Shown: positions 1-64,000 of the stretch, piece after piece | Numbering within the stretch: position 1 is the first letter of the stretch | Layout: each line of letters begins with the position of its first letter | Assembly: GCF_918741295.1 (NCBI RefSeq) | Contig: NZ_CAKKNB010000004.1 | Coordinates: 186,001 to 250,000, forward strand | Length of the DNA stretch: 64,000 nucleotides | From: Aquabacterium sp. CECT 9606 | GTDB taxonomy: Bacteria; Pseudomonadota; Gammaproteobacteria; Burkholderiales; Burkholderiaceae_C | Reading direction: 5' to 3' | The notes under the pieces: model-generated | What the model saw: only the letters and a program-made list of their open reading frames with translations | Databases searched by the model: none | Told to the model about the DNA's origin: nothing | Program-made: the position numbers and the translations under genes

Positions 1-879
1 GAAGATGGGGTTCTTGATGCCGTACTTGGCCATGCCGCCCTTGATGACCGACACGCGCATGTGCACCCAGCCGGCCATCTCGATGGCGCCGCAGAAGGTG
101 ATCTCGCCATCGCCCTGGCTGAAGTGCAGGTCGCCCACGCTCAGGCCCGCGCCTTCCACGTACACGGGGAAGAAGACCTTGGAGCCGCGCGACAAGTCCT
201 TGATGTCGCAGTTGCCGCCGTGTTCACGCGGGGGCACCGTGCGGGCGCCTTCGGCCGCGATCTTTTCCTTGGCCGCGCCCGTGGCCTTGCCGGCGTGGGT
301 GGTGGCCCCGAAGGGCGGGTTGGCCAAGGGGGGCACGCGGTCGGGCTGGGTGGCGATGAAGTCCACTTCGCGCTCGTTCCAGGTGGCCAGCATCTTGGGG
401 TCGGGCAGGCAGCCAATCAGGCCGGGGTGGATCAGGCCGGCAAACTCCACACCAGGGATGTGGCGGCTCTTGGTGAACATGCCATTGAAGTCCCAGATCG
501 ACTTCTGCGCCAGCGGGAAGTGCTCGGTCAAGAAACCGCCGCCGTTTTTCTTGCTGAAGAAGCCGTTGAAGCCCCACAGGCTGTCTTGCTTGGCACCGAT
601 GTCCAGCAGCTCCACCACCAGCAGGTCGCCCGGCTCGGCACCCTTCACGCCCACGGGGCCCGACAAAAAGTGCACCGTGGTCAGGTCCACGTCGCGCACG
701 TCGTCGGCGCTGTCGTTGTTCTTGATGTAGCCGCCGGTCCAGTCGTAGGTTTCCAGCACGAAGTCGTCGCCGGGGTTCACCCAGCAGGCCATGGGGATGT
801 CCGGGTGCCAGCGGTTGTGGATGTTCTCGTTGCTGTAGGGCGATTCGTTGAGGTCGACTTTGATGAGGGTTTCAGGCAT
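1..879 (-). CDS. fmdA: Formamidase (acetamidase/formamidase family), 3' end cut by window
   Basis: Hydrolyses formamide (and possibly other short amides) to ammonia and formate in the cytoplasm. The reading frame starts at the ATG ending at 879 and stays open to base 1, giving 293 codons without a stop, so the C-terminus lies outside the window. Recognised from the acetamidase/formamidase family pattern: an N-terminal region containing NRWHPDIPMACWVNPGD, a FLSGPVGVKGAEPGDLLVV segment, HIPGVEFAGLIHPG, and the GDLHFSQGDGEITFCGAIE block that carries family-conserved acidic residues. It is the last gene of the urtABCDE-like operon, 17 bp after urtE, which couples amide uptake to hydrolysis. The family call is firm; the exact amide is an inference from the family. 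Confidence 0.93.
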   Translation of the reverse strand, partial: MPETLIKVDLNESPYSNENIHNRWHPDIPMACWVNPGDDFVLETYDWTGGYIKNNDSADDVRDVDLTTVHFLSGPVGVKGAEPGDLLVVELLDIGAKQDSLWGFNGFFSKKNGGGFLTEHFPLAQKSIWDFNGMFTKSRHIPGVEFAGLIHPGLIGCLPDPKMLATWNEREVDFIATQPDRVPPLANPPFGATTHAGKATGAAKEKIAAEGARTVPPREHGGNCDIKDLSRGSKVFFPVYVEGAGLSVGDLHFSQGDGEITFCGAIEMAGWVHMRVSVIKGGMAKYGIKNPIF

Positions 880-896
880 GGCTTGGCTCCTTTGAC

Positions 897-1586
897 TTAC
901 ACAGAGAGGTATTGCTTGATGCGCGCGACGTCGGTGTCGGCGCGGTCGGTTTCATGGACCAGGCGGCCGCCTTCGATCACGAAGAGGCGGTCGGCCACGT
1001 CCAGCGCGAAGGACAGCACTTGCTCGGACACGATGATCGTGATGTCGCGCATCTTGCGGATCTCGTTCAGGGCCTTGGCGATGTCCTTGATGATGGAAGG
1101 CTGGATGCCCTCGGTGGGCTCGTCGAGCAGCAGCACCTTGGGGTTGGTGACCAGCGCGCGGGCGATGGCCAGTTGCTGCTGTTGCCCGCCCGACAGGTTG
1201 CCGCCCTTGCGCGCGCGCATGTCGAACAGCACGGGGAAGAGCGCGTAGATCTCATCGGGGATGCGCTTGTGCTTGGCGTTTTCCAGGCCGGTCTGGATGT
1301 TCTCTTCCACCGTCAGGGTGGGGAAGATCATGCGGCCCTGCGGCACATAGGCGATGCCCTTGGCCACGCGGCGGTAGCTCTCGTCCTTGGTGACATCAAG
1401 CCCGCCCACTTCGACCTTGCCCGACTTGGTGGGCAGCACGCCCATCAGGCTCTTGAACAGCGTGGTCTTGCCCATGCCGTTGCGGCCCATGATGGCCACG
1501 GTTTCCTTGGATTTGGCCTCGAACGAGATGCCGTGCAGCGCCTCGCTCTGACCGTATGCGACAAACAGATCGTTGACTGCCAACAT
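897..1586 (-). CDS. urtE: Amide/urea ABC transporter ATP-binding protein UrtE
   Basis: Second ATPase of a branched-chain-amino-acid-type (HAAT) importer, energising uptake of urea or short amides. It has 229 residues, the usual UrtE length. Walker A is GRNGMGKTT (residues 34-42), the signature is LSGGQQQQ, and Walker B is VLLLDEPTEG; the GIQPSII stretch after Walker B is typical of UrtE. A longer frame continues upstream to 1892 but that part overlaps urtD and is arginine-rich shadow sequence, so the ATG ending at 1586 (MLAVNDLF) is taken as start. It lies between urtD and fmdA in the same operon. Confidence 0.94.
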   Translation of the reverse strand: MLAVNDLFVAYGQSEALHGISFEAKSKETVAIMGRNGMGKTTLFKSLMGVLPTKSGKVEVGGLDVTKDESYRRVAKGIAYVPQGRMIFPTLTVEENIQTGLENAKHKRIPDEIYALFPVLFDMRARKGGNLSGGQQQQLAIARALVTNPKVLLLDEPTEGIQPSIIKDIAKALNEIRKMRDITIIVSEQVLSFALDVADRLFVIEGGRLVHETDRADTDVARIKQYLSV

Positions 1587-1612
1587 GGTGTTGCTTTCCT
1601 TGGCTTGAAGGC

Positions 1613-2356
<744 letters not shown>

Positions 2357-2379
2357 GATTCAGTCGTTCCTTGTGGCGG

Positions 2380-3597
2380 TCAGGCTTGCTGGTTGCTCAT
2401 GCCGTTGGGCATCTGCGGTGTGGGCGGTGTGGGCGTGGTGGACTGGGGCACGGCTGCCACGGGCTTGGCATCGTCCGCATCGCGGGCCTTGCGGCGTGCC
2501 TTCTCTGCTGCCAGATCAACACGGCGCTTGGCGGCCCAGGGCTTGATCTTTTCTTCGTACAAACCAGCCAAGCCGTTGGGGAAGGCCATCACCACACCGA
2601 TGAACAGCGCGGCCATCAGGAACAGCCACAGGTCAGGCGCCGTCTCCGAAAAGTACGTCTTGCCCGCGTTGACCAGCAAGGTGCCGTACACCGCGCCGAC
2701 CAGGCTCATGCGCCCACCCACCGCGGCAAAGATCACCATCTCGATCGAGGGCACGATGCCCACGAAGGACGGCGACATGAAGCCCACTTGCAAGGCGAAC
2801 ATCGCGCCACCAATGCCCGAGATGCCGGCCGCCAGGCAGAAGGTGAAGACCTTGAACATCGACACGTCGTAGCCCGAGAAGCGAACGCGGTCTTCCTTGT
2901 CACGCATGGCCAGCAGCAGGGTGCCCAGTTTGCTGGTCTGCACCCATTTGCACAGCAGGATGCAGCCCAGCAGCAAGCCCGCGTTCACGAAGTACAAGAT
3001 CAGCTTGGCGTGGTCGGTGCGGGTGTCCCAACCCAGCACGGTCTTCAGGTCGGTCATGCCGTTCACGCCACCGGTGTAGCCCTGCTGGCCAATGATCAGC
3101 ACGGTCAGGATCAGTGCCACCGCCTGCGTGATGATGGCGAAGTACACGCCCCCCACGCGGCGCTTGAACATGGCGTAGCTGATGATGAAGGCCAGCAAGG
3201 TGGGCACCAGGATCACCGCGATCAAGGTGAGGGGCAGGCTTTGAAACGGCTTCCAGAACAGCGGCAGGGCCGTGATCTGGTTCCAGTCCATGAAGTCAGG
3301 GATGCCGGGGGTGGACTGGATCTTGGTGGTCACCGGGTCAGAGGCTTCCAGCTTCAGGAACATGGCCATGCAGTAACCACCCAGGCCGAAGAACACGCCC
3401 TGGCCCAGGCTCAAGGTGCCGCTCCAGCCCCACAGCATCACCAGGCCGATGGCCACGAAGCCGTAGGTCAGGTACTTGCCCACCAGGTTCAGGCGGAAGA
3501 TGTCCATCGACAGCGGGAACACCACCAGGATCACCAGGGCCAGCAACAAGATGCTGCCCAGACTCGACGTTTTCAACCAGTTCAAAAGACTCTTCAT
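2380..3597 (-). CDS. urtC: Amide/urea ABC transporter permease UrtC
   Basis: Inner-membrane permease of the importer, 405 residues, with about nine to ten hydrophobic segments beginning at residues 13-31. The loop GWSGTLSLGQGVFFGLGGY is the LivM/UrtC hallmark. The C-terminal tail of about 60 residues after EEKIKPW is cytoplasmic, rich in Lys/Arg and then in Pro/Thr (PQSTTPTPPTPQMP), and looks disordered. It stands between urtB and urtD in the operon. Confidence 0.94.
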   Translation of the reverse strand: MKSLLNWLKTSSLGSILLLALVILVVFPLSMDIFRLNLVGKYLTYGFVAIGLVMLWGWSGTLSLGQGVFFGLGGYCMAMFLKLEASDPVTTKIQSTPGIPDFMDWNQITALPLFWKPFQSLPLTLIAVILVPTLLAFIISYAMFKRRVGGVYFAIITQAVALILTVLIIGQQGYTGGVNGMTDLKTVLGWDTRTDHAKLILYFVNAGLLLGCILLCKWVQTSKLGTLLLAMRDKEDRVRFSGYDVSMFKVFTFCLAAGISGIGGAMFALQVGFMSPSFVGIVPSIEMVIFAAVGGRMSLVGAVYGTLLVNAGKTYFSETAPDLWLFLMAALFIGVVMAFPNGLAGLYEEKIKPWAAKRRVDLAAEKARRKARDADDAKPVAAVPQSTTPTPPTPQMPNGMSNQQA

Positions 3598-3631
3598 GAG
3601 TAGCTACTCCGTGTATCAGTCAAGTCGGGAT

Positions 3632-4546
3632 TCAGCGGCGCACCTTGGAGGCGAACAGGCCTTGCGGACGGATCATCAAGATCACCACGATCAGCGACAG
3701 CGTCAGCACCTTGGCCATGGAGCCAGTGATGAAGAACTCAGCGATGGACTGCGTTTGCGCGATGCCGAAGGCCGAGGCCACGGTGCCCAGCAAGCTGGCC
3801 GCGCCACCGAAGGTCACCACCAGGAAGGCGTCGACGATATAGAGCGAACCCGAGGTGGGGCCGGTGGAGCCAATGGTGGTGAAGGCCGCGCCCGCGATCC
3901 CGGCGATGCCGCAACCAATGGCGAAGGTGAGGCGGTCAGTGCGGCTGGTGTTGATGCCGATGGCGTTGGCCATCATGCGGTTGGAGACCGAGGCGCGAAC
4001 ACGCAGGCCCCAGCGTGATTTGTACAGCGCGAGCATCACGCCGGCGGTCACCAAAGCCGTCAGGCCCATCACGAACATGCCGTTGATGGGGATGTCCAGG
4101 CCTTCTTTGGGGGCCCATGAACCCATCAGCCATTCGGGCAGGGTGGGGCTCACTTCCTTGGGGCCGATGAAGGTGCGAAAGCATTGCTGCATGCCCAGGC
4201 TCAAGCCCCAGGTGGCGAGCAGGGTGTCCAGCGGGCGCTTGTACAGGTGGCGGATCAACGCCCACTCGGCCAGGTAGCCGACCACGAACGCGAAGATGAA
4301 GGCCAGGACGATGGCGCAGGGAAAGTAATAGGGAAGGAAGTTGGGGTACTTCGCTTCAACGTAGCTGGACACCATGTAGATGGTGTAAGCGCCGATGGTC
4401 ATGAACTCGCCGTGCGCGAGGTTGATCACGCCCATCTGGCCAAAGATGATGGCCAGGCCCAGGCCCATGAGCAGCAGCACCGAGAACAGGCTCAAGCCTG
4501 CAAACCCCTGCATCACGCTGATGTTGAGTATTTCTGAAAGAGTCAT
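3632..4546 (-). CDS. urtB: Amide/urea ABC transporter permease UrtB
   Basis: Inner-membrane permease of the LivH/UrtB family, about 304 residues and seven to eight membrane segments. The segment FGQMGVINLAHGEFMTIGAY is the family fingerprint. The frame can be extended to a GTG ending at 4570, but the ATG ending at 4546 has a GAGG five bases upstream and gives the usual N-terminus MTLSEILNISVMQGF, so it is preferred. This is the short form of UrtB: it lacks the large N-terminal periplasmic extension seen in some homologues. A 117 bp gap holding strong hairpins separates it from urtA. Confidence 0.93.
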   Translation of the reverse strand: MTLSEILNISVMQGFAGLSLFSVLLLMGLGLAIIFGQMGVINLAHGEFMTIGAYTIYMVSSYVEAKYPNFLPYYFPCAIVLAFIFAFVVGYLAEWALIRHLYKRPLDTLLATWGLSLGMQQCFRTFIGPKEVSPTLPEWLMGSWAPKEGLDIPINGMFVMGLTALVTAGVMLALYKSRWGLRVRASVSNRMMANAIGINTSRTDRLTFAIGCGIAGIAGAAFTTIGSTGPTSGSLYIVDAFLVVTFGGAASLLGTVASAFGIAQTQSIAEFFITGSMAKVLTLSLIVVILMIRPQGLFASKVRR

Positions 4547-4592
4547 GAGGTCCTCGCGCGCCAAAGTCACTGATCAAGCAAACACCGCGGAT

Positions 4593-4650
4593 CCGGCTAT
4601 GCCGGTCCGCTGGTGTTGCCCCCTTGAGGGGGCGGCCGAAGGCCGCAGGG
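4593..4650. repeat. Run of three GC-rich hairpins between urtA and urtB
   Basis: Three inverted repeats follow each other: CCGGC-TAT-GCCGG (4593-4605), GCCCCCT-TG-AGGGGGC (4618-4633) and GCGGCC-GAA-GGCCGC (4632-4646), followed by a G-run. The layout is like the intergenic GC-rich hairpin elements common in Comamonadaceae genomes. In an operon read from urtA to urtB it could stabilise or attenuate the transcript so that the binding protein is made in excess. The inverted repeats are seen directly; the role is inferred. Confidence 0.6.
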
Positions 4651-4663
4651 GGTGGGCCTTCCT

Positions 4664-5920
4664 TTACTGGTAACCCTTGGGGAAAGGATTCGGTTCGATC
4701 AGGTCTTTGGACTCGGCCACCACCTTGAAGGTGCCGTCAGGCTGGCCTTGGGCGATGCGGGCCTTGCTCCACAAGTGATGGTTCTCGTGCAGCTTCACGT
4801 AGCCTTCAGGCGCGATCTTCAACTCGATGCCTGGCGAGGCGGCCACCACCTTGTCCACGTCGAAGCTGCCGGCCTTTTCAACCGCGGCTTTCCACAACCA
4901 TGGGCCCAGGTAACCGGCTTGCGTCACGTCGCCGATCACCGATTTGGGGCCGTACTTGCCCTTGAACGCGGCAACGAACTTCTTGTTGTTGTCGTTGTCC
5001 AGGCTTTGGAAGTACTTCATCGACGAGTAGAAGCCGGCGAAGTTTTCGCCACCCACGCCGAGCATTTCGTCCTCGGTCACCGACAAGGTCAGCAGGAACT
5101 GCTTGGCGCCCGTGATGCCGGCGGCCTTGAGCTGCTTGTAGAAGGCCACGTTGGAGCCACCCACCACGGCCGCGAAGATGCAATCGGGCTTGGCCACCTT
5201 GATCTTGTTGATCAGGGAGTTGAAGTTGGTGTTGCCCAGTGGGTAGTACTCTTCACCCACGACCTTGCCCAGCTTGCCCACCGATTCGATGTGCTTGCGC
5301 GCGATCTTCATCGAGGTGCGGGGCCAGATGTAGTCAGAGCCCACCAGGAAGAAGGTTTTGGCCTTCTTCTCTTTCGAGGCCCAGTCCAGGCCCCAGATGA
5401 TTTGCTGCGTGGCTTCCTGGCCGGTGTAGATCACGTTCTTGGACTGCTCCAGGCCTTCGTAGAAGGTGGGGTAGTACAGCAGGCCGTTTTCCTTTTCAAA
5501 GACGGGCAGCACGGCCTTGCGCGAGGCCGATGTCCAGCAGCCGAACACGGCAGCGACGTGGTCGTTGACCAGCAGCTTTTTGGACTTCTCGGCAAACGTG
5601 GGCCAGTCGGAGGCGCCGTCTTCCTTGATGACCTTGATCTTGCGGCCCAGGATGCCGCCCATGGCGTTGATCTGGTCGATGGCCAACTGCTCGGCCTGGA
5701 TCGAGCCGGTTTCCGAAATGGCCATGGTGCCGGTGGCGGAGTGCAACTGGCCCACGGTGACTTCGGTGTCGGTCACGGCCAGCTTGGTCGTGTTGACGGC
5801 GGCGGTGGCGGGGGCGGCTCCGTAGCTCAGCCCCGTCATGCCCACGAGGGGAAGGGCACCGATGCCTTGCAACAGGCGGCGGCGGTTTTGCTGATTGGAA
5901 TCGTCACGGTCATTCGACAT
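4664..5920 (-). CDS. urtA: Amide/urea ABC transporter substrate-binding protein UrtA/FmdD-like
   Basis: Exported binding protein that captures the substrate for the UrtBCDE importer; 418 residues. The start at 5920 has AAGGAG eight bases upstream; a longer frame to 5989 is rejected. The N-terminus carries NRRRLLQGIG followed by a hydrophobic stretch and an Ala-rich cleavage region, suggesting export by the Tat route. The mature part begins VTVGQLHSATGTMAISE and includes DGASDWPTFAEKSKKLL, typical of the UrtA/AmiC/FmdD peripleasmic amide-binding group. Because a formamidase gene ends the operon, the ligand may be a short-chain amide as in the Methylophilus Fmd system rather than urea; sequence alone does not decide. 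Confidence 0.92.
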   Translation of the reverse strand: MSNDRDDSNQQNRRRLLQGIGALPLVGMTGLSYGAAPATAAVNTTKLAVTDTEVTVGQLHSATGTMAISETGSIQAEQLAIDQINAMGGILGRKIKVIKEDGASDWPTFAEKSKKLLVNDHVAAVFGCWTSASRKAVLPVFEKENGLLYYPTFYEGLEQSKNVIYTGQEATQQIIWGLDWASKEKKAKTFFLVGSDYIWPRTSMKIARKHIESVGKLGKVVGEEYYPLGNTNFNSLINKIKVAKPDCIFAAVVGGSNVAFYKQLKAAGITGAKQFLLTLSVTEDEMLGVGGENFAGFYSSMKYFQSLDNDNNKKFVAAFKGKYGPKSVIGDVTQAGYLGPWLWKAAVEKAGSFDVDKVVAASPGIELKIAPEGYVKLHENHHLWSKARIAQGQPDGTFKVVAESKDLIEPNPFPKGYQ

Positions 5921-5967
5921 GGAAAAGCTCCTTGCACACAAAAAGGGACTACAGATGCCACGCCTTG

Positions 5968-5993
5968 GTGCATGCATGATTTCGTGCATGCAC
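5968..5993. promoter_or_regulatory. Inverted repeat, possible operator between urtA and the permease-kinase gene
   Basis: A perfect 9-bp inverted repeat, GTGCATGCA, eight-base spacer, TGCATGCAC, lies in the 201-bp divergent interval between urtA and the permease-histidine kinase gene, about 48 bp upstream of the urtA start. Its position fits an operator for the adjacent LuxR-type response regulator or a nitrogen regulator. No clear sigma-54 -24/-12 element was seen on either strand here. The repeat is seen; the binding role is inferred. Confidence 0.4.
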
Positions 5994-6121
5994 TGTTGGT
6001 GTGACCATGTCCATCACAGTAAGCAAGAGCCAGGCTTCCTTGAATACGTCATTCAACGTAGGTGAGGCGGTGGATCGCTTCTTGCAATTGCCATAGAGTC
6101 TTCATTCCACGGAGCCAGTCT

Positions 6122-9100
6122 GTGTCCGTTGCCCGGCAGAAGATCTTTCGCATCCGTCGTGACTACAACTCCTGGGTGGCCAACGAAACCCTGGAGGACT
6201 ACGCGCTTCGCTACACGCCACGCACCTTCCGCAAGTGGTCGGAGTTCCGCGTGGCCAACACGGCGTTCGGCGCGGTGTCCTTTTTGGCGCTGGAGGCCAT
6301 TGGCGGCGCCATTGCGCTGAACTACGGCTTCTCGAACATGCTGTGGGCCACGCTGGTGGTGGGCTTGATCATCTTCATGACAGGCCTGCCCATCAGCTAC
6401 TACGCGGCCAAGTACGGGGTTGACCTGGACTTGCTCACGCGCGGCGCGGGCTTTGGCTACCTGGGCTCCACGCTCACCTCGCTGATCTACGCCAGCTTCA
6501 CTTTCATCTTCTTTGCGCTGGAGGCGGCCATCATGGCGCTCGCCTTGCAGATGGTGTTCGACTGGTCATTGCCGGTGTGCTACCTGGCGTCGTCGCTGGT
6601 GATCGTGCCGCTGGTCACGCACGGCATCACGCTCATCTCGCGCCTACAGTTGTGGACGCAGCCCTTGTGGGCACTGATGTTCGTGTGCCCCTTCGTGTTC
6701 GTGGCCATCAAGCGGCCCGAGGCCTATGTCGAGTTCACCGGCATGGTGGGGCGCAGCTCGGGCAGCAGCGATTTCAACCTGATGGCCTTTGGCATGGCGG
6801 CCACGGTGGTGTTCTCGCTGATCGTGCAGGTGGGTGAGCAGGTCGACTTTCTGCGCTTCTTGCCTGAGAAAACCAAAGAGAACCGCGTGCGCTGGTGGAC
6901 GGCGGTGTTGGTGGCGGGGCCGGGCTGGATCGTGCCGGGCATGCTCAAGATGGTGGGCGGGGGCTTTCTTGCCTTTCTGGCCCTGCAGCACAACGTTCCA
7001 GCCGACAAGGCCATGGAGCCCACGCAGATGTACCTGGCCGGGTTCGGCGAGGTCTTCACCTCGCCCACCTGGGCACTGGGCACGATGGTGTTGTTCGTCA
7101 TCGTCTCGCAGGTCAAGATCAACGTCACCAATGCCTATGCGGGTTCGCTGGCCTGGTCCAACTTCTTCGCGCGGCTCACGCACAGCCACCCCGGGCGCGT
7201 GGTGTGGCTGGTGTTCAATGTGTTGATCGCCGTCATGCTGATGACGCTGGGCGTGTTCGGCGCACTGGAGCGTGTGCTGGGCTTGTATGGCAACGTGGCC
7301 ATTGGCTGGGTGGGCGCGCTGGTGGCTGATCTGGTCATCAACAAGCCGCTGGGCTGGAGCCCAAAACACATCGAGTTCAAGCGCGCCTATTTGTATGACC
7401 TGAACCCCGTGGGTTTGGGGGCCACTTTGCTGGCCACGGTGATGGCCTTCGCGGCGCACGCGGGCATGTTCGGCGCGCTGGCGCAGGCGGGCTCGCCTTT
7501 CATCGCCTTGACCACCGCGCTGATCGCCTCGCCTTTGCTGGCCTGGACCACCCAGGGCCGCTATTACCTGGCGCGGCCCAACAAGACGCCTTGGGCACCG
7601 GGCCAGATGGTGGCCTGCTCGGTGTGCGAGAACCAGTTCGAGTCAGAAGACATGGCGACGTGCCCGGCTTACGACGCGCCCATCTGCTCCTTGTGCTGCA
7701 CCCTGGAGTCACGCTGCCATGACCGCTGCAAGAGCCGGTCGCGCGCGGCCGAGCAGGTGTCTGATGCACTCACCGCGGTGCTGCCACTGCAACTGTCCAG
7801 CCGCATCAATTTCCGGGTGGGGCACTACCTGGTCGTCTTCTTGTCACTGGCCGCCGTGTTGGCGATGGTGCTGGGCGTGGTCTATTACCAGGAGGGCGTG
7901 GTCAACCACGTGGTGGATGCCGTGAACGGCCCGGCCGTGGCCATGCTCGAAGGCCCTTTCATCAAGGCCTATGCCTTGCTGCTGCTGGCGGCCGCCGTGT
8001 GTTCATGGTGGGTGGTGCTGGCCTCGGAAAGCCGGCGCCTGGCGCAAGACGAAAGCAACCGTCACAACCAGTTGCTGCAGCTGGAGATCGACGCCCACCG
8101 CCGCACCGATGCCGCCTTGCAAGCCGCCAAGGACCTGGCCGAGGCCGCCAACCAGGCCAAGACGCGCTACGTGGCCGGCATGACGCACGAGTTGCGCACG
8201 CCGCTCAACAGCATCATGGGTTACGCGCAGATATTGCTGAAGGATGAGCCGCGACAGGGCTCGGGCCGCGAAGCCCTCAACACCATCCAGCGCAGTGGCG
8301 AACACCTGATGGGCCTGATCGACGGGCTGCTGGACCTGGCCCGCATCGAGGCCGGCCGTTTGCGGCTGGACCCGGTGCCCCTGCCCCTGCGCGAGTTCCT
8401 GGACGATGTGGTGCGCATGGTGCAGACGCAGACCCAGGCCAAGGGCCTGGACTTCGCGCTGGAGACCCGTGGCCGCGTGCCTGCATGGGTGTATGCCGAT
8501 GCCAAGCGCCTGCGCCAGATCTTGCTGAACCTGTTGAGCAACGCCGCGCGCTTCACCTACAAAGGCCGCATCACGCTGCTGGTGGACGCGCGCCGCGAGG
8601 TGCTGCGCTTTGAAGTGATCGACACCGGCATTGGCATCGCGCCCCAAGACCTGGACCGCATCTTCCTGCCGTTTGAGCGTGGCAGTGCGGGCCGCCGCAG
8701 CAGCGAGCCGGGCACGGGCCTGGGCCTGACCATCACCCACCTGCTGACCGAGCTGATGGGGGGCGAGTTGAGTGTGAAGAGCGAGCTGGGGCAGGGCAGC
8801 ACCTTCACCGTGCGCATGTACCTGCGCGAGATTGCCGAGCCCGCCATGCCGCCGCAATCGGCCCTGGCCGCCAGGCCACGCCATTTGCCGATCACGGCCT
8901 ACGACGGCGCGCGCCGCACCTTGCTGGTGGTGGACGATCAACCCATCCAGCGGCAGATGCTGGCGGGCATGCTGCTGCCCTTGGGCTTCATTTTGCGCGA
9001 GGCGGCCAGCGGCCTGGAGTGCCTTGAAAGCGTGCGGGAAGCTTGCCCCGACGCGGTGTTGCTGGACATCACCATGGACGATGTCGATGGCTGGCAAGTG

Positions 9101-9589
9101 GCCCGCCAGATCCGCGCGGCTGGCTTCACCGAGGTGCCCATCATCATGGTGTCGGCCAATGTGTTCGAGAACCGGCCCGAGAACCTGCAAGCCGCGCAAT
9201 GCCAGGCCTTTGTGGCCAAGCCGGTGATTGAGTCTGAACTGCTGGACACCTTGGGCGAGCATCTCCACATCGAGTGGAGTGCCGAGCCGGCCGCTTTGCC
9301 CTTGCACCTGCTGGGCCAGCGCCACAACGAGGCCGAGGCCATTGGTGCCCCGCGCCTGACGGCCAGCGACCTGCCCCTGGAGGTGGTGGAAGAGCTGTGC
9401 CGCCTGGCCCGCATTGGCCACCTGCGCGCGCTTCGTGAAAAGCTGACGCAGTTGGCCGAGCGCTATCCGCAATGGCAAAGCGAGTGGGTCAACCTGTCCC
9501 ACCTGGCCGACCAATTCGAGTTCGACACCTTGATCGAGCGTTTGAACCCCGTGATCTCTGAGGATGCTTTGGATGAGCCCCAAGCCTGA
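6122..9589 (+). CDS. NCS1-type permease fused to hybrid sensor histidine kinase
   Basis: A 1155-residue fusion. Residues about 10-480 form a multi-pass NCS1-type (cytosine/purine/allantoin permease family) transporter-like domain starting with FRKWSEFRVANTAFGAVSFL. Residues 499-536 are a cysteine-rich stretch (CSVC...CSLCC...CHDRC). Two more membrane segments follow, then a HisKA domain with phospho-acceptor His689 in GMTHELRTPLNS, an HATPase (NLLSNAARF, DTGIGI, GTGLGLTI) and a receiver with Asp982 in LLDITMDD, plus a tail of about 120 residues. The GTG at 6122 has GGAG seven bases upstream and is preferred to the GTG at 6062. It overlaps the next regulator gene and is divergent from the amide/urea importer, so it probably senses a nitrogen compound and controls that operon. 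The architecture is clear; ligand and targets are inferred. Confidence 0.92.
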   Translation: MSVARQKIFRIRRDYNSWVANETLEDYALRYTPRTFRKWSEFRVANTAFGAVSFLALEAIGGAIALNYGFSNMLWATLVVGLIIFMTGLPISYYAAKYGVDLDLLTRGAGFGYLGSTLTSLIYASFTFIFFALEAAIMALALQMVFDWSLPVCYLASSLVIVPLVTHGITLISRLQLWTQPLWALMFVCPFVFVAIKRPEAYVEFTGMVGRSSGSSDFNLMAFGMAATVVFSLIVQVGEQVDFLRFLPEKTKENRVRWWTAVLVAGPGWIVPGMLKMVGGGFLAFLALQHNVPADKAMEPTQMYLAGFGEVFTSPTWALGTMVLFVIVSQVKINVTNAYAGSLAWSNFFARLTHSHPGRVVWLVFNVLIAVMLMTLGVFGALERVLGLYGNVAIGWVGALVADLVINKPLGWSPKHIEFKRAYLYDLNPVGLGATLLATVMAFAAHAGMFGALAQAGSPFIALTTALIASPLLAWTTQGRYYLARPNKTPWAPGQMVACSVCENQFESEDMATCPAYDAPICSLCCTLESRCHDRCKSRSRAAEQVSDALTAVLPLQLSSRINFRVGHYLVVFLSLAAVLAMVLGVVYYQEGVVNHVVDAVNGPAVAMLEGPFIKAYALLLLAAAVCSWWVVLASESRRLAQDESNRHNQLLQLEIDAHRRTDAALQAAKDLAEAANQAKTRYVAGMTHELRTPLNSIMGYAQILLKDEPRQGSGREALNTIQRSGEHLMGLIDGLLDLARIEAGRLRLDPVPLPLREFLDDVVRMVQTQTQAKGLDFALETRGRVPAWVYADAKRLRQILLNLLSNAARFTYKGRITLLVDARREVLRFEVIDTGIGIAPQDLDRIFLPFERGSAGRRSSEPGTGLGLTITHLLTELMGGELSVKSELGQGSTFTVRMYLREIAEPAMPPQSALAARPRHLPITAYDGARRTLLVVDDQPIQRQMLAGMLLPLGFILREAASGLECLESVREACPDAVLLDITMDDVDGWQVARQIRAAGFTEVPIIMVSANVFENRPENLQAAQCQAFVAKPVIESELLDTLGEHLHIEWSAEPAALPLHLLGQRHNEAEAIGAPRLTASDLPLEVVEELCRLARIGHLRALREKLTQLAERYPQWQSEWVNLSHLADQFEFDTLIERLNPVISEDALDEPQA

Positions 9590-10181
9590 ACCCCACCTGG
9601 GCACCGTGCTGGTGGTGGACGATGCCGTCGACACCTTGCGCATGCTGTGCGATGCGCTGGCCAACGAGGGCTACACCGTGCTGGTGGCCCGCGATGGCCA
9701 GCAGGCGCTGGACCGCCTGTCGCTGATCCTGCCCGATGCCATCCTGCTGGACGCGGTGATGCCGGGCCTGTCGGGCTTTGACACTTGCCGTCGGATCAAG
9801 GCCCACGAGGTCTGGTGCAAGATCCCGGTGATCTTCATGACCGGCCTGTCTGAGACCGCCGACGTGGTGGCGGGGTTTGACGCCGGTGGCGTGGACTACG
9901 TGGTCAAGCCTGTGCGCATCGAAGAGGTGTTGGCCCGCCTGGCCACGCACCTGCGCAACGCCTGGGGCACGCGCCCGCGACTGGACCTGGCCGCGCTAAC
10001 CCCGCGCGAAACCGAGGTGTTGTCCTGGCTGGCCAAGGGCAAGACCAACCGCGACATCGCCGAGATCCTGGGCCTGAGCCACCGCACGGTGAACAAGCAC
10101 CTGGAGCACATCTTTGAAAAGCTGGGGGTGGAGACGCGCGCGGCCGCGGCGGCCTTGGCCAGCCGCGCGGTGCTGGCCTGA
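9573..10181 (+). CDS. LuxR-type response regulator, partner of the permease-kinase
   Basis: DNA-binding response regulator of the NarL/FixJ type, about 202 residues. The receiver starts TVLVVDDAVDTLRML with acceptor Asp in DAILLDAVMPGLSG, and has the Lys of VDYVVKPV. The C-terminal LuxR helix-turn-helix is LTPRETEVLSWLAKGKTN...LGLSHRTVNKHLEHIF. The ATG at 9573 has GAGG nine bases upstream and overlaps the kinase stop by 17 bp, indicating translational coupling. It is probably phosphorylated by the kinase encoded just upstream and likely acts on the neighbouring importer operon. Confidence 0.93.
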   Translation: MSPKPEPHLGTVLVVDDAVDTLRMLCDALANEGYTVLVARDGQQALDRLSLILPDAILLDAVMPGLSGFDTCRRIKAHEVWCKIPVIFMTGLSETADVVAGFDAGGVDYVVKPVRIEEVLARLATHLRNAWGTRPRLDLAALTPRETEVLSWLAKGKTNRDIAEILGLSHRTVNKHLEHIFEKLGVETRAAAAALASRAVLA

Positions 10182-10200
10182 TCCACGCGCCCATCCACCA

Positions 10201-10929
10201 TCACCAGATCACCAGGTTGTTGGTGAGGAAGCGCTGCAGCCAATTGCGTGAGCCGGCATCCGACACGTCACCCTGGCCGCCCACCTCGAAGCGCGCGTTC
10301 AGCACGTCTTCGGAGGCGACGATGTTGCCCGCCTTGACGGTTTTGGGGTTGACCACGCCATGGAAGCGCAGGTTGCTGGTGCCGCCATTGAGGGTGATGC
10401 TGCGCTCGCCTGCCACCAACAGGTGCCCGTTGGGCAGCACGTTGATGACCGATGCCGTGAGCAGTGCATTGAAGGTGCCGGCGTTGTCGGTCGTGCCCTT
10501 GCCCTTGTAGGCGTCGCTGCCGGCCGCGCTGGCGTCCACGTTCAACACCCGGTCGATGAAGCCGCCATTGGGGTTCGCGGTGCCGGGCCCCTTGGTGCTG
10601 ACCTTGTTCTCGCGGCTGGTGCTGGTGTTGACCTTGCTCGTCGCTGCGAATTTTTCAGCGATGTCGATTTTCAAGGTGTCGCCGACGTACCGGGGTTTTC
10701 GGTCGCCCGAGAAGAGCGATGTGGCGTCCATGCCCGCCTGGAACAAAGATCCGGTATTGATCTTCTCGATGTAGGCAGGTGTTTCCTGGGGCGCTGTCGA
10801 CATGGGCAAGTTGGCAAATGGCGACGTCGAACTGCAGCCGAGCAAGGTATTCAGACAGGGCAGGGCCACGGCGCAGACGGTGATCCGGCGCCGAATCGAC
10901 ATTTGGGAGGTATTGAATTTCATATTCAT
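10201..10929 (-). CDS. flgH: FlgH-like flagellar L-ring lipoprotein, isolated copy
   Basis: Outer-membrane lipoprotein of the FlgH family (flagellar L-ring), 242 residues. The lipobox is LLGC at about residue 32. Family features are SLFSGDRKPRYVGDTLKI, the VLPNGHLLVAGERSITLN strand pair, LRFHGVVNPKTV and the C-terminal NWLQRFL. An AAGGAA lies before the ATG ending at 10929. No other basal-body gene adjoins it; instead it is third in a small unit after an unknown gene and another lipoprotein gene. It may be the cell's only FlgH or a diverged second copy working elsewhere. The family call is good, the role less certain. Confidence 0.8.
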   Translation of the reverse strand: MNMKFNTSQMSIRRRITVCAVALPCLNTLLGCSSTSPFANLPMSTAPQETPAYIEKINTGSLFQAGMDATSLFSGDRKPRYVGDTLKIDIAEKFAATSKVNTSTSRENKVSTKGPGTANPNGGFIDRVLNVDASAAGSDAYKGKGTTDNAGTFNALLTASVINVLPNGHLLVAGERSITLNGGTSNLRFHGVVNPKTVKAGNIVASEDVLNARFEVGGQGDVSDAGSRNWLQRFLTNNLVIW

Positions 10930-10933
10930 GGTG

Positions 10934-11494
10934 TTATTCCTTGATATTCTCGTCGCCCGTGATCAGGGCCTGCACCACCGGGGCCAGTTTGGCGCGGGTG
11001 CTGGCCCATTTTCCAATCCCGAATGGGCCGCCGGGGTCATAATGGCTGCTGGCCAATATCTGTTCGCTGCCATTCCACAAGGTCAGGGTGGCTTGCTGGA
11101 TATAAGGTTTGTAATCGCCCCCCAAGGGTGGAATATCCAAACCCGTGTAGGCGCTGTACCGAAGCCAGAATTTGCACAGGCCGGTGGCCGACCGTGTCTC
11201 ATATACCCGGCTTTCCACGCGCTGGGCTTTGAGTTCAATCTGCAGCGCCGGCAAGATGTCGGGCACCTGGGTGTTGGGGTTGAACTCGATGCACACGCTG
11301 CGCACTGGCGGGTGCAGGTGGTAGACCGTGTTGATGGCCTTGCCAGGCGCCGCCGTGCTCACAGCAGCGGTGACCGTGGCGCCCGAAGCCTTGGCCAGCT
11401 CCCACAGCGGATGGGGGCTGAACACCGAGCAGGCCGTGAGCAGCGGCGACGACAGCGTCAAGGCTGCCAGGATGGACAAGGGGCGGGCGTACAT
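10934..11494 (-). CDS. Small lipoprotein, resembles Sbal_3080 family
   Basis: Predicted lipoprotein of 186 residues with a signal peptide MYARPLSILAALTL and lipobox LTAC. After the signal it has an Ala/Thr-rich linker, a conserved-looking VCIEFNPNTQV segment with a cysteine, a second cysteine in GLCKFWLRY, a strand TLTLWNGSEQILASSHY and the ending KLAPVVQALI. This pattern recalls the Sbal_3080 family of small lipoproteins of unknown function; that match is from memory and not checked. It lies four bases before the flgH-like gene and 10 bp after the upstream unknown gene, so it is probably co-transcribed. The ATG at 11494 is chosen because it begins the signal peptide. Confidence 0.75.
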   Translation of the reverse strand: MYARPLSILAALTLSSPLLTACSVFSPHPLWELAKASGATVTAAVSTAAPGKAINTVYHLHPPVRSVCIEFNPNTQVPDILPALQIELKAQRVESRVYETRSATGLCKFWLRYSAYTGLDIPPLGGDYKPYIQQATLTLWNGSEQILASSHYDPGGPFGIGKWASTRAKLAPVVQALITGDENIKE

Positions 11495-11504
11495 GTTCGG
11501 CGCC

Positions 11505-11978
11505 TCAGACGATCTTGTTGAAGGCCGTGACGCCGGCGATGACGGCGTGCCCCACGTAGCTCTCGGCCGAGTCAATGGCGCTGCTCACGGCGTCCGCCAC
11601 GGTGGAGGCGCCTTCCGAGATGGCTTCGCCCGCCTCTGACAACTCTTTGCCGATGTAGCGCGCGGCGGCCTTGACCTCATTGACGCCGTCCTGCGCGGCG
11701 TCTTCCACCGTGTCGATGGCTTTGCTCACGAAGGAGGTGGTGGCGTGCAGGGCGGAGTCGGCCGCGTGGTAGGCATCGCGGGACACCTTGGCCAGTTCCG
11801 AGAGCCCTTCCTGGCTGATGGCGCACACGGCGCTGGCGGTCGGTGCGCTGGCCGCTGCGGCTGCCGACAGGGCACTGGACATCATCGGACCAAACGAGCT
11901 TGAATCACCGGTTTTGCTGGCGGCGTTGACCGTGGAGGCGGCGCTGGGGCGCACCGAATAATTGCTGATGCCATTCAT
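11505..11978 (-). CDS. Small Ala/Ser-rich protein of unknown function
   Basis: A 157-residue protein I do not recognise. The first 60 residues are Ser/Ala-rich and low in complexity; the rest is a likely amphipathic helix with regularly spaced Ala and Val (SKAIDTVEDAAQDGVNEVKAA, EAISEGASTVADAVSSAI), a style seen in apolipoprotein- or late-embryogenesis-like helices. No signal peptide. The ATG has GGAG seven bases upstream, supporting it as a real gene. It heads the unit leading to the lipoprotein and FlgH-like genes and is divergent from an OmpR-type regulator. Confidence 0.7.
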   Translation of the reverse strand: MNGISNYSVRPSAASTVNAASKTGDSSSFGPMMSSALSAAAAASAPTASAVCAISQEGLSELAKVSRDAYHAADSALHATTSFVSKAIDTVEDAAQDGVNEVKAAARYIGKELSEAGEAISEGASTVADAVSSAIDSAESYVGHAVIAGVTAFNKIV

Positions 11979-12414
11979 TTCAAAACTCCGATAGGTGGAT
12001 GAGGTGAATGAATGCTAGGTGCCGAAATAATCCCCGTTCTTTCAATCTGGCCTCGGAAACGGCGGTATTTGGCCGCCGCCTTACCGTGGTGCTACACCCA
12101 TATCACAAACCACTCATAAATAGAGGCCAACCTCATGCGCGCCTCACCTCGCGTCACAATGTGATGATTTTGTGTTGAAGTTGAAATGTGGGTTCAGATC
12201 AATTTTGTGAAGTTGGGTTCGCTTTCGAAAAGTTATGTTAAATCGGGTAAGCGGCCGGTGCGCTCATTCAATATGGGTAAACTGTGTTTTTCCCTGGCGT
12301 GAAAATGTCATGAACCACATTGGCCAATAAAGACCTCCCGCCATGACCTTATGGGCAGATCAAGGCGCCGACCCCATCTCTAGGATGCGGTTTCCTTCCC
12401 AACGCAGTACCACG
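11979..12414. other. 436-bp noncoding divergent promoter region
   Basis: No coding sequence is seen here. The stretch 12100-12345 is richer in A and T than its surroundings, as expected for two divergent promoters. It holds a small palindrome, TCACA-A-TGTGA (12154-12164). No convincing -35/-10 pair or sigma-28 site could be assigned by eye. Confidence 0.6.
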
Positions 12415-13134
12415 ATGGACAACGATCGGCCTTATCACTTGTACCTTGTGGAAGACGATCTGGCGCTGCAGGACATGCTGTCCAGTTACCTGGGCAAGCA
12501 AGGTTTCGCCGTCACAACCATGACGAAGGCCGAAGAAATGCTGCAGCGCGTGTCCGAGACGCGCCCCGACCTGATCCTGATGGACATCGGCCTGCCAGGC
12601 CTGGACGGGCTGGACGCTTGCCGACGCCTGCGGGCCGGTGGTCACGACATGCCCGTGATGTTGGTCACCGCGCGCAATGATGAAATCGACCGCGTGCTGG
12701 GCCTGGAAATGGGCGCCGACGACTACCTCAGCAAACCTTTTTCGACCCGCGAGTTGCTGGCCCGCGTGCGCGCCCTGTTGCGCCGGACAGCCCGGCAGGG
12801 GCCCGTGAACGGGGGCTCCACCATCGATCCCGATGCCACCGTGCGCATTGGCGAACACAGCTTTGTGGCCGCCTCACGCAGCCTGCAGCGCCATGGCGAG
12901 ATGCGCATCCTCAGCACTGTCGAGTACGCCATCCTGGCCGAATTGGTGCTCAATCCCCACGCCGCCATCACCCGTGAACGCCTGCTGCAGGTGTCGCATC
13001 CGAAGACAGGCGACGTGACCTTGCGTTCGGTTGACGCGTCCATCGTGCGTTTGCGCAAAACGCTGGAGCCCGAGCCTTCGCGCCCGCGCTACATCCAGAC
13101 GGTCAGGGGCCACGGCTATGTCTTCGTCCCTTAA
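12415..13134 (+). CDS. OmpR-family response regulator
   Basis: Two-domain response regulator of 239 residues. The receiver has LYLVEDDLALQDML, acceptor Asp in LILMDIGLPG, the Thr of MLVTARND and the Lys of YLSKPF. The C-terminal winged helix includes STVEYAILAELV, NPHAAITRERLL and the ending PRYIQTVRGHGYVF, which define the OmpR/PhoB class. In-frame ATGs also exist at 12343 and 12385; none has a strong ribosome-binding site, and 12415 fits the usual family N-terminus best. The stop overlaps the start of a histidine kinase gene by 17 bp. It is divergent from the lipoprotein/FlgH-like unit and may control it. Confidence 0.93.
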   Translation: MDNDRPYHLYLVEDDLALQDMLSSYLGKQGFAVTTMTKAEEMLQRVSETRPDLILMDIGLPGLDGLDACRRLRAGGHDMPVMLVTARNDEIDRVLGLEMGADDYLSKPFSTRELLARVRALLRRTARQGPVNGGSTIDPDATVRIGEHSFVAASRSLQRHGEMRILSTVEYAILAELVLNPHAAITRERLLQVSHPKTGDVTLRSVDASIVRLRKTLEPEPSRPRYIQTVRGHGYVFVP

Positions 13135-13774
13135 GGCCGACATGCCCGCTGGCATCAAGCTGCTGGCCGGCATCGCCCACGACCTGCGCACGCCGCTGGC
13201 GCGCCTGCGCCTGCGTGCCGAGCTGGACTGCCCCGAAGAAGTCTCTCGCGCCATGGAGGAGGACTTCCAGACGGTCACGCACCTCATCGACCAGATTCTG
13301 GGCTACGCGCAGGGCTGCATCGCGCCATCGTCCCAGGGCTTCGGTTCCTTGCATGAACTGGTGCGCCGTGGGGTGTCGTCGTACCGACAGGTTCAGTCCG
13401 ATGTCGGCCTGGGGCCTTTGGAAGCCCGTGATGTGGTCGTGCCCTGCTTGCCCCTGCAGCGGGTGCTGGCCAATCTGGTTGACAACGCGCTGGCCCACGG
13501 CGCGGCGCCGGTTTGGGTCGAAGTGCAGGCTGATGCGGCAGGCGTGGCGCTGCTGGTTTTCGACCATGGGCCGGGTCTTTCGCATGAACAACTGCTCAAG
13601 GCCACTCAGCCTTTCGTTCAGCTTGGCATGCAGGCCTCACCCACGCAGACGCTCAGGCGATGTGGGCTGGGCTTGGCCATCGTGGCCCAGATCGCCCAAC
13701 AGCTGGGGGGCAGCGTGGTTCTCAAGCCGTTCAACGGCACCCGCTCGGGCATCGGGGTTCACATCCCGGGGTGA
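13118..13774 (+). CDS. Minimal histidine kinase without sensor or membrane segment
   Basis: A 218-residue protein consisting only of a HisKA helix pair and an HATPase domain. The acceptor His is in AGIAHDLRTPLARL, about residue 25; the N box is VLANLVDNALAHGA, G1 is FDHGPGL and G2 is RCGLGLAIV. There is no transmembrane segment, HAMP or PAS domain, so the protein should be cytosolic and take its input from another protein or be a truncated kinase. Its frame overlaps the regulator gene upstream by 17 bp and, at its 3' end, the convergent M50 protease gene by 16 bp. The catalytic core looks intact. Confidence 0.88.
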   Translation: MSSSLKADMPAGIKLLAGIAHDLRTPLARLRLRAELDCPEEVSRAMEEDFQTVTHLIDQILGYAQGCIAPSSQGFGSLHELVRRGVSSYRQVQSDVGLGPLEARDVVVPCLPLQRVLANLVDNALAHGAAPVWVEVQADAAGVALLVFDHGPGLSHEQLLKATQPFVQLGMQASPTQTLRRCGLGLAIVAQIAQQLGGSVVLKPFNGTRSGIGVHIPG

Positions 13775-14496
13775 ACCTGGCCCATCTTCAGCAACTCATG
13801 CACGTCATGCGTCATCACGGCCAGGAACACCAGCAGGCCCAGGTAGGCCGTGCCATAGACCCAGCGCGTCTGCGGTGAGGCGCGGTAGTAGTCGGCGTGG
13901 ACGGGGTCTTCAGCCTTGAACTTCCAGGCCTTGAACACTTGCGGTGCCGCCAGCAAGGCCACGATCAGCAGCACCGGGTTGGGGTTCAGCCAGAACAGGC
14001 CGACCAGGATGGGCGCGCCCAGCAACCACAGCTTGGGCGACAACACAGCCGTGATGCGCCCACCATCCAGCGGCGACAGCGGGATCAGGTTGAACAGGTT
14101 CAAGAAGAAGCCCGCGTAGGACACCGCCAGCAGCCACATCAACGCCGGCCCACCATCGCGTGCCACGGCATAGCAGGCCAGGGCGCCCAGGCTGCCGATC
14201 AAGGGGCCGCCCAGGCCCACATACGCCTCGGTCTCGGCGTTGTGTGGCATGTCTTTCATCTCGATCCACGCGCCCAGAAAAGGGATGAAGGTGGGCGCGC
14301 CGACCTTCAAGCCGCGTTGGCGCGCAGCGATGAAATGACCCATCTCGTGTACGAACAGCAGGCCCACAAAGCCGACGGCATAGCGCCAGCCGTAGATCCA
14401 GGCGTACACCCCCACCGACAGCAGCATGGTGCCGCCCGTGATCAACAGCTTGCTGAACTTCAGCGCGCCGAACAGCAGCAGCAACCACTTGATCAT
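13759..14496 (-). CDS. Site-2 protease family (M50) membrane metalloprotease
   Basis: Polytopic inner-membrane protein of 245 residues in peptidase family M50. The zinc site HEMGH is at residues 50-54, inside the second hydrophobic segment, and the third ligand is in NLIPLSPLDGGR (Asp144). This is the short SpoIVFB/Rv-like form without PDZ or CBS domains. The substrate is unknown; such proteins cleave membrane segments of signalling proteins or remnants. The start overlaps the purN stop by 4 bp, so the two genes are coupled, with purN first. Confidence 0.9.
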   Translation of the reverse strand: MIKWLLLLFGALKFSKLLITGGTMLLSVGVYAWIYGWRYAVGFVGLLFVHEMGHFIAARQRGLKVGAPTFIPFLGAWIEMKDMPHNAETEAYVGLGGPLIGSLGALACYAVARDGGPALMWLLAVSYAGFFLNLFNLIPLSPLDGGRITAVLSPKLWLLGAPILVGLFWLNPNPVLLIVALLAAPQVFKAWKFKAEDPVHADYYRASPQTRWVYGTAYLGLLVFLAVMTHDVHELLKMGQVHPGM

Positions 14497-15143
14497 GGCG
14501 AGGTGGTTGTCGCGGCAGCCACCACCAGTTGCGCTTCGCCCTCGGTCTGCACCACCTGGTGGCCATCGACCTTCAAGCGGCCTTCCACGAACCAGCGCAC
14601 GGCGCGTGGGTAGACCGCGTGCTCCTGCTTGAGCACCCGCGCCGACAAGCTCTCGGGCGTGTCGCCAACCAGCACGGGCACCGCAGCTTGCGCCACGATG
14701 GGGCCGTGGTCCAGCTCCGGCGTCACGAAATGCACCGTGGCACCGGCCAGCTTGCAGCCCGCCTCAATGGCGCGCTGGTGCGTGTGCAAGCCCGGAAACG
14801 CTGGCAACAGCGAGGGGTGGATGTTCAGCATGCGCCCCTCGAAGTGCCGCACAAAGCCCTCGGTCAGGATGCGCATGAAACCGGCCAGCACCACCAGGTC
14901 GGGTGCGAAGCCATCGATGGTGCGTGCCAGCTCGGCGTCAAAGGCCTCGCGGGTGTCGAACTGGCGGTGGTCCACCGACGCCGTGGCAATGCCCCGGTCG
15001 GCCGCGAAGCGCAGGCCCGTGGCCTCGGCTTTGTTGCTGATCACGGCGGCAATGCGCGCCGACCAGTGCTCCGAGGCACAGGCCTCGACGATGGCTTCCA
15101 TGTTGGAGCCGCGTCCGGAAATCAGGATGACGATGTTTTTCAT
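14493..15143 (-). CDS. purN: Phosphoribosylglycinamide formyltransferase PurN
   Basis: Transfers the formyl group from 10-formyl-tetrahydrofolate to GAR, third step of purine synthesis. The protein has 216 residues. The N-terminus NIVILISGRGSNMEAI binds GAR phosphate; NIHPSLLPAFPGLHTHQRA contains the catalytic Asn and His, and TPELDHGPIVAQ carries the catalytic Asp. The usual start MKNIVIL (ATG ending at 15143) is preferred over the longer frame. It overlaps the M50 protease gene by 4 bp and is divergent from trpS. Confidence 0.97.
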   Translation of the reverse strand: MKNIVILISGRGSNMEAIVEACASEHWSARIAAVISNKAEATGLRFAADRGIATASVDHRQFDTREAFDAELARTIDGFAPDLVVLAGFMRILTEGFVRHFEGRMLNIHPSLLPAFPGLHTHQRAIEAGCKLAGATVHFVTPELDHGPIVAQAAVPVLVGDTPESLSARVLKQEHAVYPRAVRWFVEGRLKVDGHQVVQTEGEAQLVVAAATTTSP

Positions 15144-15235
15144 GCGGCGTAGAGTGTAGCGGGGGCGCTTGGAAGAGGGGCCTTCTACAATGCGCCTCTT
15201 TCCTGCCACCACGCAACCGCCCACCCGAGCCAGCC

Positions 15236-16543
15236 ATGACCGAACGCGTTCTCACCGGCATCACGACCACCGGCACCCCGCACCTTGGCAACTACGTCGG
15301 GGCCATCCGACCGGCCATTGCGGCCAGCCGTGAGGCCGGCGTTGAAAGCTTTTTCTTCCTGGCCGATTACCACGCGCTGATCAAGTGCGACGACCCGGCC
15401 CGCATCGAGCGCTCGCGCATCGAAATCGCGGCCAGCTGGCTGGCGGCCGGCCTGGACCCGGAGCGCGTTACCTTTTACCGCCAGAGCGACATCCCCGAAA
15501 CGACTGAACTGACCTGGCTGCTGACCTGCGTGACCGCCAAGGGCCAGATGAACCGCGCCCACGCCTACAAGGCATCGGTCGATGCCAACGAAGCCGCGGG
15601 CGAGGAGCCCGATGCCGGCATCACCATGGGCCTGTTCAGCTACCCCATCCTGATGGCGGCCGACATCTTGCTGTTCAACGCCCACCGCGTGCCCGTGGGC
15701 CGCGACCAGGTGCAGCACATCGAGATGGCCCGCGACGTGGCCCAGCGTTTCAACCATGTCTTTGGGGCCGGCAAGGACTTGTTCGTGCTGCCGCAAGCCG
15801 AGATCGAAGAGACCGTGGCCACCTTGCCTGGCCTGGATGGCCGCAAGATGTCCAAGAGCTACGACAACACCGTGCCCTTGTTCCAGGGTGGTCCCAAGGC
15901 TTTGAAGGACGCGGTTGCGCGCATCGTCACCGATTCCCGATTGCCTGGCGAGCCGAAAGACCCCGAGGGTGCGCACCTGGTGACCATCCACGATGCCTTC
16001 GCCAATGATGCACAACGTGCCAGCTTCCACGCCGACCTGCGCGCTGGCCTGGCTTGGGGCGAGGCCAAGCAGCGCGTGGTCGATCTGATCGAAGCCCATG
16101 TGGGCCCCATGCGCGAGAAGTACGAGCACTTGATGGCTCACCCCGAGCAGATCGAAGAGATTTTGTTGCTGGGTGCCCGCAAGGCCCGCGCCGTGGCCAC
16201 ACCCTTCCTCGCCGAGTTGCGCAATGCGGTGGGCCTGCGCAAGATGGTGGCCGTGGCGGCCCCCAAAGCCCAGGCCGCCCAGGCCAGCAAAGCGGCCGTG
16301 CCGGTGTTCAAGCAATACCGCGAGGCCGATGGCCAGTTCTACTTCAAGCTCACCACGGCCGATGGCGGCGTGCTGCTGCAAAGCCAGGCCTTTGCCGAGG
16401 GGCGCGAAGCAGGCACTTGGGTCAAGCGCTTCAAGCAGGAGGGCGTGCAGGCCTTGGCTGGCGCACCGGTGGCCCTGGCCGCTGGCGTGGCCCAGGCCGA
16501 CGTTGAAGCCGCCTTGGCCGCACTGCTCGCGGCGCAGGAGTAA
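15236..16543 (+). CDS. trpS: Tryptophan-tRNA ligase TrpS
   Basis: Class I aminoacyl-tRNA synthetase charging tRNA-Trp, 435 residues. The HIGH-like motif is TPHLGN at residues 14-19 and the KMSKS motif is at 204-208. The tryptophan-site block includes SYPILMAADILLF and GRDQVQHIEMARD. The C-terminus extends about 90 residues past the common core (after LRNAVGLRKM) with an Ala/Lys linker and a small domain beginning FKQYREADGQFYFKL; this longer form is usual in Burkholderiales. Followed 8 bp later by a DUF3717-DUF1289 gene. Confidence 0.97.
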   Translation: MTERVLTGITTTGTPHLGNYVGAIRPAIAASREAGVESFFFLADYHALIKCDDPARIERSRIEIAASWLAAGLDPERVTFYRQSDIPETTELTWLLTCVTAKGQMNRAHAYKASVDANEAAGEEPDAGITMGLFSYPILMAADILLFNAHRVPVGRDQVQHIEMARDVAQRFNHVFGAGKDLFVLPQAEIEETVATLPGLDGRKMSKSYDNTVPLFQGGPKALKDAVARIVTDSRLPGEPKDPEGAHLVTIHDAFANDAQRASFHADLRAGLAWGEAKQRVVDLIEAHVGPMREKYEHLMAHPEQIEEILLLGARKARAVATPFLAELRNAVGLRKMVAVAAPKAQAAQASKAAVPVFKQYREADGQFYFKLTTADGGVLLQSQAFAEGREAGTWVKRFKQEGVQALAGAPVALAAGVAQADVEAALAALLAAQE

Positions 16544-16551
16544 ACGCCACC

Positions 16552-17007
16552 ATGGCTGGCATCCACATCACGGACATCGAATCGGCGATCAACTGGTGGC
16601 GCGAGCGCAGCCCGTCCGTGGACGGCATCCAGTCATGTCCGCAAGTGGGTGCGCTGGCCGAGGTATACGCCTTGATGGTGTATTACCGCGAACCCTCGTG
16701 CGACGAAGCGACCATGCCCCCCAAGGCCAAGCAGGCCTGGCTGGCATGGTACGAAACCACGCCCGACACGCCCTGCATCGCCATCTGCTCGACCAGCCAG
16801 GGCGATGACATCTGCAAAGGCTGTGGCCGCACCTTTGACGAGGTGCAGTTGTGGCCCGAGATGACCCCCGGTGAAAAACGCGGCACCTGGCGCCGCATCA
16901 CCATGGAATCCAGCGCCTGGCGTTTCAACCGCTATTCAGAGCGGGCCCGCGAAGGGGTGGCGGTCTCGCCCGCACCAGCTGAAGATGGCAGTGGTCAGAC
17001 GACCTGA
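16552..17007 (+). CDS. DUF3717 and DUF1289 domain protein
   Basis: Small protein of 151 residues joining two short domains. Residues 1-60 (ITDIESAINWWRERSP...EVYALMVY) match the DUF3717 pattern; residues about 72-125 match DUF1289, with TPCIAICSTSQGDDICKGC and RTFDEVQLWPEMT, four cysteines likely forming a metal-binding knuckle. The function is unknown. The gene is 8 bp after trpS and probably in the same transcript. Its 3' end overlaps the convergent gene by 13 bp. Confidence 0.88.
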   Translation: MAGIHITDIESAINWWRERSPSVDGIQSCPQVGALAEVYALMVYYREPSCDEATMPPKAKQAWLAWYETTPDTPCIAICSTSQGDDICKGCGRTFDEVQLWPEMTPGEKRGTWRRITMESSAWRFNRYSERAREGVAVSPAPAEDGSGQTT

Positions 17008-17759
17008 TTGACGCCGGCCCTGGCGCCTGCTTTCTTGGCCGGTTTGAAAACGGCCTTCCACAAGAAGGGCCAGATCGCCCACAAAAACATGCCCAGGTCG
17101 GCGCGGCCAATGCACGGCAGCTCGGTGCCGCGCTGCCAGTTCGGGTTGAGCTGTTCAAAGAAAGCCACGTCGGGCTCGCGCGCCCTCAGCGCGTCATCGA
17201 TGCCGGCCACATCCTGCTTCAGGCAATTGGCGTTGTCGCCAAAATCCAGCGTCATCAACTCGCGGTCCAGCTTGCCGGGGAAGAGCGCATCGCAGTAGTT
17301 GATCACCAGCGCCTTCAGCCGTGGGTTGTCTTGCCCGCGCTTGGGGTAATGCTCTGGAAAGTTCTTGGACAGCAGCAGATAGGTCTTGTAGCCCTTGGAG
17401 ATCAGCAGCCAGTATTGGCGCGAGAAAGGGCGCTTGAGGGCCTCGGTGAACAGTTTGAGCGCGAACGCGGTCTGCAGGCTGCGCGAGCCCCAGTAGGCCT
17501 TCTCGATGATGGTGTCACCGCTGAACAGGCCGCGCACGGTGCGCCCCTGGTGCTGGAACTCGTGGATGCCCAGCGTTGAAAAGCCCACGATCTCGTCGGT
17601 GGATTTCTTGCGGACCAGGAACACACCGTCCTTGCGGCTCAGGTCGCTCATGAAGGTGTCCATGGGTCCATTGGCGTAGTTGGCCGAGAAGATGGCGTGC
17701 ATCCGCATGATGTCGAACACGCTGAGGGACCGTACTTTTTGGTAATGGGTGCTGAGCAT
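16995..17759 (-). CDS. GNAT-like protein of unknown function
   Basis: A 254-residue protein with a weak N-acyltransferase (GNAT) look: an N-terminal region KVRSLSVFDIMRMHAIFSANYAN, then FLVRKKSTDEIVGFSTLGIHEF as the beta2-beta4 strands and GLFSGDTIIEKAYWGSRSLQTAF near the acyl-CoA loop. The C-terminus has a hydrophobic patch MFLWAIWPFLW and a basic tail. I do not recognise a specific family and its substrate is unknown. The start is placed at ATG 17759 (MLSTHYQKV) because upstream residues look noncoding; no strong ribosome-binding site is visible. Confidence 0.65.
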   Translation of the reverse strand: MLSTHYQKVRSLSVFDIMRMHAIFSANYANGPMDTFMSDLSRKDGVFLVRKKSTDEIVGFSTLGIHEFQHQGRTVRGLFSGDTIIEKAYWGSRSLQTAFALKLFTEALKRPFSRQYWLLISKGYKTYLLLSKNFPEHYPKRGQDNPRLKALVINYCDALFPGKLDRELMTLDFGDNANCLKQDVAGIDDALRAREPDVAFFEQLNPNWQRGTELPCIGRADLGMFLWAIWPFLWKAVFKPAKKAGARAGVNQVV

Positions 17760-17994
17760 TGAGGCCGATCTCGGGCAGCTTTGTGTGATGTTTTTCGCGC
17801 CCCGGCCATTGTGAGAAGCACCGTTTGCATCGCCTGCGAGGGCGAACCCTTGATTGGCCAAGCTACCCCCTTGCTTGAGGGGTGATCGTTTGAAACAAGC
17901 ATCAATTCTCTCTAAGTGTTTGCGATGGCGATGTTTGAAATTGGTGTTTTGGCACTGCGACTAAAATCCGCCGCACAAGTTACCCAGGGCCCCA

Positions 17995-18477
17995 ATGAAC
18001 AAGAACGACGTTTCCATCGATGCATTTTTCAATCCCCAGGTGCCGGGCATTGACTACGGCGTGCTGGACTCCCTGGTGGGCTACGGGGTTCGCCGCGCGC
18101 AACTGGCCCTGAACGACCTGTTCATCCAGTCCCTCGCCCCGTGGAACATCACCCCGCCTCGGTTCTCGGCGCTGATCATCATTTCGCGCAACCCGGGCCT
18201 CAAGCTAACCCAGCTGGCCAAAGTGATGGGCATCGCCCGCTCCGGCGCGGTGATGTTGGTGGATGCCCTGGAGGATCTGGGCTATGTGGAGCGCCTGGAT
18301 GTCCCCGAAGACCGCCGCGCCTTTGGCCTGGCCTTGACCGCGAAAGGGCAGACCGACCTGGTGGCGATCACCCAGGCCGTGGTGCAGCAAGACCAGTTGG
18401 CCGCGCGGCCACTGGGGGCGGCCGGCACCGGGCAGTTGCTGGCCATGCTGCAGCAACTGGCCAACCCGAACCGGTGA
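17995..18477 (+). CDS. MarR-family transcriptional regulator
   Basis: Winged-helix regulator of 160 residues. The helix-turn-helix is seen in PPRFSALIIISRNPGLKLTQLAKVMGIARSGAVMLVDALEDLGYVER and the wing in DVPEDRRAFGLALTAKG, the MarR signature. It probably binds DNA as a dimer and responds to a small ligand. The gene is 17 bp upstream of glnS in the same direction, and may be co-transcribed, though a link in function is not obvious. Confidence 0.93.
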   Translation: MNKNDVSIDAFFNPQVPGIDYGVLDSLVGYGVRRAQLALNDLFIQSLAPWNITPPRFSALIIISRNPGLKLTQLAKVMGIARSGAVMLVDALEDLGYVERLDVPEDRRAFGLALTAKGQTDLVAITQAVVQQDQLAARPLGAAGTGQLLAMLQQLANPNR

Positions 18478-18494
18478 ATGAATAGAATCGGGGG

Positions 18495-20300
18495 ATGAAC
18501 GCTCCCCTTGATGATTCGACCCCCCACAAACCCAGCAACTTCCTGCGCGGCATCATTGACCGCGACCTGGAGCAGGGCACGTATGCCAGCCGCCGATGGG
18601 CCGGCACACCCGGTGACGCCCAACACCAACTGAGCGGGCAACCCGATCCGGCCAAGGTCCGCACCCGTTTCCCGCCCGAGCCCAACGGCTACCTGCATGT
18701 GGGCCATGCCAAGAGCATCTGCCTGAATTTTGGCCTGGCACGCGATTACGGCGGCGTCTGCCACATGCGCTTCGACGACACCAACCCTGAAAAAGAAGAA
18801 CAGGAATACGTCGACAGCATCCTGGACTCGGTCAAGTGGCTGGGCTTCGGCTGGCAATCGAACTTCAATGGCCAGCAGCAGGACCACCTCTACTACGCCA
18901 GCAATTACTTCGATTTCATGTACCGCGCGGCCGAAGCCCTGATCGGTGCTGGCCTGGCCTATGTGGACGAGCAGACCCCCGAAGAAATGCGCGCCAACCG
19001 CGGTGACTTCACCACGCCCGGCAAGGACAGCCCTTTCCGCTCGCGCACGCCCGAGCAGAACCTGGCCCGTTTCCGCGAAATGCGCGATGGCCAGCATGCC
19101 GACGGCAGCATGGTGCTGCGCGCCAAGATCGACATGGCCGCGCCGAACATCAACTTGCGCGACCCGGCCATCTACCGCATCCGCCGCGCCACCCACCACA
19201 ACACGGGCGACAAGTGGTGCATCTACCCGATGTACACCTTCGCGCACCCGATCGAAGACGCCCTGGAGCAGATCACGCATTCGATCTGCACGTTGGAGTT
19301 TGAGGACCAGCGCCCCTTCTATGACTGGCTGCTCGACCGACTGGCCGAACTGGGCCTGCTGCAACAACCCACGCCCAAGCAGTACGAATTCGCGCGTCTG
19401 AACCTCACCTACGTCATCACCAGCAAGCGCAAGCTCAAGCAACTGGTGGACGAAGGCACGGTTGAAGGTTGGGACGACCCGCGCATGCCTACCATCGTTG
19501 GCCTGCGCCGCCGTGGCTACACGCCCGAGGCCATCCAGCTGTTCTGCGAACGCATTGGCGTGACCAAGGCCGACAGCTGGATCGACTACAGCACGCTGGA
19601 CATCGCCTTGCGTGACGACCTGGAGAACAAGGCCCACCGTGGCATGGCCGTGCTCGATCCGGTCAAGCTGGTGCTGAACAACTGGGACGAGGTTTTTTCA
19701 AACGGCCACCTGGAGCCCTGCGCGCTGCCCGCCCTGCCGCACCCGCCCGAAGGCACTGAATCGCCAGTGCGCCACTTCACGCTGGGCAAGGAAGTGTGGA
19801 TCGAGCGCGAGGACTTCGAGGAAGTGCCGCCCAAGGGCTACAAGCGCCTCTTCCCCGGCAACAAGGTGCGCCTGAAGGGCGGCTACGTGATCGAGTGCAC
19901 CGGCTGCGCCAAAGACGCCGATGGCCGCGTGATCGAGGTTCACGCCACCGTGGTGCCCGACACCAAGAGTGGCACACCCGGCGCCGACAGCGTCAAGGTC
20001 AAGGCCGCCATCACCTGGGTTGGCGTGGCCGATGGCGTGGCCGCCGAGGTGCGCCTGTACGACCGCCTGTTCACCGATGCGCAACCGGATGCCGGTGGCA
20101 AGGACTTCCTGGCCAGCCTGAACCCCGACAGCAAGAAGGTCGTCACGGCCTTTGTGGAGCCTTCACTGGCCCAGGCCGCGCCTGACCAGAAGTTCCAGTT
20201 CGAGCGGCACGGCTATTTCGTGGCCGACCGCAAGGACCATGTGGCCGGCAAGCCCGTGTTCAACCGGGTGACGGGCTTGAAGGACAGCTGGGGCAAGTGA
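18495..20300 (+). CDS. glnS: Glutamine-tRNA ligase GlnS
   Basis: Class I aminoacyl-tRNA synthetase charging tRNA-Gln, 601 residues. The ATP-site motif is PPEPNGYLHVGHAKS, followed by the acidic DTNPEKEEQEYVDSI loop; the KMSKS-equivalent is VITSKRKL. The anticodon-binding beta-barrels occupy the C-terminal third (EVWIEREDFEEVPPKGYKRL). The length is slightly greater than the E. coli enzyme. The last 41 bp overlap the 3' end of the convergent PEP-CTERM gene. Confidence 0.98.
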   Translation: MNAPLDDSTPHKPSNFLRGIIDRDLEQGTYASRRWAGTPGDAQHQLSGQPDPAKVRTRFPPEPNGYLHVGHAKSICLNFGLARDYGGVCHMRFDDTNPEKEEQEYVDSILDSVKWLGFGWQSNFNGQQQDHLYYASNYFDFMYRAAEALIGAGLAYVDEQTPEEMRANRGDFTTPGKDSPFRSRTPEQNLARFREMRDGQHADGSMVLRAKIDMAAPNINLRDPAIYRIRRATHHNTGDKWCIYPMYTFAHPIEDALEQITHSICTLEFEDQRPFYDWLLDRLAELGLLQQPTPKQYEFARLNLTYVITSKRKLKQLVDEGTVEGWDDPRMPTIVGLRRRGYTPEAIQLFCERIGVTKADSWIDYSTLDIALRDDLENKAHRGMAVLDPVKLVLNNWDEVFSNGHLEPCALPALPHPPEGTESPVRHFTLGKEVWIEREDFEEVPPKGYKRLFPGNKVRLKGGYVIECTGCAKDADGRVIEVHATVVPDTKSGTPGADSVKVKAAITWVGVADGVAAEVRLYDRLFTDAQPDAGGKDFLASLNPDSKKVVTAFVEPSLAQAAPDQKFQFERHGYFVADRKDHVAGKPVFNRVTGLKDSWGK

Positions 20301-21279
20301 ATAGTGGTTTGCGACGCGAGAGGACGCCCAGCAAACCCAGCCCCACCAGCGCGATGACGTAGGACTCGGGCTCGGGCACCGGCATGGCCGACAGCACGAT
20401 CAGCTGCGACTGCGGATTGGCCGGGCCGAAACCGTCCTGGATCTGCTCGGCCACCAGGTAGATGGTGCCTTTCTCGTCCACGGTCACGCCTTCGATGCCG
20501 TTGTGGGGCAGCACGTTGGACAGGTCGAAGAAGCTCAGGACCTGGCCCTGGCGGTTCACCTCGACCAGCTTGCGCGAACCCAGGCTCAGCACCAGCAGAT
20601 TGTCGGCTGCGGCGGTGCCGGCCAACGCGTCCACGGGCGACAGCGTCTGCACATCGGACAAGGTCGACAGGCCCATCAGCGTGGGATCGAACAAGGTCGT
20701 CGTGTTGGCCACGCCGCCCAGGTTGTTGCCGAAGGTCAATGTTCCGCTGCGGATGTCCTCGGGCACGTCCTGCTTGACCATCACGAAGCTGCCGTTGCGT
20801 GGGTCGTGGCTGATGCCTTCGAGGCCATCGTTGCCCACGTTGGCATTGCTGATGGACACGGACGCGTTGGCCAGGTTGGCGGTGCCATTGGCGGCGTAGG
20901 TGAAGCGGTAGGCGTCGTACAGGCGCTCTTCGCTCACCACCAGCACGCCGTTGCCCAGGTAGGTCAGGCCCTCGGTGTCGTGCTTGCTGCTGCCGGTGTT
21001 GGACCAGTTGAAGGCCATGGTGCCGAGCGTCTGGCCCGTGAGCGAGACCTCGACCACACCCGTGCCTTCGTCACCGACGTAGAACAGGGTGCCGCGGTCG
21101 CGCGCGTAGGTGACGGCCGAGGCTTCCAGGCCCGACACACCCGTGCTGGTGTTGCCCAGGATGTCGAGCCCATAGGTGCCCGTGACCTGGTAGTTGCCAA
21201 GGTTGATGGAACTGGCCGCATGCGCGCCCAGGCTGGCCAGCGCGGCCACGAGGGCCATCGTCAAGTGTTTGATCTTCAT
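20260..21279 (-). CDS. PEP-CTERM protein with SdiA-regulated/esterase-like beta-propeller
   Basis: Exported protein of 339 residues with signal peptide MKIKHLTMALVAALASLGAHA. The body looks like the SdiA-regulated (phytase-like) propeller: LEASAVTYARDRGTLFYVGDEG, TEGLTYLGNGVLVVSEERL, GLEGISHDPRNGSFVMVKQD, NGIEGVTVDEKGTIYLVAE. Near the end is the PEP-CTERM sorting signal VPEPESYVIALVGLGLLG and a short LSRRK, recognised by exosortase. Unusually, about 15 more residues rich in Pro, Ser and Cys follow, encoded antisense to glnS. The enzyme activity is unknown. Confidence 0.88.
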   Translation of the reverse strand: MKIKHLTMALVAALASLGAHAASSINLGNYQVTGTYGLDILGNTSTGVSGLEASAVTYARDRGTLFYVGDEGTGVVEVSLTGQTLGTMAFNWSNTGSSKHDTEGLTYLGNGVLVVSEERLYDAYRFTYAANGTANLANASVSISNANVGNDGLEGISHDPRNGSFVMVKQDVPEDIRSGTLTFGNNLGGVANTTTLFDPTLMGLSTLSDVQTLSPVDALAGTAAADNLLVLSLGSRKLVEVNRQGQVLSFFDLSNVLPHNGIEGVTVDEKGTIYLVAEQIQDGFGPANPQSQLIVLSAMPVPEPESYVIALVGLGLLGVLSRRKPLFTCPSCPSSPSPG

Positions 21280-21303
21280 GGTGTGCGTGCCTTCGCCGAG
21301 TGA

Positions 21304-21999
21304 TCAGCGCTGTTGGCGCTTGCGAGCCATCACACCGAACAGGCCGAGGGCGGCCAGCGCGAGCACGTAGCTTTCGGGTTCGGGCACGGCGGCGATGCTG
21401 CCGGGCGAGCCGATCTCGATGGCATGGTTGGCCGCCGCGAAGGCGCCGTTGACACCGACCACGCTCAACTGTGTGATGGTGGTGTTGTTCAGCCCGATGG
21501 CGTTGTCGAAGGTCTGGTAAGGCGAGGTGGCGTCAGAAGCGCCGAACACCACATTGGCCTGCAGCACGTTGCTGGCGTTGTAGATGTTGACCGCGTCACC
21601 CGACTGGCTCAGGCCCACGCCGCTGCCGGTGTAGGTGCCGATCTGCAAGCCGGCGGGTGCGTTCGCACCGAACCAGGTGCTCAGGAAGCTGGCCGAGGCG
21701 GCGGTCTCGGTGAAGATCACTGACTCACCGGCCTTGATGGTGGAGATGCCGACCAGCGACACCTTGGCGCTGCCATTGGAGCTGTCGTCCATCTTCCAGC
21801 CGCTGATGCTGATATCGCTGCTGCCGAAGTTGGTCAACTCGAACCAGTCGGTGGCATAGGGGATGGCCGGGTTGCTGGCGCTGCTGCCCCAGGGGGCAAC
21901 TTCGGTGACGCGGATCTGGGCCTGGGCCGTGGCGGCGGTGTCCAAGCTCAAGGCCAGGACGGTCGCGGCCAGCAAGGCCTTCTTCTGAACTGCTTTCAT
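21304..21999 (-). CDS. PEP-CTERM protein with lamin-tail-like domain
   Basis: Exported protein of 231 residues. The signal peptide is MKAVQKKALLAATVLALSLD with Ala-rich cleavage site. The body, beginning IRVTEVAPWGSSASNPAIPYATDWFELTN and continuing ISGWKMDDSS, is a lamin-tail (LTD) beta-sandwich as found in many surface proteins. The C-terminus VPEPESYVLALAALGLFGVMARKRQ is a standard PEP-CTERM signal. The start at 21999 has GGAG six bases upstream. It lies 24 bp before the other PEP-CTERM gene and is likely co-transcribed with it. Its role, probably in the extracellular matrix, is inferred. Confidence 0.9.
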   Translation of the reverse strand: MKAVQKKALLAATVLALSLDTAATAQAQIRVTEVAPWGSSASNPAIPYATDWFELTNFGSSDISISGWKMDDSSNGSAKVSLVGISTIKAGESVIFTETAASASFLSTWFGANAPAGLQIGTYTGSGVGLSQSGDAVNIYNASNVLQANVVFGASDATSPYQTFDNAIGLNNTTITQLSVVGVNGAFAAANHAIEIGSPGSIAAVPEPESYVLALAALGLFGVMARKRQQR

Positions 22000-22084
22000 C
22001 GACAACTCCAATTGAACGCATGACAAAGGGTGAAGCCCGGCAGCTTGTCGTTCGCGTGTGTCGGCGTGATGACTGCAGGACTGG

Positions 22085-23050
22085 TCAGTCGTTCACGGGC
22101 AGCCAGATCTCGGTGTGCAGTTTTTCAGGCGGCGTGGTCTGCGGGGTGTTGATGCACAGCTCCATGGGCGGCACGTCACGCAGGGTGAGGTTTGAAGACG
22201 GCAGCCAGTCGGCGTAGATGGCGTCCCAGGCTTGGTACAACGTGGTGTAAGGCCCGATGTGCGTGAACACGGCGTAGCGGCCCGGCTCCAGGGTCTGCCA
22301 GGCCAGTGTGCCGCTCAAGGGCAGGTCGGGTTGCTGGCTGGTGCCCTGGCCGCTGGCCATCTCGTGGCCAAACACGATGCCGGCCACGTAGCGGCAATGC
22401 GGGTCATCGGGGCCCTGGTGCTCGTCGGGCACGATGCTGATGAAGCTGCGCGCCTGCGCCATCAGGCCAGTGGGCACCACGGCGGCCATCAATTCGCCAA
22501 AGGCGCTTTGGGCGGCGCGGGTCATGGTGTTGGCGACCATGCCGCGCGCGGTGGCGGTGAGGGCCTGGATGCCCGGGGGCAGGGTGGTGAAGCGGGTGAC
22601 TTGCATGGTGGGGGTTCCTGTTTGGTGAATGGAGGGAATGAGGTGCTGCAGCCGATCGGGCGTCAGCAGGCTGGTCCAGGGCGCGCTGTCGCCCCGGCGC
22701 ACGGCGGTGGGCGTGGTGTCCAGTTCGCGCCGCATGGCCTTGGCCAAGGCCTGGGCCGATTCGTAGCCTGCCGCCAGCGCGATTTCCAGCACCGGCTCGG
22801 GGCCGCTGACCAGCAGCGCGCAGGCACGTTGCAGACGGCGCCACGTGACGTAGCTGGCGACGCTGCAGCCTACTTGCGCCTGGAACATGCGGTGGAAGTG
22901 GTGGCGCGACATCGCGGCCTGGTCGGCCAGGGTGTGGGCATCGAGCACCTGGTCGAGGTGCGCGTCCACGTAGGCCAGGGAGCGCGAGATCAGGGCGGCG
23001 GTGCGTTGGGGTGGGGCGGCGGGTGGGCGCCGTTTGCTGCTTCGTGACAT
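22085..23050 (-). CDS. AraC-family regulator with GyrI-like effector domain
   Basis: Regulator of 321 residues. An N-terminal double helix-turn-helix of the AraC/XylS type (LIARSL-like YVDAHLDQVLDAHTLADQAAMSRHHFHRMFQ, then RRLQRACALLV...LEIALAAGYESAQALAKAMRRE) is followed by a GyrI-like ligand-binding domain from about residue 150 (MQVTRFTTLPPGIQALTATARG to EIWLPV). This domain order is that of the Rob/SbmC-type regulators that bind small amphipathic compounds. The start MSRSSKRRPP at 23050 is preferred. Targets are unknown; it is divergent from a small Cys-rich protein. Confidence 0.9.
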   Translation of the reverse strand: MSRSSKRRPPAAPPQRTAALISRSLAYVDAHLDQVLDAHTLADQAAMSRHHFHRMFQAQVGCSVASYVTWRRLQRACALLVSGPEPVLEIALAAGYESAQALAKAMRRELDTTPTAVRRGDSAPWTSLLTPDRLQHLIPSIHQTGTPTMQVTRFTTLPPGIQALTATARGMVANTMTRAAQSAFGELMAAVVPTGLMAQARSFISIVPDEHQGPDDPHCRYVAGIVFGHEMASGQGTSQQPDLPLSGTLAWQTLEPGRYAVFTHIGPYTTLYQAWDAIYADWLPSSNLTLRDVPPMELCINTPQTTPPEKLHTEIWLPVND

Positions 23051-23114
23051 GGGAGGGGATTCTGTCCGCGCCTGGCCAATGCCGTGTGTCCGCATGTGCG
23101 CGAAAATAGCCGCC

Positions 23115-23294
23115 ATGAGCACCGATTCCGCCATCCCCGACACCGACCCGATGCCTTTGCCGCCCGAGCAGCCTGACCTCGACGCCTGCTGCGGCAATGG
23201 CTGCGAGCCCTGTATCTTCGACCTCCACGACATGGCCATGGACGACTACCGGCAGGCCTTGCGGGCCTGGCAGGCGCGCCACAATGGCGCTTGA
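23115..23294 (+). CDS. Small oxidoreductase-like (PF09791-type) protein
   Basis: A 59-residue protein with the short motif DACCGNGCEPCIFDLHDMAMDDYRQAL. The CCGxGCxPC pattern is that of the oxidoreductase-like N-terminal domain found alone in many proteobacteria, probably a metal- or redox-active knuckle. The function is unknown. The ATG at 23115 is chosen because the domain starts soon after; upstream codons overlap the regulator gene's promoter. Confidence 0.8.
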   Translation: MSTDSAIPDTDPMPLPPEQPDLDACCGNGCEPCIFDLHDMAMDDYRQALRAWQARHNGA

Positions 23295-23329
23295 GCGCAC
23301 CATGCGGCACTTCGCTCAACCCCGCGTGA

Positions 23330-24205
23330 TCAGAAGCCCTCGACGGTGAAACGGCTGAACTCGCCCTGGTTGATGCCGCCCTTCACCATCGGGTCGTAAC
23401 GCATGTCCTCGTCCAGGAAGCGCTTGAGCCAGGCCACGGCCGATTTGCCCATGGTGTTCAGGTTGGCCTCGCTGGTCAGGAAGGTGGCGCACAGGTGGCC
23501 GGTGTCCTTGACCTCGATTTCAGCCCGGGGCAGATTGCCGGGCAAGCTGGCGTAGAAAGCGTCGGAGTGCGCCTTGTTGGGCGCAATGCCGTCGGTCTGG
23601 CAGGCCACGACCAAGGTCGGTGTCTTGACCCCTGGAAAGCTTTTGACGGTGTGCCAGGGCTGAAGGGCCACCGCGGCCTTCAGGCTTGGGTCAACGAGCA
23701 TGGCTGACAAGGCGGCGCCACCGCCCATGGAGTTGCCCATGATGGCGCGGCGCGAAGGATCGGCCACCGAGGCGTAAGGCACTTGGCCACCCCGGGCGAG
23801 TTGGGCCACGTGCGCCAGGCCCACCGCCAACTGTGCCGCGCGTGCTTCGGGAAAGTCGGCCCGGCCCACGCTGTCAAGGCTGGCCACGATGAAGCCATGC
23901 GATGCGATCTTCTGGACCAGCTTGGCGTACACGGCCTGGAAGGCCAGGAAGCCGGGCATCATCGCCACGATGCCGAAGGTTTCGCCTGAAGAGGCCTTGG
24001 GGTAGTAGACGGTGCCGCCGCCGTAGCCCTTGGCTTCTGCGTCGGCATTGGGGATTGAGTAGTCGCTGACCTCGTAGGGGCCGGCTTCATTGAGCTTGGC
24101 TGCAATGGGCGCTGGGCCGTGTTGGGCGGCGGTGGCGGGAAGTGATGTCAACAAGGCTGTTGCGGAGGCGATGGCTGCCAGCAGTTTGCGGGGTAGGGGT
24201 TTCAT
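23330..24205 (-). CDS. Exported serine hydrolase resembling PETase/cutinase polyester hydrolases
   Basis: Secreted alpha/beta hydrolase of 291 residues, close to the length of the Ideonella PETase. Signal peptide MKPLPRKLLAAIASATALLTS with cleavage near ATAA. The mature part begins GPYEVSDYSI and shows GYGGGTVYYP, MMPGFLAFQ, IASHGFIVASLD, MGNSMGGGAAL and PSLKAAVALQPW, which line up with PETase-type enzymes. Predicted triad: Ser159, Asp205 (ACQTDGIAP) and His237 (TGHLC). Cys202 and Cys239 occupy the sites of the disulfide that marks PETases; the second, C-terminal cutinase disulfide is missing. The residue before Ser159 is Asn where PETase has Trp, and Phe86 replaces the oxyanion Tyr. Polyester activity is possible but not shown; a dienelactone-hydrolase-like lipase is the alternative. 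Confidence 0.82.
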   Translation of the reverse strand: MKPLPRKLLAAIASATALLTSLPATAAQHGPAPIAAKLNEAGPYEVSDYSIPNADAEAKGYGGGTVYYPKASSGETFGIVAMMPGFLAFQAVYAKLVQKIASHGFIVASLDSVGRADFPEARAAQLAVGLAHVAQLARGGQVPYASVADPSRRAIMGNSMGGGAALSAMLVDPSLKAAVALQPWHTVKSFPGVKTPTLVVACQTDGIAPNKAHSDAFYASLPGNLPRAEIEVKDTGHLCATFLTSEANLNTMGKSAVAWLKRFLDEDMRYDPMVKGGINQGEFSRFTVEGF

Positions 24206-24243
24206 CGTGGGGCTGATTGTGTGGTTGGGTCAACAGCCTTCAG

Positions 24244-24495
24244 TCACTTGTAAAACGCTTCGACCTTGCCCTTCAAGGTGAGCAGCAGGGGCTTGCCTTT
24301 GCGGTCGACCTTTTTGCCGGCGGGCACCTTGATCCAGCCCTCGCTGACACAGTATTCTTCGACGTCGAAGCGCTCTTTTTCATTGAAGCGGATGCCGATG
24401 TCACGCTCGAACACAGCGGCGTTGTAATGCGCGCTGCGCGGGTCGATGGACAGGCGGTCGGGCAGGCTGGGGGTGTGTAGAGAAGCTTCGTTCAT
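24244..24495 (-). CDS. DUF3297 family protein
   Basis: Conserved small protein of 83 residues of unknown function. The pattern PDRLSIDPRSAHYNAAVFERDIGIRFNEKER, then VEEYCVSEGWIKVPAGK and RKGKPLLLTLKGKVEAFY, is that of DUF3297. No signal or membrane segment. It lies 38 bp upstream of the PETase-like hydrolase on the same strand and could share its transcript. Confidence 0.88.
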   Translation of the reverse strand: MNEASLHTPSLPDRLSIDPRSAHYNAAVFERDIGIRFNEKERFDVEEYCVSEGWIKVPAGKKVDRKGKPLLLTLKGKVEAFYK

Positions 24496-24645
24496 GGGGC
24501 CTCATGGTGGGTTGCGGGCAATGGTCGCCATTTTCGCGGATTTCCACGGGCAGGCCATTTACAAAGGGAAGCAGTCTTCAGCTTGATGAACTCGCCAGCC
24601 CCTGTACGATGCTTTTTGTCATTAAAAACTTCAGGGTGAATCCAC

Positions 24646-25758
24646 ATGTCGACCACATTGCTAAGCCGCAACATGGGCCTGCGCCGAAAATTACTGGCCT
24701 TCGTGGCTGCCACAGGTTTGGCGGCCAGCGCTCAAGCCGCCACTTCCCCGCCTTACCGATTCGTGGAGCTGGGCGTGGAGGGCGGGGAATATGCCTCGGG
24801 CTGGGTGGCGGGCATCAACAACGTTGGACAAGCAGTTGGCGGGTCCTGGGTCGCGGACGTCACCTCGACCATGGTCTGGACTGAAACCTCCGCCATGCAG
24901 GTGAGCAGTTACAGCGGGGGCTTGGCCATCAATGACCTGGGTGCAGGCGTTGGTTATAACTCCAGCAGACGTGGAAACCAGGCGAGCTATTGGGACAACT
25001 CTGTTGTTCAGCAATTGCGGTCACCCGGCGATATCAACGATGAAAGCCAGGCGGAAAGCATCAACCTTTCTGGCCAGATTGTGGGCACGGGCAGTGTCAG
25101 TGGCACCGCGCATGCGCTGGTTTGGCAATCGCACAGTGCCCAAGCCGCCATCCTGCCGTCCGTGGGCGGGGCGCACCTTGGCAGCAGCGCGTCCGCCATC
25201 AATGACGCCGGGCTGGTGGTGGGACGCAGCGAGATGGATTTCTCCCAGGGTCGAGCCACGCTGTGGACAAGTGGCGTGCCGACAGACCTGGGCGTGCTCC
25301 ATGAAGGCGATGGCAGTGCGGCGTTCGACATCAACAATGCCGGTCAGATCATCGGGGATAGCGGTGGCCACGCCGTGCGCTGGGACAACGGCAACATCAC
25401 GGAACTTGGTTTGCTCGCCGGGTCTGTCTCCGGTGCTGCCGGGGACATCAACAACCTGGGCCAGATCGTCGGAAGCAGCTACAAAGGCGGGCAAGCCGTC
25501 GCGACGTTGTGGGACGGTCAGAGCGTCATCGACCTCAACCAATATGCAGAAGGGTCGGAGTGGGTGCTCGTCAATGCCGTGGGCATCAATGACCAGGGGT
25601 GGGTCGTTGGCAACGCGCAGCATGTTGTTTCAGGGGTGTCCAGACCTTATATGCTGATCCCAAGCTCGGTGCCTGAGCCCAATGCGGTCGTTCTGTCTTT
25701 GTTGGGGGGTGGGGCGCTGGCGCTTGCATGGCGCCGAAAGAAGAAAACCCCGGTCTGA
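24646..25758 (+). CDS. PEP-CTERM protein with HAF repeats
   Basis: Exported protein of 370 residues. Signal peptide within the first 31 residues, ending ASAQAA. The body is built of repeated units of the extracellular HAF type, each with INxxGxxVG (AINDLGAGVG, NLSGQIVGT, INDAGLVVG, INNAGQIIG, INNLGQIVG, INDQGWVVG). The C-terminus VPEPNAVVLSLLGGGALALAWRRKKK is a PEP-CTERM sorting signal. Such proteins are sorted by exosortase to the cell surface or matrix. The exact function is unknown. Confidence 0.88.
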   Translation: MSTTLLSRNMGLRRKLLAFVAATGLAASAQAATSPPYRFVELGVEGGEYASGWVAGINNVGQAVGGSWVADVTSTMVWTETSAMQVSSYSGGLAINDLGAGVGYNSSRRGNQASYWDNSVVQQLRSPGDINDESQAESINLSGQIVGTGSVSGTAHALVWQSHSAQAAILPSVGGAHLGSSASAINDAGLVVGRSEMDFSQGRATLWTSGVPTDLGVLHEGDGSAAFDINNAGQIIGDSGGHAVRWDNGNITELGLLAGSVSGAAGDINNLGQIVGSSYKGGQAVATLWDGQSVIDLNQYAEGSEWVLVNAVGINDQGWVVGNAQHVVSGVSRPYMLIPSSVPEPNAVVLSLLGGGALALAWRRKKKTPV

Positions 25759-25791
25759 TTGTTTTTGCAGATCGGGGTTGGGCAACCTTCC

Positions 25792-26265
25792 TCAGGCTAC
25801 TTTCACGGCCTTCACCTGCGGCGCCACGGTACCGACGGTCCAGGCCAGGCGTCGATAGGCATCACCACCGACGTCATGGTGGATCAGGTCCACGCGATCG
25901 CGCTGCAGGGCGTCAAGCACCCAGCTGACGTTGGCATCGCCCACCGGGCGCCGGTGCGACAGGGTGGGGAACATGTTGCCGCCGCCATAGACGTAGGCCT
26001 TGCACAGCTGGGGGGCAAAGCCCTCGGTCTTGAGCAACTGGTACATGGTGGCCAGGGCCGTGCTGGCGTGGGAGGTGGTGAGCCGCGCTTTGGCGTTGGC
26101 CGAATGCGCGTGCACGATGTGGCACATCGCGCCCACCGTGCGGTGTGGGTCGGTCAGGATGATGGCCACACACGAGCCCAACAGGGTTTCGATCCGGTCA
26201 CCACGGTGGGCGCACACAACATCGCCGGGGTGCAAAAAGGTGTGGAAGCACTGTTCCGCCATCAC
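25792..26265 (-). CDS. cheD: Chemoreceptor glutamine deamidase CheD
   Basis: Deamidates specific glutamines of chemoreceptors, adjusting their methylation sites, and interacts with CheC in some bacteria. The protein has 157 residues. The catalytic Cys is 32 in LLGSCVAI and His49 in AMCHIVHAHS, spaced as in known CheD proteins; the GGGNMFP motif is also typical. The start overlaps the cheR stop by 4 bp. It is the last gene of the chemoreceptor-cheR-cheD unit. Confidence 0.96.
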   Translation of the reverse strand: MMAEQCFHTFLHPGDVVCAHRGDRIETLLGSCVAIILTDPHRTVGAMCHIVHAHSANAKARLTTSHASTALATMYQLLKTEGFAPQLCKAYVYGGGNMFPTLSHRRPVGDANVSWVLDALQRDRVDLIHHDVGGDAYRRLAWTVGTVAPQVKAVKVA

Positions 26266-27074
26266 CCGGCCACCTTGCGGAAGACGCCTGTGGCGATGGA
26301 TTTCAAGGGCGTGTCGCAGGCCACGCGACCTTCGGCCGAGCCGATGAAAAACAGGCCGCCGGGCTTCAGTTGGGTCAGCACGCGGTCCACCACCTCGCGC
26401 TTGGTGGGCGCGTCAAAGTAGATCAGCACATTGCGCAGAAAGATGATGTCGAACGGCCCCAGGTCTTCGATGGGCTGGCACAGGTTGAGCTGGCCAAAAC
26501 GCACGTGCTCGCGCAGCTTGGGCTGGATCTGGACCAGGCCTTCGGCATCGCCATCGCCGCGCAGGCAGTACTGCTTCAGGCGCCGGGGCGCAACGTGGCG
26601 CAGGCGCTCTTCAGGGTAGATGGCCTGGCTGGCGCTGCGCAGCACCCTGTCACTGATGTCGGTGCCCAGGATGGACCATCTCGAACTGATGCGGCCCTTT
26701 TGCTGCAGGTCGGCCAGCAGCATGGCGATGCTGAAGGCTTCGTCGCCAAACGAGCTGGCGGCGCTCCAGATCGAAGGCGCTTTCAGGCGCTGGGCATCGA
26801 TCTCTTTTTCGAGCAAGGCGAAGTGCTCGGGCTCGCGGAAGAAGTAGGTCTCGTTGGTGGTCAGCAGGTCTACCGCGACCTGGAATTCACCCTCGTCGTG
26901 ATCGCTGGAAATCAAGGCCAGGTAATCATCAAAACCCTCCATGCCCAACCTTTGGATGCGAGGCCCCAGGCGCGATGACACCAAGGGCTTCTTGGCGTCG
27001 CCCAGCGACAGCCCCATGGTTTGGTACATCAGGCCTGTGATCTGGCGGTACGTGTCGTCACGCAGCTCAACCAT
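26262..27074 (-). CDS. cheR: Chemoreceptor glutamate methyltransferase CheR
   Basis: Methylates chemoreceptor glutamates with S-adenosylmethionine. It has 270 residues: a helical N-terminal domain (residues 1-80) and a Rossmann methyltransferase domain. Family marks are TTNETYFFREPEHF, the SAM motif WSAASSFGDEAFSIAM (commonly with Cys/Thr-Glu at the positions here Ser/Phe-Asp), ILGTDISDRVL, IIFLRNVLIYFD and LKPGGLFFIGSAE. It lies 15 bp after the chemoreceptor gene and overlaps cheD by 4 bp. Confidence 0.97.
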   Translation of the reverse strand: MVELRDDTYRQITGLMYQTMGLSLGDAKKPLVSSRLGPRIQRLGMEGFDDYLALISSDHDEGEFQVAVDLLTTNETYFFREPEHFALLEKEIDAQRLKAPSIWSAASSFGDEAFSIAMLLADLQQKGRISSRWSILGTDISDRVLRSASQAIYPEERLRHVAPRRLKQYCLRGDGDAEGLVQIQPKLREHVRFGQLNLCQPIEDLGPFDIIFLRNVLIYFDAPTKREVVDRVLTQLKPGGLFFIGSAEGRVACDTPLKSIATGVFRKVAG

Positions 27075-27088
27075 GATCAGCTCCTCGC

Positions 27089-29218
27089 TCAGTAAGGCCG
27101 GAAGTTGCCGCTGATGGCCCTTGGGGCGCCTGGCTTGGACGATGATGCCACGGCGCGCATGACCGAGGGTGCGCCATTGGCGCGGCGCTTGCCCTGGTCG
27201 GCATCGGGTTTGGCCTTCTTGGCCGGGGCGGCTTCTTCGCCCAGGTGGAAGAAGGCCACCGATTGTTGCAACTGTTCGGCCTGGCCCGACAACTCTTCGG
27301 ACGTGGCGGCCAGTTCTTCAGAGGCCGAGGCGTTTTGCTGCGTGGCCTTGCTCAGCTGCGACATGGCGCTGCTGATCTGTGACACCGACTGGCTTTGCTC
27401 GGATGAGGCCGCGGCGATTTCTTGCACCAAGCCGCTGGTTTTCTGGATGGAGGGCACGATCTCGCCCAGCAACTTGCCCGCTCGCTCTGCGGTGGACACG
27501 CTGTGGCTGGCCAGGTCGCCAATCTCCTTGGCGGCTTCCTGGCTGCGTTCGGCCAGCTTGCGCACTTCGGCGGCCACCACGGCAAAGCCCTTGCCATGCT
27601 CGCCCGCGCGCGCCGCTTCAATGGCGGCGTTCAGGGCCAGCAGGTTGGTCTGGTAGGCGATGTCGTCCACGATGCTGATCTTTTGCGCGATCTGTTTCAT
27701 GGCGTGCACGGTTTGCGTGACGGCCTCGCCGCCTTCACCGGCTTCGGTGCTGGCCTTGGTGGCCATGCCATCAGTGACGTTGGCGTTGTCGCTGTTCTGC
27801 GTGATGGAGATCGACATCATGTCGATGGAGGCGGTGGTTTCTTCCACGGAAGAAGCCTGCTCGCTGGCCGCTTGCGACAGCGATTGCGCGGTGGCGCTGA
27901 CCTGGCTGGCCGCGCCCGACAAGGCATCGGCCGCACCGCGCACTTCGTCGATGATGCTGGCCAGCTTCTCGCAGGTGGTGTTGGCGTCGTTCTTGACTTG
28001 CTCGAACGTGCCTTCGGCATCGCGCGTGATGCGCTGGCCCAGGTCGCCCGAGGCCATGGCGCCGAGCACGCGGCCCACGTCGTCGATGATGCTGGACAGC
28101 TTCTCGCTGGTGGCGTTGGCGTCTTCCTTGACTTGGCCGAAGACACCGCTGTAATCACGGGTGATGCGCTGGCTCAGGTCACCGGCCGACAAGGCGCTCA
28201 GGGCACGGCCCACATCGTCGAAGATGACGCTGGTGGTTTCCAGCAGGGCATTGACGCCGGCGCAAAGAACTTCGATCGGGCCGGTCTTGCCGGCCATGGG
28301 GATGCGCTGGCTCAGGTCACCGCCTTGGGCAGCCGAGGTCACGCTTTGAGCCTGTTCCACAGCCTGCGCCAACATTCGGGCCGCGTTGACTTGGGCCGTG
28401 GTGTCGGTGGCGTACTTCACCACCTTGAAGGGCTTGCCGTTCATGTCCATGATGGGGTTGTAAGAAGCCTGGATCCAGACCTCTTTGCCACCCTTGCCAA
28501 TGCGCTTGTATTGGCCGGCATCAAACTCGCCACGGCCGAGTTTTTCCCAGAACAGTCGGTATTCCAGGCTGGCACGGTGGTCCGGGTCGACGAACATGCC
28601 GTGGTGCTGGCCCTGGATCTCGGCCAGCGAATAGCCCAGCGTCCTCAGGAAGTTCTCGTTGGCGTTGACGATCTTGCCATCCAGCGTGAATTCGATCACC
28701 GCCTGGGCCTTGTTGATCGCGGACAGCTGGCCCGAGAAATCGGCGGCCTGCAGCTTGGCGGTGGTGATGTCGCTGGCGTACTTCACCACTTTGAAGGGCT
28801 TGCCATGGGCGTCCATGATGGGGTTGTAGGTGGCCTGGATCCAGACCTCCTTGCCGCCCTTGCCGATGCGCTTGTATTCGCCTGCATCGAACTCACCGCG
28901 GCCCAGCTTTTCCCAGAACAGACGGTACTCCACGGTGGCGCGGTAGGCCGGGTCCACGAACAGGCCATGGTGTTGGCCCTGGATCTCGGCCAGCGAGTAG
29001 CCCAGCGTGTTCAGGAAGTTGTCGTTGGCGGTGAGGACCTTGCCATCCAGCGAGAACTCGATCACGGCCTGGGCCTTTCTGATGGCGCTGAGTTGACCCT
29101 TCATGTCGGCCAACGCAATCTCAGCATCCAGCCTGGCTTGCTCGGCCTCGGCCAGTTGCCGGCGGTACCTGGCGTTGTCAAAAAGGCGGGTGATCCACGA
29201 ATGCGTAGCTTGGCTCAT
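27089..29218 (-). CDS. Soluble methyl-accepting chemotaxis protein with tandem PAS domains
   Basis: Cytoplasmic chemoreceptor of 709 residues with no membrane segment. Residues 41-160 and 163-275 are two almost identical PAS domains, in register at 122 residues, each with [21 protein letters not shown] and [14 protein letters not shown]. Then come three HAMP-like units (GDLSQRI, GDLSQRI, GDLGQRI), and a signalling domain with the tip [25 protein letters not shown]. The C-terminal 50 residues are basic and Ala/Pro-rich. The PAS pair probably binds a cofactor such as flavin or heme and senses redox or oxygen, as in Aer-like receptors. It heads the unit with cheR and cheD, which should modify it. 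Confidence 0.94.
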
Positions 29219-29303
29219 GCTGAATGTCCTTCACTGATTGAGTGTGGAGTGACGGCCAGCAGCGCCAGGGATCCATTTTTTGTCAGAGTTGAATTCAAGC
29301 TCG

Positions 29304-29330
29304 ACGAGTCGGTCAGACCGACCGACTCGT
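29304..29330. repeat. Perfect 11-bp inverted repeat, possible operator
   Basis: ACGAGTCGGTC, five-base spacer, GACCGACTCGT, 86 bp upstream of the chemoreceptor start. There is no T-run on either side, so it does not look like a terminator. An operator or mRNA leader hairpin is more likely. Confidence 0.45.
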
Positions 29331-29496
29331 GCTGGTCAAGCAGGAAACTGCTCCGATGGCCCGTGGAAGAACCCTCTGCTTTGTGAATGCGGCATGAGCC
29401 CAGCATGAGGTTCCTCCATGTTTATCGGATCAAGCCCTGTATATCGGCTTGACACCCTCAAGCATGCAGACAACCCTGGGTATGCGCGTGTGAAAT

Positions 29497-29533
29497 GTTG
29501 CACGCTTGGGCGCTATTTCGCCCAGCATGCAAC
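29497..29533 (-). terminator. Imperfect hairpin after the NYN-LOTUS gene
   Basis: GTTGCACGCTTGGGCG pairs with CGCCCAGCATGCAAC across a six-base loop, with one bulge and one mismatch. It starts five bases after the stop of the NYN gene on the minus strand. The following T-run is short (ATTTC), so its strength as a terminator is doubtful. Confidence 0.4.
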
Positions 29534-29538
29534 GCGTT

Positions 29539-30918
29539 TCATGCGGGGTTGTCGTCAGCGGCTTTGCGCGGCCGCCGCGCGCGGGGCGCAGCCTTGCGGG
29601 CCGCGGGTGCGTCGCCTGCGGTGGCTGGCGCCGTTGCTGCCTTGCTGGCCGCGCTCTTGCGGGCAGGGGATTTCTTGGCGGCAGCACGCGGCGTTTTCTT
29701 GGCGGCGGGGGGGAGGGCCAGGTCGCCCTGCGCCGGGCTGGGGCTGGCGTTGGGCGGGTTCACCGGTGCGTTCACGGGCTCGGGCGGGCTGGCGTGTTCC
29801 TGTCCGGCGGGCTGGCGATCGCCCTGCGGTGCCGCGCGTCCGTCGCGCCCACGGCCTGCGTCGGCCTCATGCTGTGGGCGGCGAGTTTCGCTGCGTTCGC
29901 CTTGCTGCTGCCCACGGCCTGAGGCCGAACGACCACCGCGCCCACGGCGGCGGCCACCCTCGCCGCGCTCTTCACGGACCGAAGGCTCGGCGTTGGATGG
30001 CTGCGCCTCACCTTCGCCATGGGCTGTCTGGGCACGGGCCTGATCCGACGTGGCCTCGGCGGCGCTGTTGTCTTCGGCGCGCGGTGGCACACCGCTGCTG
30101 CGGTACACATAGGCGCTGGATTTTTCATCGCGGCCAAACTCCAGCAAGCCACGGGCACGCGCTTCTTCCAGCAGGTTGCCGAAGGTGCGAAAGCCGTAGT
30201 AGTTCTCGTTGAAGCCCGGGTTGCGGCGCTTGATGGCTTCCTTGAGCACCGAGGCCCAGATGCGGCCACCTTCGTCGCGGTCCGTGACCATGGCCTCGTA
30301 GGTTTCGGCGGCCATCTCCACGGCCTTGGTGCGGTGGGCGTGCAGCTCTTCGCGTCGGCGCGCTTCTTCTTCGGGCGTGCGGCGGTTTTGCTGGGGCTCG
30401 CGGTTGTCGCGCGTGTCGCGCCGCGCGGCCTGGCGTTGGCTTTCGCGCACCAGGTCGTCGTAGAAGATGAATTCGTCGCAATTGGCGATCAAGAGGTCCG
30501 AGGTCGATTGCTTGACGCCCACGCCGATCACGTACTTGGCGTTCTCGCGCAGCTTGGACACCAGCGGCGAAAAATCGGAATCGCCCGAGATGATGACGAA
30601 GGTGTTGACGTGCGACTTGGTGTAGCAAAGGTCGAGCGCATCGACCACCAGGCGGATGTCGGCTGAATTCTTGCCGGATTGGCGCACGTGCGGGATCTCG
30701 ATCAGCTCGAAATTGGCCTCATGCATGGTGGCTTTGAAGCCCTTGTAGCGCTCCCAGTCGCAATAGGCTTTCTTGACGACGATGCTGCCTTTGAGCAGCA
30801 GGCGCTCCAGCACGCGCTTGATGTCGAACTTGTCGTACTGCGCATCGCGCACGCCGAGGGCGACGTTTTCGAAGTCGCAGAACAGCGCCATGCTGATGTG
30901 GTCTTGGGGTGTGGCCAT
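29539..30918 (-). CDS. NYN-domain putative ribonuclease with LOTUS domain and basic tail
   Basis: Protein of 459 residues. Residues about 8-165 form an NYN (PIN-like) nuclease domain with CDFENV (Asp15), SADIRLVVDALD and ISGDSDFSPLV supplying metal-binding acidic residues. Residues about 205-285 form an OST-HTH/LOTUS RNA-binding domain (ASVLKEAIKRRNPGFNENYYGF, FGNLLEEARARGLLEF). The last 170 residues are disordered and very basic, with RGxGGRR-like and Ala-Lys-Pro repeats similar to histone H1 tails. It probably processes or binds RNA. The start is placed at ATG 30918 (MATPQDHIS). Confidence 0.9.
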   Translation of the reverse strand: MATPQDHISMALFCDFENVALGVRDAQYDKFDIKRVLERLLLKGSIVVKKAYCDWERYKGFKATMHEANFELIEIPHVRQSGKNSADIRLVVDALDLCYTKSHVNTFVIISGDSDFSPLVSKLRENAKYVIGVGVKQSTSDLLIANCDEFIFYDDLVRESQRQAARRDTRDNREPQQNRRTPEEEARRREELHAHRTKAVEMAAETYEAMVTDRDEGGRIWASVLKEAIKRRNPGFNENYYGFRTFGNLLEEARARGLLEFGRDEKSSAYVYRSSGVPPRAEDNSAAEATSDQARAQTAHGEGEAQPSNAEPSVREERGEGGRRRGRGGRSASGRGQQQGERSETRRPQHEADAGRGRDGRAAPQGDRQPAGQEHASPPEPVNAPVNPPNASPSPAQGDLALPPAAKKTPRAAAKKSPARKSAASKAATAPATAGDAPAARKAAPRARRPRKAADDNPA

Positions 30919-30965
30919 GTCGTTCTCATTGGTCTCAGTGGCCCGAATCATCACATGGCCTGGGC

Positions 30966-31814
30966 TCAAAACCCATAGCTGCTGTTTTCAGGGTCGAAAT
31001 CCGCGTCGGTGAAGGTGGCGGGAAGCACCTTGTCGAAGCTGACGCGTTCGTTCATCTCGCCATGTTCGTCCCAGGACTCGATCATGCGGATCCAGGGCTG
31101 GGCCAGGTTCACGTAGACCTTGGATTTGGCGGCGTAGCTGCCGGTCATGCCAGGGGGCGTGACCCAGGTCAGGGCCGCAGTGCGCTCACCATTGATCCTG
31201 GCGATCTCGATCTGATTGGGCGCGGTGGGCAGGCCTTCCTTGAGGCGCCGGCGGTTGCTGTCCACCAGGATGCCCACCACCGACTGCATGCCCAGATCGC
31301 GCACGGTGTGGTTGGAGTTGCCCTTGGCCATGGCGCCGTCGATGGAGGTCCACATCGAGGTCACGTTGAAGAAACCCCCGAGGTGGCCATAGCTGGCGTC
31401 CTTGCGCTTGGTTTCGTCGTAGATGATTTCCTGGCCAGCCTTGGGGCTGTCCTTGAGCCACTGAACGTAGACCTGACGAGGCTGGTGGCGATATTTGATG
31501 TAGGTGACGAAGGGTTGCCTCGTCCAGCCACTGGACAAGCGCTCCTGGCGCTTCATCCAGATCTCGCACTCGTCGAGCGACTTCAGGCCCAGTTCCAGGT
31601 AGCTGGGAATGGCCTGGGGGTCCAGCTGGCTGAATGTCTTGAGCACTTGCTCGTCACTCATCGCGAGCAGCGCGCCGGACTTGATCTTCTGGACCAGGGC
31701 CTCGGCCTCGGCGGAGGCGCTGATGACCTGGGCACCTGCAGGCGCGGACAGCAACATGGCCCCTGCCATGACCAGGTTGCTGAGGAAGCGAGGGAACAAA
31801 GGGCTGCGTTTCAT
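30966..31814 (-). CDS. DUF1571 family exported protein
   Basis: Exported protein of 282 residues with signal peptide MKRSPLFPRFLSNLVMAGAM ending near PAGAQ. The pattern PFVTYIKYRHQPRQVYVQWLKDSPKAGQEIIYDE is that of DUF1571, followed by GHLGGFFNVTSMWTSIDGAMAKGNSNHTVRDLGM. The function is unknown, though these proteins have a lipoprotein-carrier-like fold of a lipid-binding beta sheet in my recollection. The start at 31814 gives the best signal peptide. Confidence 0.82.
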   Translation of the reverse strand: MKRSPLFPRFLSNLVMAGAMLLSAPAGAQVISASAEAEALVQKIKSGALLAMSDEQVLKTFSQLDPQAIPSYLELGLKSLDECEIWMKRQERLSSGWTRQPFVTYIKYRHQPRQVYVQWLKDSPKAGQEIIYDETKRKDASYGHLGGFFNVTSMWTSIDGAMAKGNSNHTVRDLGMQSVVGILVDSNRRRLKEGLPTAPNQIEIARINGERTAALTWVTPPGMTGSYAAKSKVYVNLAQPWIRMIESWDEHGEMNERVSFDKVLPATFTDADFDPENSSYGF

Positions 31815-31914
31815 GAAGGCTCCTTCGAGGGGCAAAAAGGCTTTCCTCGTGGGGTCATTTTCCAGGCAGGGCGTACCGGGCGGCAGAGCGCAACTGCCTG
31901 ATGGCTGACGGGGA

Positions 31915-33870
31915 TCAAATCAGCCCGGCGTCGACGAGGTATTTGCTGGGCTTGCCGACGTCGTACAGGATGGTGAGCCGGTGCTTGGCGCGGGTCATGC
32001 CCACATACAGCAGGTTGCGGTTGTCGGCGGTGTTGCCGCCCACAGCGAATTCGCCTTTGTTCAGGCCCGGCATGATGACGTGCTCGAACTCCAGGCCCTT
32101 GGCGGCTTCGATGCTGGACAGCACCACGCAGTGCTTGCTGCGCATGGATTTTTGACGCACTTCGCGCGCGTTCATGGCCCGAAAGAACGATTCGACGTTG
32201 TCAAAGGTGGCGGCCGACTGGATCAGGCCCTGGATGTTGGCGCTCACCTGCGCAATGTCATCGGTGCGCACCATCACGCGGGCGGCCAGTTGCTGGGGCG
32301 CCAGGGCCTGGATGAAGCGTTCCATCAGCACATCGGTGGCGTTGGCTCGGATCACGTCCAGCGCGGCGTAGATCAGTCCCCGGATGTGGGGTGGGGCGTT
32401 GCGCAGCACTTGGTTCTGCACGAAGTGGGGCACCAGCACGGGCTGCGCGGCCACTTCCTTGATGGCCAATTGCTCGGCCTGTTGCTGCTGGCCGTGGTCG
32501 TCGGTGTCGGCCTCGACAAAAGAGCCGCAAAACAGCAGCAGCGATTGGAGGATGCGCACGCGCGTGGCCACGTCTTCGATGGCCGCGAACTCCTCGCGCG
32601 CATGGGCGATCAGCCCGCGCACGAACAGCACCTCGGGTCGCATCAGGTAGGGGTCGAAGCCTGCGGTGCGGTAGTCCACGCCTTTGTCCAGCAGGTGGTT
32701 CTCCAGCTCGACAGACTGGTGAGGCTGCCGCAGCAGCACCGCAATTTCCGACAAATGCGATTGGGGCCCCAGGCCTTCGCGCTCGGCGATGACTTTGGCG
32801 ATGTGCCAGTGCGCTTCCTTGAGGTGCTCGTAGCGCACCATGTTGACGGGGGTGTCGTGGAGGCTCTGGGACAGGTAGTCCTTCACCGCCAGTCGGCCCA
32901 CATGGTGCGCCAAGGTCCGGCCAAAGCGGTAGGAGCTGGTCAGGGGCAGGCGCCGCGCCGGGCCGATCTCGCGGTCAAAGCCACTGCCCATGAAGCTGGC
33001 GTCGGCGCCCGCCGTGGCGTGGATCACCTGGTCGCGGTCACCAAAGCCGATGAAGGCGGCTGGGTTCTGAGCCATCAGGTGCTGCAGCACCGTGAACATG
33101 GCGCGGTTGGTGTCGTGCATCTCGTCCAGCAGGACCAGGTGCAGGCCCAGCGCGAGGGGGTGCTCGCCTTCCAGCAAAGCGTCTTCGGTCAGTAGCAGCT
33201 TGGCCAGGTCGTGCGTGGCGTCGTCGGGCGCCCGGAAGGCGTGGCGATCAGGGTGGCCGCCACGGCGCAGGTGCTCATAAGCCCAAAAGGTGCGCAGGGT
33301 CAGGTAGTCGTGGCCCAGTTCATCGGCAAGGGCCGGTGTCAAAGGGCGGTCCGCCGCCTCCAGGGTCAGTTGCATCGTGCCTTTCAGGCGGGCGAAGGAG
33401 GCCAGCAGGCCTTCCACCGCGCCTTCGCCCGAACCTTCGATGGCGAATTCGTCGCGGTGGCGCTCGTCCTCGTTGGACAAGACGCGGTCGATCGCCTGCA
33501 GCACATGAGGCTTGAGCTGCTCGGGCGCGTTGTAGCGTGTCACGCCAGGCCCTTCGACGCTGGCCAGGCGTTCGGCGCAGAACTGGTCGAAGGTCTGGAT
33601 GCGGAGCTTGTTGCGCACGGCAGCCGGGATGCCGATGCGGTCCAGCGCCAGGCGCAGCGAGGCCACGGCGGCGTCCGTGTAGGTCAATGTCTGGATGTGG
33701 GTCAGGTTGGCGCCGCGCTCCAAGGCCTGGGCCAGGCGCAAGGCCAGGGTGGTGGTCTTGGCCGCGCCAGCATTGGCCTCGACGACGACGTGCCGGTGGC
33801 GCTCCAGCTGGATTGCGCGCTGCTCAGCGGTCGGCGTGATGCCTTTGGGCTGGAAAACGGCGCCCGTCAT
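31915..33870 (-). CDS. UvrD/Rep-like superfamily 1 DNA helicase
   Basis: ATP-dependent DNA helicase of 651 residues. Motifs in order: Q/I region EQRAIQLE with Walker A as ANAGAAKTTTL, Ia TYTDAAVASLR, II VLLDEMHDTNR, III GDRDQVIHATAGAD, IV SYRFGRTL, V SIEAAKGLEFEHVIMPG and VI NLLYVGMTRAKHRL. Walker A lacks the usual Gly-Ser-Gly and motif II reads DEMH instead of DEFQD, but Lys-Thr and Asp-Glu are kept, so ATP hydrolysis is still expected. It is shorter than UvrD and likely a separate Burkholderiales subfamily. Its start overlaps the ylqF stop by 4 bp. Confidence 0.9.
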   Translation of the reverse strand: MTGAVFQPKGITPTAEQRAIQLERHRHVVVEANAGAAKTTTLALRLAQALERGANLTHIQTLTYTDAAVASLRLALDRIGIPAAVRNKLRIQTFDQFCAERLASVEGPGVTRYNAPEQLKPHVLQAIDRVLSNEDERHRDEFAIEGSGEGAVEGLLASFARLKGTMQLTLEAADRPLTPALADELGHDYLTLRTFWAYEHLRRGGHPDRHAFRAPDDATHDLAKLLLTEDALLEGEHPLALGLHLVLLDEMHDTNRAMFTVLQHLMAQNPAAFIGFGDRDQVIHATAGADASFMGSGFDREIGPARRLPLTSSYRFGRTLAHHVGRLAVKDYLSQSLHDTPVNMVRYEHLKEAHWHIAKVIAEREGLGPQSHLSEIAVLLRQPHQSVELENHLLDKGVDYRTAGFDPYLMRPEVLFVRGLIAHAREEFAAIEDVATRVRILQSLLLFCGSFVEADTDDHGQQQQAEQLAIKEVAAQPVLVPHFVQNQVLRNAPPHIRGLIYAALDVIRANATDVLMERFIQALAPQQLAARVMVRTDDIAQVSANIQGLIQSAATFDNVESFFRAMNAREVRQKSMRSKHCVVLSSIEAAKGLEFEHVIMPGLNKGEFAVGGNTADNRNLLYVGMTRAKHRLTILYDVGKPSKYLVDAGLI

Positions 33871-34826
33871 TCATCGCCCGAATCGACGTTTTGGGCGGCT
33901 TCAGCATCGGCCTCGCGGGTGCCTTTCTTGCTCTTGTTTTTCTTCTTGGCTTTCTCGGCTTCGATCGCCATGCCGGCCGCCCACCAGGCCTGGAACTCGT
34001 CCACCGTTTCCAAGGTGATGCGGCCCATGGTGGCGGCCCTGAAATCGGTGAGCACGATTTCGCCAGCCTTTTGCAGGTTGATGCGCCCGCCGCCCAGCAC
34101 CGCACCGCGCTTGCGGCCGATCTCGGTCAGCAGTTCTTCGTCTTGCAGGCCGGCCGTGTTGTCCAGCTTGAAGCGCGCCTCAACCAAAGGCGCGTAGTGC
34201 TGCCGCAGGTAGTTCAACAGTTCCAGCGCCACTTCTTCTTCGTCATACGCGTTGCGGCCCACCGCGCCACTGGCCGCCAGGTTGTAGCCGCTCTTGTCCA
34301 CGATGATCTTGGGCCAGAGCATGCCAGGTGTGTCGAACAGGTAGAAGTCGTTGGCCAGCGCGATGCGCTGCTCCATCTTCGTGATGCCGGCCTCGTCGCC
34401 CGTCTTGGTGGCCTTCTTGCCGGTCAGGGTGTTGATCAGCGTGGACTTGCCCACGTTGGGGATGCCGCAGATCAGCACGCGCATGGGTTTGGCCATGCCG
34501 CCACGCAAGGGTGCCAGGGCCCGGCAGGCCTGGATGAGGCGCTGCGCCGGGGCAGTCACCGAGGCATCAAGCCCCAGGGCGCGGGTGTCGGGTTGGCTGT
34601 TGTAGTAGGCCAGCCATTCCTCGGTGCGCACCGGGTCGGCCAGGTCCTGCTTGTTCAGCAGTTTCAGCTTGGGCTTGTGGCCCGTCAGTTGGTGCAGGAG
34701 GGGATTGGCGCTGGAGCCCGGCAAGCGGGCGTCCAGCAGCTCGATCACGACGTCAATTTCCTTGATGCGCTCGCCGATGGCTTTTTTGGTCAGGTGCATG
34801 TGACCGGGAAACCATTGGATGGGCAT
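33867..34826 (-). CDS. ylqF: Ribosome biogenesis GTPase YlqF/RbgA
   Basis: Circularly permuted GTPase of 319 residues that helps late assembly of the large ribosomal subunit. The motifs are in permuted order: G4 NKQD near residue 59, then G1 GIPNVGKSTLIN, then G3 DTPGML. The N-terminus MPIQWFPGHM is the family hallmark. The C-terminus ends in a Lys-rich stretch (EKAKKKNKSKKG). It lies upstream of, and overlaps by 4 bp, the UvrD-like helicase gene. Confidence 0.96.
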   Translation of the reverse strand: MPIQWFPGHMHLTKKAIGERIKEIDVVIELLDARLPGSSANPLLHQLTGHKPKLKLLNKQDLADPVRTEEWLAYYNSQPDTRALGLDASVTAPAQRLIQACRALAPLRGGMAKPMRVLICGIPNVGKSTLINTLTGKKATKTGDEAGITKMEQRIALANDFYLFDTPGMLWPKIIVDKSGYNLAASGAVGRNAYDEEEVALELLNYLRQHYAPLVEARFKLDNTAGLQDEELLTEIGRKRGAVLGGGRINLQKAGEIVLTDFRAATMGRITLETVDEFQAWWAAGMAIEAEKAKKKNKSKKGTREADAEAAQNVDSGDE

Positions 34827-34887
34827 CGTGCTGACTTTCAGGGCTAGGGTGAACGGGGCCCCGCCATTGTCCCACTCCCACAGCGCA

Positions 34888-35265
34888 TCAGTTCACCTGA
34901 ATGGGGATGCGCCGTGGCTGGGCATGCGCCTGCTTGGGAATGCGCAGGTTCAGCACGCCGTTCTTCAGGTTGGCCTCGATGCGCGATGAGTCCAGCTCGC
35001 GGCTCAGCGTGAAGGCGCGCCGGTACAAGGGCAGCCGCACTTCGGCGTAGGTGGGCTCCAGGCCTTCCTGGGTCAGTGTGCCCACACTGCCCTCGATCAG
35101 CAGCGTGTCGCCATCCACTTTCAGCTCAAGCTGCTCCTTGGCCACGCCCGGCAGGTCGGCCAGCAAGGTGATGCCGGTCTGGTCTTCCAGCACGTCCACG
35201 CGGGGCACCATGGCCCGGGTGGGGCGTGACGAGTTGTCGGTCTGCTGCAGTTGTTGGTTGTTCAT
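34888..35265 (-). CDS. Hsp20-type small heat-shock protein, second of a pair
   Basis: Small ATP-independent chaperone of 125 residues. The alpha-crystallin domain runs from PRVDVLEDQTGITLLADLPGV to the edge motif NGVLNLRIPK. A Gln-rich N-terminus of 20 residues precedes it. The frame also has an ATG at 35295 that touches the previous stop, but ATG 35265 has AGGAG eight bases upstream and is preferred. It follows the first Hsp20 gene by about 30 bp and should share its heat-shock promoter. Confidence 0.94.
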   Translation of the reverse strand: MNNQQLQQTDNSSRPTRAMVPRVDVLEDQTGITLLADLPGVAKEQLELKVDGDTLLIEGSVGTLTQEGLEPTYAEVRLPLYRRAFTLSRELDSSRIEANLKNGVLNLRIPKQAHAQPRRIPIQVN

Positions 35266-35295
35266 GGTCTCAACTCCTATGTGCGTTTCGGTCAT

Positions 35296-35748
35296 TCATT
35301 GAATGGTGATGCGCTTGGGCTGGGCGGCTTCGCGCCGGCCAATGCTGATGTGCAGCACACCGTCCCTGTAGCTGGCTTGCACGCGGTCCGGGTCCACGTC
35401 GTCGGGCAGGCTCACGGCGCGCTTGAAGCGGCCACTGAGGCGTTCGCGGCCGTACACGCTGACCTTCTCGTTGCCCTCGGGCACGGCGGATGGGCGCTCA
35501 CCGGCCAGGGTCAGCACGCCACGGTCGAGCGTGACTTCAACCTGGTCCGGATCAATGCCGGGGGCGAAGGCGTAGATCTCGACGCTGGCAGGGGTGTGTC
35601 CCACGTTGAGGGCCGGGAAGGCGCCGGGTCCGGCGGACCGGATGCTGGTGGGCGCGGTGCCCAGGCCGAAGACATCGTCCAGTTCGCGGCGCAGACGTTC
35701 AAAGTCGCCGAACACGCCGCTGGCATGGCTTTGCAGTGAAGGGTACAT
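35296..35748 (-). CDS. Hsp20-type small heat-shock protein, first of a pair
   Basis: Small chaperone of 150 residues. The crystallin domain spans PALNVGHTPASVEIYAFAPG to the C-terminal NGVL-equivalent DGVLHISIGRRE, with the GERLSGRFKR loop; the C-terminus ends RITIQ, offering a short IxI anchor for oligomer assembly. The ATG at 35748 has AGGAGA six bases upstream. It is the first gene after a sigma-32-like promoter and overlaps by two codons the possible upstream start of the second Hsp20. Confidence 0.94.
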   Translation of the reverse strand: MYPSLQSHASGVFGDFERLRRELDDVFGLGTAPTSIRSAGPGAFPALNVGHTPASVEIYAFAPGIDPDQVEVTLDRGVLTLAGERPSAVPEGNEKVSVYGRERLSGRFKRAVSLPDDVDPDRVQASYRDGVLHISIGRREAAQPKRITIQ

Positions 35749-35800
35749 GGCAGTTCTCCTGTCGCAATGAAGGGCGACGCACCGTGCGTCTGCTGCAGGA

Positions 35801-35827
35801 GATAGTGGCCGGCTGCGGGATTTCAAG
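35801..35827 (-). promoter_or_regulatory. Sigma-32-like heat-shock promoter for the hsp20 pair
   Basis: On the minus strand, CTTGAAA (35821-35827), a 12-base spacer and CCACTATC (35801-35808) resemble the RpoH consensus CTTGAAA and CCCCATNT. It lies 53 bp upstream of the first hsp20 start. The leader between it and the start contains a GACGCAC/GTGCGTC hairpin. Confidence 0.6.
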
Positions 35828-35899
35828 AGGGGCCTTGTTCGTGCAGGTTTTTCGCGCTTGGGGTGTAATGCGGCTCCCCACCCCCTCAGAAAGCACACC

Positions 35900-36403
35900 A
35901 TGTCCCTCTCCATGTACTCGGCCAGCGTGCCCGTGGCCACCCGCATCCTGAACAACCTGTCGACCATCCTGGGCAAGGCCGCCGCGCATTGCGAGGCCCG
36001 CAAGATCGATGAAAGCGCGCTGCTCAACTCGCGCATCTTTCCCGACATGTTCCCTTTGACCCGCCAGGTGCAGATCGCCTGCGACATGATCAAGGGCGGC
36101 GCCTCGCGCCTCGCGGGCGTGGAGATCCCTCGCTTTGAAGACACTGAAACCAGCTTCGCCGAGCTGCAGGCCCGCATCGCCAAGACAGTGGATTACCTGG
36201 CTACCCTGCAGCCCGAGCAGATCGATGGCAGCGAAGAGCGCGACATCTCGATCAAGATGCGCGATCGTGTGGTCGAGTCAAAAGGCCAGCAGTACTTGAC
36301 GGAAGCCGTGTTGCCCAACTTCTTTTTCCACGTCACGACGGCCTACAACCTGCTGCGCCACGGCGGGGTCGAGATCGGCAAGCGCGATTACCTGGGCAAC
36401 TGA
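35900..36403 (+). CDS. DUF1993 family protein
   Basis: A 167-residue protein of the DUF1993 family, which has a DinB-like four-helix fold. Marks are SVPVATRILNNLSTILGKAAAHCEARKID, LNSRIFPDMFPLTRQVQIACDMIKGGASRLAG and HVTTAYNLLRHGGVEIGKRDYLG; His residues near HCEARK and FFFHVTTAY could hold a metal. The function is unknown. The ATG at 35900 is preferred over 35858 because the family starts at this point. Confidence 0.9.
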   Translation: MSLSMYSASVPVATRILNNLSTILGKAAAHCEARKIDESALLNSRIFPDMFPLTRQVQIACDMIKGGASRLAGVEIPRFEDTETSFAELQARIAKTVDYLATLQPEQIDGSEERDISIKMRDRVVESKGQQYLTEAVLPNFFFHVTTAYNLLRHGGVEIGKRDYLGN

Positions 36404-36417
36404 CCTTTCGGGGCTGC

Positions 36418-38154
36418 TCAAGCCATGGAGGCCATGGCGCCAGCGTCGTGCAAGACCGCCTGGTTGCGGCCGGAGCGTTTGGCCACGTACAGCGCTTCGT
36501 CGGCGCCCTTGAGCATCTCGGTCAGGTCTTCGACCTTCATGTCCAGTTGTGACACACCAGCGCTGATGGTGACCTTGCCGGCCACCGGCGCCTGGCGCGA
36601 GGCCACGACCTTGACCAGTTCATCGGCCAGGATCTGGGCGCCCTTGGCGTCGGTGTCCGGCAGCATCACGATGAATTCTTCGCCGCCCATGCGGGCCACG
36701 ATGTCTGAGTCGCGCACGCGTTGGCGCAGGGTGTCCGACAGGTGCCGGATCACCTGGTCACCCACATCATGTCCGTGCGTGTCATTGACCTGCTTGAAGT
36801 GGTCCAGATCGACCATGATGACGCTGATCGGGCTGCTGCGGCGCTTGGCCGATGACAAGGCGATCTTCAGTTGGGCCTCAAAGCCACGGCGGTTCAGCAC
36901 GCCAGTGAGGTGATCGCTGCGCGATTGCCGATCCAGCTCGCGGTTGGCCGCTTCCAGCTCTTGCGTGCGCAACTTGACCTTGTCTTCCATCTGCTCATTG
37001 AGCGTGATCAGGCGCCGGGTCATGTTGTGGAGCGCGGTCGACAGGGCGTGCACCTCTGCACTGCTGTCCAGCAAGGCGATGGAGGCGCCGGGCAAGCCCA
37101 GTTCCACATCGCGGGCCGAGCGGGCCATGGTGGTCAGGTGTTCACTCACTCGGCCTGCCGCCATCCAGGCGATCACGCCGGTCACGAAGGCAATCGCCAG
37201 TCCGACGATGAGGCTGCGCAGCATGGCATCGTGGCTGCTGGCAAAGGCGATGCCCACGGGCTCGCGCACCACCACGTACCAGCCCATGTCGCTGGCCACG
37301 CTGCGGGCTTTCATGCGCACGACGGCGGTCAGGTACTCCTGGCCGTCCTGCCACTTCATCACCGAGGCGGGTTGATCTTCGCCGTCGCGGCCGGGTGCGA
37401 TGGACAGGCTCACGGGCAGGCGCATGCCCGCTTCGGCGTACTCGGCGGTTTTGCCGTTGGGCGCATAGATGACGGCGCCTGATCGGTCAAAGATGAAGGC
37501 CGACAATTCGCGTGCCTTGGCGTTCGCGGGGTACAGCGACTCCACCACGTCGCGCGCCCAATCCCAGCTGCCATGGACACCCAGCACGCCGACCACCTTG
37601 CCGCCGACCTTGATGGGGGCGGCGAAGTCCACGAAGCGCAAAGGCTCGCTGGTCGCGGGGCGGGGAATCAGCGAGGCCAGCAGTTTGGCGGGGTGCACAT
37701 CGCCCACGAAGTTGCGTTGGATGCCGGCGGCGAACCAGGGCCGTTCCTTGACGTTCTTGCCCAGCAGCAGGCCACCAGTGGCCGACTTGACCACGCCTTC
37801 GGTGTCGGCCACGCCAATCCAGAGGCTGTTGGGCCGCATGGCCTGGCTGCGGGCCAGGTTGTGTGCCACCTCGGGGCCGTCCAGGCCGCCGCTCCAGATG
37901 GCGGGGGATTCGGTCAGCACTTGAACCTCGCGGCTGCGGTCGTACAGGCCGTCGGCCAGCATCTGCGAGGCATTCTTGGCGATCACGCTGAGGGCGCCGC
38001 CAGAGTCACGCTGGATCTGGGTTTTCAGCATCTGGCCCAGGGCGAAGGTGAGGGCCGCGGCCACGACGATGACCAGCCCACCGAAAACAATCGCGATGTG
38101 CGTTCTGAAACTCAGAAGCGGAAGGAGTTTGGACCTCATGTGCACCGTCTGCAT
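36418..38154 (-). CDS. Membrane diguanylate cyclase with periplasmic Cache-type sensor
   Basis: Makes cyclic di-GMP from two GTP. About 578 residues: a first membrane segment (FRTHIAIVFGGLVIVVAAALTF), a double-Cache-like periplasmic sensor with NSLWIGVADTEGVVKSATGG and RPWFAAGIQ, a second membrane segment near LIVGLAIAFVTGVIAWMAAG, a HAMP-like helix, a coiled coil (LNEQMEDKVKLRTQELEAAN) and a GGDEF domain with the intact GGEEF active site and TGVLNRRGF. The start is uncertain: ATG 38154 (MQTVHM) or ATG 38139 (MRSKLLPL); neither has a strong ribosome-binding site. Further upstream the same frame reads through tRNA-Arg and is not coding. Confidence 0.92.
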   Translation of the reverse strand: MQTVHMRSKLLPLLSFRTHIAIVFGGLVIVVAAALTFALGQMLKTQIQRDSGGALSVIAKNASQMLADGLYDRSREVQVLTESPAIWSGGLDGPEVAHNLARSQAMRPNSLWIGVADTEGVVKSATGGLLLGKNVKERPWFAAGIQRNFVGDVHPAKLLASLIPRPATSEPLRFVDFAAPIKVGGKVVGVLGVHGSWDWARDVVESLYPANAKARELSAFIFDRSGAVIYAPNGKTAEYAEAGMRLPVSLSIAPGRDGEDQPASVMKWQDGQEYLTAVVRMKARSVASDMGWYVVVREPVGIAFASSHDAMLRSLIVGLAIAFVTGVIAWMAAGRVSEHLTTMARSARDVELGLPGASIALLDSSAEVHALSTALHNMTRRLITLNEQMEDKVKLRTQELEAANRELDRQSRSDHLTGVLNRRGFEAQLKIALSSAKRRSSPISVIMVDLDHFKQVNDTHGHDVGDQVIRHLSDTLRQRVRDSDIVARMGGEEFIVMLPDTDAKGAQILADELVKVVASRQAPVAGKVTISAGVSQLDMKVEDLTEMLKGADEALYVAKRSGRNQAVLHDAGAMASMA

Positions 38155-38211
38155 GACTTGATGCAACGTTATCGGCACAGGGTGGCGGCACTTGAATGCG
38201 GCCGAAAATGA

Positions 38212-38242
38212 CAAAAGGGTCAGCAAGTTAACTTGCTGACCC
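38212..38242 (-). terminator. Terminator hairpin of tRNA-Arg
   Basis: A perfect 13-bp palindrome, GGGTCAGCAAGTT next to AACTTGCTGACCC (38217-38242), followed on the minus strand by a TTTT run. It lies 10 bp after the CCA end of the tRNA, as expected for its intrinsic terminator. Confidence 0.75.
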
Positions 38243-38252
38243 TCGTCATTTC

Positions 38253-38329
38253 TGGTGCGGCTGGCAGGATTCGAACCCACGACCCCTTGGTTCGTAGCCA
38301 AGTACTCTATCCAACTGAGCTACAGCCGC
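38253..38329 (-). tRNA. tRNA-Arg (anticodon ACG)
   Basis: A 77-base tRNA including an encoded CCA. The acceptor stem GCGGCTG pairs with CAGCCGC; the D arm has GTAGCTCAGTTGGATAGAG, the anticodon arm CTTGG-CTACGAA-CCAAG with anticodon ACG (read as ICG), and the T arm GTGGGTTCGAATCC. It is bracketed by its own promoter and terminator. Confidence 0.98.
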
Positions 38330-38339
38330 CAAGACCAAT

Positions 38340-38369
38340 AATGTAGCATTGATTTAAGCGTCTTGTAAA
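38340..38369 (-). promoter_or_regulatory. Sigma-70-like promoter of tRNA-Arg
   Basis: On the minus strand, -35 TTTACA (38364-38369), an 18-base spacer and -10 TACATT (38340-38345), ending 11 bp before the tRNA 5' end. Confidence 0.6.
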
Positions 38370-38391
38370 GCCGGGCGCAAAATATTTGAAA

Positions 38392-39645
38392 TCAAGAGGC
38401 ATCAGCCAAGGCCGCCAGACGGTAGAACCGCGCGGCTTCATCGGCACGGTGCTCTTGTTCGGCCAACTGGGCCAGGCGGGTCCAGGCGCGGCGGCGGCGG
38501 TGGCTGTCCAGTTGCAGGTCATTGGCGGCCGACAACAGCAGGCTTCGGGCCTTGCCCCAGAGCTGCCGTTCGGCGAGCGCCAAGCCCACGGCCAGGGCCA
38601 GGCCTGCGCTGCGCAAGGCCGATGGCGTGGCGGCGTCCAGGCGCGGCAGCCATTCGGCCTCCAGGCCCAGCAGGCTGTTCGACAAGGCCCGGGCCAGGGC
38701 TTCACTGGCTTCTGGCGTTTGCCGGCTGATCTGATCCCACAAAGGAGCCAGCCATTGGCGGGCTTCCTTGGGGGCGCCCAGCTCGGACATGCGCGTGGCG
38801 CCACGGGCCACCACGATGGGGTCGCGTCGATCGGCGGGATCGAGTTGCTGCCAGATCTTGCGCAGTTGCTCGGCATCGCGCGCGGTTTCCAGCGTTTCGG
38901 TGGCCAGGGTGCGCAACAGGCCTTCGGCGGCGCCTTCGGTGAAGCCCTGGTGCTTGGCCAGCAGGCGCGCGGTCTTGAGCGCTTCCAGGGGCTGTCGTGC
39001 CAGGCGGGCGGCTTGCAGCTTCAAGCGCAGTGCCTGCGTGCGGCGGGCCACGCCCGGCGCCAGTTCACCCAGGTCGCGCAGTGCGCGGGTGGCGTCGCGG
39101 TCGTCGATGGCGCACTCGGCGGCCAACAGGCGGGCGCCTTCTTCGGTGGCGCGGGGGCGGCGCGTCAGCAGAGACAGGTCAAGCGCACGCTGCAGGTGTT
39201 CGTCGCGCTGCTTGCGGTCTTGCAGGCGGTGCAGGCTGCCGGCGGACAACAGGTGCGACAAGGCGGTGAACTCGGCATCAAGGGCCAGATCGGGCGTGTC
39301 GGCCTGGATGGCGATGGCGCGCTGGGCTTCGCGGTGGGCACGCGTGTAGCGGGCGGCCAGGTAGAGGGCCAGGGCTTCGCGCAGGGCTGTCTGGGCGGCG
39401 CGGTCGCGTTGCATCAGGCGCCAGCGCTTGGCACGCTGGGGCAGGCCGATCAGGGAGTCCAGCCCACGGATCGTGGAGTAGATGGCCAGGAACAGCAGCA
39501 CCATCCCGATCACGAACAGGTTGAAGGACAGGTCGGTGCGCCAGCCCAGCCAGTAAATGCTGACCAGGCCGTCGTTGCCGCCCAGGCCAGAGGCGGCGAC
39601 AACCGCCACGACCGCGAGCAACAGGAGCCAGACGATGGTGCGCAT
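38392..39645 (-). CDS. hemY: Heme biosynthesis-associated TPR protein HemY
   Basis: Inner-membrane protein of 417 residues with two N-terminal membrane segments (VWLLLLAVVAVVAASGLG and FVIGMVLLFLAIYSTIRG) followed by TPR-like helices (LAARYTRAHREAQRAIAI, ARFYRLAALADAS). The block IYWLGWRTDLSFNLFV fits the HemY N-domain. It is the last gene of the hemC-hemD-hemX-hemY operon, 26 bp after hemX. It acts in or organises late heme synthesis; the exact role is unsettled. Confidence 0.93.
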   Translation of the reverse strand: MRTIVWLLLLAVVAVVAASGLGGNDGLVSIYWLGWRTDLSFNLFVIGMVLLFLAIYSTIRGLDSLIGLPQRAKRWRLMQRDRAAQTALREALALYLAARYTRAHREAQRAIAIQADTPDLALDAEFTALSHLLSAGSLHRLQDRKQRDEHLQRALDLSLLTRRPRATEEGARLLAAECAIDDRDATRALRDLGELAPGVARRTQALRLKLQAARLARQPLEALKTARLLAKHQGFTEGAAEGLLRTLATETLETARDAEQLRKIWQQLDPADRRDPIVVARGATRMSELGAPKEARQWLAPLWDQISRQTPEASEALARALSNSLLGLEAEWLPRLDAATPSALRSAGLALAVGLALAERQLWGKARSLLLSAANDLQLDSHRRRRAWTRLAQLAEQEHRADEAARFYRLAALADAS

Positions 39646-39671
39646 GGAAGGCGGTGTCTTTCAGGGGCGGC

Positions 39672-40799
39672 TCAGCGCCCGCCGGCGATGGCGGCCAGGG
39701 TGGCCAGCGTGTCATCGGGGCGGGGCACCAGGGTCTGCGAACTTTGCGTGGCCACGTCGGTCAGCAGGTTTTGCAGCAACTGGGTCTTGCGCGATTGGGT
39801 GTCAAAGTACTTGGCCAGGGCTGCTTGTGCCACGTTCACGTCGGCCACGGCCGAGGCCGATTGCCGGCTCAACAGGGCCAGTCGCGCGTTCAGCAGTCGC
39901 AGCTTGAGGTTCTCGCGCAGGAAGAACGATTGCTCGGGCGTGATCAGGATGGCTTCAGGCTGGCGGATGCGGGTGATGCGCACCAGGGCCTGGGCTTCCT
40001 GCCAGGCGGTCCGCGCGGTGCTTTGGCCCCAACGCATCAATTGATCGCCCAGCGGGGCGTCTGATGCGGCCGATTCGACAGTGGAGGCACTGCTGGCAGC
40101 TTGTTTGGCGCGTTGCGCGGCCTTGCCCTTGGGCGGTGGGGCAGTAGGGCGGGCCAACGCTCGGCCAGACTCGTCAACGGGCTGGCTGATCAGTGGCAAC
40201 TCATCAACCAGGCGAATGGCCTCGTCCAGGCGAATCGTGAGGGACGAGAGATCGGCCACGCGGGTGGCTTTGATGCGGTCCAGGTCTTTGGCCAGCGAGC
40301 GGCGCACGCCGTCCAGCCGAGGTTGCCGGGCGCGGCTCAGGCGGTCTTCCGCCGATTTCATGGCGGTGATCAGGGGTTCGGCGCTGCCGGTCAGGGCCGA
40401 TTGCTGCACGGCCACGCGCAGCGCGGCTTCGACGTCCACCACCAGGTTTTCGTCGCGCGACAGGGACATCGATTTGATGAGGTCTTCGACCTGGCTGCGT
40501 TGCAAGGTGACTTCGGCCAACCGGGTTTCGAGCAAGGTGGTGCGGGCGGCGGCCTCGCGAGAGATGTCCTGGGCCTGCTTGGCCAGCAGGCGCGCTTCGG
40601 CAGCTTGGCTTTGGCTGTCTTGCTGGCGGCGCACCAACTCCTGTTCCAGGGTGTCGACCTTTTTCTGGGTGGTCCAGGCCAGCCAGGCGCCACCCACGCA
40701 AACCGCGGTGAGGACGAGGACGGCCCAGCGCATCCAGTCCGAGGTGGCCACGGGTTGGTAGTCGGGTTCAGGCTGAAGGATGACGTCGGTTTCGCTCAC
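39672..40799 (-). CDS. hemX: HemX-like protein
   Basis: Membrane-anchored protein of 375 residues, annotated in many genomes as uroporphyrin-III C-methyltransferase but lacking a methyltransferase domain. One membrane segment near residues 25-45 (WAVLVLTAVCVGGAWLAW) is followed by a long coiled coil (KVDTLEQELVRRQQDSQSQAAE) and a helical domain ending in LRLLNARLALLSRQ. It overlaps the hemD stop by 4 bp. It probably scaffolds heme-pathway enzymes with HemY. Confidence 0.92.
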   Translation of the reverse strand: MSETDVILQPEPDYQPVATSDWMRWAVLVLTAVCVGGAWLAWTTQKKVDTLEQELVRRQQDSQSQAAEARLLAKQAQDISREAAARTTLLETRLAEVTLQRSQVEDLIKSMSLSRDENLVVDVEAALRVAVQQSALTGSAEPLITAMKSAEDRLSRARQPRLDGVRRSLAKDLDRIKATRVADLSSLTIRLDEAIRLVDELPLISQPVDESGRALARPTAPPPKGKAAQRAKQAASSASTVESAASDAPLGDQLMRWGQSTARTAWQEAQALVRITRIRQPEAILITPEQSFFLRENLKLRLLNARLALLSRQSASAVADVNVAQAALAKYFDTQSRKTQLLQNLLTDVATQSSQTLVPRPDDTLATLAAIAGGR

Positions 40800-41617
40800 G
40801 ATGGATTCATTGTATCGACGTGGGCGCGGCCCGATTCCGCGGGTCGTAGTGCGGCCACCACTGCCTCGGGTGTGGGGCGTGTCGCAATTACTCGGCCAAA
40901 TCCGGCCAGCCTGGCGCGCTCGCCGATGCGTGGATGGGTGGCCAGTGCGGTGGCCTCGTGCCAGGATTGGTCGGGCATCAGCGTGTCGGTGAGGTGGTCA
41001 ATGGCTTCAGAGCTGCTGAACAGCCAGCGGTGATCGGAGGGCTGCTGTGCGGCGGCCTGGGCCATTGTTTGCTGATCGGGCGACCATGACGCGGCACGGC
41101 GCTGGTAGGTCAGCAGCGGGGTGACGGTGGCGCCACGCGAGCGCAATTGCTCGCTCAGCCAGGCCCGGCCCTTGGCATCCTGGCGATCACCGCCGCTGAT
41201 GGTCCAGACGGCCTGGCCTTGCCAATCGAGCGTTTGCAGCAGTGGCCACAGGGTTTCGGAGTCGAACTGGGCGGCGTCCTCACTGGGGCAGATGATGGGG
41301 GGCAGGCTCACCTTGGCGTCCTGCGCGGTCTGCGTCAAGGCCCGGGCCGTGCCGGGGCCAGGGGCCGCGGCCAAGGTCTGCTCTGGCCAAAGGCAGCCTG
41401 GCGGGCGCAGGCGGAAGAACCATTCGACCGCGCTGGGGCTGACGAACATCAGCAGGCGGGCCTGGTGCAATTGGCGCCACAGGGCTTGAACGGGCGCCGG
41501 GTCGGTGGGTGCCTGGATGTCGATCAATGGCAGGGCCTGGGCATCCACGCCCAAGGACCGCAGTTGCTCAACCCAGGCGCTGGCTTGGGGTTCGGGCCGG
41601 GTGACCAGCAGCCTCAT
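40796..41617 (-). CDS. hemD: Uroporphyrinogen-III synthase HemD
   Basis: Cyclises hydroxymethylbilane to uroporphyrinogen III. The protein has 273 residues. It starts MRLLVTRPEPQASAWVEQL and has the family patterns FVSPSAVEWFF, TARALTQ and LFSSSEAIDHL, with the two-lobed fold that is poorly conserved in sequence. It lies 6 bp after hemC and overlaps hemX by 4 bp, the usual arrangement. Confidence 0.93.
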   Translation of the reverse strand: MRLLVTRPEPQASAWVEQLRSLGVDAQALPLIDIQAPTDPAPVQALWRQLHQARLLMFVSPSAVEWFFRLRPPGCLWPEQTLAAAPGPGTARALTQTAQDAKVSLPPIICPSEDAAQFDSETLWPLLQTLDWQGQAVWTISGGDRQDAKGRAWLSEQLRSRGATVTPLLTYQRRAASWSPDQQTMAQAAAQQPSDHRWLFSSSEAIDHLTDTLMPDQSWHEATALATHPRIGERARLAGFGRVIATRPTPEAVVAALRPAESGRAHVDTMNPS

Positions 41618-41623
41618 GCCAGC

Positions 41624-42589
41624 TCAGGCCACCAGCGCGGCCAGCCACTCGGGGCCGGCTTGGGCCTGAAGCTGCTGCGCCACTTGCTGGCCCAGGGCTT
41701 CGGCCTCGGCCGGCGTGGTGGGTGAGCCTTGCAGCTGGGCGCGCACCAGTTGGTTCTGGGCGGGGTGGCCCAACAGCGCGCGCAACGTCATGGTGCCTGG
41801 CGTGGCGGCATCGCTGCCTGACCACTGCGCGTGAGCGGCCAGGGGCATGGAGCAACTGCCACCCAGGGCGCGCGAGACAGCGCGTTCGGCCAGCGTGGCC
41901 AGCCAGGTGGGCGTGTGCGTGAGCGTGGCCAGCCGTGTCACCAGGTCTGGGTGATCCAGGCGAACTTCGATGCCCAGGGCACCCTGCCCGGCGGCGGGCA
42001 ACATGACGTTGGTGTCGATGACCTGGCGGATGCGCTCGGCCAGGCCCAGGCGTTTGAGGCCGGCTGTGGCCAGGATGATGGCGGCATAGTGGCCGTCGTC
42101 CAGCTTGCGCAGTCGGGTGTCCAGGTTGCCACGCAAGGGTTCGATCTTCAAATCGGGGCGCAATGCGCGCAGTTGCGTCAGGCGGCGCAGGCTGGAGGTG
42201 CCCACCACTGCACCCTGGGGCAGGGCGTCCAGGGTGGCGAAATCGTTGGACACAAAGGCATCGCGGGGGTCTTCACGCTCCAGAACGCAGGCCAGCACGA
42301 AGCCATCGGGCAGTTCCATGGGCACGTCTTTGAGCGAGTGCACGGCCAGATCGGCCCGGCCTTCCTCCAGGGCCACTTCAAGCTCTTTGACGAACAGGCC
42401 TTTGCCGCCCACCTTGGACAGCGAGCGGTCGAGGATCTGATCGCCTCGGGTGGTCATGCCCAGCAGGGAGACGGGGTGGCTGAAACGGGTTTGAAGCAGG
42501 TCGCGAACATGTTCAGCCTGCCACAGGGCCAGGCGGCTTTCGCGGGTGGCGATCACCCACGCCGAGGGGGTCTTGTCATGAGCGGTCAT
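41624..42589 (-). CDS. hemC: Hydroxymethylbilane synthase HemC
   Basis: Condenses four porphobilinogens into hydroxymethylbilane. It has 321 residues. [18 protein letters not shown] starts the domain; [15 protein letters not shown] holds the catalytic Asp, [18 protein letters not shown] the substrate-binding arginines, and Cys246 in GGSCSMP carries the dipyrromethane cofactor. It is the first gene of the heme operon; 46 bp separate it from the PilZ gene upstream. Confidence 0.97.
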
Positions 42590-42635
42590 GCGGCGATGCT
42601 ATCAGCGCTCGGGGCGCTGCGTGCCAGCCGTGGGC

Positions 42636-43349
42636 TCAGTCCTGGCTCATGGCCAATGCCAGGCGCCTTTTTTCGGTCTGGTTGACGTACTGCTGCAGGG
42701 CGCGTTCGGTGGCGCCGTTCACGTTGATCAATTCGCACCCCAGGCGGGCGCCTTGGGATTCGGGGTTGATCACGCTGACGTGGTGGATGATCAGGCCGAT
42801 CTCCAGGCGCGTGTCAGAGTCCAGGTCCAGAAAACACTGGCCAATCTTGACGCCGGGGGACACCATGGGCACGTTGTGCGGCAAGAACAGCGCCACACCG
42901 CCCAGGCTGATGTCCAGCACGCGCAGATCCAGTTTCATGTCGGGCAGGGCGGGGTGGCGCATGTGCGCCACCGGGGTGCTGCTGACCAGCGGCTTGACGC
43001 GGAAGCTGGAGCGCCGTTGAAAGCGGTAAAGCGTGCGCGGGTATTGCGCGTTGAGGGCCACGGTGCCATTGCCATGCACCTGCACCACGCCTTCCAGGTC
43101 GAACTGGAGCTTGATGCTGTCCAGATAGCCCACGGCCACCACCTCTTCGGTTTCCAGCAGCGCTTGCAAACGGGTGTCACCCGTCTCGGCGCTGAAGCAC
43201 ACGATGCCACGCGTTGAATCGACCGCCCACAGCATGGTGGTGTAGCTGGTCCCGCCAGGACCGCTCAGCGTCATCAAGGCATTGGCATTGAGCAATCGCT
43301 TGAGGAAGTCGTCGACTTCAACAGGCGAGGTGATTCGGTAGTCGTCCAT
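42636..43349 (-). CDS. ycgR: YcgR-like PilZ protein, flagellar brake
   Basis: Protein of 237 residues. Residues 1-105 form a YcgR-N domain (IVCFSAETGDTRLQALLETEEVVAVGYLDSIKLQF); residues about 107-235 form a PilZ domain with the c-di-GMP-binding motifs RRSSFRV and DISLGGVAL. It should bind c-di-GMP and slow the flagellar motor. It is the third gene of the fliS-fliT-ycgR unit, 12 bp after fliT, which makes the flagellar role likely. Confidence 0.93.
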   Translation of the reverse strand: MDDYRITSPVEVDDFLKRLLNANALMTLSGPGGTSYTTMLWAVDSTRGIVCFSAETGDTRLQALLETEEVVAVGYLDSIKLQFDLEGVVQVHGNGTVALNAQYPRTLYRFQRRSSFRVKPLVSSTPVAHMRHPALPDMKLDLRVLDISLGGVALFLPHNVPMVSPGVKIGQCFLDLDSDTRLEIGLIIHHVSVINPESQGARLGCELINVNGATERALQQYVNQTEKRRLALAMSQD

Positions 43350-43361
43350 GGGCCGCTGTGG

Positions 43362-43709
43362 TCAATGCATCTGGGAAGGATCCGACTTGCTGCCCATCAT
43401 CTTGCTCAGGTCATTGATCCAGGGTTCGGCCAAGTGGCGAATCTCGGCGTCGTTGACCAGGATGCGCTGCATGATGCGGCTCTTGAGCGCGCGTTCATCG
43501 GCGCCCAGCGGGTATTGGTCGGCCGCGTGCTTGAGCTGAGAGATCAGCACGGCGCAGGCGCCTTCAAGGCGGACCACGGTGTCCCAATCGCCCGTGCGGG
43601 CAGCTTCCAGCATGTCGTGGCTGGCGGTTTCGATGGCTTCGTAGTAACTCAAAAGGCTTCCTGCTTGGATGTCTTCGTCAGGGGCGGTGATCAGTTCTGG
43701 GGCGTTCAT
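43362..43709 (-). CDS. fliT: Flagellar chaperone FliT
   Basis: Small helical protein of 115 residues, chaperone of the filament cap FliD. Marks are LLSYYEAIETASHDMLEAARTGDWD and the long final helix ILVNDAEIRHLAEPWINDL. It is mostly recognised by context, lying between fliS (4-bp overlap) and the YcgR-like gene. FliT-family sequences are weakly conserved. Confidence 0.85.
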   Translation of the reverse strand: MNAPELITAPDEDIQAGSLLSYYEAIETASHDMLEAARTGDWDTVVRLEGACAVLISQLKHAADQYPLGADERALKSRIMQRILVNDAEIRHLAEPWINDLSKMMGSKSDPSQMH

Positions 43710-44173
43710 GGGCGAACCCCTTCAAGGTAGGTTGTGCGCGCTTGTTCCACGTTGCCGGAGCCAATGCTGCTCCAGGCATCGCGCAAAGGGCCAAGGAGGT
43801 TGGCGCATTCCTCCAGGATTTCGTCATCCGAATGCAGATTGGCCTGCGTCAGACGGGTGGTCACGTAGGCGTACAAGTCATTCAGGTTGGCGGCCAGTTC
43901 GCCGCCGGTTTTCAGGTCAAGGCTGGCCTTCAGGCCCTCGTCGACGATGCTCACGGCCTTGCTGATGGCCTTGCACTTGGTTTCGACCTGCTTGGCTTTG
44001 ATGGCGCCCCGTGCCTGGGCAATGGCTTCGAGCGCGCCATTGAGCAGCATGCCGATCAGCTGATGCGGCGACGCACCGCTGACGCCGGTTTCGAGACCGA
44101 CCTGGCGGTACATGTTGCCCGAGGTCCGGGGACCAAAGACGTTGGCAGAGGAGGCTGTGATGGTGGCGTACAT
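43706..44173 (-). CDS. fliS: Flagellin export chaperone FliS
   Basis: Binds the C-terminal helix of flagellin and prevents early polymerisation. It has 155 residues, slightly longer than average. Marks are NMYRQVGLETGVSGASPHQLIGMLLNGALEAIAQARGAI and GELAANLNDLYAYVTTRLTQANLHSD. First gene of a unit with fliT and the YcgR-like gene, with a FliA-type promoter 44 bp upstream. Confidence 0.97.
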   Translation of the reverse strand: MYATITASSANVFGPRTSGNMYRQVGLETGVSGASPHQLIGMLLNGALEAIAQARGAIKAKQVETKCKAISKAVSIVDEGLKASLDLKTGGELAANLNDLYAYVTTRLTQANLHSDDEILEECANLLGPLRDAWSSIGSGNVEQARTTYLEGVRP

Positions 44174-44216
44174 CTGAAATGACTCTCGGAAGATGCTGCA
44201 ATCAGCGTTGAGCTAT

Positions 44217-44243
44217 TTATCGACACTTCCCTGATCAGCTTGA
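44217..44243 (-). promoter_or_regulatory. FliA (sigma-28)-type promoter for fliS-fliT-ycgR
   Basis: On the minus strand, TCAA (44240-44243), 15 bases, GTCGATAA (44217-44224), close to the sigma-28 consensus TAAA-N15-GCCGATAA. It lies 44 bp before fliS, in the same form as the sites before fliD and fliC. Confidence 0.65.
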
Positions 44244-44310
44244 ACCTCAAACGCCATCCTGATTGCGCGAAATGGAGGGGGTTTGGGCCTCTGTTTTCCA
44301 ACACGAAAAA

Positions 44311-45507
44311 TCAATGTGCAGCGGTCTCGCTGGACTCGAGCGACTTGTACTGGTCCAGCAGCTTCTGTGCATAGGAGGTCGCAGCTTGTTGCGAGCTGCG
44401 CGCTGGCGATGGCACCTGGGCTTTGGCGGCGGATGCCAGTTCTGCGGCTTCGGCAAACACATCCCGGACCTTTTCAGGCTGTCTGACAAGTGCCTTGTCC
44501 AGCCTGGCGCTGTCCACCTTCAGGTCGCCGCTGGCGTCCTGATCAATGCCGATGTCGACCAGGCGCTGGTTTGGCGCGGTGGGGGGCTGCCCCAGCGCGT
44601 TCAATTCGTTGTATGCCTGGGTGAACTGGTCGATCGATTTCTTCAAGGCATCTTGGTCCTGGCCGATCGACACGTTGACCGGTCCATCGGTGACCTTGCC
44701 CAGCTTGAAACTCACGCCCTGCACGGCGTTCGAGATGGTGTTGGTGGGCGATTGAAAATCCACGCCATTGACCTTGGCTTTGGAATCGCTCGCGGCTTGC
44801 GTCTGCACGGTGCTTTGCTGAGTTTGCATGGGGTCGAAGCCCAGGGCCGCCAGATCGGGGCTGGGGGGCTTGCCGCCCTCACCTGAGGCCGAGACCTTGA
44901 AACCGTTGTCTGCGCCGGTGTTGGTCGATCGCAGCACCAGGCGTGAGCCGGTGGCATCGCTGATGACCGAGGCCACCACCCCCACGCCCGCTGCGTTGAT
45001 CTTGTCGCGGATCTTTTCCAGCGAGTTGTCGTGCGGGCCCAGGCGCACGTCCGATTTGGGCCAATTGGGGTTGGTTGAAAACGCCGTTTGTGAGCTGTTC
45101 AAGCCACCCAGCTCGATGTGCAGGGTGCCCAGGCCGATGACGGTGCCCACACCAGAGAAGGACGCGGACGAGGTGGCCTGTGCCGTGGCCAGGGAGTTCA
45201 CTTCAATGCTGTAGTTGCCCGCCGCCGCGGCGGTGCCGTCACTGGAGGCCGAGACGGCCGATGGCTGGCTGGACTGTGTGGCGGTGTTGGCCCAGCTCAT
45301 CTCATTGGCCAGGTATTGGGCGGCGCTCGCGTAGTTGGATTGCGCGCTTTGCAATTTTCCCTGGGGGGATAAGTGGGTCTGGACAGGTTCAGCCGGGATG
45401 GCTCGCGATGACTCAGCTGACGGTTTGTCAACCGTCAGTGGTGGCTGTGTGACGAACGAACTGACATCAATGCCACTGCCCGTCCCCGATACGGAGATTG
45501 AAGCCAT
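44311..45507 (-). CDS. Second, divergent FliD-like flagellar cap protein
   Basis: Protein of 398 residues related to FliD. Shared features are the N-terminal SVSGTGSGIDVSSFV, the domain YSIEVNSLATAQATSS, IRDKINAAGVGVVASVISDATGSRLVLRS and LGKVTDGPVNVSIGQDQDALKKSIDQFTQAYN. Compared with the neighbouring 488-residue FliD it is about 90 residues shorter, has an extra Pro/Ser-rich stretch near residues 15-45, and ends in a different coiled coil (YAQKLLDQYKSLESSE). GGAG lies seven bases before the ATG at 45507. It may be an alternative cap or a specialised FliD; the family is clear, the role is inferred. Confidence 0.88.
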   Translation of the reverse strand: MASISVSGTGSGIDVSSFVTQPPLTVDKPSAESSRAIPAEPVQTHLSPQGKLQSAQSNYASAAQYLANEMSWANTATQSSQPSAVSASSDGTAAAAGNYSIEVNSLATAQATSSASFSGVGTVIGLGTLHIELGGLNSSQTAFSTNPNWPKSDVRLGPHDNSLEKIRDKINAAGVGVVASVISDATGSRLVLRSTNTGADNGFKVSASGEGGKPPSPDLAALGFDPMQTQQSTVQTQAASDSKAKVNGVDFQSPTNTISNAVQGVSFKLGKVTDGPVNVSIGQDQDALKKSIDQFTQAYNELNALGQPPTAPNQRLVDIGIDQDASGDLKVDSARLDKALVRQPEKVRDVFAEAAELASAAKAQVPSPARSSQQAATSYAQKLLDQYKSLESSETAAH

Positions 45508-45540
45508 GATATTGCTCCCGGTACTGCTGAAAACCTGCAC

Positions 45541-45564
45541 AAAAAACCCATTCACCATGGGTTT
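45541..45564 (-). terminator. Terminator after fliD
   Basis: AAACCCA, seven-base loop, TGGGTTT, followed on the minus strand by TTTTTT (the T-run overlaps the stem foot at 45541-45546). Its position is 70 bp after the fliD stop and 34 bp before the start of the second FliD-like gene. Confidence 0.7.
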
Positions 45565-45634
45565 CGGCAGGCTTGGCTCAGTCTTGAGAAGCAATCGGCA
45601 ATAACTCGTGAAATCCTGCCGTGGCAGGGCTTGA

Positions 45635-47101
45635 TCAACTGCTGCTGTTGTTGAGCGAGTTGATCATCTGTGTCACGTAGTTGCCCTGGCTGGTGAGGCC
45701 CGCCATGATGGTGTCAAGTGCCGTGTACTGCGCCTTCAGGCGCTTTTCATACAAGTCCACACGGGCTTGCAAACTCTCTTGCCGCTTGCCGTTGTCGGTG
45801 ATGGTTTGCTTGAGCCCGGCCGTGCGCGAGGTCAGGATGCCTTCGCTGCCCATCAGGTTGTCGCTCAGCACCCGCAAGCGGGTCATGATGCCATCCTTGT
45901 TGGAGTCGACCGAATCCGAGTTCATGAACAGCTTTTTGACTTCGCCCAGGTTGCCCAGCGAGCTGGTCAGCTTGGTGCTGTTGACCTTGACCGTGCCATC
46001 GGTCTGGATTTCAAGCCCGATGGACGACAGGGTGCCAAAGGTGCTCGACGCATCGGAGCTGCTGCCCAGGAGGGCCCGGAACTGGTTCTGCACGCTCAGG
46101 GCACCGCTGTCGCCTTGCAAGGTGCCGGCGGTCTTGGTGCTCTCGTCGTACTTCGTGTTGCTCTTCAACAGGCTGGCCATGGCCGAATACGCCGTGGCGA
46201 AGTCCGTGACGGCCTTGGTGATGGTGGCCGTGTCCTGGCTGACCGTGATGCTGATCGGGCCGGTGGTGATGGTGGGGCTGCTGGTGACCTTGCTCAAGGT
46301 GATGGTCAAGCCGGACACCACTTCGCTCAGGGTATTGGTGGCTGACTTGATGGGGACGTTGTTGATCGTTGCTTCCGCGTCCGTGGCGGCCTGGCTCAAA
46401 TTCGTGCCGGCGGTGGCGTTGCCAGGGTCGTAGGCCAGGGCAGACAGTCCGGCATCATCAGCGTTGTTGCCGTCGCCCGCGTCGGCGGCTGTGATGCGAA
46501 AGCCATTGGCCTCGCCGGTGGTGGCTGATTGCATGACCAGGCGCGACCCTGACGAGTCCGTGATGATCGAAGCCTTGACGCCTGAATTGCTGCTGTTGAT
46601 CTTGTCGCGGATGTTGGCCAGCGTATCGGTGGCCGCCACATTGATTGTCACGGGTGTGGTGCCCGATTTGGCAGCAAAGCTGTTGCCGGTCCAGGTGCCC
46701 AGGTCGATGGTCAAAGTGCCCGAGCCCAAGGTGCTTGCGCCTGAGGCCAGTGAAGTCTTGGTCACCACCGATTGAGTTTTGGCCAGAACCGTCACGTCGA
46801 CGGCGTAGGTGCCCACCTGGGCGCCTGCCGAAGTGGTGGCGTTCACGGCGGTGGCATCCGCTGAGGCGGCGGCGGTAGCGCCCCACAAGTCGGCCGAAGT
46901 CAGTTTTCGGGCGGCATCACGCACGCTCGACACTGCGGACTGGACCTGCCCGTAGGCCGAGATCTTCGTCTGCAGCTTGTCTGAAGCGGCTTGCAGGTTG
47001 ACGATAGGCTGGCTTTCCACCGAAACCAGCTTGGCCACAATGTCGTTTGCCTGCAGACCGCTGCCGATGCCCAGGGAACTGATGCTACTGGTGGTGGCCA
47101 T
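45635..47101 (-). CDS. fliD: Flagellar filament cap protein FliD
   Basis: Forms the pentameric or hexameric cap that inserts flagellins at the filament tip. It has 488 residues. The N-terminus SSISSLGIGSGLQANDIVAKLVSVESQPIVNL and the C-terminus YEKRLKAQYTALDTIMAGLTSQGNYVTQMI are the FliD end domains; the middle repeats the TLANIRDKINSSNSGVKASIITDSSGSRLVMQ core. A FliA-type promoter lies 63 bp upstream and a terminator follows. Confidence 0.97.
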   Translation of the reverse strand: MATTSSISSLGIGSGLQANDIVAKLVSVESQPIVNLQAASDKLQTKISAYGQVQSAVSSVRDAARKLTSADLWGATAAASADATAVNATTSAGAQVGTYAVDVTVLAKTQSVVTKTSLASGASTLGSGTLTIDLGTWTGNSFAAKSGTTPVTINVAATDTLANIRDKINSSNSGVKASIITDSSGSRLVMQSATTGEANGFRITAADAGDGNNADDAGLSALAYDPGNATAGTNLSQAATDAEATINNVPIKSATNTLSEVVSGLTITLSKVTSSPTITTGPISITVSQDTATITKAVTDFATAYSAMASLLKSNTKYDESTKTAGTLQGDSGALSVQNQFRALLGSSSDASSTFGTLSSIGLEIQTDGTVKVNSTKLTSSLGNLGEVKKLFMNSDSVDSNKDGIMTRLRVLSDNLMGSEGILTSRTAGLKQTITDNGKRQESLQARVDLYEKRLKAQYTALDTIMAGLTSQGNYVTQMINSLNNSSS

Positions 47102-47163
47102 GTGTTGCTCCTTCAGCCCACGAAACGTCTCGGCCCGTTACACAACGTGGCTCGACACAAGGT

Positions 47164-47191
47164 GTATCGGCACCACCAGCCGGAAACTTAA
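47164..47191 (-). promoter_or_regulatory. FliA (sigma-28)-type promoter for fliD
   Basis: On the minus strand, TTAA(GTTT) (47188-47191), 16 bases, GCCGATAC (47164-47171). TTAAGTTT and GCCGATA match the sigma-28 consensus closely. Located 63 bp before fliD, in the gap after flagellin 1. Confidence 0.75.
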
Positions 47192-47202
47192 GCCCTCAAA
47201 GA

Positions 47203-48048
47203 TCAGCCTTGCAGCAGCTTGAGCACTTGCTGGGGCAGGGAGTTCGCCTGGGCGACCATGGCATTGCCAGCTTGTTGCAGGATCTGAGCGCGCGACATGG
47301 CGGCCGTTTCCGCGGCAAAGTCGGCGTCCATGATCCGACTGCGGGCAGCGGTCTGGTTCTCGGCAGAAACCTGCAAATTCGAGATGATCGCGTCAAAACG
47401 ACTCTGCGTGGCACCGTAGACAGCGCGTTCGCTGTTGATGCGGTCCAGGGCGCCATCGATGGCATTGATCACGTCACCCAGGGTGGTGGTGGTCGATGTG
47501 CTGTCGATCACGGTCAGGGCATCCGTCACGGCCGTGATGCTGGGATCAGCCGTCATGTCCGTGGTGGTGATGGTGATGATGTCGTTGGCCGTGGTGTTGG
47601 CCCCGATCTGGAAATCTTGTGCAGCGCCAGTGGCGAGGATGGGCTTGCCGTTGAAGGTGGTGCCAGCGGTCACGCGGATGATTTCTGCGGACAACTGCTG
47701 GAATTCCTTGTTCAGCGAGTCGCGGTCGCTGTCGCTGTTCGATGCATTGCGCGCTTGAACCGTCAGTTCCCGCATGCGTTGCAGGGCATCACTGACCTTG
47801 CCAAGGGCGCCTTCAGCCGTTTGCGCCAAGGAAATGCCGTCGTTCGCATTGCGCGCTGCGACGTTCATCCCCTTGATCTGGGAGTTCATCCGCTCGGCGA
47901 TGGCCAGGCCGGCGGCATCGTCCTTGGCGGAGTTGACGCGCAAGCCCGAAGACAAACGCTGCATCGACACAGACAGGGAAGTCTGCGACATGTTCAGATT
48001 CCGCTGAGCGTTCAGCGAATTCAGATTGGTGTTGATCGTTTGGGCCAT
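47203..48048 (-). CDS. fliC: Flagellin 1
   Basis: Filament subunit of 281 residues. The N-terminal D0/D1 domain starts [24 protein letters not shown] and includes [19 protein letters not shown]; the C-terminal half includes [20 protein letters not shown] and ends QQVLKLLQG. The middle domain is small, so this is a short flagellin lacking D2/D3. AGGAG lies before the ATG at 48048. It follows flagellin 2 downstream on the same strand. Confidence 0.98.
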
Positions 48049-48216
48049 GGGGCACTCCTGAGAAATCCTGTGACTTCCGGCGCGCACGCCGGCCTGCTAG
48101 AAAGCTGGCCAAAGATGCTGGTTGAAAAGCTTTGACCTGTGACTCGATTGTTCGAGAGTTCTTTAGCCGGCAATCGTCGGATGTGAGGAGTGAAAACCGC
48201 TTTAATCCAAACCAAT

Positions 48217-48240
48217 GAAAAAGCCACCCGAAGGTGGCTT
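48217..48240 (-). terminator. Terminator after flagellin 2
   Basis: On the minus strand AAGCCACC, tetraloop TTCG, GGTGGCTT, then TTTCATT. A perfect 8-bp stem with a stable loop, 44 bp after the flagellin 2 stop. Confidence 0.85.
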
Positions 48241-48283
48241 GGAGGCGGTCCGGGCTGCTGGAGCCCGGGAGTTGCCAGGAAGA

Positions 48284-49129
48284 TCAGCGCAGCAGCGACA
48301 GGACTTGCTGGGGCAACTGGTTGGCCTGGGCGATCATCGCGTTGCCAGCCTGTTGCAGGATCTGGGCACGAGACAGGTTGGCCGTTTCCGAGGCGAAGTC
48401 GGCATCCATGATCCGGCTGCGGGCGGCGGTCTGGTTTTCAACCGACACTTGCAGGTTCGAGATCACCGAGTCGAAGCGGTTTTGCGTGGCACCGTAGACG
48501 GCGCGTTCGTTGTTGATGCGGTCGATGGCGCCGTCGATGTCGTCGATCACGGTTGCCAATGCGGTGGCGTCCGTCGTGCTGTCGATCACGACCGTTGTGT
48601 CCGTGACAGCGGTGATGCTGGCGTCGGTGGTCATGTCGGTGGTCGTGATCGAGATGATGTCGTTGTCGGTGGTGTTGGCACCAACTTGGAACGTCAAGGT
48701 GTCTGCGTCGCTACCGATGATGGCCTTGCCGTTGAAGGTGGTGCCACCCAGAACGCGCTTGATTTCGGCCGACAGTTGTTGGAATTCCTTGTCCAGCGAA
48801 TCCTTGTCGCCGTCGCTGTTGGTGGCATTACGGGCTTGGACAGCCAGTTCACGCATGCGTTGCAGCGATTCGCCAACTTTGCCCAAGGCGCCTTCAGCCG
48901 TTTGAGCCAGCGAGATGCCGTCATTGGCATTGCGCACTGCGACGTTCATGCCCTTGACTTGAGCGGACATGCGTTCGGCGATGGCCAGACCGGCGGCGTC
49001 GTCCTTGGCGGAGTTGACCCGCAGACCTGACGACAAACGCTGCATGGAGGTGGCCAGCGACATTTGCGAGGCCGACGTGTTGCGCTGAGCGTTCAGCGAG
49101 TTCAAGTTTGTGCTGATGATGGAAGCCAT
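48284..49129 (-). CDS. fliC: Flagellin 2
   Basis: Filament subunit of 281 residues, a close tandem relative of flagellin 1. The N-terminus is [24 protein letters not shown]; the shared blocks [37 protein letters not shown] and [20 protein letters not shown] are almost identical, and the differences gather in residues about 130-190, the exposed part of the filament, rich in Thr and Ser. It has its own FliA-type promoter and terminator. Confidence 0.98.
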   Translation of the reverse strand: MASIISTNLNSLNAQRNTSASQMSLATSMQRLSSGLRVNSAKDDAAGLAIAERMSAQVKGMNVAVRNANDGISLAQTAEGALGKVGESLQRMRELAVQARNATNSDGDKDSLDKEFQQLSAEIKRVLGGTTFNGKAIIGSDADTLTFQVGANTTDNDIISITTTDMTTDASITAVTDTTVVIDSTTDATALATVIDDIDGAIDRINNERAVYGATQNRFDSVISNLQVSVENQTAARSRIMDADFASETANLSRAQILQQAGNAMIAQANQLPQQVLSLLR

Positions 49130-49455
49130 GGTGTACTCCTAATGGTAAAAAAAACGGCGGAAAGCGCCTAAACAAGATTGGTGCAGCGATACAGCTACTG
49201 CAGCTCGCCTGCCCGACGCTAGTCAACCGCGTTGCCCAAGTGGCTTGGCCACCAGAACCATCGGCCGGCTAACCGGACCACGTGCCTACTTACTTAATTG
49301 ATGTGAAGGCCGTTGGTTTAGTTATCGGAACGTGCTTGCAGGGACTTGAGTTTTTTTTTGAAAGGGTCTAGGAACTTTTAGATCCGGTGAAAAAAGCGGC
49401 TTGCGGCTGCCAACTTCAAATCTGGGCTCCAGACATTCTTTCTAGACTGCGGTTC
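49130..49455. other. 326-bp divergent region between flagellin 2 and the TPR-transferase gene
   Basis: Noncoding. It holds the FliA-type promoter of flagellin 2 (49322-49349), with an A/T-rich stretch next to it (49350-49385). No clear promoter for the plus-strand gene was identified. The leader of the flagellin mRNA would be about 185 bases, unusually long. Confidence 0.6.
49322..49349 (-). promoter_or_regulatory. FliA (sigma-28)-type promoter for flagellin 2
   Basis: On the minus strand, TCAA (49346-49349), 16 bases, TCCGATAA (49322-49329). Same form as the fliD and fliS sites. It is about 190 bp upstream of the flagellin start, giving a long leader. Confidence 0.65.
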
Positions 49456-51432
49456 ATGGCTATTCACCAGAAACCCGCTAAAACTCCGAACAAGACTCAT
49501 AACGGCGCGAAAAGCCAAGTCTTGAGGCTGGCCCAACAGAATTGGGAGGCGGGTGTGAAATACGCCAAGTCCGGCGACTGGCCCAAGGCGCAGGCTGCGT
49601 TTGATCAGGCCGTGAGAGGGCAACCGCGCGATGCGCTGTACTTGCTGAACCTGGCGCGGGCCCAGATGAAGAACGGTGATATCAAGGATGCCCACCTCAC
49701 AGCCATGAAGGTGGTCTCCCAAGAGCCCGACAATGTCATTGCCCTGGAGATCGCTTGTGAGTGCCTGAACCAGCAGAATCGCCACGCCGAAAGCGTGGTG
49801 TTGATGCAGCAACTGCCCGAGCACGTGGCGCGTTCAACCCGGTACTACCAGCTCCTGGGTGAGTCGCTGTTCAACTCCAATCAACACGAGAAGGCCATCA
49901 GTGCCTTGTTCGAGGCCTTGGGGCGGGACATCGACCACGTCCTGTCTCACTACCGGCTTGGCCTGTCATTCAATGCGCTCGGGCTCAAGCCAGAAGCCAT
50001 CGAATGCTTTCGCACGGCGCTGGCCTTGGGCATGGGGCCTGGTGACTTGGCCGCGCAAGGCCTGTTGACTTTCATCGAAAGAGAGATCTGCTCCTGGCAG
50101 CATGCCAAGACCGACCTCGTGGTTTTGCGCGGACTGGCTGCCAGGTTGCCTGCCGACTCAAAGGCTTGGGCATCCGTGTTCGCGCATGTCACGGTCACCG
50201 ACGATGCGCAAGAACATCTGCGCGTGGCCCGCTCATGCGCGCGCTTCCAGGCCCGTTTGGCCGAGCCGCTCCCGCCATTGGCGTCCCGGGCACTGGGCGA
50301 GCGCCTGCGCGTCGGTTTTGTGTCCGCCGATTTCCACCAGCACGCCACAGCCATCCTGATGGCCGAAGTGTTCGAGCATCTGAACGCCGATCCGCGCTTT
50401 GAAGTCGTCATGTACTCGCATGGCCCGGAAGATGGCAGTCCCATGCGAGATCGGCTCAAGCTGGCCTGCGCCAAGTTTGTCGCCGTCGAGGCCTTGAGCG
50501 ACCTGCAGGTGGCCCAGATGGTCCGAGAAGACGGCATCGAAGTGTTGGTGGACCTGAAAGGCCACACGCGCAGCGGCCGCCTGGGCATCTTCGGCCACCG
50601 GCCTGCGCCGGTTCAAGTCAGCTTCCTGGGCTTTCCCGGCACGACGGGTGCCGAGTACATGGACTACTTCATTGGCGATGCCATCGTGTCGCCACTGGAG
50701 CATGCGGACAACTACAGCGAGAAGCTGGCCTTGATGCCACGTTGCTACCAGCCCAACGATCGCCAGCGCGCCAAGCCTCAGCCTTGCACCCGCGAAGAAG
50801 TGGGATTGCCACGGGATGCCTTGGTGCTGTGCGGCTTCAACCAGCCATTCAAGCTGTCTCCGGAAGTGTTTGACGTCTGGTGCCGCATGTTGCGCCAGCT
50901 GCCCGGCTCGGTGCTGTGGCTGCTGCAGTGGAACGACCAGTCACCCCCGCAGCTGCGTGCCGAAGCCGAAGCCCGGGGTGTGGACGCCAGCCGCCTGATC
51001 TTTGCACCCAGGGTCGGACCCAAAGAACACATGAGCCGCCTTGCTTTGGCTGACTTGTTCATCGACACCTGGCCTTGCAATGGGCACACCACCGCCAGCG
51101 ATGCCTTGTGGGCTGGTGTGCCGATGGTCACTTACGCTGGCAACACCTTTGCATCGCGCGTGGCCGCCAGCTTGTTGACCGACGTGGGCCTGCCTGAACT
51201 GGTCACCACCAACCTGATCGACTACGAGGCCAAGGTGATGCAACTGGCCACCGACTTGGTTCAGCGCCAGACGATTCGCGACCAACTGGTCCACGCCCGA
51301 GAGACCGCGCCATTGTTCGACAGCCACAGCTACACGCGCGACTTCGGCCAGTTGTTGTGGGCCATGGCCGAGCGTTGGTCACAAGGCTTGCCCTTTGATC
51401 ACATCTCACTCATTGACGGAACCGCCCCATGA
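49456..51432 (+). CDS. TPR protein with O-GlcNAc-transferase-like catalytic domain
   Basis: Protein of 658 residues. Residues about 30-200 are TPR helices (YAKSGDWPKAQAAFDQAVRGQP, LGLSFNALGLKPEAIECFRTAL). Residues about 270-650 form a GT41/SPINDLY-type glycosyltransferase: LRVGFVSADFHQHATA, VLVDLKGHTRSGRLGIFGHRPAP, VSFLGFPGTTGAEYMDYF, LCGFNQPFKLSP and FIDTWPCNGHTTASDALWAGVPMVT. It probably adds a sugar to Ser/Thr of flagellin or another surface protein. The ATG at 49456 (MAIHQKPAK) is preferred over the GTG at 49387. It is divergent from flagellin 2 and overlaps the next gene by 4 bp. Confidence 0.92.
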   Translation: MAIHQKPAKTPNKTHNGAKSQVLRLAQQNWEAGVKYAKSGDWPKAQAAFDQAVRGQPRDALYLLNLARAQMKNGDIKDAHLTAMKVVSQEPDNVIALEIACECLNQQNRHAESVVLMQQLPEHVARSTRYYQLLGESLFNSNQHEKAISALFEALGRDIDHVLSHYRLGLSFNALGLKPEAIECFRTALALGMGPGDLAAQGLLTFIEREICSWQHAKTDLVVLRGLAARLPADSKAWASVFAHVTVTDDAQEHLRVARSCARFQARLAEPLPPLASRALGERLRVGFVSADFHQHATAILMAEVFEHLNADPRFEVVMYSHGPEDGSPMRDRLKLACAKFVAVEALSDLQVAQMVREDGIEVLVDLKGHTRSGRLGIFGHRPAPVQVSFLGFPGTTGAEYMDYFIGDAIVSPLEHADNYSEKLALMPRCYQPNDRQRAKPQPCTREEVGLPRDALVLCGFNQPFKLSPEVFDVWCRMLRQLPGSVLWLLQWNDQSPPQLRAEAEARGVDASRLIFAPRVGPKEHMSRLALADLFIDTWPCNGHTTASDALWAGVPMVTYAGNTFASRVAASLLTDVGLPELVTTNLIDYEAKVMQLATDLVQRQTIRDQLVHARETAPLFDSHSYTRDFGQLLWAMAERWSQGLPFDHISLIDGTAP

Positions 51433-52892
51433 CCCAGCTCCCCCAAGTCCACCTGTGCATCGTGCAGCCGAGCGGGTACGTGCACTCGCTGGGCTTCCTG
51501 GACCAGGCACGGTATTTCCGTCACCAGTTCCGCCGCATGGGTGCGCAGGTGAGCCTGGCCAAGAACCGGTTGAGGCATGACGCGGTCAACTTCATCTTTG
51601 GTGCGCACCTGGGCTTCGACGCCTCGCTGCGCCAGCGCCACAGCTGCATCTTCGTGAATCTGGAGCAGTTGGGCCAAGGTGGCGCAGCCGTCGCGCGCGA
51701 CTACCTCCAATTGTTGGCCAGTTCAGCCGTGGTGGATTACGACGCCGACAATGTGTCCGCCTATTCATCGCATGCCGACGACGTGCCTCTGGTGCCGTTC
51801 CTGTATGCGCCCTACCTGTCGCAGGTCGAGTTCCTGCCGCTGGAAGATCGGCCGATCGACCTGCTGTTCATCGGCAGCATGAACGAACGACGCCGCAGCA
51901 TGATCGAACGCATCGAAGCGCAGGGCGTGAAGGTCAGCCTGTTTGAAAGTCCCTTGTACGGCCCCGAGCGCGACCAGTTCATCGTGCAATCCAAGGCCGT
52001 GTTCAACGCGCACTTTTACCCCAGCAGCCGCTTTGAGCAGGCCCGTGTGTCGCATTGCCTGTCTTTGGGAACGCCCGTCATCTCGGAGCGTTCGCCCCTG
52101 GCCAAGCCTCACGCAGCCTTTGAGAACAGCGTGCTGTGGGTCGAGGAAGCCCAGCTGGAAGGCTTCTTTGCGCAGCAGTTTGGCACGCCTGCGTTCTACG
52201 AGCAGGCCATCAATGGCCTGGTGAATTTTCAAGAGGCTGACCCTGTCGAAGCCTATGCCGATCTACTGGCTTTTGCCGCAGGCTATGGCCGCACTCACCA
52301 GCAGGCCAGGCCACAAGAGGCTTGGCAACCGACCCGCATCAACCTGGGGTCGGGCAAGGACTACAAGCCAGGGTGGCTGAACATCGATGTGCTGGACCGC
52401 GCACAGCCCGATCTGGTGCTGGACCTGGGACGATCCGTGACCTGGCCAGTTCGGGCGCAAACGCCCTACGCCGGCCCGGTGTGCCTGGAAGCCGGCAGCG
52501 TGGACTTGGTCTATGCCAACAACGTGCTGGAGCATGTGCCCGATCTGCCCGAGTTGATGGGCAATTGCCTGAAGTTGCTCAAGTTGGGTGGCAAGTTCTT
52601 GCTGGAGGTGCCTTACGAGCACGCAGCCACCGCTTGGCAAGACCCGACTCACCTGCGCGCTTTGAATGAAAAATCCTGGCTGTACTACACCGACTGGTTC
52701 TGGTACCTGGGCTGGTTCGAACACCGTTTCACGGTCGAGCAGTTCGGTTATCTGGACGACAAGCTGGTGGAGTGCGGCCGAGAAAAAGCCGCCTTCATGA
52801 AGGTGGTGCTCACCAAGATCGAGACGACCTTGAAAGAGCGCACCACCGCGCGTGTCATGCGCCCTGATTTCTGCCTGCCCGACGACAACTGA
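51429..52892 (+). CDS. Glycosyltransferase-like domain fused to SAM methyltransferase
   Basis: Two-domain protein of 487 residues. Residues about 1-280 look like a GT-B glycosyltransferase of the CgeB-like kind (VHLCIVQPSGYVHSLGFLDQ, RPIDLLFIGSMNERR, FESPLYGPERDQFIVQSKAVFNAH, RVSHCLSLGTPVISE). Residues about 306-450 are a class I methyltransferase with SAM motif INLGSGKDYKPGWLNIDV and GSVDLVYANNVLEHVPDLPE. A 4-bp ATGA overlap with the TPR-transferase gene suggests that the two act together. Beside flagellin genes, the likely role is making and methylating a flagellin glycan. The joined domains are clear; the substrate is inferred. Confidence 0.88.
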   Translation: MTQLPQVHLCIVQPSGYVHSLGFLDQARYFRHQFRRMGAQVSLAKNRLRHDAVNFIFGAHLGFDASLRQRHSCIFVNLEQLGQGGAAVARDYLQLLASSAVVDYDADNVSAYSSHADDVPLVPFLYAPYLSQVEFLPLEDRPIDLLFIGSMNERRRSMIERIEAQGVKVSLFESPLYGPERDQFIVQSKAVFNAHFYPSSRFEQARVSHCLSLGTPVISERSPLAKPHAAFENSVLWVEEAQLEGFFAQQFGTPAFYEQAINGLVNFQEADPVEAYADLLAFAAGYGRTHQQARPQEAWQPTRINLGSGKDYKPGWLNIDVLDRAQPDLVLDLGRSVTWPVRAQTPYAGPVCLEAGSVDLVYANNVLEHVPDLPELMGNCLKLLKLGGKFLLEVPYEHAATAWQDPTHLRALNEKSWLYYTDWFWYLGWFEHRFTVEQFGYLDDKLVECGREKAAFMKVVLTKIETTLKERTTARVMRPDFCLPDDN

Positions 52893-52905
52893 CCCTGGCG
52901 CTTGC

Positions 52906-54033
52906 TCAGAACAGCCGCTGTCCCGTGAGCCGTTCGTGCTCGCGGATGGCGAAGCGGTCGGTCATGCCTGCGATGTAGTCGGCCACTGCGCGGTGCTTGT
53001 CTTCGCGCTGCGCATGCTCCGGTGGCATGTCACCGGGCTTGTCGACATAAGCCGCGAACAACTCCGCGATCACTTGTTTGGCCCGGACGGTGGTGTCGTT
53101 GACCTGCGGATGTCGGTATAACTCCTTGAACAAGAAGCGCTTGAGCTGCGTGCTGGCCTCCCGCATCGGGTGGCTGAAACGCACCAGTGACGGGCAAAGC
53201 CGCGCCGCATCGGCAGAACTGGGTGCGTGCTCGGTGATGGCATCGCGCGTGGCATCGATCACGTCGTACACCTGCTGCGACAACATGCGGCGGATGGTGT
53301 CAAACAACAAGCGCCGTCCCTTGACGTCCGGGAATTCCGACAAGGTCTCGTCCCGAAAGCGCGTGAACAGGGGCACGTCTTCCAGTTGCTCCATGGTGAT
53401 CAGGCCTGAGCGCACCCCATCGTCGATGTCATGGGCGTTGTAGGCGATCTCGTCGGCCAGGTTGCACAGCTGGGCTTCCAGGCTGGGCTGCGTGCCTTGC
53501 AGAAACCGGTGTCCCACGCCATGGGGCTCGCGCGCTTCCATCAGTTCGGCATTGCGCCGTGAGCAATGCTTGAGCACGCCTTCGCGGGTTTCAAAGCTCA
53601 GGTTCAGTCCGTTGAAGGCGGGGTAGCGCTCTTCCAGTTCATCGATCACGCGCAGGGACTGCAGGTTGTGCTCAAAGCCGCCATAGGTGCTCATGCACTC
53701 GTTGAGCGTGTCCTGGCCGGCGTGGCCAAAGGGGGTATGGCCCAAGTCATGCGCCAGGGCGATGGCCTCGACCAGGTCTTCGTTCAGGCCTAATGCCCGC
53801 GCGATGGAACGGCCCAGTTGCGCCACTTCCAGCGAATGCGTCAGCCGCGTGCGGAACAGGTCGCCTTCGTGGTTCAGGAATACCTGCGTTTTGTAGACCA
53901 GGCGGCGAAACGCCGTGCTGTGCACGATGCGGTCTCGGTCGCGCTGGAAGTCGTTGCGCGTGGGCGCAGGTGGCTCGGCGTGCAGACGGCCCCTGGTGTG
54001 GGCCGGGTCACTGGCGTAAGGGGCGAGCCACAT
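52906..54033 (-). CDS. dgt: dGTP triphosphohydrolase-like HD protein Dgt
   Basis: HD-family nucleotidase of 375 residues that removes triphosphate from dNTPs. Metal-binding residues are in RLTHSLEVAQLGRSIAR and LAHDLGHTPFGHAGQDTL, with the later Asp in CNLADEIAYNAHDIDDGV. The N-terminus RLHAEPPAPTRNDFQRDRDRI fits the short (type II) group. It lies 9 bp after aroB and is probably co-transcribed. Confidence 0.95.
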   Translation of the reverse strand: MWLAPYASDPAHTRGRLHAEPPAPTRNDFQRDRDRIVHSTAFRRLVYKTQVFLNHEGDLFRTRLTHSLEVAQLGRSIARALGLNEDLVEAIALAHDLGHTPFGHAGQDTLNECMSTYGGFEHNLQSLRVIDELEERYPAFNGLNLSFETREGVLKHCSRRNAELMEAREPHGVGHRFLQGTQPSLEAQLCNLADEIAYNAHDIDDGVRSGLITMEQLEDVPLFTRFRDETLSEFPDVKGRRLLFDTIRRMLSQQVYDVIDATRDAITEHAPSSADAARLCPSLVRFSHPMREASTQLKRFLFKELYRHPQVNDTTVRAKQVIAELFAAYVDKPGDMPPEHAQREDKHRAVADYIAGMTDRFAIREHERLTGQRLF

Positions 54034-54042
54034 GGCGCAGCG

Positions 54043-55152
54043 TCAGGCGGTGTGCGCCGCGATGACTTCGCGCACGATGGCATCGGGGGCAGGCCGCATG
54101 CTGGCCTTGCCCAGCTGGTCGATCACCACGAAACGGATCTCGCCGTCTTCGGCCTTCTTGTCCACGCTCATCAGCTCCAGGTAGCGCTCGGCCCCCAGAG
54201 CGGGGCCGACGATGGGCAAGCCCGCGCGTTCGATCAGGGCCTTGATGCGCAATGAGGTGGCTTGGTCGATCAAGCCCAGGCGCGCCGACAAATCGGCTGC
54301 CATCACCATGCCGCAGCCCACGGCTTCACCGTGCAGCCATTCGCCATAGCCCAGGCCGGCTTCAATGGCGTGGCCAAAGGTGTGGCCAAAGTTGAGGATG
54401 GCGCGCAGGCCGGCTTCTTTTTCGTCCTGGCCCACCACCCAGGCCTTGATCTCGCATGAGCGGCGGATGGCGTGGCGCAAGGCCGTGCGGTCACGGGCCA
54501 GCAGGGCGTCGAGGTTGGCTTCCAGCCAGCTCAAGAATTCGGCGTCGGCGATGGGGCCGTACTTGATGACCTCGGCCAGGCCGGCCAGCAACTCGCTTTG
54601 CGCCAGTGTGTCGAGCGTGTCGATGTCGCAGATCACGCGCTGGGGCTGGTAAAACGCCCCGATCATGTTCTTGCCCACCGGGTGGTTGATGGCGGTTTTT
54701 CCGCCCACGCTGGAGTCAACCTGGGCCAGCAGGGTGGTGGGCACCTGCACGAAGGGCACGCCGCGCATGTAGCAGGCGGCCGCAAAACCCGTCATGTCAC
54801 CGACCACACCGCCGCCCAGGGCGTACAGCACCGTCTTGCGGTCACAAGCCGACTCCAGCAGTGTGGTGAAGACCTGGTTCAGCGAGGGCCAGTCCTTGAA
54901 CTCTTCGCCATCGGGCAGCTCGACCGACAGCACGCGCTTGTGGTGGGCCTGCAGGGCTTGCGTCAGCTTGGCCGTGTACAGCGGCCCCACGGTGGTGTTG
55001 GTGACGATCAGGGCCGTGGCCGATTTGGGCAAGCCAGCGTAGGTGCCGGGCTGGCCGAGCAGGCCTTCGCCGATCAGGATGTCGTAGCTGCGGTCACCCA
55101 GGTCGATGGCGACGGTGGTGGTGGAAGGCGAGCTGGAAGAGGTCGATGCCAT
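54043..55152 (-). CDS. aroB: 3-dehydroquinate synthase AroB
   Basis: Second enzyme of the shikimate pathway, converting DAHP to 3-dehydroquinate with NAD and zinc. It has 369 residues. Marks are [68 protein letters not shown] and [12 protein letters not shown]. The ATG at 55152 (MASTSSSSP) follows the family; the upstream frame runs through the SRP RNA gene and is not coding. It precedes dgt. Confidence 0.97.
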
Positions 55153-55252
55153 GAGCGCTTGGGGTCCCAACAAGGGCCCCAAGCCCGCGCAAGAGTGGGT
55201 GGAGTTCCCAGCGGTTATGGCCGCGACGCAGGGGGCATCAATCAAAAGAATA

Positions 55253-55353
55253 GGGTGACGAGCCTTACCCCGGCACTGGAGGCAAACGGTTAGGGCTGCT
55301 TCGTTCCCAATCTGACCCGGTTGGCCGCGCCCCCATGCGGGGAGGCCCGTCAC
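55253..55353 (-). ncRNA. ffs: Small signal recognition particle RNA (4.5S)
   Basis: RNA of the SRP that works with Ffh to target membrane proteins. On the minus strand the core reads CCAACCGGGTCAG...GGGAACGAAGCAGCCCTAACC, which is the conserved Ffh-binding apical domain of bacterial SRP RNA. The 5' arm GTGACGGGCCTCCCC pairs with the 3' arm ending AGGCTCGTCAC, closing a single long hairpin of about 100 nt. A -10 like TACAAT lies at 55359-55364 and a T-rich stretch follows the 3' end. The ends are estimated from base pairing, to within a few bases. Confidence 0.92.
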
Positions 55354-55373
55354 TGACCATTGTAAACGAGGTC

Positions 55374-56966
55374 TCAGAACAGGGTGCGGCAGACCTCTGG
55401 CGAGTGGGGCAGCCCTGACGTCAGGTCATCCTGGACAAAGCTCACTTGTGCTTGCCAGCGTCCCTGCTGGCATTGGAAGCCCAGCACGGCAAAACCATCG
55501 CCAGCGCGTGGATACCAGGTGTCGACGTGGCAAACCAGGTTGGTGCCTGCCAGCGGCGTGCACAGGGGGAACGACTCGCGCGGCACGAAGTCTTCGCGCC
55601 GCGAGTTGGCGAAGGGGAAAGGCGCATACAGGGCCGGGCAATGCACGGACCAGGCGGTGACGTCCCGCTCGGGCGCCTCAGGGCAACTGATGGTGATCTG
55701 GCACACGCAGCCCAGGTGTTCGTCGCCCGACACGAATACCACGTGCCTGGCCTGGTGATGCCACAGCCGGGCCAGCAGGCCGTGCAGGGCGGCAGGGTAG
55801 CCGTCCCAGGCGTCGGATTGGAGGGCGCCGGCCTCGTCGGCCAGGCTGGTGTGCCTGCGGGGCAGGACCATGGAAGGGCCCGCCATCACCTTGGGTGCCC
55901 AGGTGCTGGCGTGGGTCGCCAGCCAGTCCTCCAGGGCCTGCCTTTGGGCGCTGGACATGATGCGGGCCTGGCCCAGGGTGCGCGCCTGCCGGCGTTCGCG
56001 TTCGGTGCGCGTGTCCATCATGAAGCAGGCGATGGGGCCTTGCTGGAAGTGGTACCAGACTGGCGGCGCGGCCCGGTCGGCGGTGTGGCCCCTCAAATGG
56101 GCAAAGTAGGCGGCCAGTCCGTTTTGCCGGGCATGGTTGTTGTCGCCGAACCGGGCATGCAGGGCCCCGATGGGTGACCAGTTGTCATGGAACTCGTGGT
56201 CGTCCGGGAGGGTGTGCACCATGGGGCCCGCCAGCGCCTGGCGCACCACCGAGCGGGACAACCAGTGCCGGTAGGGACCGTGGTAGCGGTCATCCACCGC
56301 GGTGGGGTCGAACAGGCCCGCTGTGGCGTCGCTGTAGACCTGGTCGCCGACCAGCAGGATGGCGTCCAGAGGGCTGTGCTTTTGCCATTGGCCCAGGCGG
56401 TGGTAGGACAGGTCGGCAGGCCCGGGCACCCACTGGCCGCCACGTGGTTGGCCATCGATCATGCCGCTGGCGTATTGGCAACTGGCCACCGCGATGTGGA
56501 TGCCGTGCTCCTCGGGATCAGGGCCACAGTCCGGCCAGCGCGTGTGGCGGGCCGCCAGCAGGTTCAGTTGTGCCAGGACTTGAAAGCGCCCGTTTTCCAG
56601 GTGGCGGTGAATCTCTTCGGCGATGCTGGGGTGATCCAGCCCGGGCACGCAGTCCGGTGTGCTGGATGAATCGGTCAGCAGCAGCGCGGCACAGCGGTCA
56701 TGGGCTTGCAGCCAGCCGTCGGGGATGTCGAAAAAATGCACGGTGGCATGGTCGCTTGGCCAGCGCCAGGCATGGGTGTGCCAACGGTCCGAACCGGGCT
56801 GCGCTGGGGCCACCAGCACCGCAAAAGTGGGGCTGCATTCGCCCGGTGACGCCCCCATGCCCACACGCACGACAGCGTCCGCACCCTGGTGCAGCACCAT
56901 GAATGGACCATGGCCCGGCGATGTGCAGCCAAGCCTCCCTGAACCCCGAGGGGCATCTTTTTGCAT
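55374..56966 (-). CDS. PhoD-like metallophosphatase
   Basis: Protein of 530 residues with the PhoD metal-site motifs in order: [34 protein letters not shown] and [12 protein letters not shown], plus a [10 protein letters not shown] segment. The N-terminal 160 residues form a beta-rich domain as in PhoD. There is no Tat signal peptide, unlike classical PhoD, so it should be cytoplasmic. It is the last gene of the operon that contains the regulator, the hybrid kinase and the oxidase-hydrolase fusion, 36 bp downstream of the last. The substrate, probably a phosphodiester or phosphomonoester, is unknown. Confidence 0.88.
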
Positions 56967-57002
56967 ACCAACATCACAACGACAACAACTTGGTGAGCTT
57001 GC

Positions 57003-60000
57003 TCATTGCAAGAATCGTGTGATGTGTGGAAAAACGTCGTGATGCGCCCGCTTTCCGATCAGACAGTCCTGGTGTCCGTAGCCGGGGATGGGTGCGCAGA
57101 CCAGCCGTTCGGCAAATTCGGGCCCCAGGCTGGCCACAAAATCCCGGAACAGGTGCATGCCAGTGATGTCGGACAGGCCGTTTTCCTCGCCATGCACGTA
57201 CAGGCAGGGAAAAGTGAACGCGGCGGCCATGCGGGCGGGCGTCACGTAGACGGGGCTGCCCTGCTGGTCGGTCAGGCAACGCCAGCGGGCGAAGTGGATA
57301 GCCTGGCTGACCGAGGCCAGGTTCATGGGGCCGAAGTGGTCGTCAATGGCGTCCAGCATGCCAGCCGACAGGTTCAGGGCATTGAAGTCCCGGCCATACA
57401 GCGCGTCCATGCGGTGCCGCGTGCCGATCCAGCTGGCTTGACGCCAGGGCGGCCAGAACGGGTTCTCCATGCTGTATTCCGCGTCAGGGTAGGCCTGCGA
57501 GGCCAGCAGGCGGTCCAGCAAGGTGTCGGCCAGGGTGGGGTGCTCGGGGCGGAATTCGAAGCGCCCCAAGGGCATGAACTGGCGCAGGTAGCGGGCCAGG
57601 TAGGCCCGCATGACGTTGGCGGGGCTGAAAGCCACCTTGGGAGCGACCTGCGAGATGACCAGGCGGCGGATGCGGCCCTTGAGCGCGGCCCGCAAGGCGG
57701 GCCGCGCATCGGTGGGCGTGGCGTGCGCGGGCAGGTCACCGAGCAAGGCCATCCACAGCATCGCCGAGCCCATGCAGTGGGCCACGATGTCGACCTGGGT
57801 GTGGCCGGTGACGCGTGTGATGTGGTCCACGGCTTCGGGGATGTCGTTGTAGGCCACGTCCTCGAAGGTCCAGGGCTGGCTCGACGTGGGCATGCCGGGG
57901 CTGGTGCGCATGTCCAGGATCCACACGTCATGCCCTTGCTTCCACAGGGTTTCGGCCAGGTTGGGGCGAACGGCCGGGTGGGCAAAGGTGGTGCCGCTGG
58001 CGCTGTAGCCATGGATCATCAGCACCGGGCGGCCTTGGTGCCTGGCGTAACGCGTGAGCCGGATGCGCACCGCAGGTGGGCCCATGTCCAGTTCGATGAT
58101 TTCAGGTGCTGGCAGGTCGGGGATGGGGCCTGGCAGCCGGTGGACCGGGCGCGATGGTGGCGTGTCGGGCTTGCGGAAAGTCCACACATGGGTGTGCAGC
58201 AGCACGCGCGAGACCCAGGCCGCCAGGCTGCCCAGGTCAGCCAGGGCATCGGGCATGGTGTCAAAGCGCAGCAATCGCAGCAAGGGCACGCCTTGCTCTG
58301 CGAAGTACGACAGGTTCACCTGCATGGGGATGTCGGCGTTGGACCAGGCGGGGCGCCCCGGGTACCGGGTCAGGCGCATGCTCATCAACTGTGCCCAGGG
58401 GTTGCCGCGCCGCGAATAGGTCAGGCGTTTGTGGCCGGCCAGATCTTGGCCTTGCCAGGCTTGCTGGAGCTGCAGAACCCATGGGTCCTGGCTTTGCGCT
58501 GTGGCTTCGAGTGTGCGCAAGCTGTAGTCAAAGCGGCGCACCTCGCCGGCTCGGGTGGCCAGTTGCAGCAGCCCACGGAGCCGGTCGACTTTGCTCAACT
58601 GGACGGATGATGAAGAAGTCGAATCCCGGCCCAGCAAGTGAAGCACGGTGTCCCGCAGGCCGCGGTTGATGAGCCAGGCCCAACCCGCGCGCGCCGTGCG
58701 TTGCCAGGCCGCCGAGGCCTCGCGGTGCATGAAGCGCAACTGGCCCGACAGGGGGGCCGTCAACACCACCTTGCCCCATTCAAACGCCGATGCCACGCGC
58801 GACTCCTGGCCCCTGACCAGGGCAAATTCCAGACGGCTGTGCTGCGGGTCCAGGCACAGGGTGCGGGCGTCGGGGTGCGGCTTGAGCAGGGACAGGGCCT
58901 CCACCGGCTCAAAGCGCAAGGTGAGCCTCAAGGCCAGGCGGTGGCCTTCGGGCCAGGGGTCGTGTGTCCAGTCCTCGGGGTTCACCCAACCGTGCAGTTG
59001 CTCGGTGACTTCAATGGTCGTGGGGGTTCGTTGGCGCGCGGCGCTGGCGTAAAGGGTCGATGGCTGACGGTAGACACGCGGCGCGGTCACGGGGGGTGGT
59101 GGCGTGGGGTCTGCTTCGGTGACTTGCCAGAGAACGCGCAGTCGATCGATGGCCCGTTGTGCGACGGTGGCGATGGTCAAGGCGGGGTTGATGCCCAGGG
59201 AGGTGGGGATGATCGAGCCGTCCAGCACGACGAGGTCCGGGTGCACTTCGGTGCCTTGCCCCTGAAAGACCTGGCCAAGATGGTTGACCACGCCATGGGT
59301 GCCCGAGTCCCCCATGGCGCAGCCGCCCAGCGGATGAGTGCTCACGGCTGGGCCTTTTTGATCTCCGGTCAACGCGCGCATGGCGGCGGGCAGGGGTTGC
59401 CACAATGGCATGGGGAGCACCTGGCCGGGCCGGTCAGAGGCCTCGCACCATTGGCGCAGTGCCGCCAGTTGCTGGTCGGGCCGCTGGTCTTCCTGCAGCT
59501 CGGGCCAGGACACGGTGAGCAGCCCTTCGCCACGGCTCGGATCATCCCAGTCGATGAGGTCGGGCAGGCGCAGGTGGCCGTTGGCACTGTCGTGGCCCAT
59601 GATGGCGAGCACCTGGGTGTGCCTGAGTTGCTGATCCAGCAAGACCAGGGGGTCGTTGTCATCCGGCTGGTGGCGGGTCAGGTCGAAACGGTCGAGGTCG
59701 TGCAGGGCCTTGGCGGTGGTGAACAGCTCTGCGAACAGCCGCTTGAGCGGTCCCGGGATGGCCAGCTCCTGAACCACGTGGCCCAGACCCGGCGCCGTGG
59801 GTTGCTCTGCATGGGTGGCCTGGCGCAGATCGACCATCGCGGTGATGGTGGGTCCCACCTCGCGTTCGCCGGGGGCTTGGTGCTCGTCGGCCACGGCATT
59901 GACCGGCGAAGCCTGCCCGTACACGGCGGCAAGCACATCGCCATTGCTTGAAAAGTGCTCGCCCAGGCGGCCTGAGGTTGGCAGGCCATGGGCCCGTGAG

Positions 60001-60929
60001 CGCATGAGGATTTCAGTGGAGCCGAACGTGCCTGCGGCCAGCACCACCCGCCTGGCCCGAATGGTGAACGCCTGGTCGGTTTGGGCCGCGAACAAGGGGT
60101 TGGTGTGTTCGACCCAGACCCGCCACCCACCACTCGACAGTGCCTCCAGGCGCTGCACGCTGGCGCCAGTGACCAAGGTCGCGCCCCGCCGACGCGCCGA
60201 GGCCAGCAGGGTCTTGTCCAGCGATCGTTTGGCGTTGTGGTTGCAGCCGGTGGCGCAATCACCGCAGCGTTGGCAGTTTGACCAGTCCACGGTGATGGGC
60301 ACCGATTTGAACGTGCCACCATGCCCGGGCAATGCATTGGCCAGTTCTTCGAGCGCGGCGTGCTTGGCCAGCCTGGGCTGGTCAGTGGGGCAGGCTTGCG
60401 CGCCCAGCCGTGTGGACAAGCCTTGCGCCAATTCACGCAGCAAGGCGGTGTCTTGGCGCAAGGCATGCGGCCAGGCAGCCTGCTCGAACACCTGGGGCTC
60501 AGGCATGACCATCACCCCGGCATTGATCAGCGAGCCGCCACCCAGGCCGTTGGCCACCACGGCGCACACATCTGGGCCTACGCGCACGTCGAACAGGCCG
60601 GTACGCACTCCTTGGGCCGTGGTGCTGTCGGGTGTGGTGAATCGAACGTGGCCAGGCAGTTCGGCCAGCCGAGCTGGAAAACTGCCTTGCGCGTAGGGCT
60701 GGCCACGCTCCAGCACCCACACCCGGCAGGCTTGACCAGTGTGGCCGTCGAGCGCGCCTGCCAGGGCATCGGCGGTCACGGCAGCGCCATAGCCACTGCC
60801 AGCGATCAGCACATCGCAATCAAATCGTTCCGCCGAGGATTTGGTCCGTTCATGCTTGGTGCCCTCCTGCCTGGCCATCAGTGATTCCAATCCCATGGAA
60901 AGCAAATGTTCGGCAGTGTCTGTGGACAT
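57003..60929 (-). CDS. GMC oxidoreductase fused to alpha/beta hydrolase
   Basis: A 1308-residue protein. Residues about 36-590 form a GMC (cholesterol oxidase-like) flavoenzyme: FAD-binding GSGYGAAV (44-51), NGLGGGSLINAGV, RARRVVLAAGTFGSTEIL, and the C-terminal HPLGGCAMGD...INPALTIATVAQRAID. Inside it Cys219, 222, 225 and 229 (CQRCGDCATGC) have ferredoxin-type CxxCxxCxxxC spacing. Residues about 620-960 are a beta-rich middle region I do not recognise. Residues about 990-1308 are an alpha/beta hydrolase with VLMIHGYSASG; its nucleophile position in AHCMGS is Cys1052 instead of Ser, as in PHA synthases, with His1286 near the end. It may oxidise a sterol- or terpenoid-like alcohol and cleave an ester or thioester. 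It is 2 bp after the kinase gene. Confidence 0.9.
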   Translation of the reverse strand: MSTDTAEHLLSMGLESLMARQEGTKHERTKSSAERFDCDVLIAGSGYGAAVTADALAGALDGHTGQACRVWVLERGQPYAQGSFPARLAELPGHVRFTTPDSTTAQGVRTGLFDVRVGPDVCAVVANGLGGGSLINAGVMVMPEPQVFEQAAWPHALRQDTALLRELAQGLSTRLGAQACPTDQPRLAKHAALEELANALPGHGGTFKSVPITVDWSNCQRCGDCATGCNHNAKRSLDKTLLASARRRGATLVTGASVQRLEALSSGGWRVWVEHTNPLFAAQTDQAFTIRARRVVLAAGTFGSTEILMRSRAHGLPTSGRLGEHFSSNGDVLAAVYGQASPVNAVADEHQAPGEREVGPTITAMVDLRQATHAEQPTAPGLGHVVQELAIPGPLKRLFAELFTTAKALHDLDRFDLTRHQPDDNDPLVLLDQQLRHTQVLAIMGHDSANGHLRLPDLIDWDDPSRGEGLLTVSWPELQEDQRPDQQLAALRQWCEASDRPGQVLPMPLWQPLPAAMRALTGDQKGPAVSTHPLGGCAMGDSGTHGVVNHLGQVFQGQGTEVHPDLVVLDGSIIPTSLGINPALTIATVAQRAIDRLRVLWQVTEADPTPPPPVTAPRVYRQPSTLYASAARQRTPTTIEVTEQLHGWVNPEDWTHDPWPEGHRLALRLTLRFEPVEALSLLKPHPDARTLCLDPQHSRLEFALVRGQESRVASAFEWGKVVLTAPLSGQLRFMHREASAAWQRTARAGWAWLINRGLRDTVLHLLGRDSTSSSSVQLSKVDRLRGLLQLATRAGEVRRFDYSLRTLEATAQSQDPWVLQLQQAWQGQDLAGHKRLTYSRRGNPWAQLMSMRLTRYPGRPAWSNADIPMQVNLSYFAEQGVPLLRLLRFDTMPDALADLGSLAAWVSRVLLHTHVWTFRKPDTPPSRPVHRLPGPIPDLPAPEIIELDMGPPAVRIRLTRYARHQGRPVLMIHGYSASGTTFAHPAVRPNLAETLWKQGHDVWILDMRTSPGMPTSSQPWTFEDVAYNDIPEAVDHITRVTGHTQVDIVAHCMGSAMLWMALLGDLPAHATPTDARPALRAALKGRIRRLVISQVAPKVAFSPANVMRAYLARYLRQFMPLGRFEFRPEHPTLADTLLDRLLASQAYPDAEYSMENPFWPPWRQASWIGTRHRMDALYGRDFNALNLSAGMLDAIDDHFGPMNLASVSQAIHFARWRCLTDQQGSPVYVTPARMAAAFTFPCLYVHGEENGLSDITGMHLFRDFVASLGPEFAERLVCAPIPGYGHQDCLIGKRAHHDVFPHITRFLQ

Positions 60930-60931
60930 GG

Positions 60932-62722
60932 TCAGTCTTCCTCCTCAAGCGCCAGTCGGATGGCCTGAAGCAAGGTGTCCGCAGACACGGGTTTGTGCAG
61001 CAAAAGCAAGCCTTCTTCCTGGGCTTCCCTCAAGCGGTCGGGTGCGGTGTCACCACTCACCAGCAAGGCGGGCAGGCTGGGCTGCAATTGCCTGAGCTTG
61101 CGGATGGCCTTGATGCCGTTTTCTTCAGCACGCAGCCGGAAGTCCACCAGAGCGATGTCCGGCGGGTCGTCGGCGGCCAGGCGGATGGCCTCGTCCGTGC
61201 TGGCGGCCAGGGTGACGCGGCAACCCCGCGAGGTCAGCAAGGCTTTCATGGCGGCCCTGACTTCCGTTTCGTCGTCAATGACCAGCATGTGGCACATGGG
61301 CATGGACGCTTCCGGCTCGTCATGCGCTGGTGTTTGCGGCAACATCGATGTGGCTGCGCCCATGTTCAAGGTCACCTGGGTGCCCACGCCTATTTCCGAT
61401 TCCAGCGAGATCCGGATGTCCAGCAGTTGAGACAGCCTTTGCACGATCGACAGGCCCAGGCCCAGGCCTTTGGTGCGGTCGCGCTCGGGGTTGTCCAACT
61501 GGAAGAATTCTTCGAACACCTGGCGGTGGTGTTCGGATGGAATGCCTCGGCCGGTGTCGCGCACCTTGATGAGCACCCGGTCGGGCAGCCCATCCTGCCC
61601 GGGCAGGGCCTCGGCGCCCAGCCAGACCGTGCCGGCATCGCAGTACTTGATGGCGTTGTCCAGCAGATTGCGCACCACCCGGCTGAGGTGCACGCCGTCA
61701 GAGTGAACGCCCAGCGATTCGGGGCAGGTCAGCACCAGGCGCAGGCCCTTGCTGTGGGCCAGGGGCGTGAACTCGTGGTGAAGTTGCCTGAGCAAGGGCG
61801 CCAGGTGCATGGCGCAGGCCTGGGTCTGGATGATGCCGGCGTCCAGCTTCGACAGGTCGAGCAAGCCTGACAGTTGTTCGCCCAGCGCGCGGATGGCGGT
61901 GTTCATGTGGCCCACGATGTCCTGGGCTCGATCCGACAGGTTCTCCGTGTTCAGGGCGGCACTGAACAGCGTCAGGGTGTGCAGGGGTTGGCGCAAGTCA
62001 TGGCTGGCCGAGGCCAGGAAGCGCGTCTTGGCGATGTTGGCATGCTCGGCCGCATCCAGGGCTTGGCGCAATTCTCGGTTGAGCTGGAAGGCCTTCTGGC
62101 GCAGGCCCACGGCCCGTTGCAGGGATTGGTAGTTGCCGCGTGCCAGTGACATCAGGACCAGCAGGTACATCACGATCAGCACCGACATTGAGGTGCCGAG
62201 CCAGCCCTGTTGTGCGTTCGAGGGCACCACGAGCCACGCCAACGCCAGCCCGCCCATGACCGGCACGGCATAGGCCGAGTAGATCGCAGGGTGCCCGGAC
62301 GTGCTGCCCACCGCGCCACTGGACAAGCCTGCCAGCAGCATGGTCAGTACCGACCTTTCCAACTCGGTCATGAGTGGAAAGAAGAACACGCACATTGCAT
62401 GCGTGACGCCATTGACGCCACTCAGAACGATGGCTTTGCGCAGCGCAGGGGCCAAGGCTTCATCGTCGGCGTCGTCGGTGGGAAACGTCAACAGCCGCCA
62501 GCGCAGGGTCAGCACGCCCCCGACCATCAGCAGCCAACCGATCACCAGCCAGCCTGGGTAGCTGCGCATGGCAATGGACGCGATCAGGGCCGCGACCAGG
62601 AACACGGGCCACGGTATCAAACCCACTTGGCGGGCCACCAGGCTGAGCACCTCGTGCACCGCCGAGTGCGGTGGGCTCAACGGCGCGTTGCTGGGGACTG
62701 GCACGCCCGCGTTCATCACCAC
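60932..62722 (-). CDS. Hybrid membrane sensor histidine kinase
   Basis: Protein of 596 residues. Residues 30-200 contain about six hydrophobic segments (WPVFLVAALIASIAM, AYAVPVMGGLALAWLV, MSVLIVMYLLVLM), a membrane sensor without a periplasmic domain. A HisKA domain has its acceptor His in SASHDLRQPLHTL; the HATPase has VVRNLLDNAIKY, RDTGRGIP and GLGLGLSIV. A receiver follows with LVIDDETEVRAAM and Asp in IALVDFRLRA. It overlaps the upstream LuxR-type regulator gene by 7 bp and lies 2 bp before the GMC-hydrolase gene. The input is unknown. Confidence 0.93.
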   Translation of the reverse strand: MVMNAGVPVPSNAPLSPPHSAVHEVLSLVARQVGLIPWPVFLVAALIASIAMRSYPGWLVIGWLLMVGGVLTLRWRLLTFPTDDADDEALAPALRKAIVLSGVNGVTHAMCVFFFPLMTELERSVLTMLLAGLSSGAVGSTSGHPAIYSAYAVPVMGGLALAWLVVPSNAQQGWLGTSMSVLIVMYLLVLMSLARGNYQSLQRAVGLRQKAFQLNRELRQALDAAEHANIAKTRFLASASHDLRQPLHTLTLFSAALNTENLSDRAQDIVGHMNTAIRALGEQLSGLLDLSKLDAGIIQTQACAMHLAPLLRQLHHEFTPLAHSKGLRLVLTCPESLGVHSDGVHLSRVVRNLLDNAIKYCDAGTVWLGAEALPGQDGLPDRVLIKVRDTGRGIPSEHHRQVFEEFFQLDNPERDRTKGLGLGLSIVQRLSQLLDIRISLESEIGVGTQVTLNMGAATSMLPQTPAHDEPEASMPMCHMLVIDDETEVRAAMKALLTSRGCRVTLAASTDEAIRLAADDPPDIALVDFRLRAEENGIKAIRKLRQLQPSLPALLVSGDTAPDRLREAQEEGLLLLHKPVSADTLLQAIRLALEEED

Positions 62723-63405
62723 TCGCGCTTTTTGCGGGGGGCGGGGCGTTGCAAGGTGTCCAATTGCCGCAAGAGGCCCAACTCATGGGCCTTGTACATG
62801 GCCTGAGCACGGCTGCTCACGCCCAGCGTTTGGTAGACGGCCCACAGGTGGGCCTTGACTGTGCCTTCGGCGATGCCGATGTCGCGGGCGATGACCTTGT
62901 TGGACTTGCCTTGCAGCAGGCTGCGCAGCACAGCCAGTTGCCGGTCACTGAAGGTAACCGTGGGGAGGGGCTTGGTGGCGCCCGGCTCCGAGCTTGTGTC
63001 GCGACTGGGGGGCGGCGAGGTCACGGCTTTGGGCGGCAGGTAGATGCCTTGCGCCAGCACGATGCGCAGTGCCTCGATGGTCACGTCCGAATCGGTGTCT
63101 TTGGGGATGAAGCCGGAGGCCCCCGCCTGGATGCAGGCGTGGATGGTGTCCAGTTCGTCGTCGGCGGAGATGATGACCACCGAGGCTGATTCGAACCATT
63201 GGCGGACTTCGCGCAAGGCGTCCAGCCTGCTCTGGCCCGGCAGGTTCAGGTCCAGCAAGATGAGGTCGAATCCATCGGTGGGATGTTTGCAAGCATCTGC
63301 CACCCTCGCTGCCTGGACCACGTGGTTGTGGGCATCCAGCGAGAGCAGCAGACTCTGCAAACCCTCTCGGAAGAGAGGATGGTCGTCAATGATCAATACA
63401 CGCAC
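62716..63405 (-). CDS. LuxR-type response regulator
   Basis: NarL/FixJ-type regulator of 229 residues. Receiver: RVLIIDDHPLFREGL, acceptor Asp in LILLDLNLPG, Lys in GFIPKDT. A linker rich in Pro and Ser precedes the LuxR helix-turn-helix (TFSDRQLAVLRSLLQGKSN, DIGIAEGTVKAHLWAVYQTLG). It is the first gene of the four-gene operon with the hybrid kinase, the GMC-hydrolase fusion and the PhoD-like phosphatase, and is likely phosphorylated by that kinase. Confidence 0.94.
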   Translation of the reverse strand: MRVLIIDDHPLFREGLQSLLLSLDAHNHVVQAARVADACKHPTDGFDLILLDLNLPGQSRLDALREVRQWFESASVVIISADDELDTIHACIQAGASGFIPKDTDSDVTIEALRIVLAQGIYLPPKAVTSPPPSRDTSSEPGATKPLPTVTFSDRQLAVLRSLLQGKSNKVIARDIGIAEGTVKAHLWAVYQTLGVSSRAQAMYKAHELGLLRQLDTLQRPAPRKKREW

Positions 63406-63568
63406 GGCTGCAACTTCTCCAACCGGCTAGCGGAGATCCATGACGTTCCCTGAGCAAATGCCTTTTTTGTCGTGAACGGACAGCGTTTTGAACAATCCGT
63501 TGAACAAATGGTAACGAGGTCCATCGCTCAAAACCGGGGCCTAAACCTCAGTTTAGCCAGAGGTGTGA

Positions 63569-64000
63569 TCAACGCAATTGCAGCTCGTCCGCCCCGTAAA
63601 CCACGTTCAAAGGTTCGATCACCACTTGCTTGGGCCCTTCTTCGACCCGGCCAGCGATGATGGCGTCAATGCCCAGGCTCTTAGAGATGTCCACCACGCG
63701 TTGCGCATCGCCCGCCGCCACGTACAGCGCAAAGCCGGCGCCCATGTTCAGGGTGCCGTAAGCCTCCTGGTCGTCCAGTTGGCATTCGCGCTGCATGAAG
63801 GCCAGCACGGGCGTGACGGTAGGCACCTGCGTGATGCGGTAGGTGAGTTGCTTGGGGTGGCGCAAAAGCTTGCGCCAGCCATGGCCGGTGACGTTGGCGC
63901 AGTAGTGCGGGTTGATGCCGGCGGCGGCCAGGGCCTCGGTCACGGGCGAGTACAGCACCGTGGGGGCCAGCAGGGCCTCGCCATAGCTTTCACCGTTGCC
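63569..64000 (-). CDS. PurM-like AIR synthase-related protein, partial
   Basis: C-terminal 143 residues of a PurM-like protein; the frame is open to the last base, so the start lies outside the window. Marks are GNGESYGEALLAPTVLYSPVTEALA, CANVTGHGWRKLLRHP and FMQRECQLDDQEAYGTLNMGAGFALYV, matching the order of PurM (ITGGG, RTFNMGIG). The glycine motif here reads VTGHGWRK rather than ITGGGLxEN, so it is probably a PurM paralogue of the AIR synthase-related type and not PurM itself. A kinase-like or formyltransferase role in nucleotide metabolism cannot be set from this part. Confidence 0.85.
   Translation of the reverse strand, partial: GNGESYGEALLAPTVLYSPVTEALAAAGINPHYCANVTGHGWRKLLRHPKQLTYRITQVPTVTPVLAFMQRECQLDDQEAYGTLNMGAGFALYVAAGDAQRVVDISKSLGIDAIIAGRVEEGPKQVVIEPLNVVYGADELQLR

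Follow-up and report, generated by a model that had tools for sequence, protein, structure and literature searches.

Known systems

The closest described systems are kinases fused to transporter domains. In the available excerpts of PMC7918813, PMC9100948 and PMC13022988, the SLC5/STAC kinases CbrA, CrbS/MxtR and RpuS join a LeuT-fold transporter domain to a (hybrid) histidine kinase. The partner regulators of CrbS and RpuS belong to the LuxR family, and RpuS/R controls a transporter gene. Ks-Amt5, the ammonium sensor kinase of Kuenenia, is a trimeric Amt-fold nutrient transporter that has become a kinase-fused receptor of a small nitrogen compound; in the excerpted account, its transport activity is lost (PMC5764959). 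The fmd/ami amide operons combine a urt-type importer with a formamidase (PMC3098086, PMC13209695), and for such a set the substrate has been argued to be another amide rather than urea (PMC3098086, as excerpted). Sensor kinases are absent from the available parts of both operon accounts, and PMC13209695 contains neither “histidine kinase” nor “two-component”.

The locus analyzed here (Table 1) lies in the window, a stretch of 64,000 nucleotides from Aquabacterium sp. CECT 9606. It holds the same importer-formamidase gene set as the fmd/ami operons, transcribed divergently from a sensor kinase gene and a regulator gene. The sensor resembles the SLC5/STAC kinases and Ks-Amt5 in plan. It differs in that its membrane domain is of NCS1 type, in having a Cys-rich module plus helices in place of STAC and PAS, in its amide/urea context and, relative to Ks-Amt5, in occurring in many genera. 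Our literature search found no account of an NCS1-kinase fusion. We consider it likely (probability roughly 0.75) that the N-terminal domain is an amide receptor, evolved from an NCS1-type amide/urea permease, that drives the divergent urt-fmd promoter. In silico support comes from the domain make-up, the NCS1 kinship, the conserved divergent pairing, the conserved palindrome and the split of neighboring genes between paralogs.

Table 1. Features of the locus (window positions)
Feature	Position	Strand	Basis
fmdA, formamidase, truncated by window edge	1..879	-	frame read
urtE, ATP-binding subunit; likely start 1586, open frame to 1892	897..1586	-	TIGR03410
urtD, ATP-binding subunit	1613..2356	-	TIGR03411
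urtC, permease subunit	2380..3597	-	TIGR03408
urtB, permease subunit	3632..4570	-	TIGR03409
urtA, substrate-binding protein; likely start 5920	4664..5920	-	TIGR03407
Palindrome TACGTCATTCAACGTA, proposed regulator site between divergent genes	6045..6060	.	
Hybrid sensor kinase, 1155 aa (NCS1-like permease / Cys-rich module / kinase)	6122..9589	+	ORF, SD, Pfam, alignment
NCS1-like membrane domain, residues 20-485, proposed ligand sensor	6179..7576	+	
Cys-rich, zinc-finger-like module	7616..7732	+	alignment
Further helix, then one long predicted helix into phospho-acceptor helix	7811..8215	+	AlphaFold2 model
HisKA, phospho-acceptor His in THELRTPL	8156..8356	+	Pfam PF00512, E 1.1e-19
HATPase_c	8498..8821	+	Pfam PF02518, E 8e-28
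Receiver domain of hybrid kinase	8924..9250	+	Pfam PF00072, E 8.7e-19
LuxR/NarL-type response regulator, overlaps kinase gene	9564..10181	+	Pfam PF00072 + PF00196

Sensor architecture and family

The fusion of a permease-like domain to HisKA, HATPase and receiver domains, proposed in the first-pass annotation, is real: Pfam places all three signaling domains in a single chain, as in hybrid histidine kinases, and the alignment together with profile and fold comparisons accounts for the membrane part. That part is a divergent NCS1 permease homolog. Kinship was found by profile-profile comparison (hhalign, 99.4%), and CodB and Mhp1 were the top matches to its predicted fold, which is LeuT-like of the NCS1 type. 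The Pfam search returned no match for the window's own domain, which therefore lies below the curated cut-off of PF02133, and it scored 27.9 bits against the NCBIfam CodB model (cut-off 326). Two relatives, L085 and L188 (44% and 43% identity to the window domain), exceeded the PF02133 cut-off of 23.5 bits, with 31.8 and 37.7 bits, respectively; four more scanned unfused relatives (L090, L097, L106 and L093) missed it. The protein from L090 is the same as the unfused permease in L174. Two conserved TM8 Asn residues are common to CodB, Mhp1 and the window domain, which differs in being fused to a kinase, in its proposed ligand (an amide, not a nucleobase) and in a Lys-Ile immediately before the first Asn, at the place of the sodium-site Ser-Thr of Mhp1.

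At E ≤ 1, Pfam found no SSF (SLC5) domain in the window protein, no STAC or PAS domain between transporter and kinase, and no Amt/Rh domain. Both hhalign and the predicted fold indicate NCS1, and the domain was assigned neither to SLC5 nor to the Ks-Amt5 type. The proposed likeness to CbrA thus stands for the general plan and fails for the parts.

Eight cysteines of the sensor (499, 502, 514, 522, 525, 526, 532 and 536) are invariant in 30/30 aligned relatives. The module that they form gave no significant Foldseek match (best E 0.5, RING/PHD-like). In an AlphaFold2 model of the residues encoded by 7565-8224 (pLDDT 85, pTM 0.53), a further helix is predicted at model residues 83-118 and a long helix at 125-217.

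Fused and unfused relatives

Residues were compared, and a tree was built, using 104 fused and 28 unfused rows. All 104 fused rows fall on one side of one branch. Position 57 (TM1) is Asp in 28/28 unfused rows but Leu in 102 and Met in 2 of the 104 fused rows; position 340 (TM8) is Ser in every unfused row and Ala in every fused row. Common descent alone could preserve such sensor-specific residues. Transport has probably been lost in the fused form. A true transceptor, in which the fused domain still transports amide while signaling, as CbrA does with histidine (PMC7918813, as excerpted), is unlikely by our estimate: the fold and many polar core residues (K332, N334, N337, E134, E239 and Q240, each ≥97% conserved across all rows) are retained, but no fused row has the Asp and Ser of the unfused rows. 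Moreover, a dedicated ABC importer is present in 19/20 clade A loci, so uptake is served elsewhere. Of the two roles first suggested for the permease part, sensing is the best reading, and transport during signaling is disfavored by the absence of these two residues.

Regulator and gene neighborhood

The regulator combines a receiver with a GerE helix-turn-helix (Pfam), the NarL/FixJ (LuxR-type) arrangement, and its gene overlaps that of the kinase. A similar regulator lies downstream of the sensor in at least 54/100 loci. All five UrtABCDE subunits exceed their NCBIfam cut-offs. UrtA scored 522 bits against TIGR03407 (cut-off 492.75), a urea model, so urea may also be a ligand of the window's sensor (copy A). 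The open frame of urtA extends to 5989, and AAGGAG precedes its likely start. The fmdA product matches PF03069 (G000:C4:185728-186858, E 3.6e-181).

For neighborhood comparison, 20 clade A loci were picked as closest relatives. In 19 of these, urtABCDE-fmdA is divergent from the sensor, and the twentieth (L040) has fmdA alone; the back-to-back placement is thus conserved. In the fetched stretches, amide/urea genes occur near 66/104 fused and 14/28 unfused rows; for the unfused rows these are genes of urease, formamidase or amidase. The fetched DNA of the other 38 fused and 14 unfused rows shows neither urease nor amide hydrolase genes, although some of these stretches are short and some hold only a urt set. 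These unfused rows include seven Streptomyces-type loci. Homologs are thus often near such genes. Of the refuting conditions set in the first-pass annotation, the two open to computation, a lack of NCS1 similarity and homologs never near amide/urea transport genes, both failed to appear.

A co-sensor role, in which the membrane domain would monitor the state of UrtBC or of loaded UrtA instead of binding amide itself, would fit the near-constant urtABCDE pairing in clade A but is very improbable, as L040 and L174 have the sensor without urtABCDE in the fetched 20 kb and nine urea-clade loci (L041, L043, L046, L048, L049, L051, L054, L056 and L057) carry urease without any urt gene in the stretch. 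At L174, the place of urtABCDE opposite the sensor is taken by fmdA and an unfused permease, with the palindrome between.

Whole genomes were searched for full-length FmdA (E<1e-170), with sensor copies sorted by identity. Every genome with a clade A sensor (9/9) has it on the sensor's contig, no more than 8 kb away, whereas it occurs anywhere in 3/16 genomes with only other sensor copies and in 0/18 without a sensor; weak or partial matches occurred in 1 of the 16 and 2 of the 18. The window's genome has a single FmdA, adjoining copy A, and a single urease alpha, adjoining a paralog (copy B) that faces the only urease operon. On the tree, sensors with urease or amide neighbors group together: the two traits required 6 and 14 changes versus shuffled means of 19.7 and 36.6, with as few in 0/500 shuffles. 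Amide and urea tasks look divided between the two paralogs. This division by neighboring substrate genes argues against another cue (ammonium, zinc or redox via the Cys-rich module, or the proton gradient) with amide genes merely as output. The invariant cysteines favor such a cue, and the stimuli of SSS-type kinases are described as enigmatic (PMC7918813, as excerpted). However, the module also ends most unfused permeases and so is not signaling-specific; we regard this alternative as improbable.

Palindrome and proposed mechanism

Upstream of the sensor is a 7-2-7 palindrome, TACGTCA-NN-TGACGTA. With at most one mismatch it is present in 31/32 clade A loci versus 4/1389 control windows, in 15/20 other amide-side loci and in 2/30 urea-clade loci; note that the motif was defined from the very loci scored, some of them near-identical. 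The genome has one exact copy, which is not above chance because the reversed control pattern has two. The weight of the palindrome therefore rests on place and conservation, not on genome-wide count. No sigma-70 or sigma-54 promoter was recognized between the divergent genes.

In the scheme that we infer (ligand, direction of effect, phosphotransfer, palindrome occupancy and loss of transport), a small amide, with formamide and acetamide as the leading candidates, would bind the former substrate site and shift the LeuT-like fold. This shift would reach the histidine kinase through the Cys-rich module and continuous helix, and phosphate would pass to the regulator. The regulator would then bind the palindrome and switch on urtABCDE-fmdA for import and hydrolysis, and perhaps also activate its own operon. 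The paralog would do the same job for urea. The conserved divergent pairing, paired regulator and conserved palindrome fit the substrate-sensing switch for amide nitrogen first suggested.

Wider reading

We lean, somewhat less firmly, toward a broader proposal: an unnamed NCS1 branch, nearly all of whose members end in a Cys-rich tail, would comprise urea/short-amide carriers. It would have produced, a single time, a receptor that no longer transports and that, across Proteobacteria, Cyanobacteria, Myxococcota and Campylobacterota, came to be fused to histidine and hybrid kinases as well as to diguanylate cyclases and GGDEF-EAL proteins, with amide and urea sensing split between paralogs. If so, NCS1 would join SLC5 and Amt as transporter families serving as kinase sensors, and a ligand would be predicted for many kinases labeled only “ATP-binding protein”, “response regulator” or “hybrid sensor histidine kinase”. 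Paired amide- and urea-side paralogs, unfused carriers and sensor-specific residues make the transporter-to-receptor question directly testable. A missing class of urea/amide permeases would also gain a name, including the “cytosine permease” encoded behind ureG in a Klebsiella urease operon.

Sensor kinase and its locus

The sensor consists, in order, of a many-helix membrane domain resembling NCS1 permeases, a Cys-rich stretch, more helices, HisKA, HATPase_c and a receiver. Both the joining of a permease-like domain to such a kinase with a coupled LuxR-type regulator and the back-to-back placement with urtABCDE-fmdA, as described in the first-pass annotation, were seen in the ORFs of the window. 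The minus strand carries urtA, urtB, urtC, urtD, urtE and fmdA in sequence, and 5/5 Urt proteins passed NCBIfam cut-offs. No Rfam family reached threshold in positions 1-12000.

Features of the window
Feature	Position	Strand	Remark
urtA	likely start 5920	-
Inverted repeat GTGCATGCATGA / TCGTGCATGCAC	5968-5993		between urtA and palindrome; in 1/41 intergenic stretches
Palindrome TACGTCATTCAACGTA	6045-6060		candidate control site
Sensor gene	6122-9589	+	~1155 residues
Regulator gene	9564-10181	+	receiver and GerE; overlaps end of sensor gene
FlgH-like flagellar L-ring lipoprotein (by eye)	10201-10929	-	after regulator
Two secreted proteins (by eye)	20260-21279, 21304-22026	-	C-terminal PEP-CTERM-like sorting signal

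The Cys-rich module, whose eight Cys are invariant in 30/30 aligned relatives, was modeled by AlphaFold2 (pLDDT 85, pTM 0.53) as a small beta-rich fold and then a helix, with an unbroken ~90-residue helix running into the phospho-acceptor helix. Comparison of the Cys-rich/helix model with PDB folds gave no significant matches.

We regard the sensor as a transporter-derived sensor kinase of a new sort. SLC5/STAC kinases, as described in the available portions of PMC7918813, PMC9100948 and PMC13022988, are likewise transporter-derived, but the window's sensor is not a member of that family. “NCS1” does not occur in those three papers, and no NCS1-kinase fusion was found in the literature searched.

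Gene neighborhoods

The check proposed in the first-pass annotation, of whether the fusion is conserved near urt and fmd genes, was run within the same family. Among 20 loci chosen from the best same-family matches to the N-terminal domain (L021-L040), the sensor lies back to back with urtABCDE and fmdA in 19, and with fmdA alone in L040. FmdA was then sought with PF03069 in 43 same-family genomes, membership of clade A (the closest relatives of the window's sensor) being set by identity. In 9/9 clade A genomes a full-length FmdA shares the sensor's contig and lies no more than 8 kb from it. A full-length FmdA anywhere was present in 3/16 genomes with only other sensor copies (G017, G046, G049) and in 0/18 genomes without the sensor family; weak or partial matches occurred in one of the 16 (G053) and two of the 18 (G018, G032). 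The window's own genome has its sole FmdA at this sensor and its sole urease alpha at a paralogue (G000:C5:102114), which lies opposite ureA-G, with another urt set after it. A second urt set on the urea side (L045:14995-19300) is 36-50% identical in UrtA, UrtC and UrtD; there and at other loci it has ~900 bases of room for an extra gene between urtA and urtB.

A tree was built from 132 rows, 104 with the permease domain fused to a signaling output and 28 unfused. Query proteins for urease and nickel transporter were Pfam-confirmed, and AmiE and AmiF were CN_hydrolase family proteins named by eye. Stretches around fused rows hold amide hydrolase genes in 43 cases, urease in 21, both in 2 and neither in 38. 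The 30 rows of the second (urea) clade comprise 21 with urease, one with amide genes (L174) and 8 with neither, five of which have the second urt set (L133, L134, L135, L149, L059).

The unfused permeases are ~530-575 residues long, and most have the Cys-rich stretch at their end; L173 and a Klebsiella protein carry a shorter version of it. Their stretches hold fmdA, amiE or amiF in 7 cases, urease in 5, both in 2 and neither in 14; among these 14 are six loci of Streptomyces and one of Actinacidiphila, as well as some short contigs. Gene order at L173 is ureDABCEFG-permease-nickel transporter. The Klebsiella pneumoniae “cytosine permease” after ureG (L188:7944-9551, NZ_CP129771.1) is an unfused family member in a urease operon, and is therefore probably a urea permease; an IS element lies inside the ureC region of this operon.

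At L174, the place of urtABCDE opposite the sensor is taken by an unfused permease with fmdA after it, so that here the sensor domain is homologous to the carrier presumably under its control. This arrangement is the strongest hint to ligand class, and a small amide is the likely ligand. Available portions of PMC3098086 describe an acetamidase/formamidase gene with a urt-like set next to it, the set being argued to carry an amide other than urea. A Pseudomonas veronii, according to the part of PMC13209695 available, has chromosomal amiE, fmdA, fmdB and urtABCDE as well as another acetamidase operon, which is plasmid-borne, and can use either formamide or acetamide as its sole nitrogen source.

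Palindrome and regulator

The palindrome, allowing one mismatch, has 2 matches in the window versus 0.07 expected, that at the tabulated site being exact. It was counted within 450 bases upstream of sensor or permease, again with at most one mismatch, in 31/32 clade A loci (28 exact), 15/20 other amide-side sensors (10 exact), 2/30 urea clade loci (L147, and L174, which has fmdA and amiE next to it), 2/27 unfused loci (L094 and the same L174 site), 0/15 basal fused loci, 0/6 of the methylotroph clade and 4/1389 random windows drawn from amide loci; note that it was noticed first in the window and relatives and counted afterwards, the motif being defined from the same loci. The lone clade A locus without it (L044) adjoins the other urt set and ureD rather than fmdA. 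Bradyrhizobium sites are changed in two places with the dyad kept. Genome-wide, the window's site is the single exact occurrence; this count by itself carries no weight, because a reversed control pattern is present two times. In its 7-2-7 layout and TAC...GTA ends the palindrome resembles NarL sites, which fits the regulator type.

A regulator-like ORF (receiver and helix-turn-helix match), starting no more than 100 bases ahead of the sensor stop or 500 beyond it, was found at no fewer than 54/100 loci, a floor since regulators present in L021 and L025 were missed. Two further loci (L124, L145) match the window's regulator by receiver only. At 205 residues, the window's regulator is shorter than most of those found, which have ~300 and carry an insert separating receiver from GerE. 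The pair very probably controls urt-fmdA (probability about 0.9).

Receptor and carrier residues

Eight positions set fused apart from unfused rows. Position 57, at the predicted TM1 helix break (41-53/56-68), is Asp in 28/28 unfused rows, whereas the 104 fused rows have Leu there in 102 cases and Met in 2. Other differences are at positions 53 (TM1; fused Ser 104/104, unfused Ala 26/28), 54 (TM1; Phe 104/104, Tyr 27/28), 340 (TM8; Ala 104/104, Ser 28/28) and 135 (TM3, beside a nearly universal Glu; Ala 102/104, Gly 28/28). These TM1, TM3 and TM8 sites are core positions of the LeuT-like fold, and such changes would be expected had the domain given up coupled transport on turning receptor. Alternatively, the fused-specific residues may have been kept through common descent. 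In a quick, unrooted tree, all 104 fused rows lie on one side of one branch (SH-aLRT 99), counting L139, L158 and L164, which are cut by contig ends and so show no fusion themselves, and L173, L093 and L145 are among the long branches. Loss of transport in the fused domain seems somewhat more likely than not. A Lys stands two residues ahead of the first conserved TM8 Asn in at least 97% of rows overall, at a point where Mhp1 has a sodium-site Ser; for this reason coupling even in unfused permeases may be other than sodium. The ammonium sensor kinase Ks-Amt5, reported to have lost transport on becoming a receptor (PMC5764959), would be a parallel to the fused NCS1 domain.

Outputs and distribution

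Ten C-terminal parts were scanned for output domains. They comprise HisKA-HATPase (Cyanobacteria L100 and L104, Polyangium L120, and L145), hybrid kinase (Sorangium L137), PAS-kinase-receiver-Hpt (Sulfurimonas L124), PAS-GGDEF (L129) and GGDEF-EAL (L122, L150, L177); the last two types would link amide or urea to cyclic-di-GMP.

The N-terminal domain was matched in 169/299 same-family genomes (at least 4 of the 169 being non-members on checking), in 17/321 of a class sample and in 55/398 of a phylum sample (a few weak, e.g. G797, G979). Relatives are encoded in at least 553 candidate stretches of genome contigs, and 535 plasmid records, 342 of them Klebsiella, match the sensor domain or a relative. 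The sensor system is widespread, coherent and real. Records name the sensor “ATP-binding protein”, “response regulator”, “hybrid sensor histidine kinase/response regulator” and even ArcB. On a Klebsiella IncFIB plasmid (L187, NZ_CP098166.1), fmdA-urtEDCBA lies opposite the sensor kinase, near the heat-survival genes clpK/hsp20.
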